Assembly (NCBI RefSeq): GCF_000219625.1
Contig: NC_018211.1
Location: 1,302,001 to 1,366,000, forward strand
From: Zymoseptoria tritici IPO323
Lineage: Eukaryota; Ascomycota; Dothideomycetes; Mycosphaerellales; Mycosphaerellaceae
Direction of reading: 5' to 3'
Length of the DNA: 64,000 bases
Positions within the stretch are counted from its first letter, which is position 1. Each line of letters starts with the position of its first letter. Positions 1 to 64,000 of the stretch are shown in pieces. The translations under genes and the position numbers were made by a program. Below the pieces are notes generated by a model. The model had not been told where the DNA came from and did not search any database. It saw nothing but the letters and a program-made list of their open reading frames with translations.

Positions 1-745
1 GGCCGAGAAGAGCGAGCAGAAGACTGCGGATGAACGAGTCGGTAGTTCGGAGAAGGATGGAGTAGAGGAAAGTGGTGTTACTCGCTCGCCACATTCCGAC
101 CGCGCCAGAGGTGTTATATAGAGCTGCGATGGCATTCATGACGCTCGCGGGCTTCTTAAGCCGTATCATCACATCTTCCGAAGCATCCTGTTGTCTGCGC
201 GATCGAGGCCGTGGTGTGGGTGACGGGGAGGTATCATGACTTGGTGGTGTCCTCTTCCTCCTCCGTGGTGATCGGCTTCGTGGTGCCGCTGATGAGAAGT
301 AGTCTGGCATGTCATCGCTGTGGTCGCTCGCATATGGGTCCTCCGCATCGAATGTCCTGCCTCTTGAGCTACTCCCTGCTCTCCTCTTCTTTGGCGTGCT
401 TTCAATCCCCGTCGCCTGCGGTAGCGAGACCTGCAGTATTGTCTTTGCGACATCGAACGGCTGCGCGAGGAGGATGGATGTGTATCGCCATGCTAGGGTG
501 TCGATCAAGCTCCTCGTGGTCTGCCATGCTTCGCCTGTTGTAGATTTGAGATCCAGATCCGGGAGGTAGTCACGCGCAGTGTCGGAGAATGATGATCCTG
601 ATTGTGTCGGTCGGTTGATATGAGATGCTTGCGCAGTGGAGGCGGAGATATTTGGTGAGGAGGAGCCTATCGAAGGTGGTATGTAGTATGGTCGCAACGG
701 ATTAGGCTCGCGTGAGGGTGACATGGGGAATCGGTCCTTGTCCAT
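1..745 (-). CDS. UGO1: Ugo1-like mitochondrial fusion/carrier protein (5' part, runs off window)
   Basis: Read on the minus strand from ATG at 745 (a second in-frame ATG is at 724), about 248 codons without a stop until the window edge. The N-terminus contains NPLRPYYIPPS. It is followed by a segment ending in LLAQPFDVAKTILQV, which carries the carrier-type P-x-D-x-x-K signature. A Ser/Arg-rich low-complexity stretch and then IRLKKPASVMNAIAALYNTSGAVGMWRA follow in pieces, and the last visible residues enter a helix with DSFIRS. Known: Ugo1 is an outer-membrane, modified mitochondrial carrier protein that links the fusion GTPases Fzo1 and Mgm1. Inferred from motifs only. The C-terminal carrier repeats lie outside the window. 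An in-frame stop lies upstream of 745, which supports one of the two Met codons as the start. Confidence 0.8.
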   Translation of the reverse strand, partial: MDKDRFPMSPSREPNPLRPYYIPPSIGSSSPNISASTAQASHINRPTQSGSSFSDTARDYLPDLDLKSTTGEAWQTTRSLIDTLAWRYTSILLAQPFDVAKTILQVSLPQATGIESTPKKRRAGSSSRGRTFDAEDPYASDHSDDMPDYFSSAAPRSRSPRRRKRTPPSHDTSPSPTPRPRSRRQQDASEDVMIRLKKPASVMNAIAALYNTSGAVGMWRASNTTFLYSILLRTTDSFIRSLLLALLG

Positions 746-995
746 GGCGGTTTGCGAGGTATTCAGTAGGTCAAGCGGCTGGTCTCGCGGATCCGTGGCG
801 TAGGTCGTCCAGGAGTGTGATGTTGTGCAAGTCCAGAAGAGTTGGAAGTGGAAAGCTCCCCGATGATGGCGTCGGCTCAACAAGCCATCCCCGAGATCTT
901 CTTCCTTGCCGATCGGTCTCTCCAGACTTCATGCATATCTGCTGACGTCGTCTCGACACTGAGATTATTTCCTCGACATCTACAAACTTCACACC

Positions 996-1700
996 ATGCA
1001 GTCCAGGACATTATTGCGATCGCAATGCCTGGCACTCTCACGGACGGCGACCACGAGTCTGCGAACGGCTTCACGAGACCATGTGACCAATGCTAGTCGG
1101 CAGCTGAGGTCCAGTCCATCCACATTTCCATCGCAAAGAGCATACGCTTCGAGTACGCGGAGTGGATTCCCTCTTATACCGGCCCGATGCTCGCATCGTT
1201 CATACACCTCCTCGCCTCATCGGACATTCCACACGACCTCTGTGCGACAGCACGGCGACCTCACGCCACCTAAGCCGGGCGAGGAAAGAAAAGTGACATT
1301 TATCGACAAGGATGGGCAAGAATCGACATTCGAGGTCGCCGATGGCGACAACTTGTTGGACATCGCACAAGCAAATGATTTGGAAATGGAGGGTGCATGC
1401 GGCGGGAGCTGTGCGTGCAGTACGTGTCATGTCATTGTGAAGGACGAGGACATATATGACAAGATGGTATGCAGTTGAAGATCTGATTGGAAGGGTAACC
1501 TTGGCTAATACTTGATATAGGAGGAACCATCAGACGATGAGAACGACATGCTTGACCTTGCTTTCGGACTTACAGAGACGAGTCGATTGGGATGCCAGGT
1601 CGTGATGAGTAAAGAAATCGATGGACTTGTTGTAAAGCTGCCTAGCATGACGAGGAATTTGCAGGCCTCGGACTTTGCAGAGAAAGAGAAGAAGGGTTGA
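996..1700 (+). CDS. YAH1: Mitochondrial adrenodoxin-type [2Fe-2S] ferredoxin
   Basis: Two exons, 996..1466 and 1521..1700, separated by a 54-bp intron with GTATGC donor, CTAAT branch and ATATAG acceptor; 216 aa. Residues 1 to about 85 are Ser/Arg-rich with almost no acidic residues, typical of a mitochondrial presequence. The ferredoxin domain begins at [11 protein letters not shown]. The cluster ligands are visible as C-x5-C-x2-C in [12 protein letters not shown], with the fourth Cys in LGCQVV, encoded by exon 2. Known: Yah1 passes electrons from NADPH-ferredoxin reductase (Arh1) to the iron-sulfur scaffold Isu1 and to heme A synthesis in the matrix. Family length and all four cysteines are intact, so a working protein is expected. 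Without splicing the frame stops two codons into the intron. Confidence 0.93.
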
Positions 1701-2410
1701 ACGGAAAGAAGCAGGCCGCTCCCCGATCGAAATCAACTTGGCTGGAATTCTGCTGATGCGGCAGACTGTATAGATAGCTCGCTGCATGGCGAAGCAACGG
1801 CTGGGTTGCTGTATACATGAACGACGCACGCACTCTGATTCGGAGAGTGCAGTGGCCACTGTACAAGACGAAACAACTCCGATCTCACGGACAAACCTCA
1901 CGGGGTGTTGCATCTACCAGTCACCTGCCCGAGACATTCACATTCGACATATTTGGATACAACACCATTATTACTGATCGTGGCTTAGGTCTGCATGATC
2001 GAACTCCATCGTCTGGCGACCATACTCTCCGCATACTGCATGTCTCACTGTCAGCCACGACACGCAGAGTCTCAGTGACGATAGCACAAAGCACCACAAC
2101 ACCCAACGACACGATCGGACTCGCTGTAGCAATCACATCGTACAGGTAGTATCCTCTTCCACTCACTTTATATACCCCAGGTGTCCTCTTCCAAAAACCA
2201 AATCAGCCAGCATCTCATCCAGACCTCTCCCACTCCACCACAAATCCAAACCAACAGTCCCGTTCGAGCTGGTCTCGTCGACACTTCGCGCCACAACCCA
2301 CCAGACTCGTTCGACACACTCCAGCGAGCCGGCCTCGCTCGAAACCCACTCGCCAGCAATACTTGCAGCCCACCTCCAGCCCACCTCCCAGCCTCGGTCC
2401 AACAGCAGCA
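1701..2410 (+). other. Intergenic, with promoter-like sequence upstream of 2411
   Basis: I see no gene. A TATA-like stretch (ttatata) lies near 2168, about 240 bp before the ATG at 2411, in a C/A-rich, G-poor tract from about 2175 to 2400 typical of a fungal 5' leader. Open frames on both strands here are low-complexity shadows of this skewed composition. Confidence 0.4.
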
Positions 2411-2662
2411 ATGCCCCGCACCGCCCGTGGCCCTCGCCACCGCTTCCTCAACGACCACCATCAAGACCTTCAGCAAGTCCGCATCGGTTCTGCGGGTATC
2501 AGCCGCAGCCACGAGGACGAGTACGACGAGCACAACGACGATGACAACGCCGGCCGTGGAGGCTACAACGACGGCTTCCAGCAGCATGACGATTGGGAGG
2601 ACTACGACGATCGTAAGGATGGGTGGGAGGATGTGAGGAAGAATTGGATGTCAAAGTGGTAG
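2411..2662 (+). CDS. Small acidic protein of unknown function (copy A)
   Basis: 83 aa without intron. I do not recognise the family. The ATG at 2411 sits in CAGCAGCA-ATG with A at -3. An ATG 48 bp upstream is in frame but would add only low-complexity Pro/Ser. The first 35 residues are basic (PRTARGPRHRF). The rest is very acidic (EDEYDEHNDDDN, DDWEDYDD), and the protein ends with aromatic and Lys residues (KNWMSKW). Residue pattern, TATA-to-ATG distance and a 16-nt leader element are shared with the next gene at 3321, so the two look like diverged neighbours. No signal peptide or membrane segment is visible. The gene could be lineage-specific, and its coding status is inferred from the shared architecture. 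Confidence 0.5.
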   Translation: MPRTARGPRHRFLNDHHQDLQQVRIGSAGISRSHEDEYDEHNDDDNAGRGGYNDGFQQHDDWEDYDDRKDGWEDVRKNWMSKW

Positions 2663-3320
2663 AGCAGTGCGCGGCGGGGTTTGGCGAAGGCGTGTGGTAG
2701 GGTGTTGAAAGTGAGTTGGGGAGGACTTTGGGAGGACTCAGGGGTTTCTGGTAGCTTCATTTGTCGGCGACAATCTCAATCGTCTTTCTTTTGTCAATTC
2801 ACGTTCATCAATCGCCTTCGCTGATGCCGAGATAGTGAGGCGACCCACTGTCAGCATGTTATGTCTCCAAATCGCCCCTGAACGCGCCCTTTTTAGATTC
2901 ACCTATTGGTACGACTCCTTGTCCATCGCATCGGCCGAAGGTATTCGGACAATGGCAGCGTCTACAGTGTCGAGACAGCCTTCGGTCGGACAGTTCAGTT
3001 CACAACCAGCAAGTCTCAGCTCACGTCAGGTCTAAGACATCTGTGTCTCGTCTCAACGCCGCGAACAGTCGCAACACGACACGGCAAGGCATGTATATAT
3101 ACCGGCATTACTTGCGCTCCAGATCACCAAACAGCATTGCTCCAACATCTCTACTCCAGCCTACTTCCATCCTCCGCAACTTCAACCTTCTCCTCGAGCT
3201 GGTCTCGTCTCCTTCTACTACAGCCTCCCGCCCGGCAGCACCTTTAGCCATCATCAACTCGCCCCAGCCAGACTCCCAACCCTCCCAAGGCTTCAGTCCC
3301 TTGAGTCCCACTCAACAAGC
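2663..3320 (+). promoter_or_regulatory. Leader and promoter region of the acidic gene at 3321
   Basis: A TATA-like tract (tatatata) lies at about 3091, some 230 bp before the ATG. A 16-nt element reading tcgagctggtctcgtc occurs at 3194..3209 and identically at 2264..2279 in the leader of the neighbouring acidic gene. No coding region is convincing in between. Confidence 0.35.
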
Positions 3321-3836
3321 ATGCCTCCCTACACCCAACATACCCGCAACCACCACCACCGCGCCTGCACCTGCGGCTGCCAGGCCCGCGCTCCCTGCCG
3401 CGCAGCACCCTGGCACAACACGCCGAACCATCACCATGTCGCCATGCGGTCTCCGCCTCTCGAGCAGCACAACTCACCTGTGGACAGTCTCGCCGAGCCG
3501 GTGAGTCCTGAGCCGCGCAGACCGGAGGCATGGATGCCTTTCAGTGGAGACTTGGGTGACAGCGGAGATGGAGGTTACGGAGATGATGATGAGGATATTG
3601 AGATGGATCTGGACGTCAGCGTCGTTGACCTCGACGTCGAGGAATTTGTTGAAGGCAACGGCTGGAACTGGGGCAACGACTGGATCTGGGTGTTCGACGA
3701 GCACGAGATCGATGAAATGGACGGTGAAATGTCCGAGGCTGATAGTCTTGGGTATACCGGCGATGAGTCTAGCGACGAAGGATACGATGGTGACGATGAG
3801 AGGGAGTGGGATGAGTGGTGGAAGGCGAATCGCTAG
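3321..3836 (+). CDS. Acidic Asp/Glu/Trp-rich protein of unknown function (copy B)
   Basis: 171 aa, single exon, ATG at 3321. The N-terminal 60 residues are His- and Cys-containing (HHHRACTCGC) and Pro-rich. Residues from about 75 onward are strongly acidic, with a Trp-rich centre (GWNWGNDWIWVF) and a tail ending DEREWDEWWKANR. There is no signal peptide or transmembrane helix. It resembles the upstream gene (2411) in charge pattern, C-terminal aromatic residues and promoter layout, which suggests an old tandem duplication. I cannot name a family. Such acidic fungal proteins may bind basic partners such as histones or ribosomal proteins, but that is only a guess from charge. Confidence 0.55.
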   Translation: MPPYTQHTRNHHHRACTCGCQARAPCRAAPWHNTPNHHHVAMRSPPLEQHNSPVDSLAEPVSPEPRRPEAWMPFSGDLGDSGDGGYGDDDEDIEMDLDVSVVDLDVEEFVEGNGWNWGNDWIWVFDEHEIDEMDGEMSEADSLGYTGDESSDEGYDGDDEREWDEWWKANR

Positions 3837-3887
3837 CAGGGCAGGGCTAGATGACGGAGTGAAGCAGCGAGCTTCCAACCATTTCAA

Positions 3888-4577
3888 TCACACACTCGAA
3901 ATCGCAACCATCCCACTCATCGCGTCCCTCTTCTTCTGCCCCAGAGCCAACGCCGTGACAACAACCATAACAACCCAATCCGCTCCCATCTCACTCGTCC
4001 TACCACTATTGAAAAACGCAAAATTGCCCGAAAGTTTGATCGAAGTCAGGTCAACCGAGTACGCGGCGACGACTTCCCCCTCTCCATCAGCGCCGTGAGC
4101 CACCCGTAGCAGAACCCATCCCCCTTTACCGCGACCGTCCAGACTCGCGACCTCGGGGCCTTGGGAACGTCGCCATTCGAAATGTTCCGGCGCGGGGATT
4201 CCGGGGATGGGGAACTCAAAGTCGAATTCGGAGGCTGAGTGGAGGTGGGCTTTGAAGGAGGAGCAGTCCTGCATGGAGTACGTGGTGCCAGTCGGGAGGG
4301 TGACTTCGATTGTTTTGTGCTTGATGATGGCGTTGGCTAGAGTTGGGGTGTCGATGCTGGGACCTTGGTGGAGTCCGACGGTGGATTTGAGCCAGCCTTT
4401 GTAGCCGCCGGAGATGGCGTGTAGTCTTTTGTTCTTCTCGTGTGCGATGTAGAACTCCGAGTGGGTGAGGCGGGATTTGGCACAGTAGATTTTGAAGGCT
4501 AGGGGGAGGTCGATGCTGGGATGCGTTTCGGTGGCAGGATTCCATGACTTGTTGTCTTCTTCGTCGGAGCTGGACAT
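3888..4577 (-). CDS. Conserved unknown protein, possibly LURP1/tubby C-terminal-like
   Basis: 229 aa on one exon, ATG at 4577. The order of elements suggests a small beta-rich domain: FKIYCAKSRLTHSEFYIAHEK, then KGWLKSTVGLHQGPSIDTP, then EVTLPTG, then HFEWRRSQGPEVASLDGRGKGGWVLLRV, ending in a hydrophobic segment VVMVVVTALALG about 20 residues from the C-terminus. Single-strand-rich proteins with F-x-W-R-R followed by a GW-x-L strand are common in ascomycetes and resemble the LURP-one/tubby-C fold. I am not sure of this assignment. The last hydrophobic stretch could be a strand-helix pair, as the central helix of tubby-like folds is hydrophobic. The gene converges on the acidic gene, with stops 51 bp apart. 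Confidence 0.65.
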   Translation of the reverse strand: MSSSDEEDNKSWNPATETHPSIDLPLAFKIYCAKSRLTHSEFYIAHEKNKRLHAISGGYKGWLKSTVGLHQGPSIDTPTLANAIIKHKTIEVTLPTGTTYSMQDCSSFKAHLHSASEFDFEFPIPGIPAPEHFEWRRSQGPEVASLDGRGKGGWVLLRVAHGADGEGEVVAAYSVDLTSIKLSGNFAFFNSGRTSEMGADWVVMVVVTALALGQKKRDAMSGMVAISSV

Positions 4578-5058
4578 TGCGCTGAGTCTGGGAGTGACTC
4601 TGGATCTTGATAGGGTTTCTAGGTTGGTGAGGTGTCAGTGAAGGCGGTCGTCGCTTTACATCGCCTGCAGGTCATAATATATACGGCCCGCATCATCATC
4701 TTTCGAGAAACCTGGGCACAGCCACCGAGTGTAGATCCGTCGTCGGCATACCACCTTGACTCAAGCCCAGTTGGGTACAGCCTCATCCACGATCCTTCGC
4801 GCCGAGCCCTCGACAGCTGAGACCATGACGTAGTTCACTGGCAGCTAAAGGACCATCGCGACTGATGGTGCGATTGAGGAGGATGCATTGTTGTTAATCA
4901 AACGTGTGGCTGGGCTCATAGCAGTGACTATTCGCGGGTGGATTGGAGTGGTGGTTTGCGCAGATAACGTGAGTATAACAACATTGCTCATATCATTTCA
5001 TATCGCTCTCACATGCCGAACCAAAATCCGATCTAGATCCAAACACTTGCCTCTTTCT
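4578..5058. other. Intergenic, no gene seen
   Basis: Lies between two minus-strand genes. It holds the upstream region of the tubby-like gene and the 3' end region of the nitronate monooxygenase. Short open frames only. Confidence 0.4.
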
Positions 5059-6215
5059 CTACAACTTCGCCTGGATCTCGCTCGCGGGCTTGCCCTGAAT
5101 GTCTGGTGGTGGCTGCTTGTCGACGATCAAACTTGTCGTCTTTTGCAGGCTCTCGATCGCCTCCGCCTCAATGCGGTTGACAAGGTCCGCACACGTGGGG
5201 ATGTCCTGGATGAGACCGACGACCTGACCAGCGGTCCAGACCTGAAAGCAACATGTCAGTATATTCCAATATAAATCCAGCGATCTCAAAACTTACGCCG
5301 TAGTCTGGATCTCCGTTCAAAAACACTTGACGACCTCTCTTCCCGCTCACATATGGTCCCACCGCCTCAAAGTCCTTCGTCTCGGGAGAGTTCTCAATCT
5401 TGTACGCCTCGCTAGAGACCTTGTTCTTGAACAATCTCGATGTATTCCTCCACTTCCTCAATACCAACTGTGTATCCGTCTCCTGAGCCTTGGTAATGGC
5501 CACCTTGATGTTGTGGTGGATGGGCGCTTCGATCGTGCACATGAACCTTGTTCCCATGTTGATTCCCTCAGCTCCCAGGTTCAATGCAGCCGCGAGTCCG
5601 TAGCCGTCGCAGAAACCTCCCGACGCGATGAAGGGAATGGGCATCACCTGGCGGGAGCGGGAGAGGAGAATCAGGTTGGTAATGTCCGTTTCACCGACGT
5701 GGCCGGCGCATTCGAAGCCGTCGATGGAAAGGAAGTCGACGCCCAGCTTCACCGCGGACAAAGCATGGCGGATGGATGTACACTTGTGCAGGATCACGCA
5801 AGGTGGGTCGGCGGACTTGAGCTGCTTGATGATGGGTCCGGGAGAGTTGCCGGCTGTCTCGACGATTCGGATGCCCTCGTCGATAATGGCTTGTGCGTAG
5901 CCTGGGTAGTCCGGAGGTTGCATGGAAGGGAGGAGAGTGAGGTTCACGCCGAAGGGCTTGTCGGTCATGGATTTACATTTGCGGATTTCCTTGCGGAGGT
6001 CTTCGGGGGTGGGTTGGGTGAGGGCAGTGATGATTCCGAGGCCGCCGGCGTTGGAGACGGCAGCGGCCATTTCAGCGTAGCCGACCCATTGCATGCCGCC
6101 TTGGACGACGGGGACTGAGGGGAGGTTAGCTTGGTGGTGGTGGGGGAGTGTTGCTAGGTGGTGGATGTTTACCTCTGATGCCGAGCTTGCGGGTGAGGGC
6201 GGTGTTGAAAGGCAT
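5059..6215 (-). CDS. Nitronate monooxygenase / 2-nitropropane dioxygenase family
   Basis: Three exons on the minus strand: 6173..6215, 5297..6114 and 5059..5241, giving 347 aa; introns of 58 and 55 bp. Splicing joins MPFNTALTRKLGIR to VPVVQGGMQWVG, the typical FMN-binding start of the family. Further marks are the phosphate-binding region IPFIASGGFCDGYGLAAALNLGAEGI and the DGFECAGHVGE segment with the conserved His. The family is a TIM-barrel flavoprotein that oxidises alkyl nitronates to carbonyl compounds and nitrite. In fungi it is often a detoxification enzyme for propionate-3-nitronate. The length fits the class I/II enzymes, and no targeting signal is obvious. The last exon encodes the C-terminal helix and the substrate loop region WTAGQVVGLIQDIPT. 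Confidence 0.92.
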
Positions 6216-7701
6216 GGCGGCGGTGAGGTGGTGGTGGTGGTGAGGTAGAGGGAGGAATGGGTATGATCTATACCAGTGCCGTGAGCCTGGAGGAGAGTAA
6301 GAGTGTATATCTATGTATCCAGGTCGGTAATGTTCTCGGCCGCAACAACGAGACAGCTGGAAGCCGAGGCAGACGGAGACCCTTGATCACTTGATAGAAT
6401 CGGACCTGCCTCCGTCTGTTCGTGATGATTACTGGATTACTGATCGGCAAATGCGGCTGTCGGGTCTTCGTTCGACCTCAGCACGATGGAACCCGATCTT
6501 CCTCCAACTGCTGTCTACTTGTCGATCTGTACATGGCAGGACTATCTTACTGGTATGCTTCCGGCCGGAGAAGACTTACGACGGGCTGGACATACATCGA
6601 TGGTCTCCCTATCTGCTCGAGGTCTGGCCAGCTGGAAGCGCCACGTGGAGCCATCTCTTCCTTCTTGACACGAGACAGTCGAATCGTCCAGGCCGGACAC
6701 GATGAGTGATCCTCCGAGCTTCCGCCGGTGGACGACACCTCTTCGACCAAGGTGGATGTCATATGGCACCTACGGCAAGACGACCATGTCCAGTGATGGA
6801 TACCTTGTTGGATATTCTGGGACTGCATATCGCCCAGTCGGAGTACTAAAAGTCGGCCACGATCCGCTGGGCCACTCACGAAAGGCTCTTCTCAAAGCTA
6901 CTAAGCGCAAACCGGAGAATTGAACGATATATAGCGGCTCCTCACGACACGCGATGGTACTCTGGGAACGGCTCATACAGAACACCTACTGATCCTGTCA
7001 TCCCGTATCTTGAACAGACCGATACGCATCTGAAAATCTACGCCGGTCGGGATAGATTCTGGTCCGAAGTCCCATGTGAGGTGACACTGAAGACGATGTG
7101 TCTGCCACATTCTCATCTCGAACCTGTGCCGCACGCACTGTAGAGACGGACCTCCACTTCGGCGCTGCCACCTTTTGCAACCTCAACTGACTGTCGTAAA
7201 GCTAACATTACTGCCCAGACGAACAGCACACTAGTGGTTCTTGCTGCCAACCCAAGCTTGGAATGTACAGGACGCCGATGCAACGGCCTGACCGGAGAGG
7301 ACGTGATTGCGGCGAACTGGCGCGTGTAGACGCCAGAAGGTCTCATTCCAGCCTCTACCATGGCCAAATGCCCGAAACGTATCAGTATTCTTCAAGTCTT
7401 CGCTCGGAAGACCGATAGAATACATCGCGCTACGAAAGCTCGTCGTGATTTCGGTAGGTCATTCCAACTATTCATCATGTTCTGAACCAAAGCTATCAAT
7501 CCCATTCCCATGGTATTCAGCACGTCCTCAGAAGCTGGCACGCACACCAAAAGATATGGCAGCGTCGCAAAAGAATGGCATCTCCCAAATACAAAGATCT
7601 CACCTCCCTCCGCGCTCTCACTTCTTTCCTTCACCACTTTCACACACGGTGATTCTGCCTCACCTCTACAACCACCTCCGGACACCAACTCACCCACAGC
7701 C
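6216..7701. other. 1.5-kb gene-poor interval
   Basis: No open frame here resembles a known protein and codon usage is not gene-like. The part from 7450 to 7701 is pyrimidine-rich and is probably the promoter and leader of the secreted-protein gene at 7702. A 73-aa frame at 6702..6923 was considered but has no supporting feature. Confidence 0.4.
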
Positions 7702-9225
7702 ATGTCTCTCCGAGGCACCCTCCTCGCCTTCATGGCTTTCACCAGCCTCGTCGCTGCGGGAGTCATCCCGGCCAGCTACTATGTGAGCAAGTCTCACGCC
7801 ACTGCCAGCGACGCGGCCTCCACCAGTGGGGTGGAGTATTACGTCGACAAGGTGGTGGATTACCTCGCTCTCTCTGCCTCGACTTCTGCTTCTCCCACCG
7901 GTTACCCTGCCTCCGCTGTCTCGGCTGTATACTCCGCCCCGACCCAGGTCGCGGAGTATCTCACCTCTTCTGCCTCTTCTGTCTCTCTCTCGACTGCCTC
8001 TGACCACGCCACTACGAGTTCGGACGAGCACTCCACACCGACCGCGCCCACAGAGATGGCTGGCTACCTCGCAGCTGCGTTGCACGAATGGGCGGCCACA
8101 GCTCCCCGCCCAACGTTTACCTTTCTGTCGGCAGACGATATGGATCCCGACGTTATGAATGCCGGAGTTGGCAACGGCGGCAACGAACTCGGATGGGGTG
8201 AGCCGTCTAAACGCGACGAGATGACCGTGGACTCCGGTGCGTCGACCAAGGACTCCGGGGAAGACACTCTTGGGGCCAAGTCCGATGAGGAAGGCCATGC
8301 GACTCGTGACGTGAAGGACGAAGAGATCATGGACCCTTTCTCGGCCGTGACTGGGAAATTCTTGCACCATGTGGCCGAGGAGCACAATGAGCACGCTGGG
8401 CCGGCCGACCGTCATGACAAGAGGCAGGAGATTCCTGTTGAGCATGTCGACGCCGAGGAACCTGCTGCTTCCAATCACGACTGGCTGCTTGTCGACCCGG
8501 TCGTGGAAGATGTCGTCTCTGAGGAACCTGCTTCTCCCGATCACCCTTGGCTGGTCATCGATCCTGTCCTTCCGGACAACGTCACCGAGGATGCCGCTCC
8601 GAAGCCTGTCAAGCCCGCTCCAAAGCAAGGCGTCTCGCAAATCATGTCGAATGTCCTCGCAGCCGTAGCCAAAGCCCCCGAAATGTTGGGCAACATCAAG
8701 AACATGCCCGGTCCGGTCATCGCCGCCATCGATCAGCCTGCCACCACTGCCGCCCTCCCACTCTCCAACGAAGCTCGCGCAGAGCCGATCATCCCCACGA
8801 TGATGCCCGATCAGCCAGGAGAGGTCGAAACTCCGGTCGCCGTCAACACCGCTCCAGCTGAACACCGAAACCTCCTGCCGTTCCCATTTGGTCTTCCCTT
8901 CTCCCTCCAGGAGATTGAAGAGAACAGCGTCCGCTCCTCCACTCCGGTCGCCAAGCGCGACGGCTCGAGCGGCTCCCCTCTCTGTGCCGCCGACGATGAA
9001 CTCTGCCGTTCCGCTCAAGGCGATCCCGCTCGAATCGATATCGTCACCGAGGGACACGATCAGTCGGATACAGGCGATCATCCCGTGCGTTGCGGTACCG
9101 TTCCGCCCATTCCGGAACTCGAGACCAAGCGCGATGTCTCGAGCGGCTCCCCTCTCTGCGCCGTCGACGACGAGCTCTGCCGTTCCGCTCAAGTCGATAC
9201 TGTCATCGAGGGACATTTCTTTTGA
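7702..9225 (+). CDS. Secreted Kex2-type precursor with two Cys-containing peptide repeats
   Basis: 507 aa, single exon. The ATG at 7702 is preferred over one 192 bp upstream because it starts a clean signal peptide (MSLRGTLLAFMAFTSLVAAG, cleaved near residue 20-24). Dibasic Lys-Arg sites occur at residues 170-171, 240-241, 418-419 and 476-477. After the last two sites comes an almost identical block, D-x-S-S-G-S-P-L-C-A-x-D-D-E-L-C-R-S-A-Q, with Cys at 428/435 and 486/493. A second internal repeat, EEPA-x3-H-x-W-L-x2-DPV, occurs twice at about 252-290. Known: Kex2-processed repeat proteins in fungi mature into secreted peptides, including alpha-type pheromones and precursors of cyclic RiPPs. 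The two Cys are six residues apart, but I do not see a known pheromone core. Function inferred from layout only. Confidence 0.8.
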   Translation: MSLRGTLLAFMAFTSLVAAGVIPASYYVSKSHATASDAASTSGVEYYVDKVVDYLALSASTSASPTGYPASAVSAVYSAPTQVAEYLTSSASSVSLSTASDHATTSSDEHSTPTAPTEMAGYLAAALHEWAATAPRPTFTFLSADDMDPDVMNAGVGNGGNELGWGEPSKRDEMTVDSGASTKDSGEDTLGAKSDEEGHATRDVKDEEIMDPFSAVTGKFLHHVAEEHNEHAGPADRHDKRQEIPVEHVDAEEPAASNHDWLLVDPVVEDVVSEEPASPDHPWLVIDPVLPDNVTEDAAPKPVKPAPKQGVSQIMSNVLAAVAKAPEMLGNIKNMPGPVIAAIDQPATTAALPLSNEARAEPIIPTMMPDQPGEVETPVAVNTAPAEHRNLLPFPFGLPFSLQEIEENSVRSSTPVAKRDGSSGSPLCAADDELCRSAQGDPARIDIVTEGHDQSDTGDHPVRCGTVPPIPELETKRDVSSGSPLCAVDDELCRSAQVDTVIEGHFF

Positions 9226-9588
9226 GATCTGCTTGCTCTGGTTGTTGGGGTGAGCTATGCTGGTGTTTTTGCAAGTGATCTGAGGTGACATGAGGGGAAC
9301 AGACTGTACTTTAGATTGCCCATGTAGTACCTGTATCTCGTTCACAACCCCACCGTGTCATCTGTGCGGCTCTTCCTTGCAAGATTCTCAACCTCTGTGT
9401 CTTCCATCTTCATCGGCGTCGGACTAATCGGATCTAGATGCCATCAAGGCCAAACAATCTGGTTCTCCAACGAGCAAACCACAAGCTCGTAGACGCCGCT
9501 AGACATAGTGTACATATACCAAGTTCCTGCCAGTGCAAAGTGTCTCACGATCGCAACTCAACTCTCTCTAAGACCCAGATAAACAGCC
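9226..9588 (+). other. Intergenic
   Basis: 3' region of the secreted precursor and promoter of the next gene. No coding sequence seen. Confidence 0.4.
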
Positions 9589-10038
9589 ATGGCACTCAAC
9601 AATGCCATGCTCAACGGCCTACACAAGGACCAAGAAGAACGAAAACGCCAGAAGCAGCGCCAGGAAGCAGCAGTTGCTCATCCGTACGTCCAAATTCCCC
9701 TGCACTTCTCGTTCCCCCACTGACGCCCCCAAAGAGCAGCCAAGCCTCCGCCCAAAATCCGCATCCGATGGCGGAAAGCCGCCAATACAACATGGACGAA
9801 TAATGCTGAGGTCTACGATATGACGCTGGGAGAATTACAGAGACTGTTGGCGAGGGAGAAAGGCCACGGCTTGATGGCCAGGGTGGTGACTCCATTCACG
9901 ACATGGGATCATAGGGTTTGGTTGGATGAGCGTACGGCACTGAAGTTGTCAGCGGTGGAACGTTGGGTCACTGGATTCATCGTGGTTGATCGTGCGGAAG
10001 GCGAGAAGGGGAAAGGGAAAGTGGAGGTGAAGAAGTGA
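9589..10038 (+). CDS. Unknown small protein, tandem paralogue 1
   Basis: Two exons, 9589..9683 and 9735..10038 (51-bp intron, branch CTGAC, acceptor AAAG), 132 aa. The start is basic and helical (KDQEERKRQKQRQEAAVAH), possibly a coiled coil. The body contains PPPKIRIRWRKAANTTW, a segment MTLGELQRLLAREKGHGL and a C-terminal strand pair WVTGFIVVDRAEGEKGKG. The protein downstream at 10430 has the same order: PKLKMRY, W, DITLARLKDRLALGE, PWVSGFVISDKGKGN. I do not recognise a family. The 51-bp intron was placed so that the frame runs from HP into AAKPPPKIRIRW. Expression, localisation and role cannot be told from the sequence. Confidence 0.6.
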
Positions 10039-10429
10039 GTTGTTCGTAGCAGGTGGTTGTGACTTGATACCGTTTTGAAGATCAAGTTGAGCTGTTTACT
10101 CAGTACTGTGATTAGACGCACGAGGACCCACGCGGCAGAACGCAAGTGCATTGTCATTTGAGATATCTCCTGTAGCGCCGTAACATTGATAGATCATATC
10201 TTATCTCCCGTGTAGCAAGTACTTGCAGACCGTAGAGTCGACGTCGACCGATCGATTGTTGCGGCTGCGATCAGCATCAAGTAACTCATATCCCGATCGA
10301 AGCAAACGATTCTCGCATAATCGATCACGCATAGCCCGTATATAGCCCATCCGTCCTGTCGTCACAACTGACCTTTCATTCTTCCAACGATTCAAGCTTC
10401 CCTTCCTAACTCCTGCTCACATTTCAATC
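10039..10429 (+). other. Intergenic between tandem paralogues
   Basis: Contains a C-rich leader from about 10370 to the ATG at 10430, typical of fungal promoters. No gene seen. Confidence 0.4.
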
Positions 10430-10894
10430 ATGTCCCTCTACCCAACAACCCTCAACGGCCTGCCCAACTGGTACGTCAGACAAATGCAAGACGAATACCG
10501 CCGACGAGTCCAGAATGTCTTCTCGGTGGACTACAACCGCATCCCGGCCGGTCCAGGAGCACAGCAGCAGGCTGCGCAACAACCGATCCCTAAGCTGAAG
10601 ATGCGATACAAAGTAAACAACGACGGAGCCTGGAAGGAAGTGGTCGTCGTCGGCGACATCACGCTTGCGAGATTGAAAGACCGGCTGGCGCTGGGCGAGC
10701 AGCAGACTTTGGGAGCGCGGATCGAGTGTCCGCTTATCAGAGTGGAGTTCGATATTGCGGAGGAATGTTGGCAAAAGAAGCTTTCGGAGGTGCTGCCTTG
10801 GGTTAGCGGGTTCGTGATCTCCGACAAGGGCAAAGGAAACAAGATGGTGAGATTTGACGATGCCCAGGTGAAGCCGGGGGGTGCGAGGAGGTGA
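10430..10894 (+). CDS. Unknown small protein, tandem paralogue 2
   Basis: 154 aa, single exon, ATG at 10430 in AATC-ATG-T. It is related to the protein at 9589, as shown by LNGL near the start, PKLKMRYKVNN aligned with PKIRIRWRKAAN, DITLARLKDRL aligned with MTLGELQRLL, and LSEVLPWVSGFVISD aligned with LSAVERWVTGFIVVD. It lacks the basic N-terminal helix of its neighbour and has a Gln/Ala-rich insert (GAQQQAAQQP). No signal peptide or membrane helix. The family is unknown to me. Two adjacent copies on the same strand with different N-termini suggest a local duplication followed by divergence. Confidence 0.65.
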   Translation: MSLYPTTLNGLPNWYVRQMQDEYRRRVQNVFSVDYNRIPAGPGAQQQAAQQPIPKLKMRYKVNNDGAWKEVVVVGDITLARLKDRLALGEQQTLGARIECPLIRVEFDIAEECWQKKLSEVLPWVSGFVISDKGKGNKMVRFDDAQVKPGGARR

Positions 10895-11017
10895 GTGTGT
10901 TTGAGCAAGAGTGGTGATCAGAAAGGTCTTGGATTGGATGAAGTGGTGTGATAGTCCTCGATGTATTCTGTCAGCTCGACAGCGTGACAGCCACTGTACC
11001 TTGCTCGACCCACAATC

Positions 11018-11865
11018 TCACCCTCTTGAGACAACTCTCTTCTTCTTCTTTCCCTTGACCCCAAGCGTCTCTCCAGCCTGCACGATTTCGTCGTCCTCAA
11101 TTGTCCCATAGCCCTCGCTCTCCCCATATCCGCCTAAAAGCCCCTCTTCCATCGCACTTTGGCTTGCCGGCGTGAGGAGACTCTCTTCCACCGCTTCTGC
11201 CGATGGACCAACGAACGTAGCCAGATTGGCAGGGTAATTGCGCTTGGCAGCGGGTATGCGGGCGTGTGGTGCGCAGGTGCAACACGGTGCGGATTCGACC
11301 TCTTCCACGTAGCCGCAGCGAAGACAGGGTTCTTTCGGTTGAGAGTCTTGAGAGGTCTGCCATTTCTGTTTGTACCACGCCACGAGCTGTTTGTAAAACG
11401 AGAAGGCGTGTATTATGCTACAGATATCCGTCAGCATTTTCGACATCCAGCACCAGCTCGAGCGCGAAGGACGAAAGTAACCCACGAATATGATCCCGCC
11501 ACAACACTAGCAAGAGCTCCAAAGATCGACAGGTAGTACCAAGAATAAATCCAAGTGACCGCATCCGCCCAGAAGAGGACTTGATGAAGCATTGTGAAGA
11601 CCAGATCCCCGATCACGAATCTCTTCAGCGGCCACCTGGGTCTGTCGGAGGGGTCCTGGAAGTAGATGAGAAGATCGGACATGGCGAAAATGATGCTGCC
11701 GAAGACGAGGATTGAGAGCAAGCCACCGACGGACAATATAAAGAAGGGGAGACCAAGACCGCCGGCGATGAGGAGGAGTTTGCGCAGGGCATGAATGGGG
11801 TGACGCTTGGTCGGTGAGCTTGGTGGCTCCGCTGAGCTCGACCGGTCGAGAGGGAGCTGAGGCAT
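11018..11865 (-). CDS. Four-helix membrane protein of unknown function
   Basis: Two exons on the minus strand, 11486..11865 and 11018..11417 (68-bp intron with GTGGGT donor, GCTGACGG branch, CTGTAG acceptor), 259 aa. Residues about 28-70 form two hydrophobic helices (LLLIAGGLGLPFFILSVGG, then SILVFGSIIFAMSDLLIYF). Two more follow at about 85-125 (IGDLVFTMLHQVLFWADAV and YYLSIFGALASVVAGSY). The cytosol-type tail holds a CLRCG...CCTC cysteine cluster and ends in KKKKRVVSRG. It looks like small four-helix (MARVEL-like or unknown) fungal membrane proteins. I cannot assign a role. The splice joins VAGSYS to IIHAFSFYKQL, which restores a continuous helix. Confidence 0.7.
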
Positions 11866-12812
11866 CGCGAGTCGATGGCAGCGTCGATTGGAAGATGTGT
11901 GCGTGTCCTAGACTTCTGCCTCCACGAGAAGGCGAGACGTTTGCTCGGATAGGTCTGTTCGATGTATGAGGAGCTTCAAAGCTTTGACATTCATTCGTAT
12001 CCTGTCTCTCTGGTAGCCTGGCCAAATGCTGTACAAGGTGCAAGGTGGACTCTCTTGAAATCCAGACTGCGGTAGTCGATGTGAAAGAAGTAGTAATGAC
12101 TGAATAGGAGATGGTCTGTGAAGGATCAATGTAACTTATACCGTGTGACAACTCGAAGGCAGGTGTTGCCAGGATATGACTTGATCACTGTGCCGCATGC
12201 ACATTCTGCCAACAGACCAACAACATGCTGGGGAGGGCATTGCTGAGCTTGCATATCGAATAGACGCATACGACATCCAAGAAAATCTGCGCCGGGCTAG
12301 GGCACCCGATCGCGCAAGCATCCGGAGGCATGGCTGAGGTCGTCGGTCTATCGTCCTGTTCTTTGCCGCGGCGCTTGCAATGAGGCGCAGAGATCCGTTG
12401 GCTGTATGCGATGAGTCGGCGTATCCGGACGCAAGCAACAGATCTGCATCGCATGCAACCTTGTCTGTCGAAGGTGCCATTAGAGCCTGGCAGCCATCGG
12501 TTTGCCGCCCGGCTTTGGTCTGAGAAAATCGCGGCAGTGCCGCCTTTCGACGCAGGAACTCGGCAGATGAGCAGGAGAGGCTCGCCAGATTGATGTATGG
12601 CGTCCTCAAAGATCGTCGCATTGACAAGTCTTGATGTTGTTGGTCAATGGTGGATGAAATGTTTCCATTGCAGGAGAGGAACAAGAGATGTTGTCGTGAA
12701 CGTGCACAGACGACTGAATTAGGGCTATATTTGTCGCCGGTGTTTACCCGAATGGCATGTTTAGTTCAAGGACAAAACTCTCCATCAATCCTACATCATC
12801 ACGTCTTCACAA
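11866..12812. other. Gene-poor interval
   Basis: Several open frames up to 182-214 codons run through this stretch in overlapping frames. None shows domain-like sequence, so I read it as the promoter of the membrane-protein gene plus the 3' region of the NmrA-like gene. Confidence 0.4.
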
Positions 12813-13906
12813 TCAACCCCACGGGTTGGTCCTCGCACGCTCAAGCGCGTACTTCGTCGCCTCGTCGATGTCCTCCTCGGGCAAGCCGAGCAACTTATTC
12901 GCTGTGCCTTTGCTGCTCTCGAAGTCGCCAGATCCGTCTGGATAGAACACTCTGGTGTACCTATTGCAGACGAATGGGGTTAGCCATCTGTCCTGGGAGC
13001 AAGACAAGACGCGGGAGTCGATGAACTCACATCACACGAACGTATCCCGTCCTGTCGCCGCCTTGCATAGCCTTGAAGGCGTTGGCATAGCGTTCCGAGC
13101 TTGGCTCGTAAGAGATGCTCCACTCCTCCTCCTTCGTGCCGGTCACTCGCAGAACAGACTGGAACATCTCCCTTTGACTGACGGTGAAGGATTTGATGTA
13201 GACCATGCCGTTCTTGAAGTTCTCCAAGCATGCTTTGAGATCGGCTCCTTCCGCTGTAATCGGAAGACTCAACAACGCTGCGACAGCACGACCGAGCTGT
13301 GCCCAGGTGCTTGTCGACGTCTTGGTCTCTCCATCATCGAAGAACGTCACGGCCTTGTTGTTCAAGTCGAACCCGTAGGAGTTCTCGATCGCCAGACTCC
13401 ATTCATACCAGAAGCCGCAAGCGACGCCAATCCATGAGATATTCCCCATCTCTTCGATGGCTTTGCGGACTGGCGCCTTGCCACCAAACAGGCTGACGTC
13501 TTTCATCAACCCTGGGTGGGCGGTGTCCGGACCCCACTCGTTGGGTAGCACATACTTGACTCCGGCTTCGCTTGCAGCTTTGATGAGCGCGAGCTGCTGA
13601 TCCGAGGAGCCTGAAGTGGACATTGTGATGATCAATGCATCGTGGCCGCGCAGTGCCTCGACCAGAGTGTCTGGGTCGGCATAGTCGACTTTTGCGACTT
13701 GGCAACCGTCCGGGACTTTGTTGGTGCTTTCCTTGCGCGTGATTGCGGTTACTGTGTGCTTGCCGGTCTTGAGCAATTCGTCGACCATGTAGCCTCCGCT
13801 GCGGCCGCCGGCCTGGACGATGTTAGCTGGAACTCCACAAGCACCCGACAGACTGTATACATACTCCCACGAAGGCAACTTTCGAGATGCGGTTGGACGA
13901 AGACAT
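12813..13906 (-). CDS. NmrA / isoflavone-reductase-like NAD(P)-binding protein
   Basis: Three exons on the minus strand: 13865..13906, 13031..13812 and 12813..12960 (introns 52 and 70 bp), 323 aa. Splicing the first intron creates the dinucleotide-binding loop FVGAGGRSGG after MSSSNRISKVA. Further on are TAITRKES, the usual strand-2 end that selects NADP(H), VDYADPDTLVEALRGHDALI, then KYVLPNEWGPD and the SWIGVACGFWYEWSL segment of the family. The last exon adds YTRVFYPDGSGDFESSKGT. These atypical short-chain dehydrogenases reduce phenylpropanoid-like substrates in plants, and fungal members such as CipA-like proteins are mostly uncharacterised. Some NmrA relatives only sense redox state. Cytosolic, no targeting signal. 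Confidence 0.88.
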
Positions 13907-14468
13907 GTTTGTTCGGTTTGGTCAGGTGCTTGGATTGAGTTGTTGCGTGTGGCAGATGAGTACGAAGCTGTGTTGATCGTGTGAAGAAAGTGTCGATTAG
14001 GAGCAGCTGCCTTCTTATGTGTATTCCTTCGGGCTTACTGTCCACTACATCGGCCGGCCGGGCAAGGTCGCTTCGTCCGTCCGGAGGCATCTTCAGCTGT
14101 GGCTTTTGTGGCTCCGTTGGTAGGCATTAATGCGTTTGGACATGCGCTAGACCCCTTGATCCTTCATTGGATCCTTCATGGGAGGCTGAAGCCATAGCGA
14201 GGAAGAAGAAGAACATTGGGCCGGCTTTAGCCTGACTTCGCCTAATGTTTCGTCCGGTCGTGGCCAGATCTCCGGTAACAAGCGGGCCAGATTGCTTAAG
14301 TCCGACGAAGCTTCCTCATTCCGTCATGAACTCCCCTTCCATGAGCTCCGTTGTTGTTCTTGTGCCATTGTAGGTACATTCAGGGAGAGCTGATGTGGTG
14401 AACGTGAGAAGTGCGAGGCAACTTTACTTGCAGCGTCCTATGCGTGAGTTGAGTTCTAGGTAGGCCCT
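13907..14468 (-). other. Upstream region of the NmrA-like gene, bordering the AT-rich element
   Basis: Normal base composition, no gene found. Base composition changes abruptly near 14470, where the repeat element starts. Confidence 0.4.
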
Positions 14469-14472
14469 AAGT

Positions 14473-14537
14473 GGCCAAGTCCGGAAGTTCGGAAATTCTG
14501 TTAGCGCAAAATCGCAAAATCGTATTAGCGCAAAATA
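14473..14537 (+). repeat. Left terminal inverted repeat
   Basis: Begins ggccaagtccggaagttcgg and contains gttagcgcaaaatcgcaaaa. It pairs in inverted orientation with 16355..16419. Confidence 0.9.
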
Positions 14538-14713
14538 CCTTCTCCTCTAAGAAATACCTACTTCGAAAGGCAGCCTCTTCCTATATAAGAGGCCGGCCTT
14601 CTACGACGTATTCTACTCTTTTATATGCTCTATAAGGCGTCGAATTATTCGCTATATAGATAGCTATCTTTCTTCGTTATTAATAAAGATATGCCTCGAG
14701 GGAGGTACGTTAT

Positions 14714-14795
14714 CGAAATCTCGAATCTCGAATCTTAAATCTCGAATCTTAAATCTCGAATCTCGAACTTCGAACTTCGAGCTTCGAGATTTAGA
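14714..14795. repeat. Short tandem repeat built on tcgaatct/taaatc
   Basis: Degenerate repeats of ctcgaatct, cttaaat and cgaacttcga. Internal to the element and probably of no coding value. Confidence 0.7.
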
Positions 14796-14835
14796 GTTTG
14801 CGACTAAGACTTTTGTCGATACTATAACTTTTGGT

Positions 14836-14866
14836 TGCACGTAGTGCAATATAAAGTTGTAGGTAG
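14836..14866 (-). repeat. Inverted partial copy of the tRNA-like segment
   Basis: Reads tgcacgtagtg, then a 6-nt spacer, then aaagttgtaggtag. The reverse complement of both blocks recurs at 16108..16133 with a shorter spacer. Confidence 0.7.
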
Positions 14867-15375
14867 TCAGCCAAAAACTAGTTTGGCCGCTACTCGCGTC
14901 TAATTAGTCGCTCAATTCTACAAGCGCCTTAGCGGCTTCCCTCGCGGAACGTCGACTTCGTCGCTTTAGCTACCTCTCTCTACTTAGATAACTAAGTAAC
15001 TACTTATTAGATAACAACGCTATTAATATAGTATAGACTATACGTTAGTAGAAGTCGGAATATGCTATTAAATCTAGCTATTTACCTATATAGTAGCTAA
15101 TATAGCTATAAAAGCCCTAAAAGCCCTAAGAAAGTATTTCTTAGTATAGGCGACTTAGTTCTTTTATATATAGTCTAGTATATAAGAGCGTACGTATTCT
15201 AGCCTTTAGATATATAACGTTCTACCTAGAATCTTTAACTATAGTTTAAAGTAAGAAAAGCGCTTAAACATAGATGTATTAAAGTAAGAGTATACTTTCT
15301 AGATTAGTAGCTAATAGTATAAGAGACTAAAAATATACTCTAATAGCGTTAAGTTTATAATAGAAGTTAATTAAT

Positions 15376-15780
15376 AAGTAAATAAATAGATTAACAAACC
15401 AACGGACTAACAGACTAATAGACTAATAAACTAATAGACTAACGTACAAACAGACTAACAAACTAATAAACTAACGAACTAATAGACTAATAAATTAATA
15501 AACTAACGCACTAATAGACTAATAGACTAATAAATTAATAGACTAATAAACTAATAGACTAATAAACTAACAGACTAACATATAAACAGACTAATAAACT
15601 AATAAACTAACAAACTAATAGACTAACATATAAACAGACTAATAAACTAATAAAATAACGAACTAATAAACTAACGAACTAATAAACTAACGAACTAATA
15701 AACTAACGAACTAATAAACTAATAGACTAACGTACTAATAGACTAACAGACTAATAAACTCATAAACTAGCGGACTAGTA
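15376..15780. repeat. Minisatellite of ~8-bp ACTAAYRR units
   Basis: Roughly 400 bp made almost only of actaataa, actaacga, actaatag and gactaaca-type units in changing order. There are no spacers of constant size, so it is not a CRISPR array. It lies inside the TIR element. Confidence 0.9.
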
Positions 15781-16080
15781 AAGCTTAATTAAAAAATATA
15801 ATATAGAATAAACTGCTAAAACAAAAATGTCTCGACCGGACGATTTACTAGGCACTCTCCTAAGAAAAGTACGCAATGCCTAATATCGACCGGCCGGGGC
15901 ATTACTACCCCTTACGCAAAGAAGCTACATAACCCTACTTCCGCATAGCGGTTCCCTAAATACTAAACAGAGCCTCTTATATTAAACCTAATCGAGACTA
16001 GGCTATAAGCGGGGTGAAGGGGTTAGCCAGCGAGTAAGAAGCCGAGAAATTTTGTCCGTATATATACCTTTAACCTTATA

Positions 16081-16152
16081 GCCTCGAGTAGCCGAGTAGT
16101 TAACGCGCTACCTACAACTTTACACTACGTGCAGCCTATTCGGATTCCAAAA
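16081..16152 (+). other. tRNA-like relic (possible SINE-type sequence)
   Basis: The stretch tagccgagtagttaacgcg matches an internal A box of the tRNA-Leu/Ser kind. About 40 bp later, attcggattcc resembles a mutated B box. The differences from consensus are mostly G to A or C to T. No closed acceptor stem is visible, so I do not call a functional tRNA gene. Confidence 0.35.
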
Positions 16153-16179
16153 TACGTATCTCCCTCGTAAGAATTCGAC

Positions 16180-16220
16180 ATAGCGAAAATGCGGGAAAAA
16201 AAAGGTCGCATTTTCGCTAT
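16180..16220. repeat. Perfect 14-bp hairpin
   Basis: atagcgaaaatgcg at 16180..16193 is the reverse complement of 16207..16220, with a 13-nt purine-rich loop. A palindrome inside the mobile element. Confidence 0.85.
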
Positions 16221-16354
16221 ATTGCGATAACTAAAATACGCAATATCGCTCGGTCCGGCATCTCTATATATTCTATCCTTACTTTATATAGCCCTTATGT
16301 AGCCTAGGGACATATATAGCTATTTAGAGATTTGCAAAACACGACACTTCGACA

Positions 16355-16419
16355 TATTTCGCGCTAATGCGATTTTGCGATTTTGCGCTAACGAGATTTC
16401 CGAACTTCCGGACTTGGCC
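16355..16419 (-). repeat. Right terminal inverted repeat
   Basis: Ends ...cgaacttccggacttggcc. Mirror of 14473..14537. Confidence 0.9.
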
Positions 16420-16650
16420 GCTTTGGCGCTTCGTCAGTTCGAGCTTGAGGCGGTCTGTGTTGTCGATCCACGACCGGGTGCTGCGGGACATTACCTCATC
16501 AATGACATAGGAAGCTGCGACCGCGTTGCAATATGAGAAGTATATGCCTCGCATGAATCTTTTTCTTCTTTCAAGCCATTCTCGTCCGCAAAACAATAGC
16601 CTGGTCACATCGCATTCGCTGCACACCATTATCATAACGAACTCGCCATC

Positions 16651-17546
16651 ATGACGACAGCCAATACAACTAAATGGGTCGATCATGATCCTGAGTCAAC
16701 TTACCAAAAGGAGGATCCGGATCTCAGCAAGGAAGCACACGACATTCTGATCCAATACAGCGGCATCCCCGAAGACAGACTCGTCTCGCACGTCCGCGAA
16801 GTAGTAAGTCCTGCTTCGATGCGGCATGACCGGCAGAGATATCTCCTAGCACGATACTAATGGCCGTGCAACAGAGGGAAAGAGCCTGGAAGGTCTTTCA
16901 ATACCCCTGCATCGGGAGGTATTCCTTCCTTGACTTCAGCATCAGCGAAAGGGAAAGCTATCCGCAAGTGCTCGAGCGTCTCAAAGGTGGCCAAACGCTG
17001 CTCGATGTCGCCTGTTGCTTCGGCCAAGACGTCCGCAAACTCGTCTACGATGGCGCTCCCGCTACCAGCGTGTTCGGTAGTGAGTTGGAGCAGAGGTTCG
17101 TCGATCTCGGCTTCGACCTCTTCCAGGACCGCGATCGCCTTGCAGGCCAGTTCACGGCAGGAGACCTCTTTAGCGACGACCTCGGCGGTCTCGCGGGCAA
17201 GCAGTTCGACATGATCAACGCAGCGTCCTTCTTCCACCTCTTTTCTTGGGAAGACCAGGTGGACGTCATGTCGCGTACAGTCCGCCTGCTCAAACCAAAA
17301 TCCGGTTCAGTGATTTTCGGCAGGCAGACCGCCGTGGATGAAGCGAGGGAACAGGATCATCCTGCCAACCCGCGTAGCGGCAAAATGTATAGGCATGATG
17401 ATTCAACGTTTCGGAAACTGGTCAAGGAGGTCGGCGAGGTCACCAAGGTGGATCTGAAGGTCGAGATCAAACGGATCGAGGTCAGGGAAGAGTTGAGGAG
17501 CAGCGATGGAGTGCATTTCATCTCATTCAGCATTACCGTCGAGTAG
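16651..17546 (+). CDS. SAM-dependent class I methyltransferase
   Basis: Two exons, 16651..16803 and 16875..17546 (71-bp intron, GTAAGT donor, ACTAATGG branch, AACAG acceptor), 274 aa. The Rossmann motif I is LLDVACCFGQDVRKL, motif II sits in SVFGSELEQRFVDLGFDLF, and the post-I/IV region is FDMINAASFFHLFSWEDQ followed by RTVRLLKPKSGSVIFGRQ. The N-terminal 60 residues match those of small fungal methyltransferases found in secondary-metabolite clusters and elsewhere (YQKEDPDLSKEAHDIL, then RERAWKVFQYPCIGRYSFLD). The methyl acceptor is unknown, and there are no polyketide or peptide synthase neighbours. The gene starts only about 230 bp from the edge of the AT-rich element, so its promoter may be influenced by it. 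Confidence 0.88.
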
Positions 17547-17793
17547 ACTGCGAAATGAGATGGTAGAATGTCAGCCTCGTGTCAGATATCTTCTGTTCGC
17601 TTCCAGACGTGATTCACGATGTCGTTGTAATCCGAATACCATCTTCAAAAGTCCTCTAAAAGTTCTCGCTGCACGAAATAGCCTCGCGGCTGTATCCGGC
17701 GCTAATTCCACATGTCTCCGAAATATTTCCTACCCACCATCGATCTCCGACCTTTTCTCCTCTGCTTCTCGAACAACGTATAGGACCACCGCC

Positions 17794-19221
17794 ATGGACA
17801 ACGACGAGTTCCAAGGAAGGTCCGAAAGGTTCCTGACCTGGTTGCGTGCACAAGGAGCAACCATATCCTCCAAGATCCAGCTCGCAGATCTCAGACAAAA
17901 TGGACCTTTCGGATCTGGCAGAGGTGTAGGTATGTGCGAACAGGAGCATGTGCCGCGAAGAATCAAGCAGTACCAAGCTGACAACTACATAGTCGCCACA
18001 GAAGACCTCGCCGAAGACGAAGAACTTTTTACTATCCCACGATCTACAGTCCTCACCGTCGAAACTTCCTCCCTGCCATCCGCCGCTCTGAAAGACATCT
18101 CCGACCCATGGCTCTCTCTAATCGTAGCAATGGTCTACGAACACCTTCGCGGCGTCGACTCGCCGTTCAAGTCATACTTCGACGTCCTTCCTACTTCCTT
18201 CGACTCGCTCATGTACTGGAGCGAAACCGACCTCTCCCACCTCGAAGGCAGCGCAGTCGTTGACAAGATCGGCAAAGAGTCAGCAGACACCACATTCACC
18301 AAACAGCTCATCCCCGTGCTTGGCCAACACGCCAATACCGGCACTCTCAACAATGAGCAACTCCTCGCCCTCTGCCATCGTATGGCTAGCACAATCATGT
18401 CCTACGCCTTCGATCTAGAAAAGTCCTCCACGAACCCCTCCAACAACGAAGAAGATGGATGGGAAGAAGACTCGGACGACGGTGGAGAACTCCTACCGAA
18501 AGGTATGGTCCCACTCGCGGACATGCTGAACGCCGACGCAGACCGCAACAACGCAAAGCTCTTCTATGAAGACGACAAAGTGGTCATGAAAACGATCAAA
18601 GCGGTCAAAAGCGGGGAGGAGCTATTCAACGACTACGGCCCTCTTCCGCGAGCGGATGTCCTCCGCAGGTATGGATACGTCACGGACAACTACGCGCAGT
18701 ACGACGTCGTGGAAATACCCGCGGATATGATCAGAGACAAAGCGAAGAAGCTGCTCAACCTCTCTGCCAACGACCTGGATGAGAAGTGGAAGTACGCGGA
18801 AGAGCAGGGTGTTCTGGACGACGCATATGATATCGGACATGTTGGCAGTGAAGGCGGGCAATTCCCCGAAGAGCTGTGCGTGCTGTTGAATCTGGTGGCT
18901 GCTGCGAAAGTCGAGTTTGAAAAGCTGAAGAAGAAGGATAAGCTGCCTAAACCGGAATTGTCGAACGACGCGAAGAAGCTGTTGCGGACGGTGCTGGTAT
19001 ATCGGTATGCGATGTATCGGCCTGATCCGGATGAGATGGAGGTCGACGAGGCTGGCGCTGAAGGACGGCGACGAGCGATGGCTTTGCAAGTCATCGATGG
19101 CGAGAAAGCGATCCTGCAAGAAGCTGTCAGTGCAGTTTCTGACGCTGCGCTTGGGAAGAAGCGATCTGCCAATACTCTGGAGGACGAAGCAGCCGCCATC
19201 CGGAATCCAGGGAAGAAGTGA
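17794..19221 (+). CDS. RKM4: SET-domain ribosomal lysine methyltransferase, Rkm4/SETD6-like
   Basis: Exons 17794..17929 and 17993..19221, 454 aa. The 63-bp intron (GTATGT, GCTGAC, ACATAG) is a multiple of three without a stop, so an unspliced frame also stays open. Splicing gives GRGVVATEDLAEDEELFTIPR, the start of the split SET domain. The iSET insertion and the SET core follow, with GMVPLADMLNADADRNNAKLF and ELFNDYGPLPRADVLRRYGY; the first is the N-x-x-x binding strand and the Tyr is catalytic. The Rubisco-LSMT substrate-binding region fills the C-terminus. Known: Rkm4 monomethylates ribosomal protein Rpl42 in yeast, and SETD6 methylates RelA in animals. The C-terminal tail is Lys-rich. The gene converges on Epl1 with about 150 bp between stop codons. 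Confidence 0.9.
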   Translation: MDNDEFQGRSERFLTWLRAQGATISSKIQLADLRQNGPFGSGRGVGMCEQEHVPRRIKQYQADNYIVATEDLAEDEELFTIPRSTVLTVETSSLPSAALKDISDPWLSLIVAMVYEHLRGVDSPFKSYFDVLPTSFDSLMYWSETDLSHLEGSAVVDKIGKESADTTFTKQLIPVLGQHANTGTLNNEQLLALCHRMASTIMSYAFDLEKSSTNPSNNEEDGWEEDSDDGGELLPKGMVPLADMLNADADRNNAKLFYEDDKVVMKTIKAVKSGEELFNDYGPLPRADVLRRYGYVTDNYAQYDVVEIPADMIRDKAKKLLNLSANDLDEKWKYAEEQGVLDDAYDIGHVGSEGGQFPEELCVLLNLVAAAKVEFEKLKKKDKLPKPELSNDAKKLLRTVLVYRYAMYRPDPDEMEVDEAGAEGRRRAMALQVIDGEKAILQEAVSAVSDAALGKKRSANTLEDEAAAIRNPGKK

Positions 19222-19373
19222 GAGGGCAGCGTTAAAAGTACAAGCCTTCAATTCAGGGTATCACTGCGACTCTGCTACTCTTAACAACAAGCTGGCTGGC
19301 ATCAACCAAGACACCAATGACGTCCTTCCCAAACAAACCATCCACAAAAGACAGTCGAACAACCCGCTCTGCA

Positions 19374-21269
19374 TCAACTCGAACCTCCTGCGCCACTTTG
19401 CTGCGCCGCCGCCGCCTGTTGCGCGCCCGCCATAATTGCGGCCTGATCTCCGCTAGGCCTCCCACCCTCTGGCCGCGCGCGACTGTTAAGAGCACACCGA
19501 TAATCGAAAGTTTTTGCCTCCGAGACGGGATAGTACTCCTCCATTTCGTCGTCACTGTCACTATCAGAAACGACGCCTCTACTCAGCGCGCCCCGAGGTC
19601 TTGGTCTTCGCGCTTCGAGATGGACACGACCGCCGCGTCCGTACCGCAGACGGCAAGATGGGTTGACGAGATCCTTACCGAACAGGCTGGGTTCGCCAAA
19701 ATATGTCTCCATGGATGAGGGAGGCGGCACGGAGAAGGTGAAGCGAAATTGTGCCTCTGCTTCGGAGTCTGCTTCTCCTTGCGGCTTTGAGTTGGCCATT
19801 TCGGTGTCGCCGTCTCGATCTTGCGAGGTCGGTGAAGGCAGGGAGGGAGGTGGTGATGGATAGCCGAAGCTGTCCGGGAAGAGCGGACTCCACTTCGGTC
19901 GTTTGTCCGCAGGGTCAGCCGGCGGAGTGAGAGGACCCCACGTCCCGTCATGCCATTGACTATTCCATCGCCGGTGCTGGAATTTCCGGTTCTCAATGGT
20001 CTGGTTGACCTGCGCCTCCGCCTCGGCTTGCAGGTCCGCCAGCGAGATAAGGTCGTTCTCCGGAGCAGATCTCTCACCCACCGAACGAAGCCGGATGGTC
20101 GCTGGACGCTGCGAGCTGCCATCTCCTCGACCCTTGGTCTTGGCAGTGGGCTTCAAGGACTTGTCAGTAAAAGGCACGCCAACAGGCAGGTATCATCAGA
20201 GGTAAGCTCACCTTTGTGTTGACGAGCAGCTCTTCGTCCTCTCCCTTTTCGCCAACGATGTTCTTCGTAACTTTGACCTCTTTGAGTTTACGACGCTCCT
20301 CAAACACTTTCCGACTGATTTCAAGATTCTGCTTGTTTAATTCCTCCCGACTTCGGACCAGGTCGACCAATTGCCGCGCTTGCTCCAGCTCGATGCGGAG
20401 TTTCTTCAGCTTCTCCACCACTTGCGCATCTCGACCTCTGGTCTTGCGGGTTTGACGGACCTCGCGACGTCGGAAGCATACATACGGATCTGCGTCATCG
20501 GCTTCGGATGTGGTGTCCAGCACGCGGACTTTGATGGTCGGCATGAGGGCACGGTTCCTCTTCCTTACAGCCCAATACTGGTATATCGGACGCTGAAACC
20601 TCTGCGCTTCTGGCGTGAGAGGTGTCTCGCGCGCTTGCTCGATCTCATCAAGCGTCAGTATCGGCACATTAGCGTCGACATTGGCAAACGGTTGCAGTCG
20701 TTGGCTGGTCTCCTCGAACGATTCGATGACCTCTTCGAAGACATCCTCGGAACACTGGTTGGACTTCTCCTTGAGCGGCTGCCCATTGACGTCCTTGCCG
20801 TCGTTGAGCTGGGAGAGGAACGCCTCGTCCTCTTCATTCATGCAATACGCCGTGCCAATGCTGTCCTCGACCGTCGAACTGAATCGAATGTACGAGTATG
20901 GCGAAGCGAAACCTTTGGGGTACAGCTCGTCATATTTGACGTCTCTCGCTTTGGTCGCATCGGGTGTCGGGATGAAACTCTGCTTCGTCTTCAAACCTGA
21001 CACACTCGCGTTGGCAGCGTTGATGACGGCTTGGAGATGGACTTCCTGTGAGGACATCAGTATTGTCGATGACTGGACCGATGGTAGGTGATGAGATGGA
21101 GACGACTTACCACTTCCTCGCCCTTCTCGACACCCGTGTCGAATTGGGGAATGAGCCGCTGCGCTTCATCTTCGAGAGTCTCTTCGATTTCATTCTCGCG
21201 GATTATGCGCAGCGGCTGCTTCGTGTTGAGCTTCCGTTGCCTGACATGTCGTGCATTCCGCGTGGACAT
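19374..21269 (-). CDS. EPL1: Enhancer-of-polycomb-like protein, NuA4 subunit
   Basis: Three exons: 21111..21269, 20212..21045 and 19374..20150 (introns 65 and 61 bp), 589 aa. The EPcA region begins VRQRKLNTKQPLRIIRENEIE, continues with HLQAVINAANA and YDELYPKGFASPYSYIRFSST, and includes the conserved block TPEAQRFQRPIYQYW and RNRALMPTIKVR. After it comes the helical stretch with KLRIELEQARQLVDLVRSRE. The third exon is low-complexity, with QRPATIRLRS and PPPADP-type segments and an acidic DSDSDDEMEEYYP. For intron 2 I chose the acceptor TTGAAG because the alternative four codons upstream lies too close to the branch CTGAC. Known: Epl1 holds the Esa1-Yng2 core of the NuA4/piccolo histone H4/H2A acetyltransferase. 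Nuclear. Confidence 0.93.
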
Positions 21270-21840
21270 GGCCGAAGCCTGCCCAGCTTAGTAATCAAGC
21301 AGGCCGCGGGCGCAAAGCCTGCAGAGAATTTTCTCAGTCGATGCGACGGAGCGTGGGGGTTGTCGAGCATCAGTGAGGTCGCGTTCGGATCGCAATATTC
21401 ATTCCGAGTGATGCGTCGTATTCGCTGGTGAGTAATTCACGTCGCATGTGCGTTTTGTGAATTTCTCGATGAATTTGTGGTCGTGATGATGGATATTGTG
21501 GGCGTGACTGTATGGCGAGTTCGGGCTTGTCGTCGAGACGCAAGGTGTTGTTTCCAAAGGCCAGCTTAGCGGCCTACCTCGGCCAATCACGCTTAGTTAG
21601 GGCTCGAAACGCGTGTGCTTGCCATGGAACCGACATCATCGTCGACCAAGCTTCAGCTTCACTTCTACTTGTACCGTCGATCTTTTGTCAACCACTTCTT
21701 TGGAACAGCCTGGAAATTGAGACGATTCACGTCACGCCGAACAAGAGAATGTCTAGCGACCATTCATTCACATTCGTGACTCTTACTACTTCATACCGCT
21801 AAGTTCTCAACAACAATCGCATGTGATAATACCGCAGCAA
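21270..21840 (-). other. Intergenic, promoter of EPL1
   Basis: No gene found. Small frames on both strands have no domain-like content. Confidence 0.4.
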
Positions 21841-22254
21841 TCATTCCTCCTTCTCTCCCATCTCGGGAAACATTCTCAGCAAAGTCTCAAATACCGCATC
21901 CGGCGCCACACTGAATCCCAACTTCGTCTTCGGCGACAACTCCCGACTCAGATTTACTACATCCTCGAACAGTTCCGTGAACTCTTTCTTCCCGCGAATG
22001 CCGAACCCAATCGTGAAACCATCGAAGTGTGTGCCGACCAGGAGCTCACGCAGCTCTTTCAAGCTGGTCGCGGGATCATTGGGGTTTAACTCCACTGCAG
22101 AGGGTTCGAAGCCGTGCTGACGTGCTTTTTCGAGGTTGGCCATGATGGATGCGCGGTTTGCTTGTGCGGAGCCGAATTGAGCGGCGTGGTCGGCGGCGAT
22201 GAAGCGTCCTAGGCCTGCGACGAGGACTCTTTTGGCTGCTGGGGTGGAAGACAT
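21841..22254 (-). CDS. Conserved fungal small protein of unknown function
   Basis: 137 aa, single exon, ATG at 22254. It begins KRVLVAGLGRF and continues with RASIMANLEKARQHGFEPSAVELNPNDPATSLKELRELL, then HFDGFTIGFGIRGKKEFTELFEDVV, SPKTKLGFSVAPD and an acidic tail. The alternation of strands and helices fits a small Rossmann-like or response-regulator-like fold (strand-loop-helix: VLVAGLG, VELNP, GFTIGFGIRG, LGFSVAP). This family is frequent in ascomycetes but, as far as I know, uncharacterised. No catalytic residues can be named. It looks cytosolic. Both ends are clean and no intron is needed. Confidence 0.7.
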   Translation of the reverse strand: MSSTPAAKRVLVAGLGRFIAADHAAQFGSAQANRASIMANLEKARQHGFEPSAVELNPNDPATSLKELRELLVGTHFDGFTIGFGIRGKKEFTELFEDVVNLSRELSPKTKLGFSVAPDAVFETLLRMFPEMGEKEE

Positions 22255-22810
22255 GTTTGTTGATGTGGTAGCGTTGTGAGGCTGCGGTGTTGAAACTTTG
22301 TGGTTTGCTGTTTGATGCTGAATGGAGAAGTGTTGCAGAGGAAGGACTTGATTTGTGACGTCTATCTGGGAGTAAGTATGTGCGATATCTGAGCTTTTAT
22401 CTATCTTCTCATGCGCATGATATGTGAGGCATATGCGAGATGCATTCGAGGTTCGGTTCCTTCAAAGCTGACAAAGCTCGGGTCTTTTGAGACCGTGTCG
22501 GCCGAGCATTGCTCCTTGGCCGACAGTTCCATCTCCACTACTGCGCATCTGCACTCCACAGCGAGACTGTCAATTGCTCCGGACGCTTACAAGTCAACAT
22601 GTTGCCATTTCCGGTGACTGCCAAAGCTGTACTTCCATCAAGTCATGATGCCGAAGGCTCGAAGAAGCAAGTACAGCCAAGCTGATGGAGGATCGCTGAC
22701 TGCGCGTCACCACAGCCGAGCTACCATCCACCAGCGTGAACAACAGTAAGTCCAGCAACCACTTCAACAGGTGAGAACACTCTCTTCCTCCTCCCTTCGC
22801 CCATCCCACG
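22255..22810. other. Divergent promoter region, no gene
   Basis: Lies between the small unknown gene (minus) and the DUF1295-type gene (plus). The last 60 bp before 22811 are C/A/T-rich as in fungal leaders. Confidence 0.4.
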
Positions 22811-23662
22811 ATGTCCTACACCACCACATCTCGCCGCCACGACTCAATCTCCCGCGGGAACTACACACCCAATCCCAGCGGCACAGCGACCTTCTTCCTC
22901 GGCCGCCTCGCCGACCCTTTCATCCAGTATGGATTTCTCGCGAAGAACTGGGGCAACCCGATCATCACGCGTCTAGGCGGCAAGAGCCTTCCCGCCGGCC
23001 CAGCTTGGATTACACATACGCCCTTTGACCGACTCGGACTCTCACCCTATCGGAGCATCATGTTCCTGATGTCGGTGGGAAGTGTATTGAAGCAGAACTA
23101 CCACCTGTCCGTGGTGATGCAAGAGCAAGTGTCCGTCGGGTTGGGGTTGCAAAATGCTGTGGGCAATGCATTCGGGAATGCGCTGAATTCAATCCTGTTT
23201 GTCTGCGCGCAGACGTCGGCGAGTGTGAATGGAGAACATTTCCCGCAGACGCCGTTGATTGTTGGCTCGGCGTTGTACGTGACTGGTATGGCCATCGAGG
23301 TAGTGTCGGAGCAACAGAGGTACTTGTGGAAGAAGAGGAGGGAGAACAAGGGAAAGGTGTATGGAGGTGGACTTTTCAGTCTGGCGAGGCACGTCAACTA
23401 CTTTGGTTTCGGGCTTTGGAGGGTGGGATATGCGCTTGCTGCGGGTGGGTGGTTGTGGAGTGCCATCACTGGTGCATTGGTGGCATATCAGTTTGGGAAG
23501 AACATTGTACCAGTGCACGAGCATTATCTGCAGGAAAAGGTAAGATGTTGGAGAGCTGTCTTCGCGTTTAATGTTTGGCTGACCTCGATATTGCAGTATG
23601 GCGAACAGTACAAGCACTACGAGCGAGCGACGCCGTGCAAGGTGGTGCCCTTCCTTTACTAG
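22811..23662 (+). CDS. DUF1295 / steroid 5-alpha-reductase-like membrane protein
   Basis: Exons 22811..23539 and 23597..23662 with a 57-bp intron (GTAAGA, GGCTGACC, TTGCAG), 264 aa. The intron is a multiple of three without a stop, so the unspliced frame is also open. Several hydrophobic helices are visible: SPYRSIMFLMSVGSVLKQ, FGNALNSILFVCAQTSAS, PLIVGSALYVTGMAIEVV and GYALAAGGWLWSAITGALVAYQF. The C-terminal family signature is present: KGKVYGGGLFSLARHVNYFGF, then the short last exon YGEQYKHYERATPCKVVPFLY. Members of this fold use NADPH at the R-H-x-N-Y-x-G motif (here RHVNYFGF) to reduce lipid double bonds. The substrate here is unknown. Confidence 0.85.
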   Translation: MSYTTTSRRHDSISRGNYTPNPSGTATFFLGRLADPFIQYGFLAKNWGNPIITRLGGKSLPAGPAWITHTPFDRLGLSPYRSIMFLMSVGSVLKQNYHLSVVMQEQVSVGLGLQNAVGNAFGNALNSILFVCAQTSASVNGEHFPQTPLIVGSALYVTGMAIEVVSEQQRYLWKKRRENKGKVYGGGLFSLARHVNYFGFGLWRVGYALAAGGWLWSAITGALVAYQFGKNIVPVHEHYLQEKVRCWRAVFAFNVWLTSILQYGEQYKHYERATPCKVVPFLY

Positions 23663-23873
23663 GAATGCATGTTCGGTATGGAGAGACGATCGTTGACCTA
23701 ATCCGAGCTATATGATGATGGGGTTTGACAATGCATGGGAAGATTGAGCGAGATACCCTGTTTGCTGTAATGGAGTCTGAGACGCCTGTCTGCCGATGGC
23801 TTGACATTCGGGACTAGTCTGTGTTCCATCTCCGCTAATGTTTCGTCTCCTGAAGTGATGTTCCGTAGACAAC

Positions 23874-25996
23874 CTACTCTAATCCCTTGATTCCGATGTC
23901 TTGCATTGCATTGCGGAGAATGGTCTCCTTGATCGCAGCAAAAATAACGCGCAAGGAAGTTACATCGTCGAGTTCCAGTAAGTGCGGATAAAGTGCGAGG
24001 CGGGCGCGGTTGAGCTGGTGGAATCTCCACAGAATGTACTTGGCGCCCCTGTTGAGGTCATCCCCTCCGTTGTAGTCGGGAAAGTACTGCTTGAGAGGCG
24101 AGTGTGCCATCTTGGCCCTGAACGATCCAGCATTGCCCAGCAGCAGTATCACCGAGGCTCTCATGAACCATCGCGAATTGACTACACTGTCGAAGAAGAC
24201 CAGAGGTTCCATGAGACCATTTGCTGTGTCAAGCCACGGCACATCATACCGCGAGAGGTCAACGCAGAAAATGATGCTCGTGACGTGCTCGAACATGGCG
24301 AGTACGTTCTTCCGCTCGCGGTTCTCTTGCTTCACACGGGTAAGGTTGACCGATAGAGCACCCATCTGAATCTTCACTTCGTTCATACTGCTTCGTACCT
24401 TGAGCACGTCTTCTCCCGAGGGTTTGTACGTAGACATGCATATTCGATCCGCCTTCTGGAGGAAGCTGTAGAGAATTAGCAGTAGAATATTGCGCAGTCG
24501 ATAGTCAGTCCGAGCCGGCCACCAGCGAATCAGAGCCACTTACTATGATGCATAGTGTGGCATAAAGAGATCTTGTCGACAGTCGGCATATTCTGTCCAG
24601 AGCCAAGTCACAGCCAATCCGAAGTCCGCGTTCAGGGGTATTGCAGGATCTGGGTCGACCGCGCAAGACAGTATCGCCTCGATTCTGCGGCGGGAAATTT
24701 CCCCTGCTGGCGACTCGGACTCCATTGCAGCATGCTCGGACTCCATTGCGGCATGTGCAATCGCCTTTGCATATTGTACTAGCGTTCGGTACACAATTTG
24801 TCGGTAGATAAGCAGCTCTGTTGCAGTGTATTGTTTCTCTCCAGGATCGTAAAGAAGCAGTAGATGCTCGAGGAGGACATCGATATCGTGGTCAGAAGTG
24901 CCTATCAAGAGTACATCGCACTGCCGACGCAGGCGCTTGGCGTCCGCCTCTAGACCCTGGTCTATTCTTCGAGATTTTGTGTGTGACTCTTTATCACCCC
25001 TCGATGTCCGCGGAATTCGTACTTCTGAGGTCTGGCTTGCATGACCGTGGGCGGTCGAATCCGAAGGTCCAACTGGGAAGCTGGACACACCCGAATCATC
25101 AGGCTGTTCTGTGGTGTCTTGCTGAATTTGCGTGGTTTGCTTAGAAGACGACGGGTTCGTGACTGTGGCTCTCGTGTCAACGGCGCGAAGTTGCGGAGCG
25201 CTTCCCTTCTGAGCCCTCGCATTCTCCTTGACAGACTGTCTGATGAATCTGTCGTAGACGTCCGTAAACCACATTACCTTGTCGAAGGTGAAAATGGTCG
25301 AAAATTTGGACTTGGAACTCAAACCTGTCATGCGAGAGCGGTTCGAAGATCTGTCGTCTCGATGCACAATGAGGGACGCTGTGTCTTTTTCCAGCCGTGT
25401 CATGAGCTTGCGGGTCGATTTCGACTTCAGTATATTCTCTTTCTGTGACGCTGTTGTGCTGCAGCTATGTGAGCTGCGCTGTCAAACGATATGATAGCAA
25501 GTACCGACCAGCTGAATACCGTCAGATGCAGGTTCAAGGCAGTGATTTGACCCTCAATCATCCTTTGCAATTCATCCGATCTTGGAGACGTACTCGCTTG
25601 TGAGGATGGCTGTTGTTCCAGCTGTACGTCGATTTGAGTTATCAATAGCCGGCTGAGTGTCAAAGACTTGTCCAGCCCCATCTTCAGCAAATAGTGCTCA
25701 TCGTCCAGATCGGACTCTAGCCACTCGTGCAGCTTCGTGAGTGCCGTTCTCCAGGTCTCCAGAAGTGTTTCGAAATGCAATGTTCCGATATCAATAGAAG
25801 TCCCGCCGCCTGCATGGCTCTCATGGACTTTGCCCAACGTAGTGCCCAGAATGTCGAGAATGTTGGCAACCGTGCCTGTCGTGTTGACAATTGTGATGGA
25901 ACCCTGGGCATAGTAGTCGCCGTTGTAGACCTGAGCGTTATCGTTAGCGACGATATCTTTGTAGCTGTGGCCAGTTGGCGCTAGACTTCGGTCCAT
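23874..25996 (-). CDS. HRAM amyloid motif + fungal N-terminal domain + degenerate G-alpha-like protein
   Basis: Three exons: 25509..25996, 24544..25458 and 23874..24465 (introns 50 and 78 bp), 664 aa; the phases close exactly. An N-terminal repeat at residues 11-29 (SYKDIVANDN..., with Asn-25, Gly-26 and Tyr-29) resembles the HET-s amyloid pseudorepeat. A helical region follows to about residue 200, with RLEKDTASLIVHRD, a type often seen at the front of fungal NLR and G-alpha-like proteins. From about 340 the chain aligns to heterotrimeric G-alpha: CDVLLIGTSDHDID replaces the P-loop, YFLQKADRICMSTYKPSGEDVL is kept, FEHVTSIIFCVDLSRYD and SVVNSRWFMRASVILLL are kept, but the NKxD site reads LGNAGS. 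GTP binding is therefore unlikely. It is divergent with the HeLo gene at 26315. Start at 25996 (AGAC-ATG-G) chosen over 26083 for context. Confidence 0.82.
24714..24755. repeat. Two 21-bp tandem repeats inside the G-alpha-like gene
   Basis: ctcggactccattgc(a/g)gcatg occurs twice back to back. On the coding strand it encodes H-A-A-M-E-S-E twice, in the all-helical insertion region. In-frame, so harmless to the reading frame. Confidence 0.85.
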
Positions 25997-26314
25997 GTCT
26001 TGCGAAGCTAGGATGGCGGGACGAGGAGTCTCCAATTGTAGGACAACTACTGGCCGTCCGTCGTGCTCCGTGAAATGTAGCACATCGCATGCGCTGAGCC
26101 CGAGGATCTCAGCCTCGCTACTCCACCCAGTCAGCCTCGCGATGCATGGCCCACATCTAGCCGCAGCTCATGGACTCGAGGCAATGCACTGCGCCGAGCT
26201 GCGTCGAGCTGCGCTAAGAATAGTATAGATGGTGCCAGATCGTATATTAGGTGAGTCGACCCACGGCTGGTTCATCGATTGCTGGCGGTGGAAGTACCAC
26301 GTTCCTTTTGAGCC
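25997..26314. promoter_or_regulatory. Shared divergent promoter of the amyloid-motif gene pair
   Basis: 318 bp between the two start codons. AT-rich bits (aagaatagtatagatg, gtatattagg near 26217-26250) could be TATA elements. A short direct repeat, cgagctgcg, occurs twice just upstream. The layout would allow joint regulation. Confidence 0.5.
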
Positions 26315-27292
26315 ATGAGTGGTCTTACTGCATTGAGCGCACCTGGGCTCTTCTTGACGGGCGTTCGGTACTTTGAACTCATTCAACTCGGGCGCAACTT
26401 CCAGGACGACTTTGGCATATGCGTTTTGCAGCTACGCCACGTACAGCGGCGCTTCTACCGATGGGGCGAGTCTGTCGGCATTACCGACCAGGAGTCACCA
26501 GCCTACCGATTGGCGACCCATGATCGCTCTGATGATCTTGATCTCGTGGATGAGACTTTGGAGGCTATTGTCGAGCAGCTGAGCCGAGCACAAAAGGATG
26601 CAGCTGGGTATGCTAGACGGCTTACAAAGACTTCGCTTGGCAACGCGGTCGAGGAGCTTGACATCCTGGATGAAGACGCGCAGCTTGCATCAGACACCTC
26701 AATCGGTTCCCGCAGTGCAACTAGACTGCGCAACAGCAGAGTGGGCAAAGCGTATCGCAGGTCGCTGCATTTTGGAGATGTACTGACCGGTCGGACTCAA
26801 TGGGCACTCTACAAGAAGACAGAATTCTCCGATCTGCTTACCAAAATTACGAACCTCCTCAATGAGCTCGAGAAAGCCTTGCCTGGAAAGCTCGAGGATG
26901 TCGCAAGGGTTGACGCCCAACAACTTCTCGTCGACGAGGATGGCGTCGAGGCACCAGCCGAGGAAGTTGGGACGATTATCGATGTTTCTGTGAATACAGA
27001 TCCTGTCTTCTCAGCTGCTCTGAACTCGATAACTGCCAAACATGGCCACGTCTTTGAAAGCATGATCTACAAGGGCTATGCGCGGGCACACAATGGCGAC
27101 AACTATGCTACGATTCCTATTGGCGGTGTCGCATCGTCCGGCACTTACAGGAAGATTGTAGCTGGCGGCAATTCTCGAACCCATCTTGGAAACAACTACG
27201 GTTATGCTCAGCAGTCTTCAGTTCTGTTGCAAGAGGATCGTTCTGCTAAAAATTCCGGTTCCAGGAATTCAATTCCACCAGCAGAAGGATAA
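26315..27292 (+). CDS. HET-S-like HeLo-domain protein with two C-terminal HRAM amyloid repeats
   Basis: 325 aa, one exon. The ATG at 26315 is preceded by an in-frame TGA two codons upstream, so the start is firm. Residues 1 to about 200 follow the HeLo fold: a short hydrophobic N-terminus (SGLTALSAPGLFLTGV), then YFELIQLGRNFQDDFG, RFYRWGESVGITD, QWALYKKTEF and LLNELEKALP. A flexible stretch follows. Two 19-residue pseudorepeats lie at 246-264 and 277-295, each with Gly at position 16 and Tyr at position 19; the second also has S-R and L-G-N-N-Y. Known: in Podospora HET-S, amyloid templating of such repeats refolds HeLo, exposes the N-terminal helix and makes a membrane pore that kills the cell. 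Whether this one is an active HET-S type or an inert HET-s type cannot be told. Confidence 0.9.
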   Translation: MSGLTALSAPGLFLTGVRYFELIQLGRNFQDDFGICVLQLRHVQRRFYRWGESVGITDQESPAYRLATHDRSDDLDLVDETLEAIVEQLSRAQKDAAGYARRLTKTSLGNAVEELDILDEDAQLASDTSIGSRSATRLRNSRVGKAYRRSLHFGDVLTGRTQWALYKKTEFSDLLTKITNLLNELEKALPGKLEDVARVDAQQLLVDEDGVEAPAEEVGTIIDVSVNTDPVFSAALNSITAKHGHVFESMIYKGYARAHNGDNYATIPIGGVASSGTYRKIVAGGNSRTHLGNNYGYAQQSSVLLQEDRSAKNSGSRNSIPPAEG

Positions 27293-28203
27293 GCCGACGA
27301 CCTGTATCACGGAGCTTTCTGATGGTTGACACTCTGTCATAGTCTGGCCCTGGCCAAAAGGTGGCTGCTTTTCACCAGATGAAGGCCGAATTCGTGTCAG
27401 CTCCAATCGGCTACCTTCGTAGATCGGAGTGTTTCGGTCAATCCGAACGGAACGAAGTGCAAGTTGTGTTGTGTATCATTCAACTACTGCAGGCAATACA
27501 TGCCTTTACGATGGACATTCAACGCTGTATCCCCGCCACAGTCCTCTCTCCATCGCAACTACCTTACTAAGATTCTGCTTCGTACAACATTCGTATAGCG
27601 TAACGTCATTGGTCCAGCAATTCACCTCTCGGCAAACGGAAGCTTTGCATCCCCGCGACGAAGCTTGTCGTCACTCTATAGACACACCAGCGACTCCAGT
27701 TTTATTCATCTTCGAGCCAACCACACACAATCGTCCTTCAACAGCAGATCCTTTTTTCTCCACGGTCGAGCACTCTTGTGGAGAAAAAGATGGGGCGAAA
27801 GGGAAAGAGGCAAGCAACCCTGCACGGAGGAACTTCCTCTTCCTCTTCGTCGTGGTTGCTTGGCTTGCTTTGCTTCGGCCTCGGACTCCACAACGGCGAC
27901 CTGCCCTTCTAGGTACGCTTCTTTCGACTAGACTCGACCGAGCGAGGGAAGGATTGGGCTACCGTGTGTTCACTATTATTGTGCACCCGCTCTCAACTAG
28001 GCGAGCCGGTCTTATAAGCACACGCGAGCAGCAGCATCCTGCTGATGTCGTCGATGGTTTGAGACCCTCTCTTTCTCGCTTTACTTCACTTCATCTTACT
28101 CTCCATCTTCTTCTTGTGTGCGTCACGAGCCATCAGCTTCCAAAGGTTGCCTCCCGTCATCAGAAGAACGACTTCACACTGCACACAACACAACATTGCG
28201 AAC
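27293..28203 (+). other. Intergenic, long pyrimidine-rich promoter of the DUF3712 gene
   Basis: No convincing gene. CT-rich runs (for example 28063-28120, containing tctctctttctcgctttac) precede the ATG at 28204, as in strongly expressed fungal genes. Confidence 0.4.
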
Positions 28204-29373
28204 ATGGCTATAAAGGCAGCATCAAGCGACGAGACGCTGGAGAAGGGGCCCTCCAACATCAGCAGCAAGCCGACGAAAGGTCAGAAGGCCAGAGCGCATT
28301 GTGGAAAGTGGTGGTGGATTTATCTGATTGCTTTCGTCATTGTGGTGCTCGTGGTTGTCTTACCAGTGTTTGTCTCACAATCCTCACCCCACTTCACGAA
28401 AGCCACAATGTCTGACAACAATCTCACAGCATCTACGTTGGATACCCAAATATCGCTCGCGACGGTGTTGCAGACTCGAAGCTGGTCCCGACCTCAGAAT
28501 CCTTCCTGAACCCATCGCCAGATTCTTTTGACCTTGAACTGGACACTGTTCTCCTTTCGGACTCGAAGTTTCACCCTACATTGAAACCGTTCAACGGCTC
28601 CCTCTACTTGGATGGCGGCGAGACACCGTTCGCCTTCATTGATGTCCCACAAATCAAGGCTAAGAACGGAACCGTAGCGCATATTGCGCAGAGAGTCACG
28701 ATTCCGGATCAAACTCAATTTCAGAACTTTTGTATCACAGCGCTGAGCAGCGAGACGTACACGTTGAGATTGAGAGGAAAGGGCGATTTGAAGCAAGGGT
28801 CGTTGCAGACGATTAGTGTCAACTATGATCAGCCTGTGCAGTCGAAGGGTGAGTTCTCCCAACACCTCCCTCTATCACATTTGCAAACTCTGACAATGAA
28901 TTGCGACAGGTCTGAACGGATTCAAGGGATTGGAAATCACCTCCTTCTTCCTCCAGACCGACAACAGCACCGTCTCCGCTGGTGTCAATTCCAACGGTAC
29001 AGTCATGATTCCCAACCCTTCCGTCTTGACACTCGCAGTTGGAGATGCAAGTTTCGATATTTCCGTCAACGGTACCAAGATCGCAAACTCGACGATTCCG
29101 GATTTGACGCTCACGCCTGGTAACAACACCTATCCGATCAATGTTCTCAGCGATGTCCCTGCTGTAACGACACTGCTTGGCAACCCAGCTTATCAATGTG
29201 GCATGCTGCCTGTGGATATCACCGGCGTGGAGAGTGTGTACAACGGAGAGGTCCTGCCCTACTTTACCGCGGCACTGAGGCATAACTCGGTGCGGAGTAT
29301 GCTGAATATCGTGCCGGCGCTGCAGAAGCAGGGCTTGGAAGCTTTGATTGAGGGCAAGGAGTGTACTTTGTAA
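28204..29373 (+). CDS. DUF3712-type single-pass membrane protein
   Basis: Three exons: 28204..28367, 28430..28848 and 28910..29373 (introns 62 and 61 bp, both with CTGAC branches), 348 aa. About 35 hydrophilic residues precede one strong membrane helix (WWWIYLIAFVIVVLVVVLPV). The first splice joins it to IYVGYPNIARDGV, the usual start of the large outer domain. The domain then shows SFNPTP-like SPDSFDLELDTVLLSDSKFHPTL, FIDVPQ, and VPAVTTLLGN with LEALIEGKECTL at the end. Several N-x-S/T sites (NGSLY, NGTVA, NNTYP, NSTIP) fit a lumenal or extracellular domain. The family is common in filamentous fungi. The role is not known to me, and a lipid-transfer or cell-surface function is only speculation. 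Confidence 0.82.
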
Positions 29374-29954
29374 TCAGGAAAGCTGGGTCGAGGACAAACA
29401 GAATTGAGTCGCTGCCGCGACTGATAGATGGGATGAGGTTCCCATGGATGGTCCTGATGGAATGATGTTAATACCCCGTCGCATGTATGAGAGAAGAGAG
29501 CGTGTATAGTTTACGGTCAATTTAGTGAAAGTCTACGCGATGGTCCTCGAGTGGATCTGCAATTTTTCTTGTAAGTCAAAACAATGAGAGCTACTTTCTA
29601 CAAAGACCATTACCCGCACTTTCGCCCAACGGACCCGCTGTGTGTCCTCGACAGATGCACATCGTGATCTGACTGCGTAGTGGTCGAGCTATTTACAGCG
29701 ATGAAAAGCTCATGGCTGAGCAATGCTGCGGTGGTTGACTGTATCATTGTTGCTGCCGAAGCTGATTCACCTAGTGCGAAAGGGTCGTTACGATCGGGGA
29801 ATCTTCGGCTTTCCGTTTGGCTGGAAGCTTTTTGAACCTTGGATCGCGAACAAGATATTTTCGAACAACCGCTCTGAAGCACGCTGTGCCCTACAATCTC
29901 GATCAAATTTCCAGCTGAGCGCACTGTTGCTGTGTGCAAGTGGGCTTCGCGACA
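29374..29954. other. Intergenic, no gene seen
   Basis: 3' region of the DUF3712 gene and promoter of the homoserine kinase fusion. No supported coding sequence. Confidence 0.4.
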
Positions 29955-32196
29955 ATGGCGACCACTATAAGTATAATAGCCGCTATTCATACTCTGGATG
30001 TCCTCGTTCGCTAACAATGTCCAGGAGTGCCATGCTCTTCAGCAAATATCGGTAGGCTTCGCACAAGACCAGACCGAGGACGTCTGCTGATATCACAAAG
30101 GTCCTGGATTCGATGTTATTGGTCTTGCCCTTTCCGTTTGGCTCGAACTGAAGATTACCTTCGGCGATGAGCAATCCTCCGGACAACCATACAACTGTCG
30201 AGTCACATACGAGGGTCTCGGAAAAGATGGCGTCGACTTATCACCGGACCGCAATTTGATCACGCAGACTGCTCTTTATGTCCTTCGATGCCACGGCCAG
30301 AGGTCCTTCCCACCAAACACACATGTGCACATCATCAACCCCATTCCTCTGGGCAGAGGTCTCGGCTCTTCTGGTGCGGCAGTCGTTGCTGGTGTTGCGC
30401 TTGGAAGTGAAGCTGGGAAGCTAGGACTATCCAAAGACCGCATTTTAGACTTCTGCCTGATGATCGAACGCCATCCCGACAATGTCGCAGCGGCTCTCTA
30501 CGGCGGCTTCGTCGGCAGCTATCTCAAGGAGCTCAACCCAGAGGACATGAAGCGCAAGGAGATCCCCCTCGCCGAAGTTCTTCCCGCGCCGCAGGGTGGA
30601 GAGGACACCGGTCTGCAACCACCAATCCCACCGCTCAACATCGGAAAGCACATTCGTTTCCCATGGGCCAAGGAGATCAAGTGCATTGCCATCATTCCAG
30701 ACTTTGAAGTCGCCACGGCGAAAGCTCGAAGTGTTCTCCCTACCACGTACGAGAAAGCGGATGTCATCTACAACCTTCAAAGGGTGGCATTGTTGACGAC
30801 AGCACTTGGCCAGAGCCCGCCGAACGCCGAGATGATCTATGATGGAATGCAAGACAAAGTCCACCAGCCATATCGCAAGACTCTAATTCCAGGTCTGACT
30901 GAGATCCTACACTCTGTCACACCCGAGTCGCATCCTGGACTACTCGGCATCTGTCTTTCCGGAGCAGGTCCTACAATCTTAGCGCTCGCGACCCAGAACT
31001 TCGATGACATCGCGAACCACATTGTTGAGCAATTCAAGAAGGAGAACATCACATGCCAGTGGAAGCTACTTGAGCCCGCCTACGATGGTCTCACTGTCTC
31101 TCAAGACGCTTCGTCCAAGACACAAGACAAGACCGCCATGACCTACGCCGACGCGGGTGTCTCCATCGACGCCGGCAACCAGCTCGTCAAGTCCATCAAA
31201 GCTGCAGTAGCATCGACCCGCCGACCAGGTGCCGACGCCGAGATTGGCGGCTTCGGTGGTGCCCTCGACTTGGCCGCCGCAGGCTACAAAGAAGCGCCGA
31301 CTCTCATACAAGCCATCGATGGCATCGGCACGAAACTCAAGATCGCCTTTGCCATGAATGACTTCTCCACAGTCGGCATCGATCTCGTAGCAATGAACGT
31401 CAACGACCTCGTTGTGCAAGGCGCCGAACCGCTCACTTTCATGGACTACTACGCCTGCTCAACCCTCAACATTCCGGATGCCGTTTCCTTCGTCGAAGGT
31501 GTCGCCCGAGGATGCGTGGAAGCCGGCTGTGCGCTGGTCGGAGGCGAGACCGCAGAAATGCCAGGCATGTACCAAGACAACGAATTCGATGCCGGTGGAG
31601 CCGCAACGGGCGCCATCAAGCGCGGCCAAAAGATCCTCCCCGACAAAGCCTCCATGAAAGAAGGCGACGTCCTCCTCGGGCTTTCTAGCAACGGCGTACA
31701 CTCCAATGGCTTCTCTCTTGTGCGCAAAGTCATCGAGCGACAAGGTCTCAGCTTCACGGACGATGCACCCTGGGATAGCGGAAAGTCGGTCGGTCAGAGT
31801 CTCCTCACGCCGACGCGGATTTACGTCAAACCCCTCCTCGCGGCAGTCCAGAAAGATCTCCTGCTTGGAATGGCGCACATCACGGGTGGAGGATTGGAAG
31901 ACAACATCCCGCGCATGCTGCCCAAACATCTCGCGGCGGAAGTCGACGCTTCGACGTGGGAGGTGCCGAAGGTTCTGCTATGGCTGAAGCAGGCGGGTAA
32001 TGTGAGCAGTCGGGAGTTTGCGCGGACGTGGAATACTGGGTTGGGAATGGTGATTGTTGTCAAGGAGGAGTTGGCGGAGGATGCGACGAAGGTATTGCAA
32101 GACGCTGGGGAGAAGGTCAGTCGGGTGGGCAGACTGGTCAGGAAGACGGACGAGGAAGTGATTTTGAGAAATTTTGAGCATTGGAATAGATCGTAG
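29955..32196 (+). CDS. THR1: Homoserine kinase fused to phosphoribosylaminoimidazole (AIR) synthase domain
   Basis: Three exons: 29955..29970, 30025..30051 and 30101..32196 (introns 54 and 49 bp), 712 aa. Splicing builds MATTIRVPCSSANIGPGFDVIG, the GHMP-kinase start. ATP loop PLGRGLGSSGAAVVAG and the C-terminal GICLSGAGPTILAL complete a full homoserine kinase (residues 1 to about 348), the step from homoserine to O-phosphohomoserine in threonine synthesis. A short linker of about 12 residues (SQDASSKTQDKT) leads straight into MTYADAGVSIDAGNQLV at 361, a full PurM domain with STRRPGADAEIGGFGG, DGIGTKLKIA, VNDLVVQGAEPLTFMDYY, GGETAEMPGMY and HITGGGLEDNIPR. PurM closes the imidazole ring in purine synthesis. 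No stop, splice site or start signal separates the two parts. Fungal AIRS is usually fused to GARS (Ade5,7) instead. Confidence 0.93.
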
Positions 32197-33531
32197 AGTA
32201 CGTTGCGAGAGGATGGGGGAGGGTCCTTGTTCGGAATCAAAAGGCGTTCATCCGGTGCGCGATTGATATTTGCAGGGGAGCGTTCGCAGAAAGCTGACGA
32301 TGTCTGTGCGGAAGCTCCTCCTCAGTAGTGACAAGCAGGTTAAGACAAGCATACTGTCCTGCATTCCAGTCTTGGTTATCGGGCACCCGTGAATCTAGAG
32401 GCAATGCTGCACCTCTTCCTGATCACGTCTTCGCTCCAGCATCATCAAACCACAACACCAGATCTCTTATTGATGTGCGGAGGTTGTCATTCGTCGCCTC
32501 GAAATTCGGCTCCAGCCCTCAAATGTCCAGCCAGGGTGTGCGGTGTTTTCAAATCTCCAACATCAAACGCAGCCGGGATTAACTGGCACACCGGTTTTAT
32601 AGCTCAGGCACGCTTCGGCATCCGAGCGCCAAATGGAATTGGATCAATGAATGCATGGTCCCTTGGAGATCATCGACTGCGCAATGCCATCGGCAGGCCC
32701 GGGCCTGGGAAATCCACAAGGATTGAAGATCAGCAGCCACCGGGGTCACAACAGTCGAGATGTGGCTTTTGTTGCGCGGGTCGGAATCGAGCGTGATCAG
32801 TTGGTGGACAGCATTGATACCGAGCGTTCTGTCCGATCTGGTGAGAGCTGAAGTATACGTTACTGCGGGTATGAGTTGCAAACTGCGCCGCCAGGAAGAT
32901 GCAACACGAGGCGGACAACAGCCGAGTTCTCGTCGCGTGGAGAGTGGGCCAGGGATCGATCGACGACTCCTCCTCGTCCTCGCACATGGCAGGGCTGTCC
33001 TGGTCCAGGCGAGAACGCCCATCTGGGGAAGGGGAGGAAAGGAAGTATCGAGTGAGTGTCAGAGTGTTGGTGTGGCAGGTCACCTTCCTTCCTTCATCAC
33101 ACCACCTGCACCCAAGAATATTGCTGACATCTACAGAGCTTTCTCTTTTCTTCATCTCTTGCCCGTTCGTCCACTTGCAGGTCCAACCGTTCCTTCTTCC
33201 CCACTCTTCCGTCTGGCTTTTGCTACTCCACACCGACCCTGAAAGGCTGGACCACCTACATCACTCGCCATAATTTTCCACTTACGGCGGCAGGACGAGG
33301 ACTGCACGCACACTCAACCGCTCGAGTATCTGTACGTCCGCAGTGTGCTCCTCGTTCCTCACCACCGCGACATCTCTACCGCGATCCTGCACTTGCACTT
33401 GACCGCCTCGCACCGATGAGGCGATGAGCCTCGCCCGCCATCTCTGCCAAAAGTTCTCGGATCTGGACTCGAGCTCAAGAGCAACCTCACGCATGTCATA
33501 ACCTCACTGCGTCCACCATCTCGCCGCCGCC
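32197..33531. other. 1.3-kb interval without a recognisable gene
   Basis: Several overlapping open frames of 60-167 codons run on both strands without domain-like sequence. The last 350 bp are pyrimidine-rich and look like the leader of the membrane-protein gene at 33532. Confidence 0.4.
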
Positions 33532-34784
33532 ATGACTCTCGATGTCTCCAAGCCAGCCACTGTGGATGGGGTCATGATTGAGGCATGGGCGCAGGGTTTT
33601 ATGTGCGGGAGTTTGATCGTCATGGCTTGCGTTGCCATCGCGAATATGCGAAAACGTACGCTACTGCACAAATTGATTGTCATTGAGGTGGGTGGTGGCA
33701 TGCGATGTTGAGCTGCGGGCTGTACTGACGAGGAATACAGCTGCTGTTTGGAACCTTTCATGGCACATTTATCTTTACCAGTATGCGATCCACATGCGTG
33801 TCTACCGATGTTGAAAGACTGACTCGGGCTTTACAGATCCACCTGTCTACAATTGGTATTTGAGGTGAGACAGTCTCACGCGAATGACCACAGACTCGAG
33901 TACTGACGGAACTTCCAGCGTGACGGCAATATTCCTCAACATCAGCTGGTCTTTGCACAACCTGATCGCCTGGATAAAGAACAAGCCGTGAGGGAACTCT
34001 GCAACCATGATCGTCAACACGAGCTGACTCGGAGCAGATTCTTGGGCAAGAAAGCGAGTAGGTTCTACATCGGCACCGTGATCCTGGTGCAGCCATACTG
34101 GGTCTTGGAGATCACCGCGAACTTCGTGAGTAGACTCGGCACCACTCTGCGAGAGAAACACCCATCTAACGCCAACCTCAGCTCTACTTCAGCGGCAGAA
34201 GCGACCTGTTCCGCTACACCCGCCCGTACGAAGCCCTCTTCCGCGATCCATGGTGGATCTTCACAACCGTGAACCTCCTATGGAACATCAAATCTCGATA
34301 CGAATTCGGCTATGGAGAGCTCATCCGAGTATCTCCTCGATTTGGCATCATGCTCGGCGCCATGCTTATGAGTCTCGCGTTCATCATCGTCGATATCCTC
34401 GCCGTTACTCGCGTGATTCCCACCTCCGGCCTACCCAACGGCATCAATCCATTCTGGAAACTGGCGTTTGTCTTTAAATGCTTGTCGGACACCATGGTCC
34501 TGGACGACTTCAAGACTGCGCTGGATCGCCTGAAACAGTACAAGATGGAGCGAATGGGTAGTGTTTTGAGCGATGGATTGAGAGGAGAGTTTGTCGATGT
34601 GGAGGCGGCGAGGAAGCAGAAGGCGGAGGGTCAACTGCAGCCGCTGCCGGTGGACTCTGTCCATGTCAGGGACTGGTCCTGTCCTATTAAGGGTAGCGAC
34701 GCCGAGTTCCTTGATTTGGAGTCGGCTTTGAGGATAGGTCCCGGGCCGAGGGGAGAGTCTTCTGGATCTAGTGCGCCCGGTTGA
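33532..34784 (+). CDS. Multi-exon fungal integral membrane protein, seven-helix type
   Basis: Six exons: 33532..33687, 33741..33780, 33837..33864, 33919..33987, 34038..34125 and 34182..34784, with introns of 50-56 bp whose phases all close; 327 aa. Hydrophobic segments appear in order: GFMCGSLIVMACVAIANM, LLFGTFHGTFIFT, YLSVTAIFLNISWSLHNLI, FYIGTVILVQPYWVLEITANF, WWIFTTVNLLWNI, GIMLGAMLMSLAFIIVDILAV and PFWKLAFVFKCLSD. The C-terminal 90 residues are hydrophilic. The pattern matches the widespread uncharacterised fungal integral-membrane family with a conserved YGELI-x-VSPRFG loop after helix five. Without the five short introns no long frame exists, so the gene is easily missed by ORF scanning. 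Function unknown. Confidence 0.8.
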
Positions 34785-35465
34785 AAGAGCAGCGAGGTCG
34801 ACGGTTATACTTTCGCTTGAAGGAAAAGTCGATCCAGAAAGAAGAAGACTTGTAGATCTCATGCGAGACGACGGTCGTTCGGCCGTGCAGGAGTCCTTCT
34901 TCTGGAAGAAAATGATGCTCAGTGCAAGGGGATGCCCACACCAAGACTCGACAGCCGCAGCGCTGCAGGCTCAGTTCGGCAGGGCCCATGATGCGGAGAA
35001 ACACGTCTGAGGGCGGGTCGCAGCTGATGGATTCGAGAGACACGGGAAGAAATGTACAGTATGCCAGTGAACATGGAGGATGAGTAAAAGATGAGGGACG
35101 AGGAGGAGAAAGAGGAACCATCGTTACGAGCAACGATCATGAATGAGTGTATATGTAGCTGCACGAACACTCGCTGCTGCTGAAACATGCAACACAACCA
35201 TCAGGAACCTTCATATGTGCGAGTGCATAAGATCAGGCATCGTTCTTCATCTATCTCGTGTCTGTCAGTCCCACCAATTTCTTGCGATGCTCAAGCTATC
35301 GCTGCTCGCTTTTAAGCTGTTCTACACCTCAACTTCACCTTGAACTCAGCGAACGTCAACCCATCGACCTGCACACAAACACGCTCCTCGTTTCCGGATC
35401 TCCACCCATGGATCTTACCCTACAGACTCTCCGATAACCAGAACGCCGTCATCGCCCTCCCCACA
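34785..35465. other. Intergenic, no gene seen
   Basis: Contains the 3' end region of the membrane-protein gene and the C/A-rich leader of TRS33. No gene supported. Confidence 0.4.
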
Positions 35466-36487
35466 ATGTCCACTAAACCCCTCCCCAACCCCGAAACCGA
35501 CGACCTCCTCTCCAACCCCAAAGTCAACGCCTCATGTCTCGACTTCCTCCTCATCGAACTGGTCCCTCTGGCCCAACGTATCACCGACCAATTACACGCC
35601 CGCGAACAAGCGCTCATAGACGACTTTCGACGGAGTAAGATTTTCAACGGGAGCAAAGCACACGATGCGTCTATATCTACGTCTACAACAGAAGGAGCAC
35701 GAGCAGCGGGCACGAAACCAGGCTCGACACAGACTGCTACAGGACCGGTGATTACGGTGACGGATAATACTTCGAGCGTGGGAAGGGATGAGGAGGCGGG
35801 GAGTATTGGAGCGGCGTCGTTGGGACAGGTACCGAGTGCGTTGGACGATGAGACGAGGGAGGCGATGTTTTGGAGGTTGGATGGGTTGGGATATCGAGTT
35901 GGGCAGGGACTGGTTGAACGGTAGGTGCTATGTGCGGGCTATGATAACGTTGGAGGGACGAAGTCATGCCAAAATGAATAGAGCAGAAGGCAGAGCTGGA
36001 AGCCGACACGACATGTCACGATCAATACAATGACCACAATGCTGACCACGCACCTCTTGAATCAGATTCTCCATCAACAAACCCCGCCCGACCACACCCC
36101 TCGACGCGATCAAGTTCATCTGCAAAGACCTCTGGCTCCTCATCTTCCGCAAACAAATCGACAACCTGAAGACCAACCATCGAGGAGTCTTCGTGCTGAC
36201 GGATAATCGGTTTCAGCCGCTAAGTCGAATGTCAGTGGATCGGAGAGCGGGACCGAAAGCGGCGGAGGATGCGTTGAGGAGGGCGCAGACGGTGAGTTTC
36301 CTACACTTCTCTTTGGCTGGGGTGTGTTTTGTCTGACGAGTGCGGTGTGATGCAGTATCTCTACTTCCCATGCGGTATAATACGAGGTGCGCTGCAAGGA
36401 TTAGGAATGGATGTCACGATTTCGGCGGAGACTACAGAAATTCCGGCGGCGATATTTCAGATCAAGGCCAAGAGCTCCAAATCATGA
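35466..36487 (+). CDS. TRS33: TRAPP complex subunit Trs33 (TRAPPC6)
   Basis: Three exons: 35466..35920, 36066..36291 and 36356..36487 (introns 145 and 64 bp), 270 aa. Start PNPETDDLLSNPKVNASCLDFLLIELVPLAQRI, then a low-complexity insert rich in Ser/Thr/Gly. The core FWRLDGLGYRVGQGLVERFS spans the first intron, followed by KFICKDLWLLIFRKQIDNLKTNHRGVFVLTDN and, across intron 2, FPCGIIRGALQGLGMDVTISAETTEIPAAIFQIK. These are the strands and helices of the alpha-beta plait TRAPP fold. Known: Trs33 is a core subunit of TRAPPII/III, the Rab1/Rab11 exchange complexes of the Golgi and autophagy. The first intron is longer than most in this window. An in-frame ATG upstream at 35340 was not used because the added residues are leader-like. 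Confidence 0.93.
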
Positions 36488-36895
36488 CCTTTGCACCTCA
36501 GATGACGAAGAACCACGAACGACGATGTGACGAGGACCGATTTGAAATGCAACAACTTCCGACGAAGTTGCAGAGCATACTCAGCTCGCGGATGCCGATT
36601 GGCAACATTGAGGGACTCAGAATGCTTGGTATCTCCAGCGACCCATGGACTGCAAGCAAAAGGAAACGCAACGGAAGTCAAGAAGATGGCTTTTGTATTC
36701 CGGGCTATGCTCCTCGAAGTGTTCCGCCCGTCCTATCGAACGATCGGCTCGTATCATCATATCCAAACCATACGAGGCAGACGAACTAGATCTACCTGAA
36801 GTCTAAGACCTTGCTCATCATCTACCTGGAGCGAGCAGTTAGCACCAGAGCTTGTGCTGCATCTTACAATTCGATGTTCGAACGACCGGGAAAAC
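36488..36895. other. Convergent 3' regions of TRS33 and malate dehydrogenase
   Basis: No gene seen between the two stop codons. Confidence 0.4.
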
Positions 36896-38201
36896 TCACT
36901 TCTTTTCTTGTGGAGGAGGTGGGTTCTTGACGAACTCGATACCCTTCTCAATGTTGCCCTTGAGACCCTCGTAGCACTTCTCGAGCAGCTTCTTCTCATA
37001 GTCGTTGGCCTCCTTGACGATGTTCTGGATCGACTCGGCACCATTCTTGCCGAGCGTGACAGGAGCGGAAAAGTACTCAAGACCGGTCTCCTTGACAAGC
37101 TCGTCACCGCCGGTCACACCAGGAAGGTAGACGAAAGTGTTCTCGACAACTCCAGACTTGCCCTTGGCGGCCTCCATGACCCTCTCGGCGAAGCGGAAAC
37201 CAGCGTAGGCCATGGAGAGAGTGGCTGAGCCAGCTCCGTCCTTTGCCTTGACGACCTCGTCACCACCGAATTGGACGCCTAGTTGATGCTGTCAGTATCA
37301 TGTTGGCCTAAACGGAACTCTTTCAGGAGAGCGACATACGGTTGGTGAGAGCATCGAGCTTGTCTTGAGGAATGCTGACGGATGGCTCGGCCTTGGAGAA
37401 GAGTGGGACAATAGTCTCGCCGGAGTGACCACCAACGACTGGGATAACGGTCTTGGCTGGGTCCTTGGTGCCAGTGAGGGACTGGACAAAGGTCTCGGCG
37501 CGGACGACATCGAGGGTGGTGACACCGAAGAGCTTCTTTGGGTTGAACTTGCCGGCCTTCTTGAGGACCTCGGCGGCGATTGGGACGGTGCTGTTGACGG
37601 GGTTGGAGATGATCAAGATGAAAGCATCTGGGCAGGTCTCGGCGATGCCCTGGACGAGGCCCTGGACGATTCCAGCGTTGATCTTGAACAGGTCATCACG
37701 GGTCATGCCTGGCTTGCCTGTGTGTATGCATTGTCTCGTTAGTGGCTGTGTTTCCACGTCTTGCATCTTCTTCTCCTTGTGTCCGTGTCTACCCATTTGT
37801 CCGTCTCCTGCAATGTGTCCTAAGCGTGTACTCACGGGGAATGCCGGCCGGAATGACAACGATGTCGGCGCCCTTCAAGGCCTTCTTCAAGCCCTCGCCG
37901 TTCTCTGGGAGGTAGCCGTCGATGGTGGCAATGGACGAGATGTGGGACAGGTCGGCGGTTACACCGAGGGTGTTGACGACATCGTAAAGGGACAGGTGGT
38001 CGACCAGAGGAGAGGCCTTGAGGAGAAGAGACAGCGGCTGTCCGATTCCACCGGATGCTCCTGCGACGACTGTAGGAGTGAGGTTGAATTAGCCAGCATG
38101 TCCAACGCGAAGACATTGTGAGCCTCTGTGTCGTGACAAGGCCGAGTCCGAGGTATTGGAATGAAAGGAGGGGCATTGTGGGAGCACATACCGGCCTTCA
38201 T
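36896..38201 (-). CDS. Malate dehydrogenase, cytosolic type
   Basis: Four exons: 38192..38201, 37836..38069, 37340..37717 and 36896..37278 (introns 122, 118 and 61 bp), 334 aa. The first exon has only three codons plus one base (MKA), and splicing gives [21 protein letters not shown]. There is no presequence, so this is the cytosolic form rather than the mitochondrial one. Marks: [16 protein letters not shown], the mobile loop [17 protein letters not shown] created by intron 2, [34 protein letters not shown], and the catalytic His in [15 protein letters not shown]. The C-terminal [20 protein letters not shown] is also typical of the cytosolic enzyme. It interconverts malate and oxaloacetate with NAD in the malate shuttle and gluconeogenesis. 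The introns hold no stop-free frame. Confidence 0.95.
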
Positions 38202-38700
38202 GATGCGAAGTTGGTGCTAAACGGGTGAAGGGCTTTAGAGTATGGAGGAATGTCTCGAAGAAGAGGCGAGACAGGGAGTATTCGAATGGTTGATGAGGGA
38301 GAGTTGACGGTGTAACGAGAAAGTCTCCGGTTGAACAGATGGACAGTGAAACAGCAGCACAAGGTGGGGTCATCACCAAGGTGTCTCCAAAGCTGTGGAG
38401 CCCCGCCGGCCTCGCCCACCTCATCAGTGCCTTCCAATTTCTCCCGGAGACGTTCACATTCTCTCCGACATGTTCCGTCATATCACCAAAACATGGACAA
38501 CAGCATGAAATGTGAAAGCACGCCTCGGCACTGGACGCCCAGACAAAGAGTCGGCAGAACAGTGCTACAAACGAATGCCTTCCAGTGAGTCCTTTCTTTT
38601 GGCCTGAGGCATCCAGGAGCTGCTGAGTCAGGCTCGTGTGCGTTAGTTCTACCTACCTAGGTATTCCTTCGATGTTTAGAGACGACGCAACAACAGCAAG
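38202..38700 (-). other. Promoter region of malate dehydrogenase, no gene
   Basis: Nothing coding is supported. Purine-rich on the plus strand, i.e. pyrimidine-rich leader for the minus-strand gene. Confidence 0.4.
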
Positions 38701-39036
38701 TCACAACTTGATTTCACCTTCCTTGACCCTACTCTGAAGCCTTGTCAAAGCATTATACTTGGTCGACCATCGGGCAGATACCTCCCGGATTGATTCTGCG
38801 GCTGCGAGGTATCGATCGACACCAAAACCGTCAGCATTGACGCATCGGATATGCCAGCTCTGTGCTTGCCGGTCACGAAAGAGATCGGGAGCGTGCGTCG
38901 CATTGAGTGCCATTGCCAACGACAGCTCTATGGACGGGAAGACGTCGGCCATGACGGTGACCTCGTCTGATGCAGTTGCTGGCATCTTTAGCTGCAGCTC
39001 GGACGAATTTGTGCCGCGAGAGCATCGAGCGGCCAT
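38701..39036 (-). CDS. Possible small hypothetical protein
   Basis: 111 aa in one exon with ATG at 39036. Composition is ordinary for a protein: SSELQLKMPATASDEVTVMADVFPSIELSLAMALNATHAPDL in pieces, then WHIRCVNADGFGVDRYLAAAESIREVSARWSTKY. No signal peptide, no membrane helix and no family I recognise. It might be a real orphan gene or a chance frame. Position in an otherwise empty stretch is the only other support. Confidence 0.35.
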   Translation of the reverse strand: MAARCSRGTNSSELQLKMPATASDEVTVMADVFPSIELSLAMALNATHAPDLFRDRQAQSWHIRCVNADGFGVDRYLAAAESIREVSARWSTKYNALTRLQSRVKEGEIKL

Positions 39037-39399
39037 TTGCTGGTGACCAGAGCGGTTGAGTCTGGGCGGACGCCGGGTTTTAAGAGAGTCAAGCGTGTTG
39101 TCTAACTGTCATCCCTGCTAGGTCTGCTGTCTCGACTGGCGGAATGAGGGCTTCCACATCTAGAGCATGGTATTGCCCGTTGGTGAGGCCCTTGTAACCA
39201 CGCCATCAATCCCCGTACTCGCATAAACGCCATCCTTCACCACCGCAGTGCGAGGTTCTAGAGGGATAAGAATCCGAGCTCCCGTGCTCCACAACCTCTC
39301 CACTTCTTCAACACCAACATCAAGATCAGTATCGACATCTCGCGGCAATCGGATACCCACACCCGAAAGCATTATCGACCGTCAACATCAACTAATAAT

Positions 39400-39536
39400 A
39401 TGAAGCTCTCCTTTGACAGTCGCAACAACCCAAAGCTGACGGCGCGATCAAAGTCTGCTGTGGCGGAAACCCAGATCCAGGCTGCGGTGGTTGCTGCGAC
39501 AATCTATTCTGTAGTGAAGGCCACTCCATCTCTTAG
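39400..39536 (+). pseudogene. Broken duplicate of the Cys-rich secreted peptide gene
   Basis: ATGAAGCTCTCC at 39400 equals the first 12 bases of the gene at 40012, but the rest of the first exon, including most of the signal peptide, is missing. Intron-like sequence (caacccaaagctgacggcg...aaag) and an exon-2-like block follow. Read in the parent frame from 39454 it gives CCGGNPDPGCGGCCDNLFCSEGHSIS, close to the parent. The last Cys of the parent is lost (Ser) and the start now feeds a wrong frame. Upstream sequence (ccgtactcgcataaacg near 39210) also resembles the parent's promoter (ccgtacttgcatgaacg near 39824), so a block of about 600 bp was duplicated in tandem. Confidence 0.75.
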
Positions 39537-40011
39537 CCAGACATGCCTTCACCTTGACACGCGACATGCCGGTGCTCCATGACATGTTCGACATCCTCGG
39601 CATTCGACTCTCGCAACGGGCGGGCGCAGGCGAAGGAAGCTCCGAGACGCTTGGGCTTGCTGCAAGTCTCATTTCCTTCTCGGTTGTTCGCACGCTATCG
39701 TCTTACAAGCAGAGCGGTGGATTTCGGCGGATTTCAGAGAGCCAAGCGCGGTGTCTTCCTCGCTAGACCTGCGTTTCGCATATGGCCGGCCACGAATGCC
39801 CTTCTAGCCCAGGCAAATAGTCTCCGTACTTGCATGAACGGCGGCATGTGCGGGCGATTTGTGTTGTTATAAGAAGACATTTCCGGCCCTCCCTTGTCCC
39901 AGACCTCTCCTCTTTACCAACAACACATCGAAACCGAGCTCAGCGTCGCCAATCGAGCAACAACATCTCCCTTGTCAACATCATCCATACCTCGATCCTC
40001 AACCCTCGAAC

Positions 40012-40250
40012 ATGAAGCTCTCCATCAACTTCATCTGCCTCATGGCGGCTACCTTCTTCGCCGGCCAGGTCTCCGCTCAATGCAAACCCCGTGGATGTAA
40101 GCAAGCACTCCGGACGAGCGTTGGGCAATCGCAATCACAACAATGCTGACGGCGTAATCTCCAAAAGTCTGCTGTGGTGGAGATCCCGCAGAAGTCTGCG
40201 GTTCCTGCTGCAGCGGTCTATTCTGCAGTGGAGGCTCCTGCATTTCTTAA
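40012..40250 (+). CDS. Small secreted Cys-rich protein, knottin-like effector candidate
   Basis: Exons 40012..40096 and 40168..40250 (71-bp intron, GTAAGC donor, GCTGAC branch, AAAAG acceptor), 55 aa. The signal peptide is MKLSINFICLMAATFFAGQVSA, cut after Ala-22. The mature part has eight cysteines at 24, 30, 31, 39, 42, 43, 48 and 53, i.e. C-x5-CC-x7-C-x2-CC-x4-C-x4-C, a pattern close to cystine-knot miniproteins. Gly-rich (FCCGGDP, FCSGGSC). Known: such secreted peptides in plant-associated fungi are often effectors or antimicrobial peptides, but no homologue is recalled and no activity is claimed. A damaged copy lies 612 bp upstream, at 39400. Too short and too spliced to appear as an open reading frame. 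Confidence 0.8.
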
Positions 40251-40488
40251 GCGTGCGGATTTCGACCTTCGACTCAATCTCAATATGCTCGACATCTGAT
40301 GCTCGCGACGGACAGGAGGCAAAGAAAGGAGCGGAATATTTTGGAGCTTGCCGGGATGCATGAGGAGCGGGGTCGGCTGCAAAACTGTAGCAGAGTTCGT
40401 TCTGTTCACCTATATCAACAATTCGTATCGCACTCGGTATCATAATTTCACGCCGGAGTTCCACTGCTCCGAACGCAATAGAGAATAA

Positions 40489-40662
40489 TCACTCATCCTC
40501 TCCAACGCTCTGCACGACGACATCCTCTCCCGCGATCACACGCACAGCCGAGCCTTTTCTGCCATTGAGATAGTAAGGCGCCTCCTCCTTCGACTCTGGC
40601 TTGCGTTCACCGCGCGCCTTTCCACCGCGACCACGACTGCCTTTCCTCTTCGCCACTGGCAA
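40489..40662 (-). other. Open frame of 57 codons behind the HAP5 stop
   Basis: Immediately after the HAP5 TAG (40663..40665) the same frame stays open for 57 codons to a TGA at 40489..40491. It is protein-like: AKRKGSRGRGGKARGERK, then PYYLNGRKGSAVRVIAGEDVVV. It might be a stop-codon read-through extension or a former C-terminus. Confidence 0.45.
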
Positions 40663-41736
40663 CTAACCATTGGCTCCGAAGTCTTGTTCGCCGTCTGCGT
40701 CTTGGTCTTCGACGCCGCTTTGCTGCTGTTCGGGTCGGTACTGCTGTGTCATTTGTGCGTGTTGTTGTGGTGGAGGCGGTTGATACATCTATGATTATTA
40801 GTCTAGATCCCAGGACACTCATGCTTTGAGTGAACTCACCGGCTGCTGTGGCATTCCTTGCATCTGTTGCATCGGATATCCCGGAGGCTGCGTCGCGTAC
40901 ATGTTAGGATCGAACATTTGCTGTTGACCATACTGTTGCTGCGCCTGCGGTGGCGGATATGCACCCATCTGCTGCTGATATTGAGCCTGCGACGGCATAT
41001 GTTGAGGATCAACACCGCCAAAGTCCTGAGGCATCTGTGGCTGGGCCTGCATCCCTCCGCCCTCTGCTGGCGCGCCTTGCGACGGGTCTGGAAGCGTATA
41101 TGTGCCTTGTGGTGCGTACTCCGGTCGTCGCTTGTGCTGTGGCGTCGCATCTTCGCGAGGGACGATATCGATGAGAAAGTCGAACATGTCGCTCTTGGCG
41201 AGCGCCGACGCGATGTCGCTCCGTTGAAGTGTCCTTCGCTTGTTCTCCTCGGCGTGAATCCACGCACGCATGGTCAGTTCTGTGATGAAGATGTCGCAGC
41301 CCTTGGCGAACAGAATTGGAGCTTCCGCGCTGATCATCTTGACTTCCGGGTCGGCTTTCATCACTTTCTTTATCCGCGCGAGAGGTAGTTGATGGAGCTT
41401 GTAGTCGTGTTCCTCCGTCTCCAGCTTTGTCACTTGGTTCTGCCAGTAGGTGTTGAGGATGTCTCTGTACTGTCCGTTCAACCCTTGCGATACCTGTGGT
41501 CGCATTGTCAGCGCATGTTTCATTTCTGCAAACCATCACTCGCTACGCACATTGGCCCAATGTCCTGTGAATGTCTCCGGCGGCGGCGCGTGTCCAGCAG
41601 CCGCAATGCCTGCGCTGGCACCATAATGTCCTCCATGATTGTGATCGTACAGCGGCGCGCCATTCTTCCCATCGTACTTCTTCGGCGCAGCAGCCGCCGG
41701 TGGACCGGGCGGTGGAATGCCGTACGGCGCTTGCAT
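40663..41736 (-). CDS. HAP5: CCAAT-binding factor subunit Hap5 / NF-YC
   Basis: Three exons: 41551..41736, 40840..41493 and 40663..40788 (introns 57 and 51 bp), 321 aa. The histone-fold core is clear: [45 protein letters not shown] and [35 protein letters not shown], both in exon 2. Upstream is [16 protein letters not shown], the Hap4-recruitment-like region of fungal Hap5. N- and C-termini are Pro/Gln/Gly-rich, and the third exon starts [12 protein letters not shown]. Known: Hap5 forms the heterotrimer with Hap2 and Hap3 that binds CCAAT boxes and controls respiration and iron use with Hap4/HapX. Nuclear. The frame remains open past the TAG (see the separate entry). Confidence 0.95.
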
Positions 41737-43031
41737 TGTAATGTGATCTGTGCGACAGCAATGCGCTCAAGGATGAAGCTTCAATGCGATTGACGGAAGA
41801 GCCTCAATGCGCGCGCGGGGTTGAGGACGAGTCGGTGAGTAGTTCGCGCGCGTTCGAAGAAGCGGTGACGGCAGTCCGAGGCGTCGTGAAAATATGGCGA
41901 CGGTAATCAAGGTGCTTTGCGATTGTCTGGTACGCGTAGAACTATGCTCCTATACTGTTGAATCGTTGTTAGTCTGGATGATATTGATAGCAGTCGAACG
42001 CTCCATCTACGCGTCGTCTTCTCATGTTGCTTGTTCCCGCGCGGACTGGCACAGGACAGCGGTAAGACATGATGGCGGCGTGCTTTGGATGTGACGACAG
42101 TTCATCAACAAACAAAGGCGTCTTTTCTCCCGGGGAACACTCGACTTACCTCTGCGATGGCCGTCGACGAATTACGTTTCTTGGATCTGGCAAGGCTCTC
42201 GTTGGCCAATGATACGTGCCCTGAGTAGTGATTGAGGCCAATCGGCCACAGGCGGACTATGAAGATTGGACGTGCGAAGGTTGAGTAGTCAGCGCGACGG
42301 TCGGGATGGGCCGGTGCGCCCGGTGTCGGTATCGATAAGATGTTGAGAATGAATATTGTACGACTGGAACAGAACGAAGGAGATGGAAGAGAAAAATGCG
42401 AGTGCGTAGGCACGAGCATACTAGACGGGCATGCAACAAGCGAATACGTATGTCGGTCATGATCTGAGAGTAGGTAACGCCGCCGCATGTCTACGCCATG
42501 CAGTCCAGATCCCACGCTTCCCACATACTCACATGGAGGTACGTACCTGCCTCGTTAAATACCGACGATTGTATTGCATGCACTTTGCCCAACCTCGCAA
42601 GCATACGACAGGTTTCGATGCTCAACCCCATGGCCATGAACAAGCAATTTCATAGCCTCAATCTTCAAGCAAGACTCTTTGCAGCGAACGCAAATAACTC
42701 GACCCTGCTCGACTGGGGTCGGCGGGATCGGAAGAGAGCGATGAGCTGGCGGAAAGCCTGCATGAACAGCGCGAGCCGTCGGCAACTCCGTTCCGATGCG
42801 TTGTCTTCGCTAAGGCTATCTACACCGCATCTACAGAACTGAACAGATGTCTCGTGTGCTCGCTACCGTCGTTTGATCGCGACGGACTTGACGGCATCGA
42901 TGCCCAGACGTCTGCAGAATGCAGCTGACAACATGTCGTTCACACGTGCCGATCGGCCAATCACGAATCCTAGCGACGTCGTTTCAGGCGCCGCGGCCTA
43001 CTCAAGCGGAATCATCACTTTATCGCAGATT
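41737..43031. other. 1.3-kb interval without a supported gene
   Basis: Between the divergent HAP5 promoter and the 3' end of GRS1. Open frames on both strands are short and without domains. Confidence 0.4.
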
Positions 43032-45233
43032 CTACTCCTTCTCCTCCTCCTTGCCCTCGAATGCCGGCAGACGCTTCTGCACCTCGCTCCACGCCTCCTT
43101 ACCCTTGACCATCTTGCTCACAGCCTCGAGGATTTGATCAAGGCTAGCACGAACCTGCTTGCACGTATCACGATCGCGGAGCGTGAAAGTGTTGTCTTCC
43201 AGACTCTGGTAGTCGATCGTGATGCCGAAGGGGATTCCGAGCTCGTCGTTGCGGGAGTAGCGCTTGCCGATGCTGACGCCGGACTGGTCGACCTTGAAGG
43301 AGAGCTGGTCGTCATCGAGACGGTGCTCGAGTGTTTGCAAGAGATCGGCGAAGCGCACATCCTTTTGAAGTGGGACGACGAGGACTTTGACGGGTGCCAC
43401 GGTCGGCTTGAAGGACATGACCTGAGAAGAGTTAGCAATGTGTTCAGACTTCTAGATGTCTGCGCGGGTGCCTACCGATCGAGCGGCATCGCCCTCTCTC
43501 GTCCAGTAGACGTGCTCCATCAAGCTGTATAGAATGCGACCAATACCGAATGAAGGTTCAATAACATTGGGAATGTACTCCCTCATCGTCTCTGTGCGAA
43601 CCTCCTTCTGAATCGTGACAATGTCCTTCTCCAGATCGACCTTGCCCATGTCAGGTACTTCAATCTCAACCTTGCCGTCTTGCTGCATGCTGATGCTGAG
43701 CTTCTCCTTGATGTCTTGTGTCAAGGCATCAAGAGCAGCTTGCACCTTTCCAGCGTCTTTCTTGAACTTTGGTCCCGACTTCTTCTTGTCAAGTTGCGCC
43801 ACGAATTCCTCAACCCGCTTGGGCTCCTTCAATGGCTCCCGAACTTGAAGAGGCACCCCGGTAGCCTTCATGTGCACACTGAGATCGTACGCGCTGCGGT
43901 CAGCACATCCAACACACTCCACCCAGCCGTAGGAGGTAAGCAGCTCACAATCCCAGCAGTCGGCAGCGTAATGAGCCATTTCATTCGCCATGTGCTGTCT
44001 AAAGCGCAGCTTGCCCATGTCGATGCCGATTTTCTGCATGAACTGGTAGATGCGGACAATGAAGAAGCCGAGGGTCTCGTTGTCGACGAGTGTGGTTGAG
44101 ACCGCCTCACCGATCGTCACGTTGACCGGTGTAGAGCCTCCAGCCTGCTGAACATCACGAGACAGAAGTGGGAGCTTGACGTCCTTGACTGTGTGGAACT
44201 TAGGGTGCTCCTTGCCGCTCTGCGGGTCGACAAAGTGCTCGATTTCAGCCATGAGGAATTCACGTACTCGCAGCAGACCGGAGCGTGGAGAGAGCTCGTT
44301 ACGGAAGGAGTAGCCGATGGAGGCAGAGGCGAATGGCAATTGTCCGTCACTGTACTCGAGGAGCTTTTGGAATGAGAGGAATTGGCCTTGGGCGGTCTCT
44401 GGTCGGAGGAAAGCAGGCTCCTTTCCAGAAGCGCCAATTTGAGTCTGGAACATCAGGTTGACGGAAACAGGAGGCTCGACCTCGTTGCCAGAGATTGGGT
44501 TTCGGATATCGTGCTTCTTGATCAAAGCTCCCATATCCTCACCAGTGCAGTCGTCGAGGGTGGCAAGAAGGTGCTCGTACTCCTTCTTGACGCTCTCCTC
44601 CAGCTTGACAGCTGTCTTCGCGACCTTGGAAGCCTTCTTCTTCTTCTTCGGGTCTTCTGGCTCGTCGCTGACATTCTCGCCGCGAGCTTCGCGATCACCC
44701 TTCAGCCTCGTCTCAATGACATCCTTGATCAAATGATCTGTGCGGAGAATTTCGCCGGTCTTCGGGTCCTTGCACATGAAGTCGGCAAATTTATCAACGT
44801 GGCCAGATGTCTTGAGGACTTGGTACGGCGTCAACATGGAGCACTTCAGGGCCATCATCTTCTCCGATCGGATGAAGTGGTCTCGCCAGATGCTGATGAC
44901 CTCTGACTCCAATGTCTCAAGCGGCGGGCCATAGTCGAAAAGTCCTTTGGTGGCGCCATATGGTTCGAAAGACTGCCATAGGAAGACCTTGCGACGAAGA
45001 AGAGATTCGAACGCGCCGCGATCAAACTCCTGACCAGCCAATGTCTTGTAGTCGGTCGCCATGGTGGGAGCTGTGCCTTTACTCTTCGTGCGAATTGGGA
45101 CCTGGAACTTATGGCAAACAGCGGAAGAGGTGAAGTTGCGGCTCTGGTAGGATGTTTCTGTCGCCCTTCGATAGTGGAGCTTGCAGAAGCTGGTAAGATT
45201 CTGAACACTCGTGACTCTTATTCCTGAACGCAT
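43032..45233 (-). CDS. GRS1: Glycyl-tRNA synthetase, probably dual-targeted
   Basis: Two exons, 43476..45233 and 43032..43421 (54-bp intron, CTAACTC branch), 715 aa from the first ATG. The first 57 residues are basic, rich in Ser/Thr/Arg and lack acidic stretches (RRATETSYQSRNFTSSAVCHKFQVPIR is split by an end in SAVCHKF), which fits a mitochondrial presequence. A second in-frame ATG at 45062 starts the cytosolic core MATDYKTLAGQEFDRGAFESLLRRKVFLW. Class II motifs: GLFDYGPPLE, motif 2 FRNELSPRSGLLRVREF and motif 3 EPSFGIGRILYSLMEH, with the anticodon-binding domain (PVKVLVVPLQ...) in exon 2. Known: yeast GRS1 makes both forms from one gene. The insertion KKKKKASKVAK is family-typical. Divergent with RPF1. 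Confidence 0.96.
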
Positions 45234-45537
45234 TCAACAATGTCAAATGAGTCAAGGTGTTCTGATATCGCCGTCGATGAGCGGTTGTAGTGAAGCGGAG
45301 GCGCGGTGGTCCGGATGCTCTTCTTCCTTTGAACGCAGTCGATATTCCGCGCAGACGAGGGAGAGGCGTGAGTGTGTACTCTTTAGATTATGCGATTGTT
45401 TCGTGGATGTAACAGCTTTCCTTCAATCTTGGCAGGGTAAAAAGTTCGAGATCGACAGAGAGTCGGAGAAGATCTAGAAAGTTTCGGACTTTCTCGATTC
45501 ATTCCTTCTCCGTCGCATCGACATACATACGGCAATC
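45234..45537. promoter_or_regulatory. Divergent promoter of GRS1 and RPF1
   Basis: 304 bp between the two start codons. Both genes serve protein synthesis, so shared control is plausible. No specific site identified. Confidence 0.35.
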
Positions 45538-46800
45538 ATGGCGCACCGGAATCCCCTCAAGATCGGAAACAAGTTGAAGCGACAATCACACCAGCTTAAG
45601 CTGAAGAAAGAGAAGGAAAATGTCAAGCGCGACGATCGAATGCGCCGGAGAAGACATGAGGACAAGAACCCGGGATTGAGAGAGGAACGATTAGCAAAAT
45701 TTGTGCCTGCGACGATTGACAACAAACGAGTGTGGGATGAGGTGGACTCTGGCGACGAGGGCGATGCGCGGTTAGGACTCAGTGTCAACATCCTGGACCC
45801 GAAGCGAAGAAAGCTGGAGAGTGTTGCAGGCGATGCGGTGGATGATGAGGTCGAGGATGTTGCTGAGCCTGCAGAGGTGGAGGGTGCAGCGGCAGACGAG
45901 GAGGATGACAGAGACAGTATGCTTGACACGGACTCGGAAGAAGAGAAGGAAGACGAGGACGAAGACGAGGACAACGAGCTGGTCCAGTCTCCCGCTCGAG
46001 CCCCCAGCGAAGCACCTTCCGCTGCGACCGCCGCAACAGACCTCACAGTACGACCCGAAGCTCTAAAAGCAAAGTTCCCGTCTCTCTTCCAAGACGTCGA
46101 ACGAGAACCAAAAGTCCTGATAACAACATCAATAAATTCCACCCTCCACAACGAAGCCGAGCTCCTCACACAACTCTTCCCGAACTCCAACTACATCCGC
46201 CGAACCGCCCACTTCCACAGCTACAAATACTCCGTCCGAGAAATCGCAGCCTACGCCTCCTCCGAAGACGCCGGCTACACCCACCTCGTGATCCTCAACG
46301 AGGACCTCAAAAAGCCCAAGGGCATCGACATCGTGCACCTCCCCACAGGTCCCATGTTCCACTTCAGCATCTCCAACTGGATCCCCGGCGCGCGGATACC
46401 AGGCCATGGGAATCCCACAAATCACTACCCCGAACTCATTCTCAACGGCTTTCGCACCCCTCTCGGAGTCGTCACCGCCCATCTCTTCAAGTCCCTATTC
46501 CCTCCCCATCCAGAAATACAAGGTCGACAAGTCGTGACGCTACACAACCAGAGAGATTACATCTTCATGCGGCGGCATCGATACGTGTTTCGGGACAAGA
46601 AAGGCACGGAGAAGAGCATACAGGGTACAGACGGGAAATTGATGAAAGGCGTGGAAGACATACGCGCGGGATTGCAGGAGCTGGGGCCGAGGTTTACGAT
46701 GAAGTTGAGGAGAGTGGATAAGGGTATTCAAAGGGCGAGTGGGCAGGAATGGGAGTGGAAGGCACATGATGAGAAGGTCCGGACCAGATTCAGCTTGTAG
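45538..46800 (+). CDS. RPF1: Ribosome production factor 1 (Brix domain)
   Basis: 420 aa, single exon, ATG at 45538 with C at -3 (caatc-ATG-G). The first 60 residues are highly basic (NKLKRQSHQLKLKKEKENVKRDDR). Residues about 65-160 are acidic and disordered (EEDDRDSMLDTDSEEEKEDEDED). The Brix domain spans about 190-395: PKVLITTSINSTLHNEAELLTQLFPNS, HLVILNEDLKKPKGIDIVHLPTGP, HFSISNW, then the sigma70-like GRQVVTLHNQRDYIFMRRHRYVF and ELGPRFTMKLRRVDKG. Known: Rpf1 acts in the nucleolus in 27S pre-rRNA processing and 60S subunit assembly. Full family length, and the basic N-terminus is the nucleolar signal region. Confidence 0.96.
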   Translation: MAHRNPLKIGNKLKRQSHQLKLKKEKENVKRDDRMRRRRHEDKNPGLREERLAKFVPATIDNKRVWDEVDSGDEGDARLGLSVNILDPKRRKLESVAGDAVDDEVEDVAEPAEVEGAAADEEDDRDSMLDTDSEEEKEDEDEDEDNELVQSPARAPSEAPSAATAATDLTVRPEALKAKFPSLFQDVEREPKVLITTSINSTLHNEAELLTQLFPNSNYIRRTAHFHSYKYSVREIAAYASSEDAGYTHLVILNEDLKKPKGIDIVHLPTGPMFHFSISNWIPGARIPGHGNPTNHYPELILNGFRTPLGVVTAHLFKSLFPPHPEIQGRQVVTLHNQRDYIFMRRHRYVFRDKKGTEKSIQGTDGKLMKGVEDIRAGLQELGPRFTMKLRRVDKGIQRASGQEWEWKAHDEKVRTRFSL

Positions 46801-48018
46801 ATATGCTGTATCACAATTTGAGAAGAGTATGTATCAAAGCACAGCTCTCTCATACCCGAGTGGGAGCCAATCTGCCACAGCTTTCGGGGAACGAAGCAAC
46901 CGATGGGAGCTCTTTATGCCTCTTGTGGGCCCGAGTTTTGAGATATCCATACTCAGCACTACAACTCGATAGCATGTCGTTGTGGAGCAGGCTGCGAGAG
47001 CACATCGACGCACGCAAGCTGGAATAAACAAGCAAGTACCTAGTACTGATTTAGCATGTCGAGACATTCTCAAGTACACCCTGTCGAACCACCAAAAGGA
47101 AAACATCAATCATCTTCAAGACGTGAAGCGAGTGAAATGCAGCATTGAGCGCCGGCAAGTAGGCAAGCAAACAGGGCAAGCATTCACGAATGTTCTCAGC
47201 GATGACTGCGTGAAACATTTTCATTCTTTCATCCTTCATTCGGTGCTGTCCAATTCTCATGTGCGTGTTCTCTCGCGCGTCTTCCTTGCCGCGTCGAAAT
47301 AGGAAGACAAATCCCCAAGCCAGCAAACGCCGACATACTCCGTCCAAAGATGCCCGTTGAACACACAAGCACGACAGCAGATAGTTAAACATACAAGATA
47401 CAGCAAAAGCAAAAACAAAAGTGTCAACCAGAGGCCGATTTATTAGCCACCATTGCAGGTGGAGAGCAAGGGATAGAGAATCGGTCCGGACGAGTGGCGA
47501 TGGTTGCCATCAGTCTCGGTGTCTGCTTCCCTTTCTTCCTCCGTGATATTGGGTGTTGTGTGAGGTTCATGCAGAAACGCACTTCGTCAAACGTGATTGC
47601 GACAACGCAAGGCATGCATGCGTGCACGCGTGATCATCGGCGGGCCATCGGTCGAGATTCCCAGCTCTTGCTCTTCATTCGTGGGTGTTGTTTGATACAT
47701 TGAGGATGTCGGTCGATCCTCGGGTCGGTCATGGTGGGCAGTGAGCTCCAGTAAGTTCTTCTCTACTCTTTCTTTTCGTCGTATCGGTCGTCCGATCATC
47801 AGTTTCGTTGTCAAGCGGATTGGCGGGCATCATCTCGCCAAAGACGGAGAAATTGACACTCGCGTACCGCTCGACAGAATATTTATGGTGGGATGCTAAT
47901 TAATGCTTCGTTGTCGGACGGTATCGTAAAAGTCATGCTTCAAAGCGTGAGGATGTCTTTGGTATCGTTCGTGCAGTTGCCGACGGGAGCTGTAGGACGA
48001 GAGCAGTTGCGAGGGCTC
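46801..48018. other. Convergent 3' regions of RPF1 and PIN4
   Basis: No gene supported. The stretch near 47400 is rich in caaaa repeats. Probably long 3' UTRs. Confidence 0.4.
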
Positions 48019-49887
48019 CTAGTGCTCGACAGTGATCTCGGCGGCGCTGCTTCGCTGGGACAGTTCATCGCTGTTGCGGTGGGTGTGGCCGTTTTGGCGG
48101 CGCGGGAATCCGGCGCCGCGCTCCGGAAGTGGACCGCGAGGCTGACGCTCAGGTCCGCCCTGGCGGGGTTGAGAACGGTCTTCAAAGTTGGTGCTGAAAG
48201 ATCTGTTGCTACCGATGGCGCCTGGAGTCTCGCGATCCCACGATGGGAAGCCACGGAGACCGCGTGGGCTGCCGGCGAAGCCTGAGTTGAGCGACATGTT
48301 GCCAAGGCCATTGATGATGTTGTTCGAGGGGTCGTTACGCTCGCCCATACCATTCGCGGGAGTCATCAGAGTTGGCGTGGTCGACTGAGCGTTCTCTCTG
48401 CCGAACTCTTGGAGACGCGCAACATTGTGGCTCAGTGCAGCTGGGAAGCTCGCAGTAGACGGAACTGGTGAAGGAGTGTAAGATCTTAGATCTGCGAATG
48501 ACTTGGCAGATCGAAGGTTACTGGCAGCTGCGAGGCCTGCTCCGTCGTTGTAGCCGCCAAGATACCCAGAAGCTTGATGACGCAAGTTCGTCCCGGCGTA
48601 GTACTGCTCATTGGCGCGCACGTCGCTGAAGTCGGTGGTCGCGGCGCGGTTCAAAGCGCGGCGGTTGTCGGCTTGAAGATGAGGAAAGGTAGGCATGGGC
48701 GGGCTAAGGCGACGACTCTCCTTGTACACATGGACCGCTCTATGGTCGGACTCGCCCTTGGAAATGTGGCCGAGACCCATGTGATGTGCGAGCGTGTGCA
48801 CAATTCTCCTCTCGGGAGGGGAGAGCGACGGAGCGAACACGAGCAGATCACGCGACGGATCCTCCTTGAAAAGCAGCAGCTTCGAGTAGTGCTGCAGAGC
48901 CTGTGGGTCGTTGAGATCGACTTCGACACCTGCATCCGCTGGAGGAAACGAAGCTCCCATCTGAGGGTTGCGTGCCGAAACTGGAGACGGCGAACCCGCC
49001 AAGACGCGAGATGACAGCGATGATACCGAGGGCTGTGTCTGCAGTGCGTGAGCAGGTATCGGCCGGTGCTGCTCCTCAAGTTGTCCACGGCGCTCTCTCT
49101 TCTCCCTCTCAATCCTCTCACGCTCTTGCGCGGGCAGCATCTTCTTGTATTCCACTCGTAGTTTTCTTCCGTTGAGTTCGAAATGGTTCATCGAGTCGAT
49201 CACTGCAGCGGTCTCGTCCGGGTTCGTGAAATTGGCAAAAGCGAGACCACGGAACACGCCATTATCGAAGTGGTAGTTAAACGCGTACGGTAATGGCAGG
49301 CCCATCTCGGTCATGATACCCACAAGCTGCTCTTTCTTTATGGCGAATGGAATGTTCTTGATCACGATTGCGGTCGGGATGAGGTCTTCGTCTGGCTCTG
49401 AGCTCATGTCGTGTCGGCCGTATCCACCGGCGTATGGATTCAGCGGCATCGGTGGAGCTTGGTCCATCCATCCCTGTGGAGGTGTTAGCATCGTCGACGT
49501 GGAATTGCCCAAGGAAAACCTCTCGCGACTCACAGTTGGCAGACCAGCTCGACCTGCTCGAGAGGGTGGTTTCCTCATGCTTCCTCCATTGCTCAGTCCG
49601 TTCAGGGTGTTGTTCTGACCAAAGGCGCCGGCATTCCACGATTGTCCACCCATGTCATACCCATTGGCATAGCCACTGACAGTAGCATTCCTCATATCAG
49701 TGAACCTGTTGCCGTTGTAGCTCGCGGCGTGATCTTCGGCCGTGTATAGGCCGGACGGTAGGTGGCCGTACGCAGGCTCGAATTGCTGTCGCGAGGACTG
49801 GCGATGAAGGGACTGTTGGCGCTGCGACGTCGGCGAGCGGTTGGCGTTATTGTCATAATACATGTCGTTATAGTTGTGGTTGTTCAT
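48019..49887 (-). CDS. PIN4: RRM + R3H domain RNA-binding protein, Pin4/Cip2-like
   Basis: Exons 49534..49887 and 48019..49473 with a 60-bp intron (GTGAGT, GCTAAC, CACAG), 602 aa; the intron is a multiple of three without stops, so the frame is open unspliced. The ATG at 49887 (MNNHNYNDMYYDN) is preferred; a longer frame to 50427 is leader-like. The RRM lies in PTAIVIKNIPFAIKKEQLV, FRGLAFANFTNPDETAAVI and LRVEYKKMLPAQERER. The R3H domain follows: LLLFKEDPSRDLLVFAPSLSPPERRIVHTLAHHMGL. The rest is low complexity with many S/T-P and S-Q sites. Known: yeast Pin4/Mdt1 binds Rad53 via phospho-Thr in the DNA-damage checkpoint, and fission-yeast Cip2 binds Csx1 and controls mRNA stability under stress. 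Confidence 0.93.
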   Translation of the reverse strand: MNNHNYNDMYYDNNANRSPTSQRQQSLHRQSSRQQFEPAYGHLPSGLYTAEDHAASYNGNRFTDMRNATVSGYANGYDMGGQSWNAGAFGQNNTLNGLSNGGSMRKPPSRAGRAGLPTVSRERFSLGNSTSTMLTPPQGWMDQAPPMPLNPYAGGYGRHDMSSEPDEDLIPTAIVIKNIPFAIKKEQLVGIMTEMGLPLPYAFNYHFDNGVFRGLAFANFTNPDETAAVIDSMNHFELNGRKLRVEYKKMLPAQERERIEREKRERRGQLEEQHRPIPAHALQTQPSVSSLSSRVLAGSPSPVSARNPQMGASFPPADAGVEVDLNDPQALQHYSKLLLFKEDPSRDLLVFAPSLSPPERRIVHTLAHHMGLGHISKGESDHRAVHVYKESRRLSPPMPTFPHLQADNRRALNRAATTDFSDVRANEQYYAGTNLRHQASGYLGGYNDGAGLAAASNLRSAKSFADLRSYTPSPVPSTASFPAALSHNVARLQEFGRENAQSTTPTLMTPANGMGERNDPSNNIINGLGNMSLNSGFAGSPRGLRGFPSWDRETPGAIGSNRSFSTNFEDRSQPRQGGPERQPRGPLPERGAGFPRRQNGHTHRNSDELSQRSSAAEITVEH

Positions 49888-52462
49888 GACCGCAGACGCG
49901 GCTGGGCGGAGTTGCGAACCGGAGAAAAGCCTTCGTGGGCTGGGTGATGGGCCCGTTGTTCGCACTGACGCCAAGCCAAAGTGTAGCGCAACAATTAGCG
50001 GACCAGTGTATGGCGACGGCGGGGCAGAGAGCTCGCGGGCGATAGAGATGGTCGGCGGAGCGGTGGTGTAGGTGCAGTAGCCTGGGCGGAGAAATGTTAG
50101 GAGACCAAATTCCCGTGACTTCGCGTGAAGGCTCGGTTGGCAAGGTAGGGTATAGATGCTGGCCGTTGCAACCAAATGACCGGGAGTGGGATGCAACGCA
50201 ACGAGCGGTCTGTTGCTAAGGCGCCGGTGCAGCAGTGGCAGCGCAAGGAAGCGTCGGATGGAAAAAATTCGTAGCGCTCCACAGGCTAGTCGGGGGTGGA
50301 GGATTGACAGGGAGTGGGTTGTTTGGCGTGAAGTGGTGGAGGTCGACGATGATGTTGTGTGAGGGTGACAAAGTCGAGACGGGACCGGGGTAAAATCTGT
50401 CACAGGCTGCGCAAGACTGGGGTACAATCTCCAGTACAGCGGGAGAGAGAAACGCAGGATTCGCCGGTGGGATGGGAGATGATTGATGAGGAGGAGAGAG
50501 GAAGAGCATCACGCACATAGAATATGCAAGTACACACACACACACACAATCGATGCAGGGTTTTCTGCGTACAGTAGGCCAAATGGAGCACGCCAGGAGA
50601 GGCCAAAGTTGCGCTCTGGGAGAGGAACAGCGTCACACGTCTCCTGATGAGCAGAGAACCCTGCATCGAAGACGAGCAAGACCAAATTACCTATGGAGCA
50701 TGAACCAATCTTCGCAATATAGGGGCTCTTGGAGCATTGAAACTATTGCGCATTGCCCGATGCAGCCTTTTGCGATGCGGACGGCTTCTTACTGCGTGGA
50801 GTGCACATCAGAGCTGCCGTGAAGTAGGGCTCCTCCTGCGTCGTCGTCGGTAACATCGATCTCGCTTCTGACTGACCATATTCATGGTTCATGACAAGCA
50901 ATTTGGCCTTGTCCGGGGACGGAAGACCATGCCCCGCGACAACCACCATGACGACGGTGCAATTCAGATCTACACTTGACAAGGAGTGGTTCAATTCTCT
51001 CCGATGTTGACGCGGACCTGCTCGCTTCCCGTCTTATGCGCATACGCACGTCAGCCACCGCGATCGTCCATATTCGAGCTCGCAAGACGGCGCTGGGAAT
51101 GCAGCAACACTGCCTCCAATCAGACCGGCGCAAGCATCGAGAAGTGGTCGCCACCAAAAGCTGCGACTTACTAGGTCATGGAATCTTGGAGGCTCTGCCG
51201 AAGGAAACCAGGATGGTGGACTAGAGGAAGGGATACATGCATGATGCACCCGTCGCGTTGCCGCGACGGAAAGTAGAGCTACCTTTAGGCCAGCATCCTT
51301 CGAGTTGGGAGATGAACAATCCAACTGTAGTGCAAAAGGAGAGAATTTCCAGCAGACGGCGGTGCTGAAACACGTCCAATTGTCGCCTCAGCTTTTCCAT
51401 CCACACTGTGCACGTATGCTGCAGCCACTACTCTCGGTCGCATGCATGATCAAGAGGAAATCGGAAATGCACCGCAGCCAGTCGAGCACCAACGACCAAA
51501 GACAACCTCGACTTCTGGCACGTCCGGCATTTCAACAACCTTGGAACATTCGGCGGACGATGATCATCACTTCGCACGTGCTCGGCCCGCCGCCATCCAC
51601 GGCACTGGGACGTCAAGGTTTGCTAGGGAGACTCTGTCATCGGCTCTTTGATCTCATCAAACGACTTCATTACTGGCGAACCGACCATCCAAGCCGTCCA
51701 GTGTGGTTAGGTCTGCACTCGAACGACTCAATAGCGAACGCGAGACTTGGAGATGACTTCCGGTGTTTGCTGCATATGCATCATGCACCCGGCTGAAGCT
51801 CCTCGTTACATCCTGAGAAACGGCGTGGAAGTTGTGGAAGCCTCATGTCGTTGTACTGCAGTTCATGCACCGCATCGACACCCTGTGCGATGATCAGGCA
51901 TCAAAGCGAAGAGCACAAAAACGAAAGGACTCAGAGTGTGATGCTTCTTTCTTGTGCCGCGTTCTTTCCTTTCCTCTCGGAGCATAGCACCGCTGTGCCG
52001 GATCATGTGGCACAACGGCGAGATGCTTCGACAGCCTGTCAACGAGGGTCTGTCTCGGCCTCGTCCGAGAATCGACGTTCCCGCCCTGCATGAGAACAAA
52101 GCCCACGAAAATGTTCCTGCACTTGGTCAGAAGGACAAGTTTTGCGTCTGACTTCTCCACTCACACACACACACCCTGATAACCGACGAGTCGGAACGAT
52201 CCAGATAATCTACCTTACCTCTTTGCGGGCCGCCCGCGCATGAGTTCGCCATCATGTGACGTGGGCTTGCGCTGCAGGACTGCTGTTCCAGCTGTGATGA
52301 GGCGCAAAGAAAACGCGTTGACCGATAGTGTACGCTCGTGCATGGCGATGAGCTTCGGATACACTTGCTCGGCCTCTCGCTCGGTGGACTGTCCAGATGC
52401 AGGACAGTCAATTTGTCTTTGATCCTTTGTACATACCTTCGACCAGTATAATCTGCTCATGT
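49888..52462. other. 2.6-kb interval without a supported gene
   Basis: Contains the long upstream region of PIN4 (to about 50550) and a CA-dinucleotide tract near 50530. A second short CA tract is near 52160. Small overlapping frames (up to 163 codons) carry no domain. Could hold a long 5' UTR or an unrecognised noncoding RNA; nothing shows it. Confidence 0.4.
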
Positions 52463-53833
52463 CTAGCCAACGCTAAGGACTGAATCCCACTCCGGTTCTC
52501 CGACTTTCCGAAACTCCACTCCTTCACCGAAGTATCCGGCATCATTCCAAGCACTCATAGTTGGCCCGTCATACGGTCCGTTGATCGTACCGCCATCTCT
52601 GCCATCACTCCACCTATATTCCCACGTACTCGTGTCGTCCGCGGAACCGTTCGTAGTAGCAGGAGCGCGCCAATCGTCCCCGGTCTCGCGGCGATATTGT
52701 CGCATAAGCACTTCGCGTTCAGCTTCGTATATCTCGAGTTGGCCTCGAGAGTACAAAGCATCTGCCGCTCCCGTGATGCTCTCTACGAGCTTTCTTCGTG
52801 CCTCCTCGGCGGGATCCGACTGACTGTCGCCAGTGGCCGGTGCATCGTCAATGTCCATAGCGTCTTTTTGTTGCTTCTTCTTCTTCCACTTGGGGACTTT
52901 GGTCTCCTTGGGCTTGTGCTTGTTCAACCGCTGTAGTGCTTCTAATGGTGTCTCGCCTGTGTCCAGATGCGAGATCAAAGTGGACAGAATGTCACTCGTC
53001 AATACAGCATCATCCTCGATAGCTTTCCGTCTCCGATCCTCCTCCCTCTTCTCCTGCGCCTCTTTCGCCTTCTTCATGTCCTTCTTACTCAACCCATCCA
53101 GCCAATTATCATTGATCGAGTCCGGGTCCATAGCTTTTCGCACGAAATTGCCAGACTCGTCGTATTTGCCCTCTTCTTCTTCTCCCTTCAGATTGAACGC
53201 ATCTAACCTTGGCGCGTGCTTCTTCTTTCCACCAGCTCCTAGCTCCGCCGCATCCTCCTCTTCAATCTCGTCCGGTAGCCGATCACGTTCTTCCTCTCCG
53301 CCCGAAGACTCGGAGTCGTCCTCTTCTGCAGCCTTCTGCTTTCCCTTTGTACCCATAGACAAATCTACCTCGACTTTTCCTCCAGACGTGCTATTCATCA
53401 CTTGTCCCTCAATCTCGTCTTGGTCCAGAAATCGGACATCCTTCTTCTTCCTCCGGCTCTCATCTTCGTCATCATCACCATCCGCAGTACCTTGCATATC
53501 CTCCTCCAAGTCCGCAAACATGTCATCGTCCTCCTCGTCTTTACTTTTCGCTTCGCCCTGCTTCCTCCGCTCACGTTCCGCCGCTCGCGCATTGAAATTG
53601 TCATTATCGGAATCGGATTCGTAGCCATCAATGTTGACCGCATTGCGTTTGGTTTGCGTTCCTGATTTGCCAATCACGTCGGCGTCGAGGATCAGGTCAT
53701 CTTCCGGCGCATCGGCTGCGAGTGTGCTTGGGTTGCGGTAGTCGAAGCGAGGCTTCTTGGACGTGTTGTCGTGGCTGCGGGCGAAGTCTTCGCCGGCTCG
53801 TTTGGGTCGAGCTGCTGATGATGGTTGAGCCAT
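52463..53833 (-). CDS. LIN1: Lin1 / CD2BP2-like U5 snRNP protein with GYF domain
   Basis: 456 aa, single exon, ATG at 53833. Long charged region: KRAGEDFARSHDNTSKKPRFDYRNPS, then VNIDGYESDSDNDNFNAR with ERERRK, then acidic stretches, then the conserved block HAPRLDAFNLKGEEEEGKYDESGNFVRKAMDPDSINDNWLDGLSKKDMKKAKEAQ in pieces. The C-terminal GYF domain contains WEYRWSDG and GPYDGPTMSAWNDAGYFGEGVEFRKVGE, which hold the GP[YF]-x-x-x-x-M-x-x-W-x-x-x-GYF signature. Known: Lin1/CD2BP2 links the U5 snRNP (Prp8, Snu114-Dib1) and chromatid-cohesion factors and binds proline-rich peptides. Nuclear. Full length for the fungal family, and no intron needed. Confidence 0.94.
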   Translation of the reverse strand: MAQPSSAARPKRAGEDFARSHDNTSKKPRFDYRNPSTLAADAPEDDLILDADVIGKSGTQTKRNAVNIDGYESDSDNDNFNARAAERERRKQGEAKSKDEEDDDMFADLEEDMQGTADGDDDEDESRRKKKDVRFLDQDEIEGQVMNSTSGGKVEVDLSMGTKGKQKAAEEDDSESSGGEEERDRLPDEIEEEDAAELGAGGKKKHAPRLDAFNLKGEEEEGKYDESGNFVRKAMDPDSINDNWLDGLSKKDMKKAKEAQEKREEDRRRKAIEDDAVLTSDILSTLISHLDTGETPLEALQRLNKHKPKETKVPKWKKKKQQKDAMDIDDAPATGDSQSDPAEEARRKLVESITGAADALYSRGQLEIYEAEREVLMRQYRRETGDDWRAPATTNGSADDTSTWEYRWSDGRDGGTINGPYDGPTMSAWNDAGYFGEGVEFRKVGEPEWDSVLSVG

Positions 53834-54222
53834 GGTTGGGAGTGATTATCACGTGGTGGCCATGTCGCTAGTAGCGCAGCAAGTCGGCGATCTGAGATTC
53901 ACTTTAAGGTCTTGGCCTAAGATGCGAAAGCAACGTTACGTCATTTCATGTGAAAGTTGCGGCTCCTCCTTGACGAAGGCGAGTTGGATATGCTACATTA
54001 TTTTCAAGGTTAAGGAAACACAGCACTGATCACGAAAGAGCGCCGCATCTGTTTGCTCGGTCGCCATGCCGGCCGTCGAGCGGATAGCCTGGAAAGTACG
54101 CCCTCACCTACCCAACGAGCATAGGACTTCGCCCAAGGCCATCGCATTTCAGAACATAGAACAGCCTTGATAGCCCCATGGCGACGAAACGCCTGTCGCC
54201 CCCCACGCCACCCAGCAATCAT
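53834..54222. other. Intergenic
   Basis: Promoter of LIN1 and 3' region of PMP3. No gene. Confidence 0.4.
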
Positions 54223-54557
54223 TCAAACCCGCCCCAAAGTGCCGTAGCTCTGCCCTCCAGTCTGGACATTATCCGAGTACACGCCTGGAGCTGGACCGTC
54301 GGCGATAATGCCCTGCTGGGCTTCCTCCTTCCGCTTGTAGTAGACGTACTCGATGTAGAAAGCGTGAATGTGGCCAGGGAAGTATCCGAGGAGCGTGAGA
54401 CAGATGTTGATGAGCAGGTCTGCGCCGCAGCCGGCCACGAGGTATACTCCGATGGGAGGTACTGAATCACTTGTTAGTTCTGATGGCATATGGGTTGAGT
54501 TCTAGCTTGCGGCATACGGAAGATTGTGATGATCACGAGGAGTATGGTTGAGATCAT
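54223..54557 (-). CDS. PMP3: Plasma membrane proteolipid 3 (Pmp3/UPF0057)
   Basis: Exons 54518..54557 and 54223..54461 with a 56-bp intron (GTATGC, CTAAC, TTCAG), 92 aa. Splicing joins MISTILLVIITIF to LPPIGVYLVAGCGADLLINICLTLLGYFPGHIHAFYIEYVYY, the two-helix proteolipid with the family's AGCGADLLIN and GYFPGHIHAFY motifs. The last 35 residues are a longer hydrophilic tail (KRKEEAQQGIIADGPAPGVYSDNVQTGG) than yeast Pmp3 has (52 aa), as is common in filamentous fungi. Known: Pmp3 modulates plasma-membrane potential and ion tolerance. The longest unspliced frame here starts at 54489 in the intron and would lack the first helix. Confidence 0.93.
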
Positions 54558-54800
54558 TTCGGCGTCTGAGGAGTCGGTTGCTTGGCGGTCTGGCCTTGAG
54601 TTTGCTATTCTTGAAAGCGTAGCCAGATGTCGATTTTGAATGGAGCTGCTTCTTAGGTGCAGGTTATCCTAGCTGTTGTCTTGGATTCTTGGATGTTTGC
54701 TGTAGGTTTGTTTGTAGCAAAGACGTTGTGGTTTGAAAGCGCGGTTATTCTGCATGACGAAAACACTGTGGCGTGAAGCGTGGCTGTGCTTCGTCACAAG

Positions 54801-55741
54801 CTACACCTCCGTATTCTCCAACACCCATCTGACTCCGTCGACAACGATCTCCGGCTGCGTCAGCTGCACGAAATGGCCACTCTCACGGGCAAAGACGACC
54901 CTGCTCCTGGTCGAAACCTTGGCCAGCTCTTTCATTAGGCACTCATTCTTCTCGTCTGCCGTGCGGATCATCTCTTCGACATGCCTCCTTTGCTCCGGCG
55001 CTCCATTCCCTTTAAGCACCGCTGCATTGTACATCCTTTTCCAGTCACGACTGCGCGTACCTCCTATCCCATACACAGGTTTGTCTCTCAGCAGCGGCAT
55101 GTCCTCGCTCAAATTCTTTTCTCTCAGCCTCGGGAAGCTAGACGCATACTCGTCGTCTTCTTTTCGCCGCGACTGCCCGCCACATACACGTCGACTCATC
55201 AGCTCGGAGGGCATCCCAGTCGTGGTTCTCCATCCTATGCTCTTCATTCAAGCCTACAGCGGTGTAAAAGTCAATTCCGTTGAAGACCTGGGCCGGAGAA
55301 CCGGGTCATTGACATCCAGGACCAGCGGCGCAGTCTCATGGTTGGCATCGACGAATACGACTCCCGCGATGCGCTGCACATTGCTGATGCCTCGAGCGAT
55401 GAATCCATGAATGATGACGCCGGCCCAGGAGTGTCCCACTAGAATCGTAGGATTTGAGATATGAGCCTTTTCAATCAGGAAGAGAGATCCAATGCCGCAT
55501 TCTCAGCAGTCGGTGGCAGCGGCGAGCGCTCGGAATTTGTAAAACCGGAGAGATCGTAGGTATAGCTGCGTAGCGTCGAAGGAAGTCGTCGAGTTACGGC
55601 TGTCCAGCCTAGGCTCGAGCACCCTACGCCTTGCACGAATAGTACCACAGGGTCCGAGGTGCTGGTGGGCTTCGGTCCGTGAGTGTACAAGGCGAGATGG
55701 TGAGTGCCGATATCGACGAGAAATTGGTTGGAAATGGTCAT
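54801..55741 (-). pseudogene. Alpha/beta-hydrolase broken by three frame changes
   Basis: The minus strand reads as one hydrolase in three frames. Frame A (from 55741): MTISNQFLVDIG, then DPVVLFVQGVGCSSLGW and TYDLSGFTNSERSP. Frame B (about 55465 to 55290): LIEKAHISNPTILVGHSWAGVIIHGFIARG, with the catalytic Ser, and VFVDANHETAPLVLDVNDP. Frame C (about 55287 to 55165): VFNGIDFYTAVGLNEEHRME and DWDALRADES. Then back to frame B: DDEYASSFPRLREKN, LLRDKPVYGI and the His segment ESGHFVQLTQPEIVVDGVRWVL, ending at 54801. I find no GT-AG introns of normal size at the junctions, so single-base indels (true decay or sequencing errors) are more likely. If intact, it would be a serine hydrolase of unknown substrate. 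Confidence 0.65.
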
Positions 55742-56139
55742 CGCGCTGCTGTGAACATTCTTTGCGCGTGGTAGGCACATGTACACGCTTCAAGCGTTGT
55801 AGAAGCGCTGTCTCGTGGGGTTGTGCTTGTTATGACAGGCCAATGTTGTGCTATAGCTGTGTTAAACAGCATGCGATCTGATACATCGTGAACATTTAAA
55901 CTGTTGCAGATTTAAGCAGATCTGTTGGCAGTGCAGTAGGCTTGGACGTTGGTGAGCTAAACTTGCACAAGATGTAGAAGGGCGTGCGTTCGTGCACCCT
56001 ACACGCAGTTGCAAATGCCCAAGGAACAATACATGAGACTGCCTCAGCTGACACCAAACTCGCATTGCAAAGCACAGAGACCAATTAGTCTAGTCGTCTC
56101 CCAAGTCGGACGCTTATACCCACCACGGCGGCTTTTACT
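55742..56139. other. Intergenic
   Basis: No gene supported between the hydrolase relic and the next minus-strand stop codon. Confidence 0.4.
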
Positions 56140-58345
56140 CTACTCTGGCAGGATCAGCTCCGACTCACTCCAAGCTTCAGCATCCGCCATCTTGGTATCA
56201 ATACCCTCACTGAAGTCCCTCTTGTGCTCCTTGAACTCCTCGAAGTTACGCTGGATTTCCCTCTGCCACTGTTCCACATTGACAGGCTCTACTTCGTCTC
56301 TGCTCGGCGAAGGCGTCTGGCCGCGTCGTACGCTGTCGACATGGGATGACGATCGCGACCGTGGAGCAAACTCCTCGTCGATAGGGTTGTCACCAACCAC
56401 CTTGCACTTCGGATCGAACTTATGAGGGGGTGGAGTCGGCGCACGCTCAGCGGAAGTTGACGGCAGCTTGCTTGGCGTGTCGAAGTGTGACGGAAGGAAA
56501 CGTTGTATGTGACGATAGAACTCGTTCCATTCCGCGGCTCCAGCCTTAGCGAAGACTTTGTCAACGCAGTTGTGCAGATAGCGCAGGGAGGCAACGGTAT
56601 CTGGGGCGTCCTTAGCGGCAGATCGAATCACCGGATCTTCTGGCAATATGGCGGTGTCTTCGAAGTTGCTCAGAGCTGGTTGCGAAGGAAGGGCCACGAT
56701 GCCCTTTTTCCGCCGCGGAGCACTCCTGCAAATGTCTTCCGAGGAGAAGCGACGCTTGGCGGAATGTGCAGTCGGACGAGGATGCTCGGGCGAGAGATGG
56801 ATATTCACAGCTTTCGGAGTCGGCTCGGGCGTACCGCTGTCTGAATCAGATGCGAGATCACCAGACTTGTCGACATGTGTAGAGCCCATCTCACGTGGCT
56901 CGTCGCCCACATTCGGCTCTCTGGGGCCGAGCGGGATCTTCGCCTTCACTCTAGTGCGTGGTACTCGAGGCGTTGTCGGGCGCTTGCTGGTGGATGGTCC
57001 CGGAGCATGCTGATCAGTCTCACTATGCAGAGTGAAGTCCCTCATCATGCGGACTTCCACATTCATGGGTGGTGGCAGTACAAGACCGGGAATGGAGAAC
57101 AGCGACTTCATAGGAGATGGAACGCCGGCACGTCCGTAGCACGGTCCACAGTCATCCGGTCGCCGCTTGACGGTGAGCGGTAAAGCACAGCGTATGACAT
57201 TTTCGTATCGAATGCCGCCAGGGAAGACCTTGGTGATAGAAGCCGTGATCTCGAGCGGCATGGTGTACGCATCTTGACGCTGCACGCCAGCCACAGACGC
57301 AATTCCGGGAGGCACTCTGCCGCGAAAGCAGGTGTTGGTGGGATCCCATTCCAGCCAGTCGCGGGATGGGCCGACAAAGTAATCCACGTCTACCATGCTG
57401 AGCTCCGAGAATGGACGTGCGGAACGGACTGTTGGCTTGAGGATGAATTCTTTGCTCTCGCTCACGACATTTTGAAGCCCGTGAAATCCAAGGGTGGGTG
57501 GATTCGAGCTGTAGTGTAAGTTGAAGACCATGTCTCGGCCACCTGAACCACGCGCGCGGACTGAACGAAGCCTGGTCACCGAGAATGTGACCTCGAGTGC
57601 GGGCTCCTGTTTCCGAGGGTAGTGCCAGCATTCGCGAGTGAGCACGAACTCCTTCAGCGCTTCAAACAGATTTGGGTTCTCGAAAGTGTAAAAGGCTGTC
57701 AATGTATCTCGGATGGAACCGTAACTTTCGATCATGTCCCTGACGATACTCGTGACTGTGATTGTGAGCATCTGCGTTCCCAGGCCGTCAAGAAATTCGT
57801 GAAAGCGGTGAAGAACGTCTTGAGTGTTGTCATCAACTGAAGCCTATGTCAGCAAGGCTGTCAAGTACAACAAATCCAAGGGCAGCGTGTACGAATATCC
57901 GGGTATCCATCCATGAAAGCCTCGAGCACAATTAACATCGTCTCTTGTCCAAGCGCATTCTCGAAGGTCTTTTCCTAGAAGAACACTTCGTAGGCAGCCA
58001 TGACATTCGGTAAACGCCAGGTAGTGACAATATCGCGGTCGTAGACCAGAGCGTATCCATCTTTCGCAGCAGCGCTTTCGACCGGGCGCGGAACACCTCC
58101 TGGCACGATGGCCTCCATACACATATCGATAGGTGCATGTTTCTTCGATCCGTGGGCGCTGTAAGGTCGATGAAATGGATAGTAGCACTCGATGGGCTGG
58201 GTTCGAGATACACTGCATGCGCCAGAGACCTGGATGTCGACCTTGGAGAGGAGGAAGTCCGCGACGTCTTCGAGGTTTGTGGACTGCAGGAAGTTAGCAC
58301 AAAACCATTTGATCATGATCGAGTGTGATGTACCTGGGAAGCCAT
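56140..58345 (-). CDS. Unknown conserved-looking protein with an in-frame TAG
   Basis: Proposed exons 58334..58345, 57893..58283 and 56140..57836 (introns 50 and 56 bp, branches GCTAAC and GCTGAC). They read MASQ, then STNLEDVADFLLSKVDIQVSG, IDMCMEAIVPGGVPRPV, DRDIVTTWRLPNVMAAYEVFF, then a TAG at 57975..57977. In the same frame follows EKTFENALGQETMLIVLEAFMDGYPDI, joined to DDNTQDVLHRFHEFLDGLG and the remaining 550 codons. The C-terminal half is Pro/Ser/Arg-rich and ends in a coiled-coil-like region (WQREIQRNFEEFKEHKRDFSEG). The TAG sits in TTCTTCTAG, a good 3' splice site, so a third intron may remove it, but no convincing donor and branch pair was found. Otherwise a nonsense allele. I recognise no family. 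Confidence 0.6.
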
Positions 58346-58672
58346 ATTGCCGGTAAGAATAGGTCAGCACTCGCTGCAGGTGAGGTATTAAGTTGGTGAA
58401 CACTGGAGTGTGGAATGTTGGTCCGTGGAGGGACTTCTGGTTCATGCTTTTCACCCTCTCGTTGCTGCCTTTACAGAGCCCCTCCCGTCGCGAGCAAGTG
58501 CCAAATTGTGCCCTGCATTTGAGGCAAGCACGCATGCCATAGAAGAAGCCGCATTTGTGAACTCCACATTGGAGAAAGAGCAGGCACGCGTGATTGGTGT
58601 TGCTGTTCAATCTCGAAGCAGCAGAATGCGTTGTTCTGAAGTTCTTCCGAGGCATCGTCGGAAGTAATCTTG
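58346..58672 (-). other. Short intergenic stretch
   Basis: Between the unknown gene's start and the stop of the PDH-type kinase on the same strand. No gene. A 5' extension of the unknown gene to 58655 is open but unsupported. Confidence 0.4.
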
Positions 58673-60073
58673 CTACAACTGATCCATCGTGGCTCTGGTG
58701 CTCAATTGCTCGTTCTTGTTGCCGAGCCTACTGATCTGCAAGAAGGCATCGCAGCCGTAACCCTCGAGACTATGAATCTCGAGACTACCGGCCCAGTACT
58801 CGGCATAGATTTTGCTCATTGGCAGTCCCATGCCCAACTTGAGATCAGGAGGTCTCGTCGATAATGAAGCCAAAGCATTGCCAAAGTTATTCGCATCCGA
58901 CACGACATTTTGATTGCCTTCTTGCGGAAGGTTCTGCACATCCTGCATTGTTGCTGCAAGTCTGGGAACTTGTTGTAGATTCTGTAGGCGATCGTTGCGT
59001 CGTGGTCCCTTTGAGAACGACCACAGATATGGCAGGATGTCTCGGTCAACGCCACCACCTTGATCCGAGATGCGTATGATGACATGCTGGGCGGCCTCGC
59101 ATATCAACACCTCAATCGGGGGTGGCTCATCGAGCGATCGCTGCTCCACTACAGCTTGTATGCTGTTCCTCAAAAGCTACTTCGAGTCAGCTTGTGGTAC
59201 TCGAGTGCTGTGCAAATACGAACATACCTCTCCAACGATGTACTCCAAGTGGGACGGTATGTATGGAAACGCTGTTTCGAGGTGGCCTTGAATTACAACC
59301 CTTGGTATCGCAATCTTCGGACCATATGCCTCTGAGGTGAGCTGTCTCGCTGTCTCCGCACACTTTTCGATAATTTCTTTCGCTTTGCACTTGAGGAAAA
59401 TTTCGCCCACAAAGTCGTCCTCAGGAGCCATGCCGGACTTCTTCGCGTTCGGGAAATGCCAAGGAGCATGGAACGTATCTGTCAACGCCAGGTGCTGCTC
59501 GGCAATCACTCTACGACTGATCCGAGATCGCAGCAAGGTGGTCATGAAACGATCGCATTCTTCACTACTCACGTAGTCTTGGACCTCCAGGATTCCCATC
59601 GCTAGACGAGGGATGACCGTGAGATGTTCATTGAGAGTCATCTTGATCGTCTCACAAAACTTGTCGTTGTCGCTGAGAGACCGCACTTCAGACACCTTTC
59701 GTAGACGCTCAAAGGCAGCGTAGTACATCTCGTACGCATGGCTGAGATGCTGGTTCGTCACGGCCGAGTACGGCAGGGTCTGCATGTTTCGAAGACGATG
59801 TGCAAGTCTTGTTGGAAGTTCAAGGCGAACGTAATTGGCAGAGCTGAGGAGCCGTTCTTCTGTCAGTGTTCGGCCGAAGAAAGTGAGCTGCCGTAAGCTG
59901 ATCGGCCTCGCTTCGCGTGTGACCCAGTCGTCCAACACGTTCGATGGCCGCCATGGTGGAGGCACTGTTGATGGAGATGCCTTGCTGCCCGCCGCCGCCG
60001 TCGCTACTGCGTATGCCCGTGTTCTGACAGGCGCAGGTAGCCGGAGCAGTGCTCCCATGCCGCAGAGCATCGG
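58673..60073 (-). CDS. Mitochondrial PDH/BCKDH-type protein kinase (GHKL family)
   Basis: Exons 59228..60073 and 58673..59176 with a 51-bp intron (GTATGT, GCTGAC, AAGTAG), 449 aa from ATG 60073. An in-frame ATG at 60190 adds 39 leader-like residues. The start MLCGMGALLRLPAPVRTRAYAVATAAAG looks like a matrix presequence. Helical bundle: RPISLRQLTFFGR, LPTRLAHRLRNMQTLPYSAV and YYAAFERLRKVSEV, then the kinase ATP site: N box LLRNSIQAVVEQ, G1 ISDQGGGVDRDILPYLWSFS and G2 GMGLPMSKIYAEYWAGSLEIHSLEGYGCDAFLQI. Known: these kinases phosphorylate and switch off the pyruvate or branched-chain dehydrogenase E1. Which one cannot be told here; it is close to fungal Pkp1-type. The spacer between G1 and G2 is longer than usual. 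Confidence 0.9.
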
Positions 60074-60745
60074 CGTTGCGCGAGTCGCCCGTTGCAAATG
60101 ATGAGGCGTGTCGTGATGGAGGAGTTGTGACGGTGAACTTGGCCAGACCGATAGCAGGACTAGAGGACACTGTGGATATGCCTTGGACACGGTGAGACCA
60201 CAGACCGCACGTACTGCAACGCCACGACTTCCACATAGCGGGGCATCTCCAACCTCAAGTCTGTGTCTTACTTTACATGGACCACCTTCTAATTATTACT
60301 CAGCCATGCAAGCATACTGGACCATGGACACATCTCATGCTCCAACCATGGACGAGCGTGATAGGACGCGAACAACACGTGCGGGCGTTCATTGTTTGTT
60401 CGTGCCTGAATCCAGCCAGTATTTGTGTTTGTCCACGTCTTCGAGTGACCAAAAGTGATTCCCGTCTCCTCCCATGACGTGTAATTCCGGACCCTCGAGC
60501 TGCAAACCGAACTTCATGGTGCTTCCTACCTATACCTTGTCCATTCGTCTTCACATCAGAGACAACACGGCGTCGACCCATGCTATATTCACCACCGCCA
60601 CGCGCAGGCACCTGAAGAACCGCCAGATCATCCGCCGAGCAACACGGGCAGCGCCACGCAACGGCAAACCTTTGTCAACTTCCACCTGTTCCAGACAGAA
60701 ATACTCTGAGCTCAGTCGTTGCCTGCGCAGATTCACATCATCACA
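60074..60745. other. Divergent promoter region, no gene
   Basis: Lies between the kinase and UBP15 start codons. No coding sequence supported. Confidence 0.4.
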
Positions 60746-63700
60746 ATGGACAATGTAAGGTCTCCCTCGATTCCCTCTGAGTGGTCTTCGATAGCGCGCA
60801 ATCATGTGCTAACATACTACAAGCTCGGGAGCGACATGATGGTCGACTCTGACTACGACGAAAAGCGACTGACGCCAACCGACTCCAACGACAACGTCGC
60901 TATAATATCACCAGACGACGCCGATAGCATGGTCGATGATACAGAGACAACGACCGATCCCGCACTGCCACAAGCCGATGACCATGAAGCGATGCGCGAA
61001 CGATACATGCCACGGCAACCCGAACATGAGACCGAGGCGGAAGAGATATATACTTGGGACATCCAAGATTGGAGATCACTACCTAAGAGGACGCACAGCC
61101 CGACATTCACCTGTGGTGGCCATCCGTGGAGGATTCTGTTCTTCCCTGCCGGCAATGCCGCGAACGAAAGCGTTTCCTTCTACTTGGAACAAGGCTTTGG
61201 CGATGACAAACCACCAGAGAATTGGTATGCATGCGCGCAATTCATGCTGGTTCTTTCGAATCCAAATGATCCATCGATCTACCTCCACCATGTAGCGAAT
61301 CATCGTTTCACGGCCGAGGAGGGAGACTGGGGTTTCACACGCTTTGCGGAGAAGAATCGCATATTCGCATCAAAATTCGACAACGCAGACCGGCCCATGG
61401 TGGAGAACGACTGTGCGAGAGTGACCGCGTACGTCCGCGTGCTGAAGGATCCGACTGGAGTGCTGTGGCACAACTTCGTCAACTACGACAGCAAGAAGGA
61501 GACTGGCATGGTTGGGTTGCGAAATCAGGGCGCAACCTGCTACCTAAACTCACTGCTCCAGTCATTGTACCTGACCGGCGCCTTCCGCAAGGCCGTATAC
61601 CAAATTCCTACCGCCACGCCGGCCGAAAAGGAAGCCTCGAATTCGGCCTACAAACTGCAGAGATTGTTCTATCGTCTGCAGTCGGACCAAACTGCTGTCT
61701 CGACGAACGAGCTCACAGTGTCGTTTGGCTGGGAGAGTCGGCAAATATTCGAACAGCAAGACGTACAAGAGCTGTCTCGAATACTCATGGAAAAGCTGGA
61801 AGCCCGCATGAAAGGCACGGACGCGGAGAACGCATTGCCAAACATGTTCGTCGGAAAGATGAAGACTTATCTCCGATGCATCAACGTGGACTACGAATCA
61901 AGTCGCATTGAAGACTTCTGGGATCTCCAGCTCAACGTTTCTGGATGCAAGAGCGTGGACGACAGTTTCAAGGACTACGTCCAAGTCGAGACCCTGGAAG
62001 GCGACAACAAATACGCCGCGGAAGGCTACGGTCTCCAAGACGCGAAGAAAGGAGTCATTTTTGAGGCCTTCCCCAATGTGCTCCATCTTCAACTCAAACG
62101 ATTCGAGTATGATTTCCAAAGGGACGCCATGATGAAAGTTAACGACCGTTACGAATTTCCCGAGGTGTTTGATGCTTCACCCTACCTTGACGATACTGCC
62201 GATAAGTCCGAGCCTTACATCTACCATTTGCATGGAGTGCTGGTGCACTCTGGAGACCTCAACGCTGGCCATTACTATGCTTTCTTGCGACCTGAGAAGA
62301 ATGGCGAGTTCTTCAGGTTTGACGACGACAGAGTGACGCGGGCGACGAAGAGGGAGGCCATTGACGACAACTTTGGCGGCGAATACTCGGCCAACAATGG
62401 AGGTAAAGGCCAAAATCCATATACCCGGCAGTGGTCGACGAAGCGTTCCAACAACGCCTATATGCTTGTGTACATTCGCGAGAGCCGACTCGATGAAATT
62501 CTCCCCAAGGACCAGGATGTTCTACCACCTCCACATCTCCCGACCGAGATCGCGGAGGAACGAGCGCAGATTGAGCGTCGACGCAAGGAGAAGGAGGAAG
62601 CACATCTTTACATGCCAGTACTTGTGGCGACGGAGCAAAGCTTCAAGTCGTATCAAGGTGTAGATTTGATTCCTTGGGCCTCCGAGGACGCGTCAGAACC
62701 AGCGGCCCCCAAGGCGTATCGCCTACTAAGAACCATGACGGTGGCAGAGTTCACCACGCATATCGCAAAGGAGAACGGTCAGGAGCCAGATCTCCTCCGA
62801 CCTTGGATCATGGTGAATCGTCAGAACGGCACCGTCCGACCAGACCATCCTTTGATGTGGCCAGAAATGACACTACAAGAAGCTTCCGACAAGTTTAGCA
62901 CGCGAACGTCTGGCTTCAGGGTATTCATGGAAGAAACCACGCGCGACCAGGATGGTCAACCCAAATGGCCAGCCGATGAAGTGCCATCTTCGCCGGTAGT
63001 CAACGGTCAAGCCGCTCAATCCCAGAAGCCAATCATCTTGTTCTTGAAGCACTTTGATGTGGATCGCCAGGTACTCCAAGGCATCGGACACGTCTACATG
63101 AACCCTCAGGACAAGGCCATGGACGTGGCCGTACCAATTCTTGAAATGATGGGCTGGGACACCGGAGTTCAGCTTCAACTATTCGAGGAGATCAAGCAAA
63201 ATTACATTGAGCCGATCAAGGCCAAGAACACCCTGCTCAGCTCTGAGATACAAGATGGAGACATCATATGTTTCCAGCGCCACCTCACCGAAGAGGATGC
63301 CACAGCACTCAAGCAGAAGAATCCTACAGCTTGCCTCGATGCTGTCCAATTCTACGACTTTTTGATGAACCGCGTTTTCGTCAACTTCACGCCAAAAATG
63401 TCACCAGCGCCAAATCTCCAGCTCCGCAACCAGTCCGAGGAGAAGTTTCAGCTGGCTTTGTCGAAGAAAGATACCTACGACGCACTCGCCCTGAAAGTTG
63501 CCGAGTATCTTTCTTCGGTGTCTGCGGCCCCAGTAGATCCATCTCACGTTCGATTCACCACTGTCAACGTTCAGTCTGGCAAGGCCAGGAGCCCGGTGAA
63601 GAAAATGCAAGGCACGAGCGTCAATTCGATACTGTTCTCAACCAGCGGATACGGCGGCTACAGTTATACCCCAAGTCAGGCTTCGGACCAGCTGTACTAC

Positions 63701-64000
63701 GAAGTGCTGGAGATGAGTCTGGCGGATCTGGAGCAGCAGAAGAACGTTCGCGTCACTTGGCTCACCGAAGGCATCGCCAAGGAGGAACCGCTCGATATTC
63801 TGGTACACAAACAGTCACAATTTACTTCGGTCCTGGACGGCATACAGAAACGTCTCGACTTGCCGAATGAAGCTCTCGAACGCATCCGATTTTACGAGGT
63901 CCATGGGAACAAGGTTTACAAGACTTTGCCTAACAGCCACGCCGTCGCAGCGCTCAACGAATTCATGACTGTCATCGCCGAACGTGTACCAGATGAGGAA
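60746..64000 (+). CDS. UBP15: Ubiquitin hydrolase Ubp15/USP7-like (3' end outside window)
   Basis: Exons 60746..60754 (only MDN) and 60824 to the window edge, 69-bp intron with CTAACATAC branch, at least 1,062 codons. An acidic start (DYDEKRLTPTDSNDN) leads into the TRAF/MATH domain YTWDIQDWRSLPKRTHSPTF. The USP Cys box is MVGLRNQGATCYLNSLLQSLYL with catalytic Cys; the His box is HLHGVLVHSGDLNAGHYYAFLRP with catalytic His, followed by FRFDDDRVTRATKREA. The C-terminal part contains the HUBL-type repeats (PIILFLKHFDVDRQVLQG, VQLQLFEEIKQNYIEPI, GDIICFQ) and a VSFGWES loop. Known: Ubp15 and USP7 deubiquitinate cell-cycle, peroxisomal and DNA-methylation factors and are allosterically helped by their C-terminal ubiquitin-like domains. 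The frame is open to the edge. Confidence 0.95.
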   Translation, partial: MDNVRSPSIPSEWSSIARNHVLTYYKLGSDMMVDSDYDEKRLTPTDSNDNVAIISPDDADSMVDDTETTTDPALPQADDHEAMRERYMPRQPEHETEAEEIYTWDIQDWRSLPKRTHSPTFTCGGHPWRILFFPAGNAANESVSFYLEQGFGDDKPPENWYACAQFMLVLSNPNDPSIYLHHVANHRFTAEEGDWGFTRFAEKNRIFASKFDNADRPMVENDCARVTAYVRVLKDPTGVLWHNFVNYDSKKETGMVGLRNQGATCYLNSLLQSLYLTGAFRKAVYQIPTATPAEKEASNSAYKLQRLFYRLQSDQTAVSTNELTVSFGWESRQIFEQQDVQELSRILMEKLEARMKGTDAENALPNMFVGKMKTYLRCINVDYESSRIEDFWDLQLNVSGCKSVDDSFKDYVQVETLEGDNKYAAEGYGLQDAKKGVIFEAFPNVLHLQLKRFEYDFQRDAMMKVNDRYEFPEVFDASPYLDDTADKSEPYIYHLHGVLVHSGDLNAGHYYAFLRPEKNGEFFRFDDDRVTRATKREAIDDNFGGEYSANNGGKGQNPYTRQWSTKRSNNAYMLVYIRESRLDEILPKDQDVLPPPHLPTEIAEERAQIERRRKEKEEAHLYMPVLVATEQSFKSYQGVDLIPWASEDASEPAAPKAYRLLRTMTVAEFTTHIAKENGQEPDLLRPWIMVNRQNGTVRPDHPLMWPEMTLQEASDKFSTRTSGFRVFMEETTRDQDGQPKWPADEVPSSPVVNGQAAQSQKPIILFLKHFDVDRQVLQGIGHVYMNPQDKAMDVAVPILEMMGWDTGVQLQLFEEIKQNYIEPIKAKNTLLSSEIQDGDIICFQRHLTEEDATALKQKNPTACLDAVQFYDFLMNRVFVNFTPKMSPAPNLQLRNQSEEKFQLALSKKDTYDALALKVAEYLSSVSAAPVDPSHVRFTTVNVQSGKARSPVKKMQGTSVNSILFSTSGYGGYSYTPSQASDQLYYEVLEMSLADLEQQKNVRVTWLTEGIAKEEPLDILVHKQSQFTSVLDGIQKRLDLPNEALERIRFYEVHGNKVYKTLPNSHAVAALNEFMTVIAERVPDEE

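Follow-up and report, generated by a model that had tools for sequence, protein, structure and literature searches.

A pseudo-G-alpha protein in the position of an NLR: a candidate amyloid-signalling gene pair in Zymoseptoria tritici

The closest described systems are the NWD2/HET-S pair of Podospora anserina and the HRAM1-5 NLR/HeLo pairs, in which adjacent genes encode a HeLo protein that has two HRAMs at its C terminus and a partner that has one at its N terminus, and the motifs resemble each other across the two genes. The HeLo domain is a cell-death domain (PMC4518210). The receptors described so far for amyloid signalling to HeLo pore-formers are NLRs, and in the published pairs it is the NLR that bears the N-terminal copy. 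A gene pair of Z. tritici, located in the 64,000-nucleotide stretch of DNA analysed here (the window), is alike in all of these features of gene order and motif number, but the only significant Pfam match of its partner protein is G-alpha; there is no NACHT, NB-ARC or WD match. No description of a pseudo-G-alpha/HeLo pairing was found in the literature searched.

An earlier note on this DNA had read the locus as a HeLo protein with a double HRAM, a divergent single-HRAM neighbor and a broken G-alpha in the NLR seat. These elements, including the N-terminal HRAM and the degenerate G-alpha domain of the left protein, were all recovered, but the note had overlooked an additional helical domain between the tag and the G-alpha domain. 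We consider it reasonably probable that the two genes constitute an amyloid-signalling cell-death module with a pseudo-G-alpha protein in the usual NLR seat. The fungus may switch on its own cell death through a dead G-protein rather than through the customary immune receptor.

A divergent pair encoding a HeLo protein and a degenerate G-alpha

The divergent pair had been placed at 23874-27292, and the open frames and start codons agreed with these coordinates (Table 1). The splice model of the left gene has introns at 25459-25508 and 24466-24543, and its product has as many residues as the public model P0001, with 97% identity. The right protein has a strain homologue, P0004, at 98%. The left gene is intact in three further Z. 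tritici strains, and in strain ST99CH_1E4 the left (P0002) and right (P0004) proteins are both listed on one 2,208,392-bp contig. When the window was compared with the three strains, 0 or 1 differences were found in 40 residues for r0 and 1 to 5 in 342 for the G-alpha part, apart from one 7-residue indel. Because there are so few differences, the degenerate G-alpha domain looks maintained, which favors a module. The expectation that the left tag is kept with the right gene held within Z. tritici, where r0 is identical or carries D27N (three strains); the left HRAM tag was found in this species only, which counts against a module.

Table 1. Features of the gene pair (window positions)
Feature	Position	Strand	Basis or remark
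Upstream region common to both genes	25997..26314		318 bp, start codon to start codon
Right gene, encoding a 325-aa HeLo protein in one open frame	26315..27292	+	PF14479, 2wvn, strain homologue P0004
HeLo domain, residues 5-198	26327..26908	+	PF14479 profile
r1, first C-terminal HRAM, residues 243-263	27041..27103	+	21-mer HRAM numbering; DNA checked
r2, second C-terminal HRAM, residues 274-294	27134..27196	+	10-residue loop between r1 and r2
Left gene, 664 aa	exons 25509-25996, 24544-25458, 23874-24465	-	splice model
r0, sole N-terminal HRAM of left protein, residues 8-28	25913..25975	-	HeLo-repeat profile, scoring; DNA checked
Helical domain, residues 39-190	25377..25882 (intron 1 inside span)	-	homology to P0020; predicted helices
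Pre-G-alpha segment FxFDx....VY, residues 219-231	25254..25292	-	pattern comparison
Pseudo-G-alpha domain, residues 323-664	23877..24980 (intron 2 inside span)	-	PF00503, Foldseek, degenerate G motifs
Degenerate P-loop GTSDHDIDV replacing GxGESGKST	24876..24902	-	motif check on window DNA

The HeLo identity of the right protein was confirmed by PF14479 (E 1.4e-26; 94 bits versus a cut-off of 23.2), and the protein also matched the HET-s HeLo structure 2wvn (E 2e-11); its predicted structure was poor (mean pLDDT, 40.6) and was set aside. The combination of HeLo with two C-terminal HRAMs whose loop lies within the criterion of 6 to 18 residues speaks for a module. Both HRAM copies are also found in the HeLo homologues P0005 (on a 20,415-bp contig), P0006, and P0007, and HeLo repeats are present beyond Z. 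tritici. HeLo homologues occur in Cryoendolithus antarcticus (B0A48_13377) and Rachicladosporium (B0A51_04433). A survey from 2015 retained only HeLo-related proteins of <310 aa (PMC4518210), so the right protein would have dropped out of it.

The G-alpha likeness of the left protein was borne out by PF00503, which matched the window exons (E 9.4e-7 and 2.2e-38) and was the only significant Pfam match in P0001 (E 1.9e-50; 172 bits versus a cut-off of 48.8). The predicted structure of this protein was modest (mean pLDDT, 58.7); Foldseek with this model gave a best G-alpha match at E 7.5e-18, with TM by target of ∼0.53 to 0.60 among the 50 matches listed. As the earlier note had claimed, the GTPase motifs are broken: all five (G1-G5) are off consensus in P0001-P0003 and in the window, with individual letters retained, for example the switch I R. 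We infer a pseudo-G-alpha that would neither bind nucleotide nor hydrolyze GTP.

The helical domain is homologous to the N-domain of P0020 (E 1.6e-32 when 121 proteins were compared), and the P0001 model has helices over it (block pLDDT, ∼36 to 70). In profile comparisons, neither the HeLo alignment nor the middle part of P0045 matched the domain significantly, and because of the former result the domain is not called HeLo-like. A linker lies between the helical and G-alpha domains. In tagless P0020 the helical-domain match starts at residue 3, whereas in the left protein the tag stands before the domain, an arrangement in favor of a module. The strict pre-G-alpha pattern FxF[DE]x[ED] occurs in 6 of 124 proteins, all six of which are missing [NT]KxD; the window departs from it at residue 224, where V stands in place of the E of the other strains.

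HRAM motifs of the two proteins

The 19-residue repeats lie where they had been reported (left, 11-29; right, 246-264 and 277-295). In this numbering all three carry G16 and Y19, and position 2 is Y, F, and Y. The published HRAM numbering gives 21-mers with G19 (r0, left 8-28; r1, right 243-263; r2, right 274-294). Several properties of these motifs are in favor of a module: G19 is present in all nine repeats examined, r1 and r2 are oppositely charged at position 6, where a salt bridge is known (PMC4518210), and r0 begins at residue 8-9 of the left protein, the majority of NLR HRAMs being at positions 5 to 9 according to PMC9815663. Four or five of the five core positions (5, 8, 10, 16, and 18) are hydrophobic in each of the nine repeats, alanine counted. 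Other properties argue against a module. At position 18, where a hydrophobic residue is usual, r0 and r1 have N; the R/K preferred at position 15, a tendency rather than a rule, occurs in three of nine repeats, r1 and r2 included but not r0. The numbers of charged residues per 21 are 4, 4, and 3 for r0, r1, and r2, and self-stacking of r0 would place like charges at positions 6, 7, 12, and 20; NLR r0 motifs tend towards lower charge (PMC4518210).

No match to the Pfam HET-s models reached the curated cut-offs. The four isolated double repeats matched only PF17108 (E 0.021) and PF11558 (E 0.0013 to 0.19), and isolated r0, with filters on, had no Pfam match even with the E limit set at 10; both results count against a module. 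PF11558 was matched by only 38 of 155 published pairs (PMC4518210). A genome search with PF11558 gave no match, nor did any of the control genomes, so this search was uninformative. Against PDB sequences, repeat profiles gave no HET-s match (none at all for A3, two weak unrelated matches for A4), and r0 alone gave two weak unrelated matches.

The score of r0 versus r1 plus r2 was 67 BLOSUM62 units. Six-frame translation of the window gave 72,470 stop-free 21-mers, of which only r1, r2, and r0 scored at least 61, and 67 was reached by none of 49,901 21-mers from 120 other proteins, the best of which (64) were the HRAMs of the homologue P0005, and by 1 of 200,000 shuffles of r0. A HeLo-repeat profile built from eight repeats of four HeLo proteins, with r0 excluded, gave 9.0 bits for P0001 (residues 9-30), a score reached by 0 of 3000 P0001 shuffles. 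With this profile the left motif scored 9.0 to 10.0 bits among 124 proteins, the next score being 0.6 once HeLo repeats were set aside, and in a set of 5641 ORF segments with some redundancy its rank was next to that of r1/r2 (10.7 to 11.1 versus 4.9 bits). By these measures, the relationship of the left and right motifs is far greater than chance. In pairwise scores (r0-r1, 36; r0-r2, 31; r1-r2, 28), r0 is nearer to each of the right repeats than they are to each other, which would fit concerted change of the partners.

Proposed mechanism and alternatives

The left protein would consist of the r0 HRAM, the helical domain, a flexible linker, and a nucleotide-free G-alpha fold, with r0 unfolded in the resting cell. 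Binding or modification of the pseudo-G-alpha by a factor that would ordinarily encounter G-alpha, or another kind of oligomerization, would gather several copies of r0 into a HET-s-type beta-solenoid. This solenoid would template r1 and r2 of the adjacent HeLo protein, and the HeLo N-terminal helix would then be freed and the membrane permeabilized. To our knowledge no oligomerizing step comparable to that of NACHT has been described for a pseudo-G-alpha, which counts against such a module. The scheme, which is modelled on NWD2/HET-S (PMC4518210) and on plant XLG2 as presented in PMC8584482, is the most likely mechanism by analogy.

It is possible instead that the HeLo protein serves an NLR encoded elsewhere and that r0 is a captured tag of little function. 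NACHT (37) and NB-ARC (7) matches occur in the genome outside the window, and partners are often, though not always, neighbors (98 of 155 pairs; PMC4518210). However, the window itself has no NACHT or NB-ARC match, which favors the module; tblastn with r0 or r1-r2, short queries that are insensitive, matched this locus alone in 39.7 Mb (21 contigs); and the HeLo-repeat profile stayed at or below 4.9 bits across 16 NLR-type loci and their 1.5-kb flanks (10 of 37 NACHT and 6 of 7 NB-ARC). Together with the retention of r0 in four of four strains, these results make a distant NLR unlikely.

Ranked after it, and also unlikely, is an inhibitor or buffer function of the left protein, in which r0 would cap or sequester the HeLo prion-forming tail and the pseudo-G-alpha would control its release, as in a toxin-antidote-like pair rather than a receptor. 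The divergent genes with their short common upstream region, the charge of r0, which equals the r1/r2 level and is unexpected for a self-stacking nucleator, and the lack of a recognized oligomerization domain in the left protein are in line with this function. In the studied system, however, a neighbor's single N-terminal HRAM is an activator (PMC4518210; PMC4344463).

An ordinary role in heterotrimeric G signalling, in which the left protein would be a sink or scaffold for G-beta-gamma and the tags would allow reversible assembly without cell death, seems improbable. The alpha-N helix is well preserved (IDQGLEADAKRLRRQC versus IDRGLEEDSKKLRREC), but the switch II stretch RKKWIHCFE has become RKNVLAMFE and the C terminus is altered and lengthened (GIKGLE versus GIL). 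The switch II and C-terminal surfaces of G-alpha contact G-beta and receptors. The HeLo domain of the right protein, with its cell-death function, also argues against such a role. Coincidental resemblance of the left N terminus to the HeLo repeats is very improbable, since the shuffles and both profile rankings already disfavor it, even though the motif is short and isolated r0 matches no Pfam model.

If the preferred module is correct and a dead G-alpha can fill the NLR seat, receptor type and amyloid output would be separable modules, and G-protein biology would be linked with fungal immunity and allorecognition. It also suggests that surveys restricted to NLRs and short HeLo proteins would overlook receptors. 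r0 against r1-r2 is a simple pair open to testing.

Relatives of the left protein and known systems

A search with the full-length left protein (8000 candidates scored, words from the first 500 residues) returned three Z. tritici strains only, but this silence does not mean that tagged relatives are absent, because P0020, despite its homologous N-domain, was also missed. With residues 465-664, matches outside the species were G-alphas at ∼45 to 54%, several of them named alpha-3 (best 120 of 256). The C10 gene of the same genome, which we take to be a group III G-alpha, is 64% alike over residues 548-632 of the left protein. In a tree of G-alphas that included the C10 gene, the left protein formed a clade with P0016, P0020, P0045, and P0013 (support, 97/95), its branch being long (2.33) and its position unsure. 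P0013 retains NKxD and DVGGQ. The tagless P0020, P0045, and P0016 (Sarocladium) have the pre-G-alpha pattern in common with the left protein and lack [NT]KxD, and P0020 additionally has its helical domain; unlike the left protein, the three have zero HRAM matches, and P0045 has a patatin in front, followed by a weak PigL_N and then G-alpha. Among viral contigs, 31 pattern matches were found and none was confirmed. The patatin-G-alpha and helical-G-alpha architectures of P0045 and P0020 hint at a broader pseudo-G-alpha family. Tentatively, fungal cells may contain a second class of internal receptors that have a dead alpha-3-type G-alpha where NLRs have their NOD, behind HRAM, helical, or patatin front ends, perhaps as a decoy for foreign attackers of G-alpha/cAMP; Z. 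tritici would be its amyloid-coupled example.

An ordinary fungal alpha-3-type G-alpha, such as C10, is the likely source of the left protein's fold, from which the protein differs in five degenerate nucleotide motifs, fused N-terminal parts, and a changed and extended C terminus. We know of no amyloid motif or paired pore-former in plant XLG2, which differs from the left protein in kingdom and origin. XLG2 resembles the left protein in having a large N-terminal part and a G-alpha-like domain and, according to PMC8584482, acts in immunity, probably in a nucleotide-free form.

The HeLo protein and its C-terminal repeats

The assignment of the right gene to the HeLo proteins, made in the earlier note, was borne out: residues 5-198 of its product matched PF14479 (HeLo; E 1.4e-26), and solved HET-s HeLo domains matched the protein at 2e-11. 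A search with the right protein returned four relatives, namely a Z. tritici cluster (4 sequences, 98%), P0005 (46%), and the Rachicladosporium and Cryoendolithus homologues P0006 and P0007, and two C-terminal repeats, as claimed for the right protein, were present in all four.

The earlier note also attributed the repeats of the right protein to the HET-s-related amyloid motifs (HRAMs). When the double repeats of the window protein, P0005, P0006, and P0007 were excised and scanned with Pfam at E values up to 10, HET-s models were the sole matches in each of the four sequences, but all matches to PF11558 (window, 0.12; P0005, 0.09; P0006, 0.0013; P0007, 0.19) and PF17108 (window, 0.021) fell under the curated cut-offs. 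Of the 155 HRAM pairs published, however, just 38 match PF11558 (PMC4518210). Every repeat examined had G19 and, with alanine counted, a hydrophobic residue at four or five of the five core positions, and position 18 was N in r0, the repeat of the left protein, and in r1. At position 6, r1 and r2 are oppositely charged; the inter-repeat salt bridges of HET-s involve positions 6, 11, and 13 (PMC4518210). The loop between r1 and r2 has 10 residues, inside the published range of 6-18.

Features of the divergent gene pair and of the encoded proteins
Feature	Location	Strand	Remarks
Right gene	26315-27292	+	one uninterrupted frame, 325 aa
r1, r2	right protein residues 243-263, 274-294		C-terminal repeats
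Left gene	23874-25996	-	frame requires two introns
Left gene introns	25459-25508 and 24466-24543	-	splice model gives 664 aa
r0	left protein residues 8-28		first element from N-terminus
Helical domain	left protein residues 39-190		predicted by structure model, modest confidence
Linker	left protein residues 191-339		low-confidence part of model, probably disordered
G-alpha fold	P0001 (ST99CH_1A5 left protein) residues 323-650		PF00503, E 1.9e-50

Relation of r0 to the HeLo-protein repeats

The proposed match between the N-terminal repeat of the left protein and the right-gene repeats was confirmed by several comparisons. r0 scored 67 against r1 and r2 together, a score reached by 1 of 200,000 shuffles of r0 and by none of 49,901 21-mers from 120 other proteins; among the six-frame 21-mers of the window (n = 72,470), only r1, r2, and r0 scored at least 61. 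A search profile built solely from HeLo-protein repeats gave r0 10.7-11.1 bits versus 4.9 for the next of 5641 partly redundant ORF segments, and 9.0-10.0 bits versus 0.6 for the next among 124 proteins. These sequence comparisons indicate that r0 and r1/r2 are related. The same profile found nothing above 4.9 bits in 16 NLR-type loci (10 of 37 NACHT and 6 of 7 NB-ARC matches of the genome) with 1.5-kb flanks. tblastn of either tag across the genome returned no other locus, which is weak evidence of uniqueness because tblastn is insensitive to short motifs.

Elsewhere in the genome, a HeLo N-terminus continues in one frame into repeats that look like ankyrin by eye (L025, C2, 3064-4152), and a 441-aa frame (L024, C12, 3409-4734) encodes a second HeLo protein, in which the HeLo-repeat profile had no match.

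The nearest proteins for both genes came from named strains of Zymoseptoria tritici, a wheat leaf pathogen. The window occupies C8:1302001-1366000 in a genome of 39,686,251 bases and 21 contigs, and none of the genome's NACHT or NB-ARC profile matches lie inside it. Twenty of the 27 other long open frames listed in the window were scanned with Pfam. Matches at E ≤0.01 were obtained for 15 of them, to metabolic or housekeeping families of an ordinary sort or to families of unknown kind (EPL1, SET, USP7, Brix, DUF3712, and others). One frame (30091-32193, +) joins GHMP-kinase N and C domains to both AIRS domains, a fusion that looks unusual. An AT-rich island at 14600-16400 has GC as low as 0.23; TpA/ApT was 1.75 at 14200-16000 versus 0.51 at 20000-40000, as expected for a RIP-mutated repeat.

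The degenerate G-alpha domain

The spliced left protein has the length of the public ST99CH_1A5 model (97% identity); in two other strains it has 657 aa. Its description as G-alpha-like but degenerate stood. Each of the 50 Foldseek matches listed (best E, 7.5e-18) was either a G-alpha structure or a complex of a receptor with its G protein, and the P-loop, switch I, switch II, NKxD, and TCAT-type motifs were all off consensus in the window protein and its three strain homologues (P0001-P0003) when compared with 14 other G-alpha rows of an alignment, although single consensus letters persist, such as the R of switch I. Clear departures in at least one motif also occurred in 4 of these 14 rows (P0013, P0016, P0020, and P0045). 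Thus, the GTPase looks dead. Switch II and the C-terminus are G-alpha surfaces for G-beta and receptor coupling, and their alteration argues against ordinary coupling of the left protein to either.

The window and the three strains differed at 1-5 of 342 G-alpha-domain residues (7-residue indel uncounted) and at 0-1 of 40 residues in the r0 region. Because differences are so few, the degenerate domain looks maintained rather than decaying. Of the 20 amino acid differences from P0001, 17 fell in linker residues 202-319; 12 clustered in residues 202-250, a segment that resembles a recombined or fast-evolving stretch. A 7-residue tandem duplication (HAAMESE, residues ∼398-411) is present in the window and ST99CH_1A5, versus a single copy in two other strains.

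In a set of 121 proteins, the helical domain matched P0020 (588 aa; E 1.6e-32), a tagless relative, from its residue 3; therefore, r0 would be an N-terminal addition relative to P0020 if the start of P0020, on a contig of 1919 bp, is complete. Six of the 124 proteins fetched carry a pre-G-alpha pattern, half of them from Z. tritici strains and the others being P0020, the Sarocladium protein P0016, and P0045; the window allele misses it at residue 224. Any [NT]KxD was absent from 7 of 120 G-alpha-type proteins, the six pattern carriers and P0118. Since the pattern was composed after the sequences had been seen, and three of its six carriers are one species, only this coincidence with the lost [NT]KxD counts. 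The degenerate G-alpha of P0045 (1046 aa) is preceded by a patatin domain, with E 4.6e-25, and by a PigL_N match that is weak, at 3.2e-5, and falls short of its cut-off. Patatin is also an NLR-style front-end domain. A figure legend in PMC12881547 includes patatin among its abbreviations.

Comparison with known systems

No paper on a G-alpha with an HRAM or an adjoining HeLo gene was found in the literature searched, which comprised titles and abstract openings, with subscription papers mostly outside it. The G-protein and GTPase terms searched for were absent from the main texts of PMC4518210, PMC9815663, PMC12261475, PMC4986451, PMC7889193, and PMC12881547. The 2015 survey retained HeLo-related proteins of <310 aa and sought neighboring NLRs (PMC4518210), and this size limit and neighbor criterion would have missed the pair described here.

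Our preferred guess is that the left protein guards an alpha-3-type G-alpha or acts as a decoy of one. HET-S is activated by NWD2 via templating with the NWD2 N-terminal motif (PMC4518210), and the left and right genes share the layout of that gene pair, which suggests that r0 may template r1/r2 and that this templating would activate the HeLo domain. A precedent for a probably nucleotide-free immune G-alpha is plant XLG2, which works in immunity (PMC8584482).
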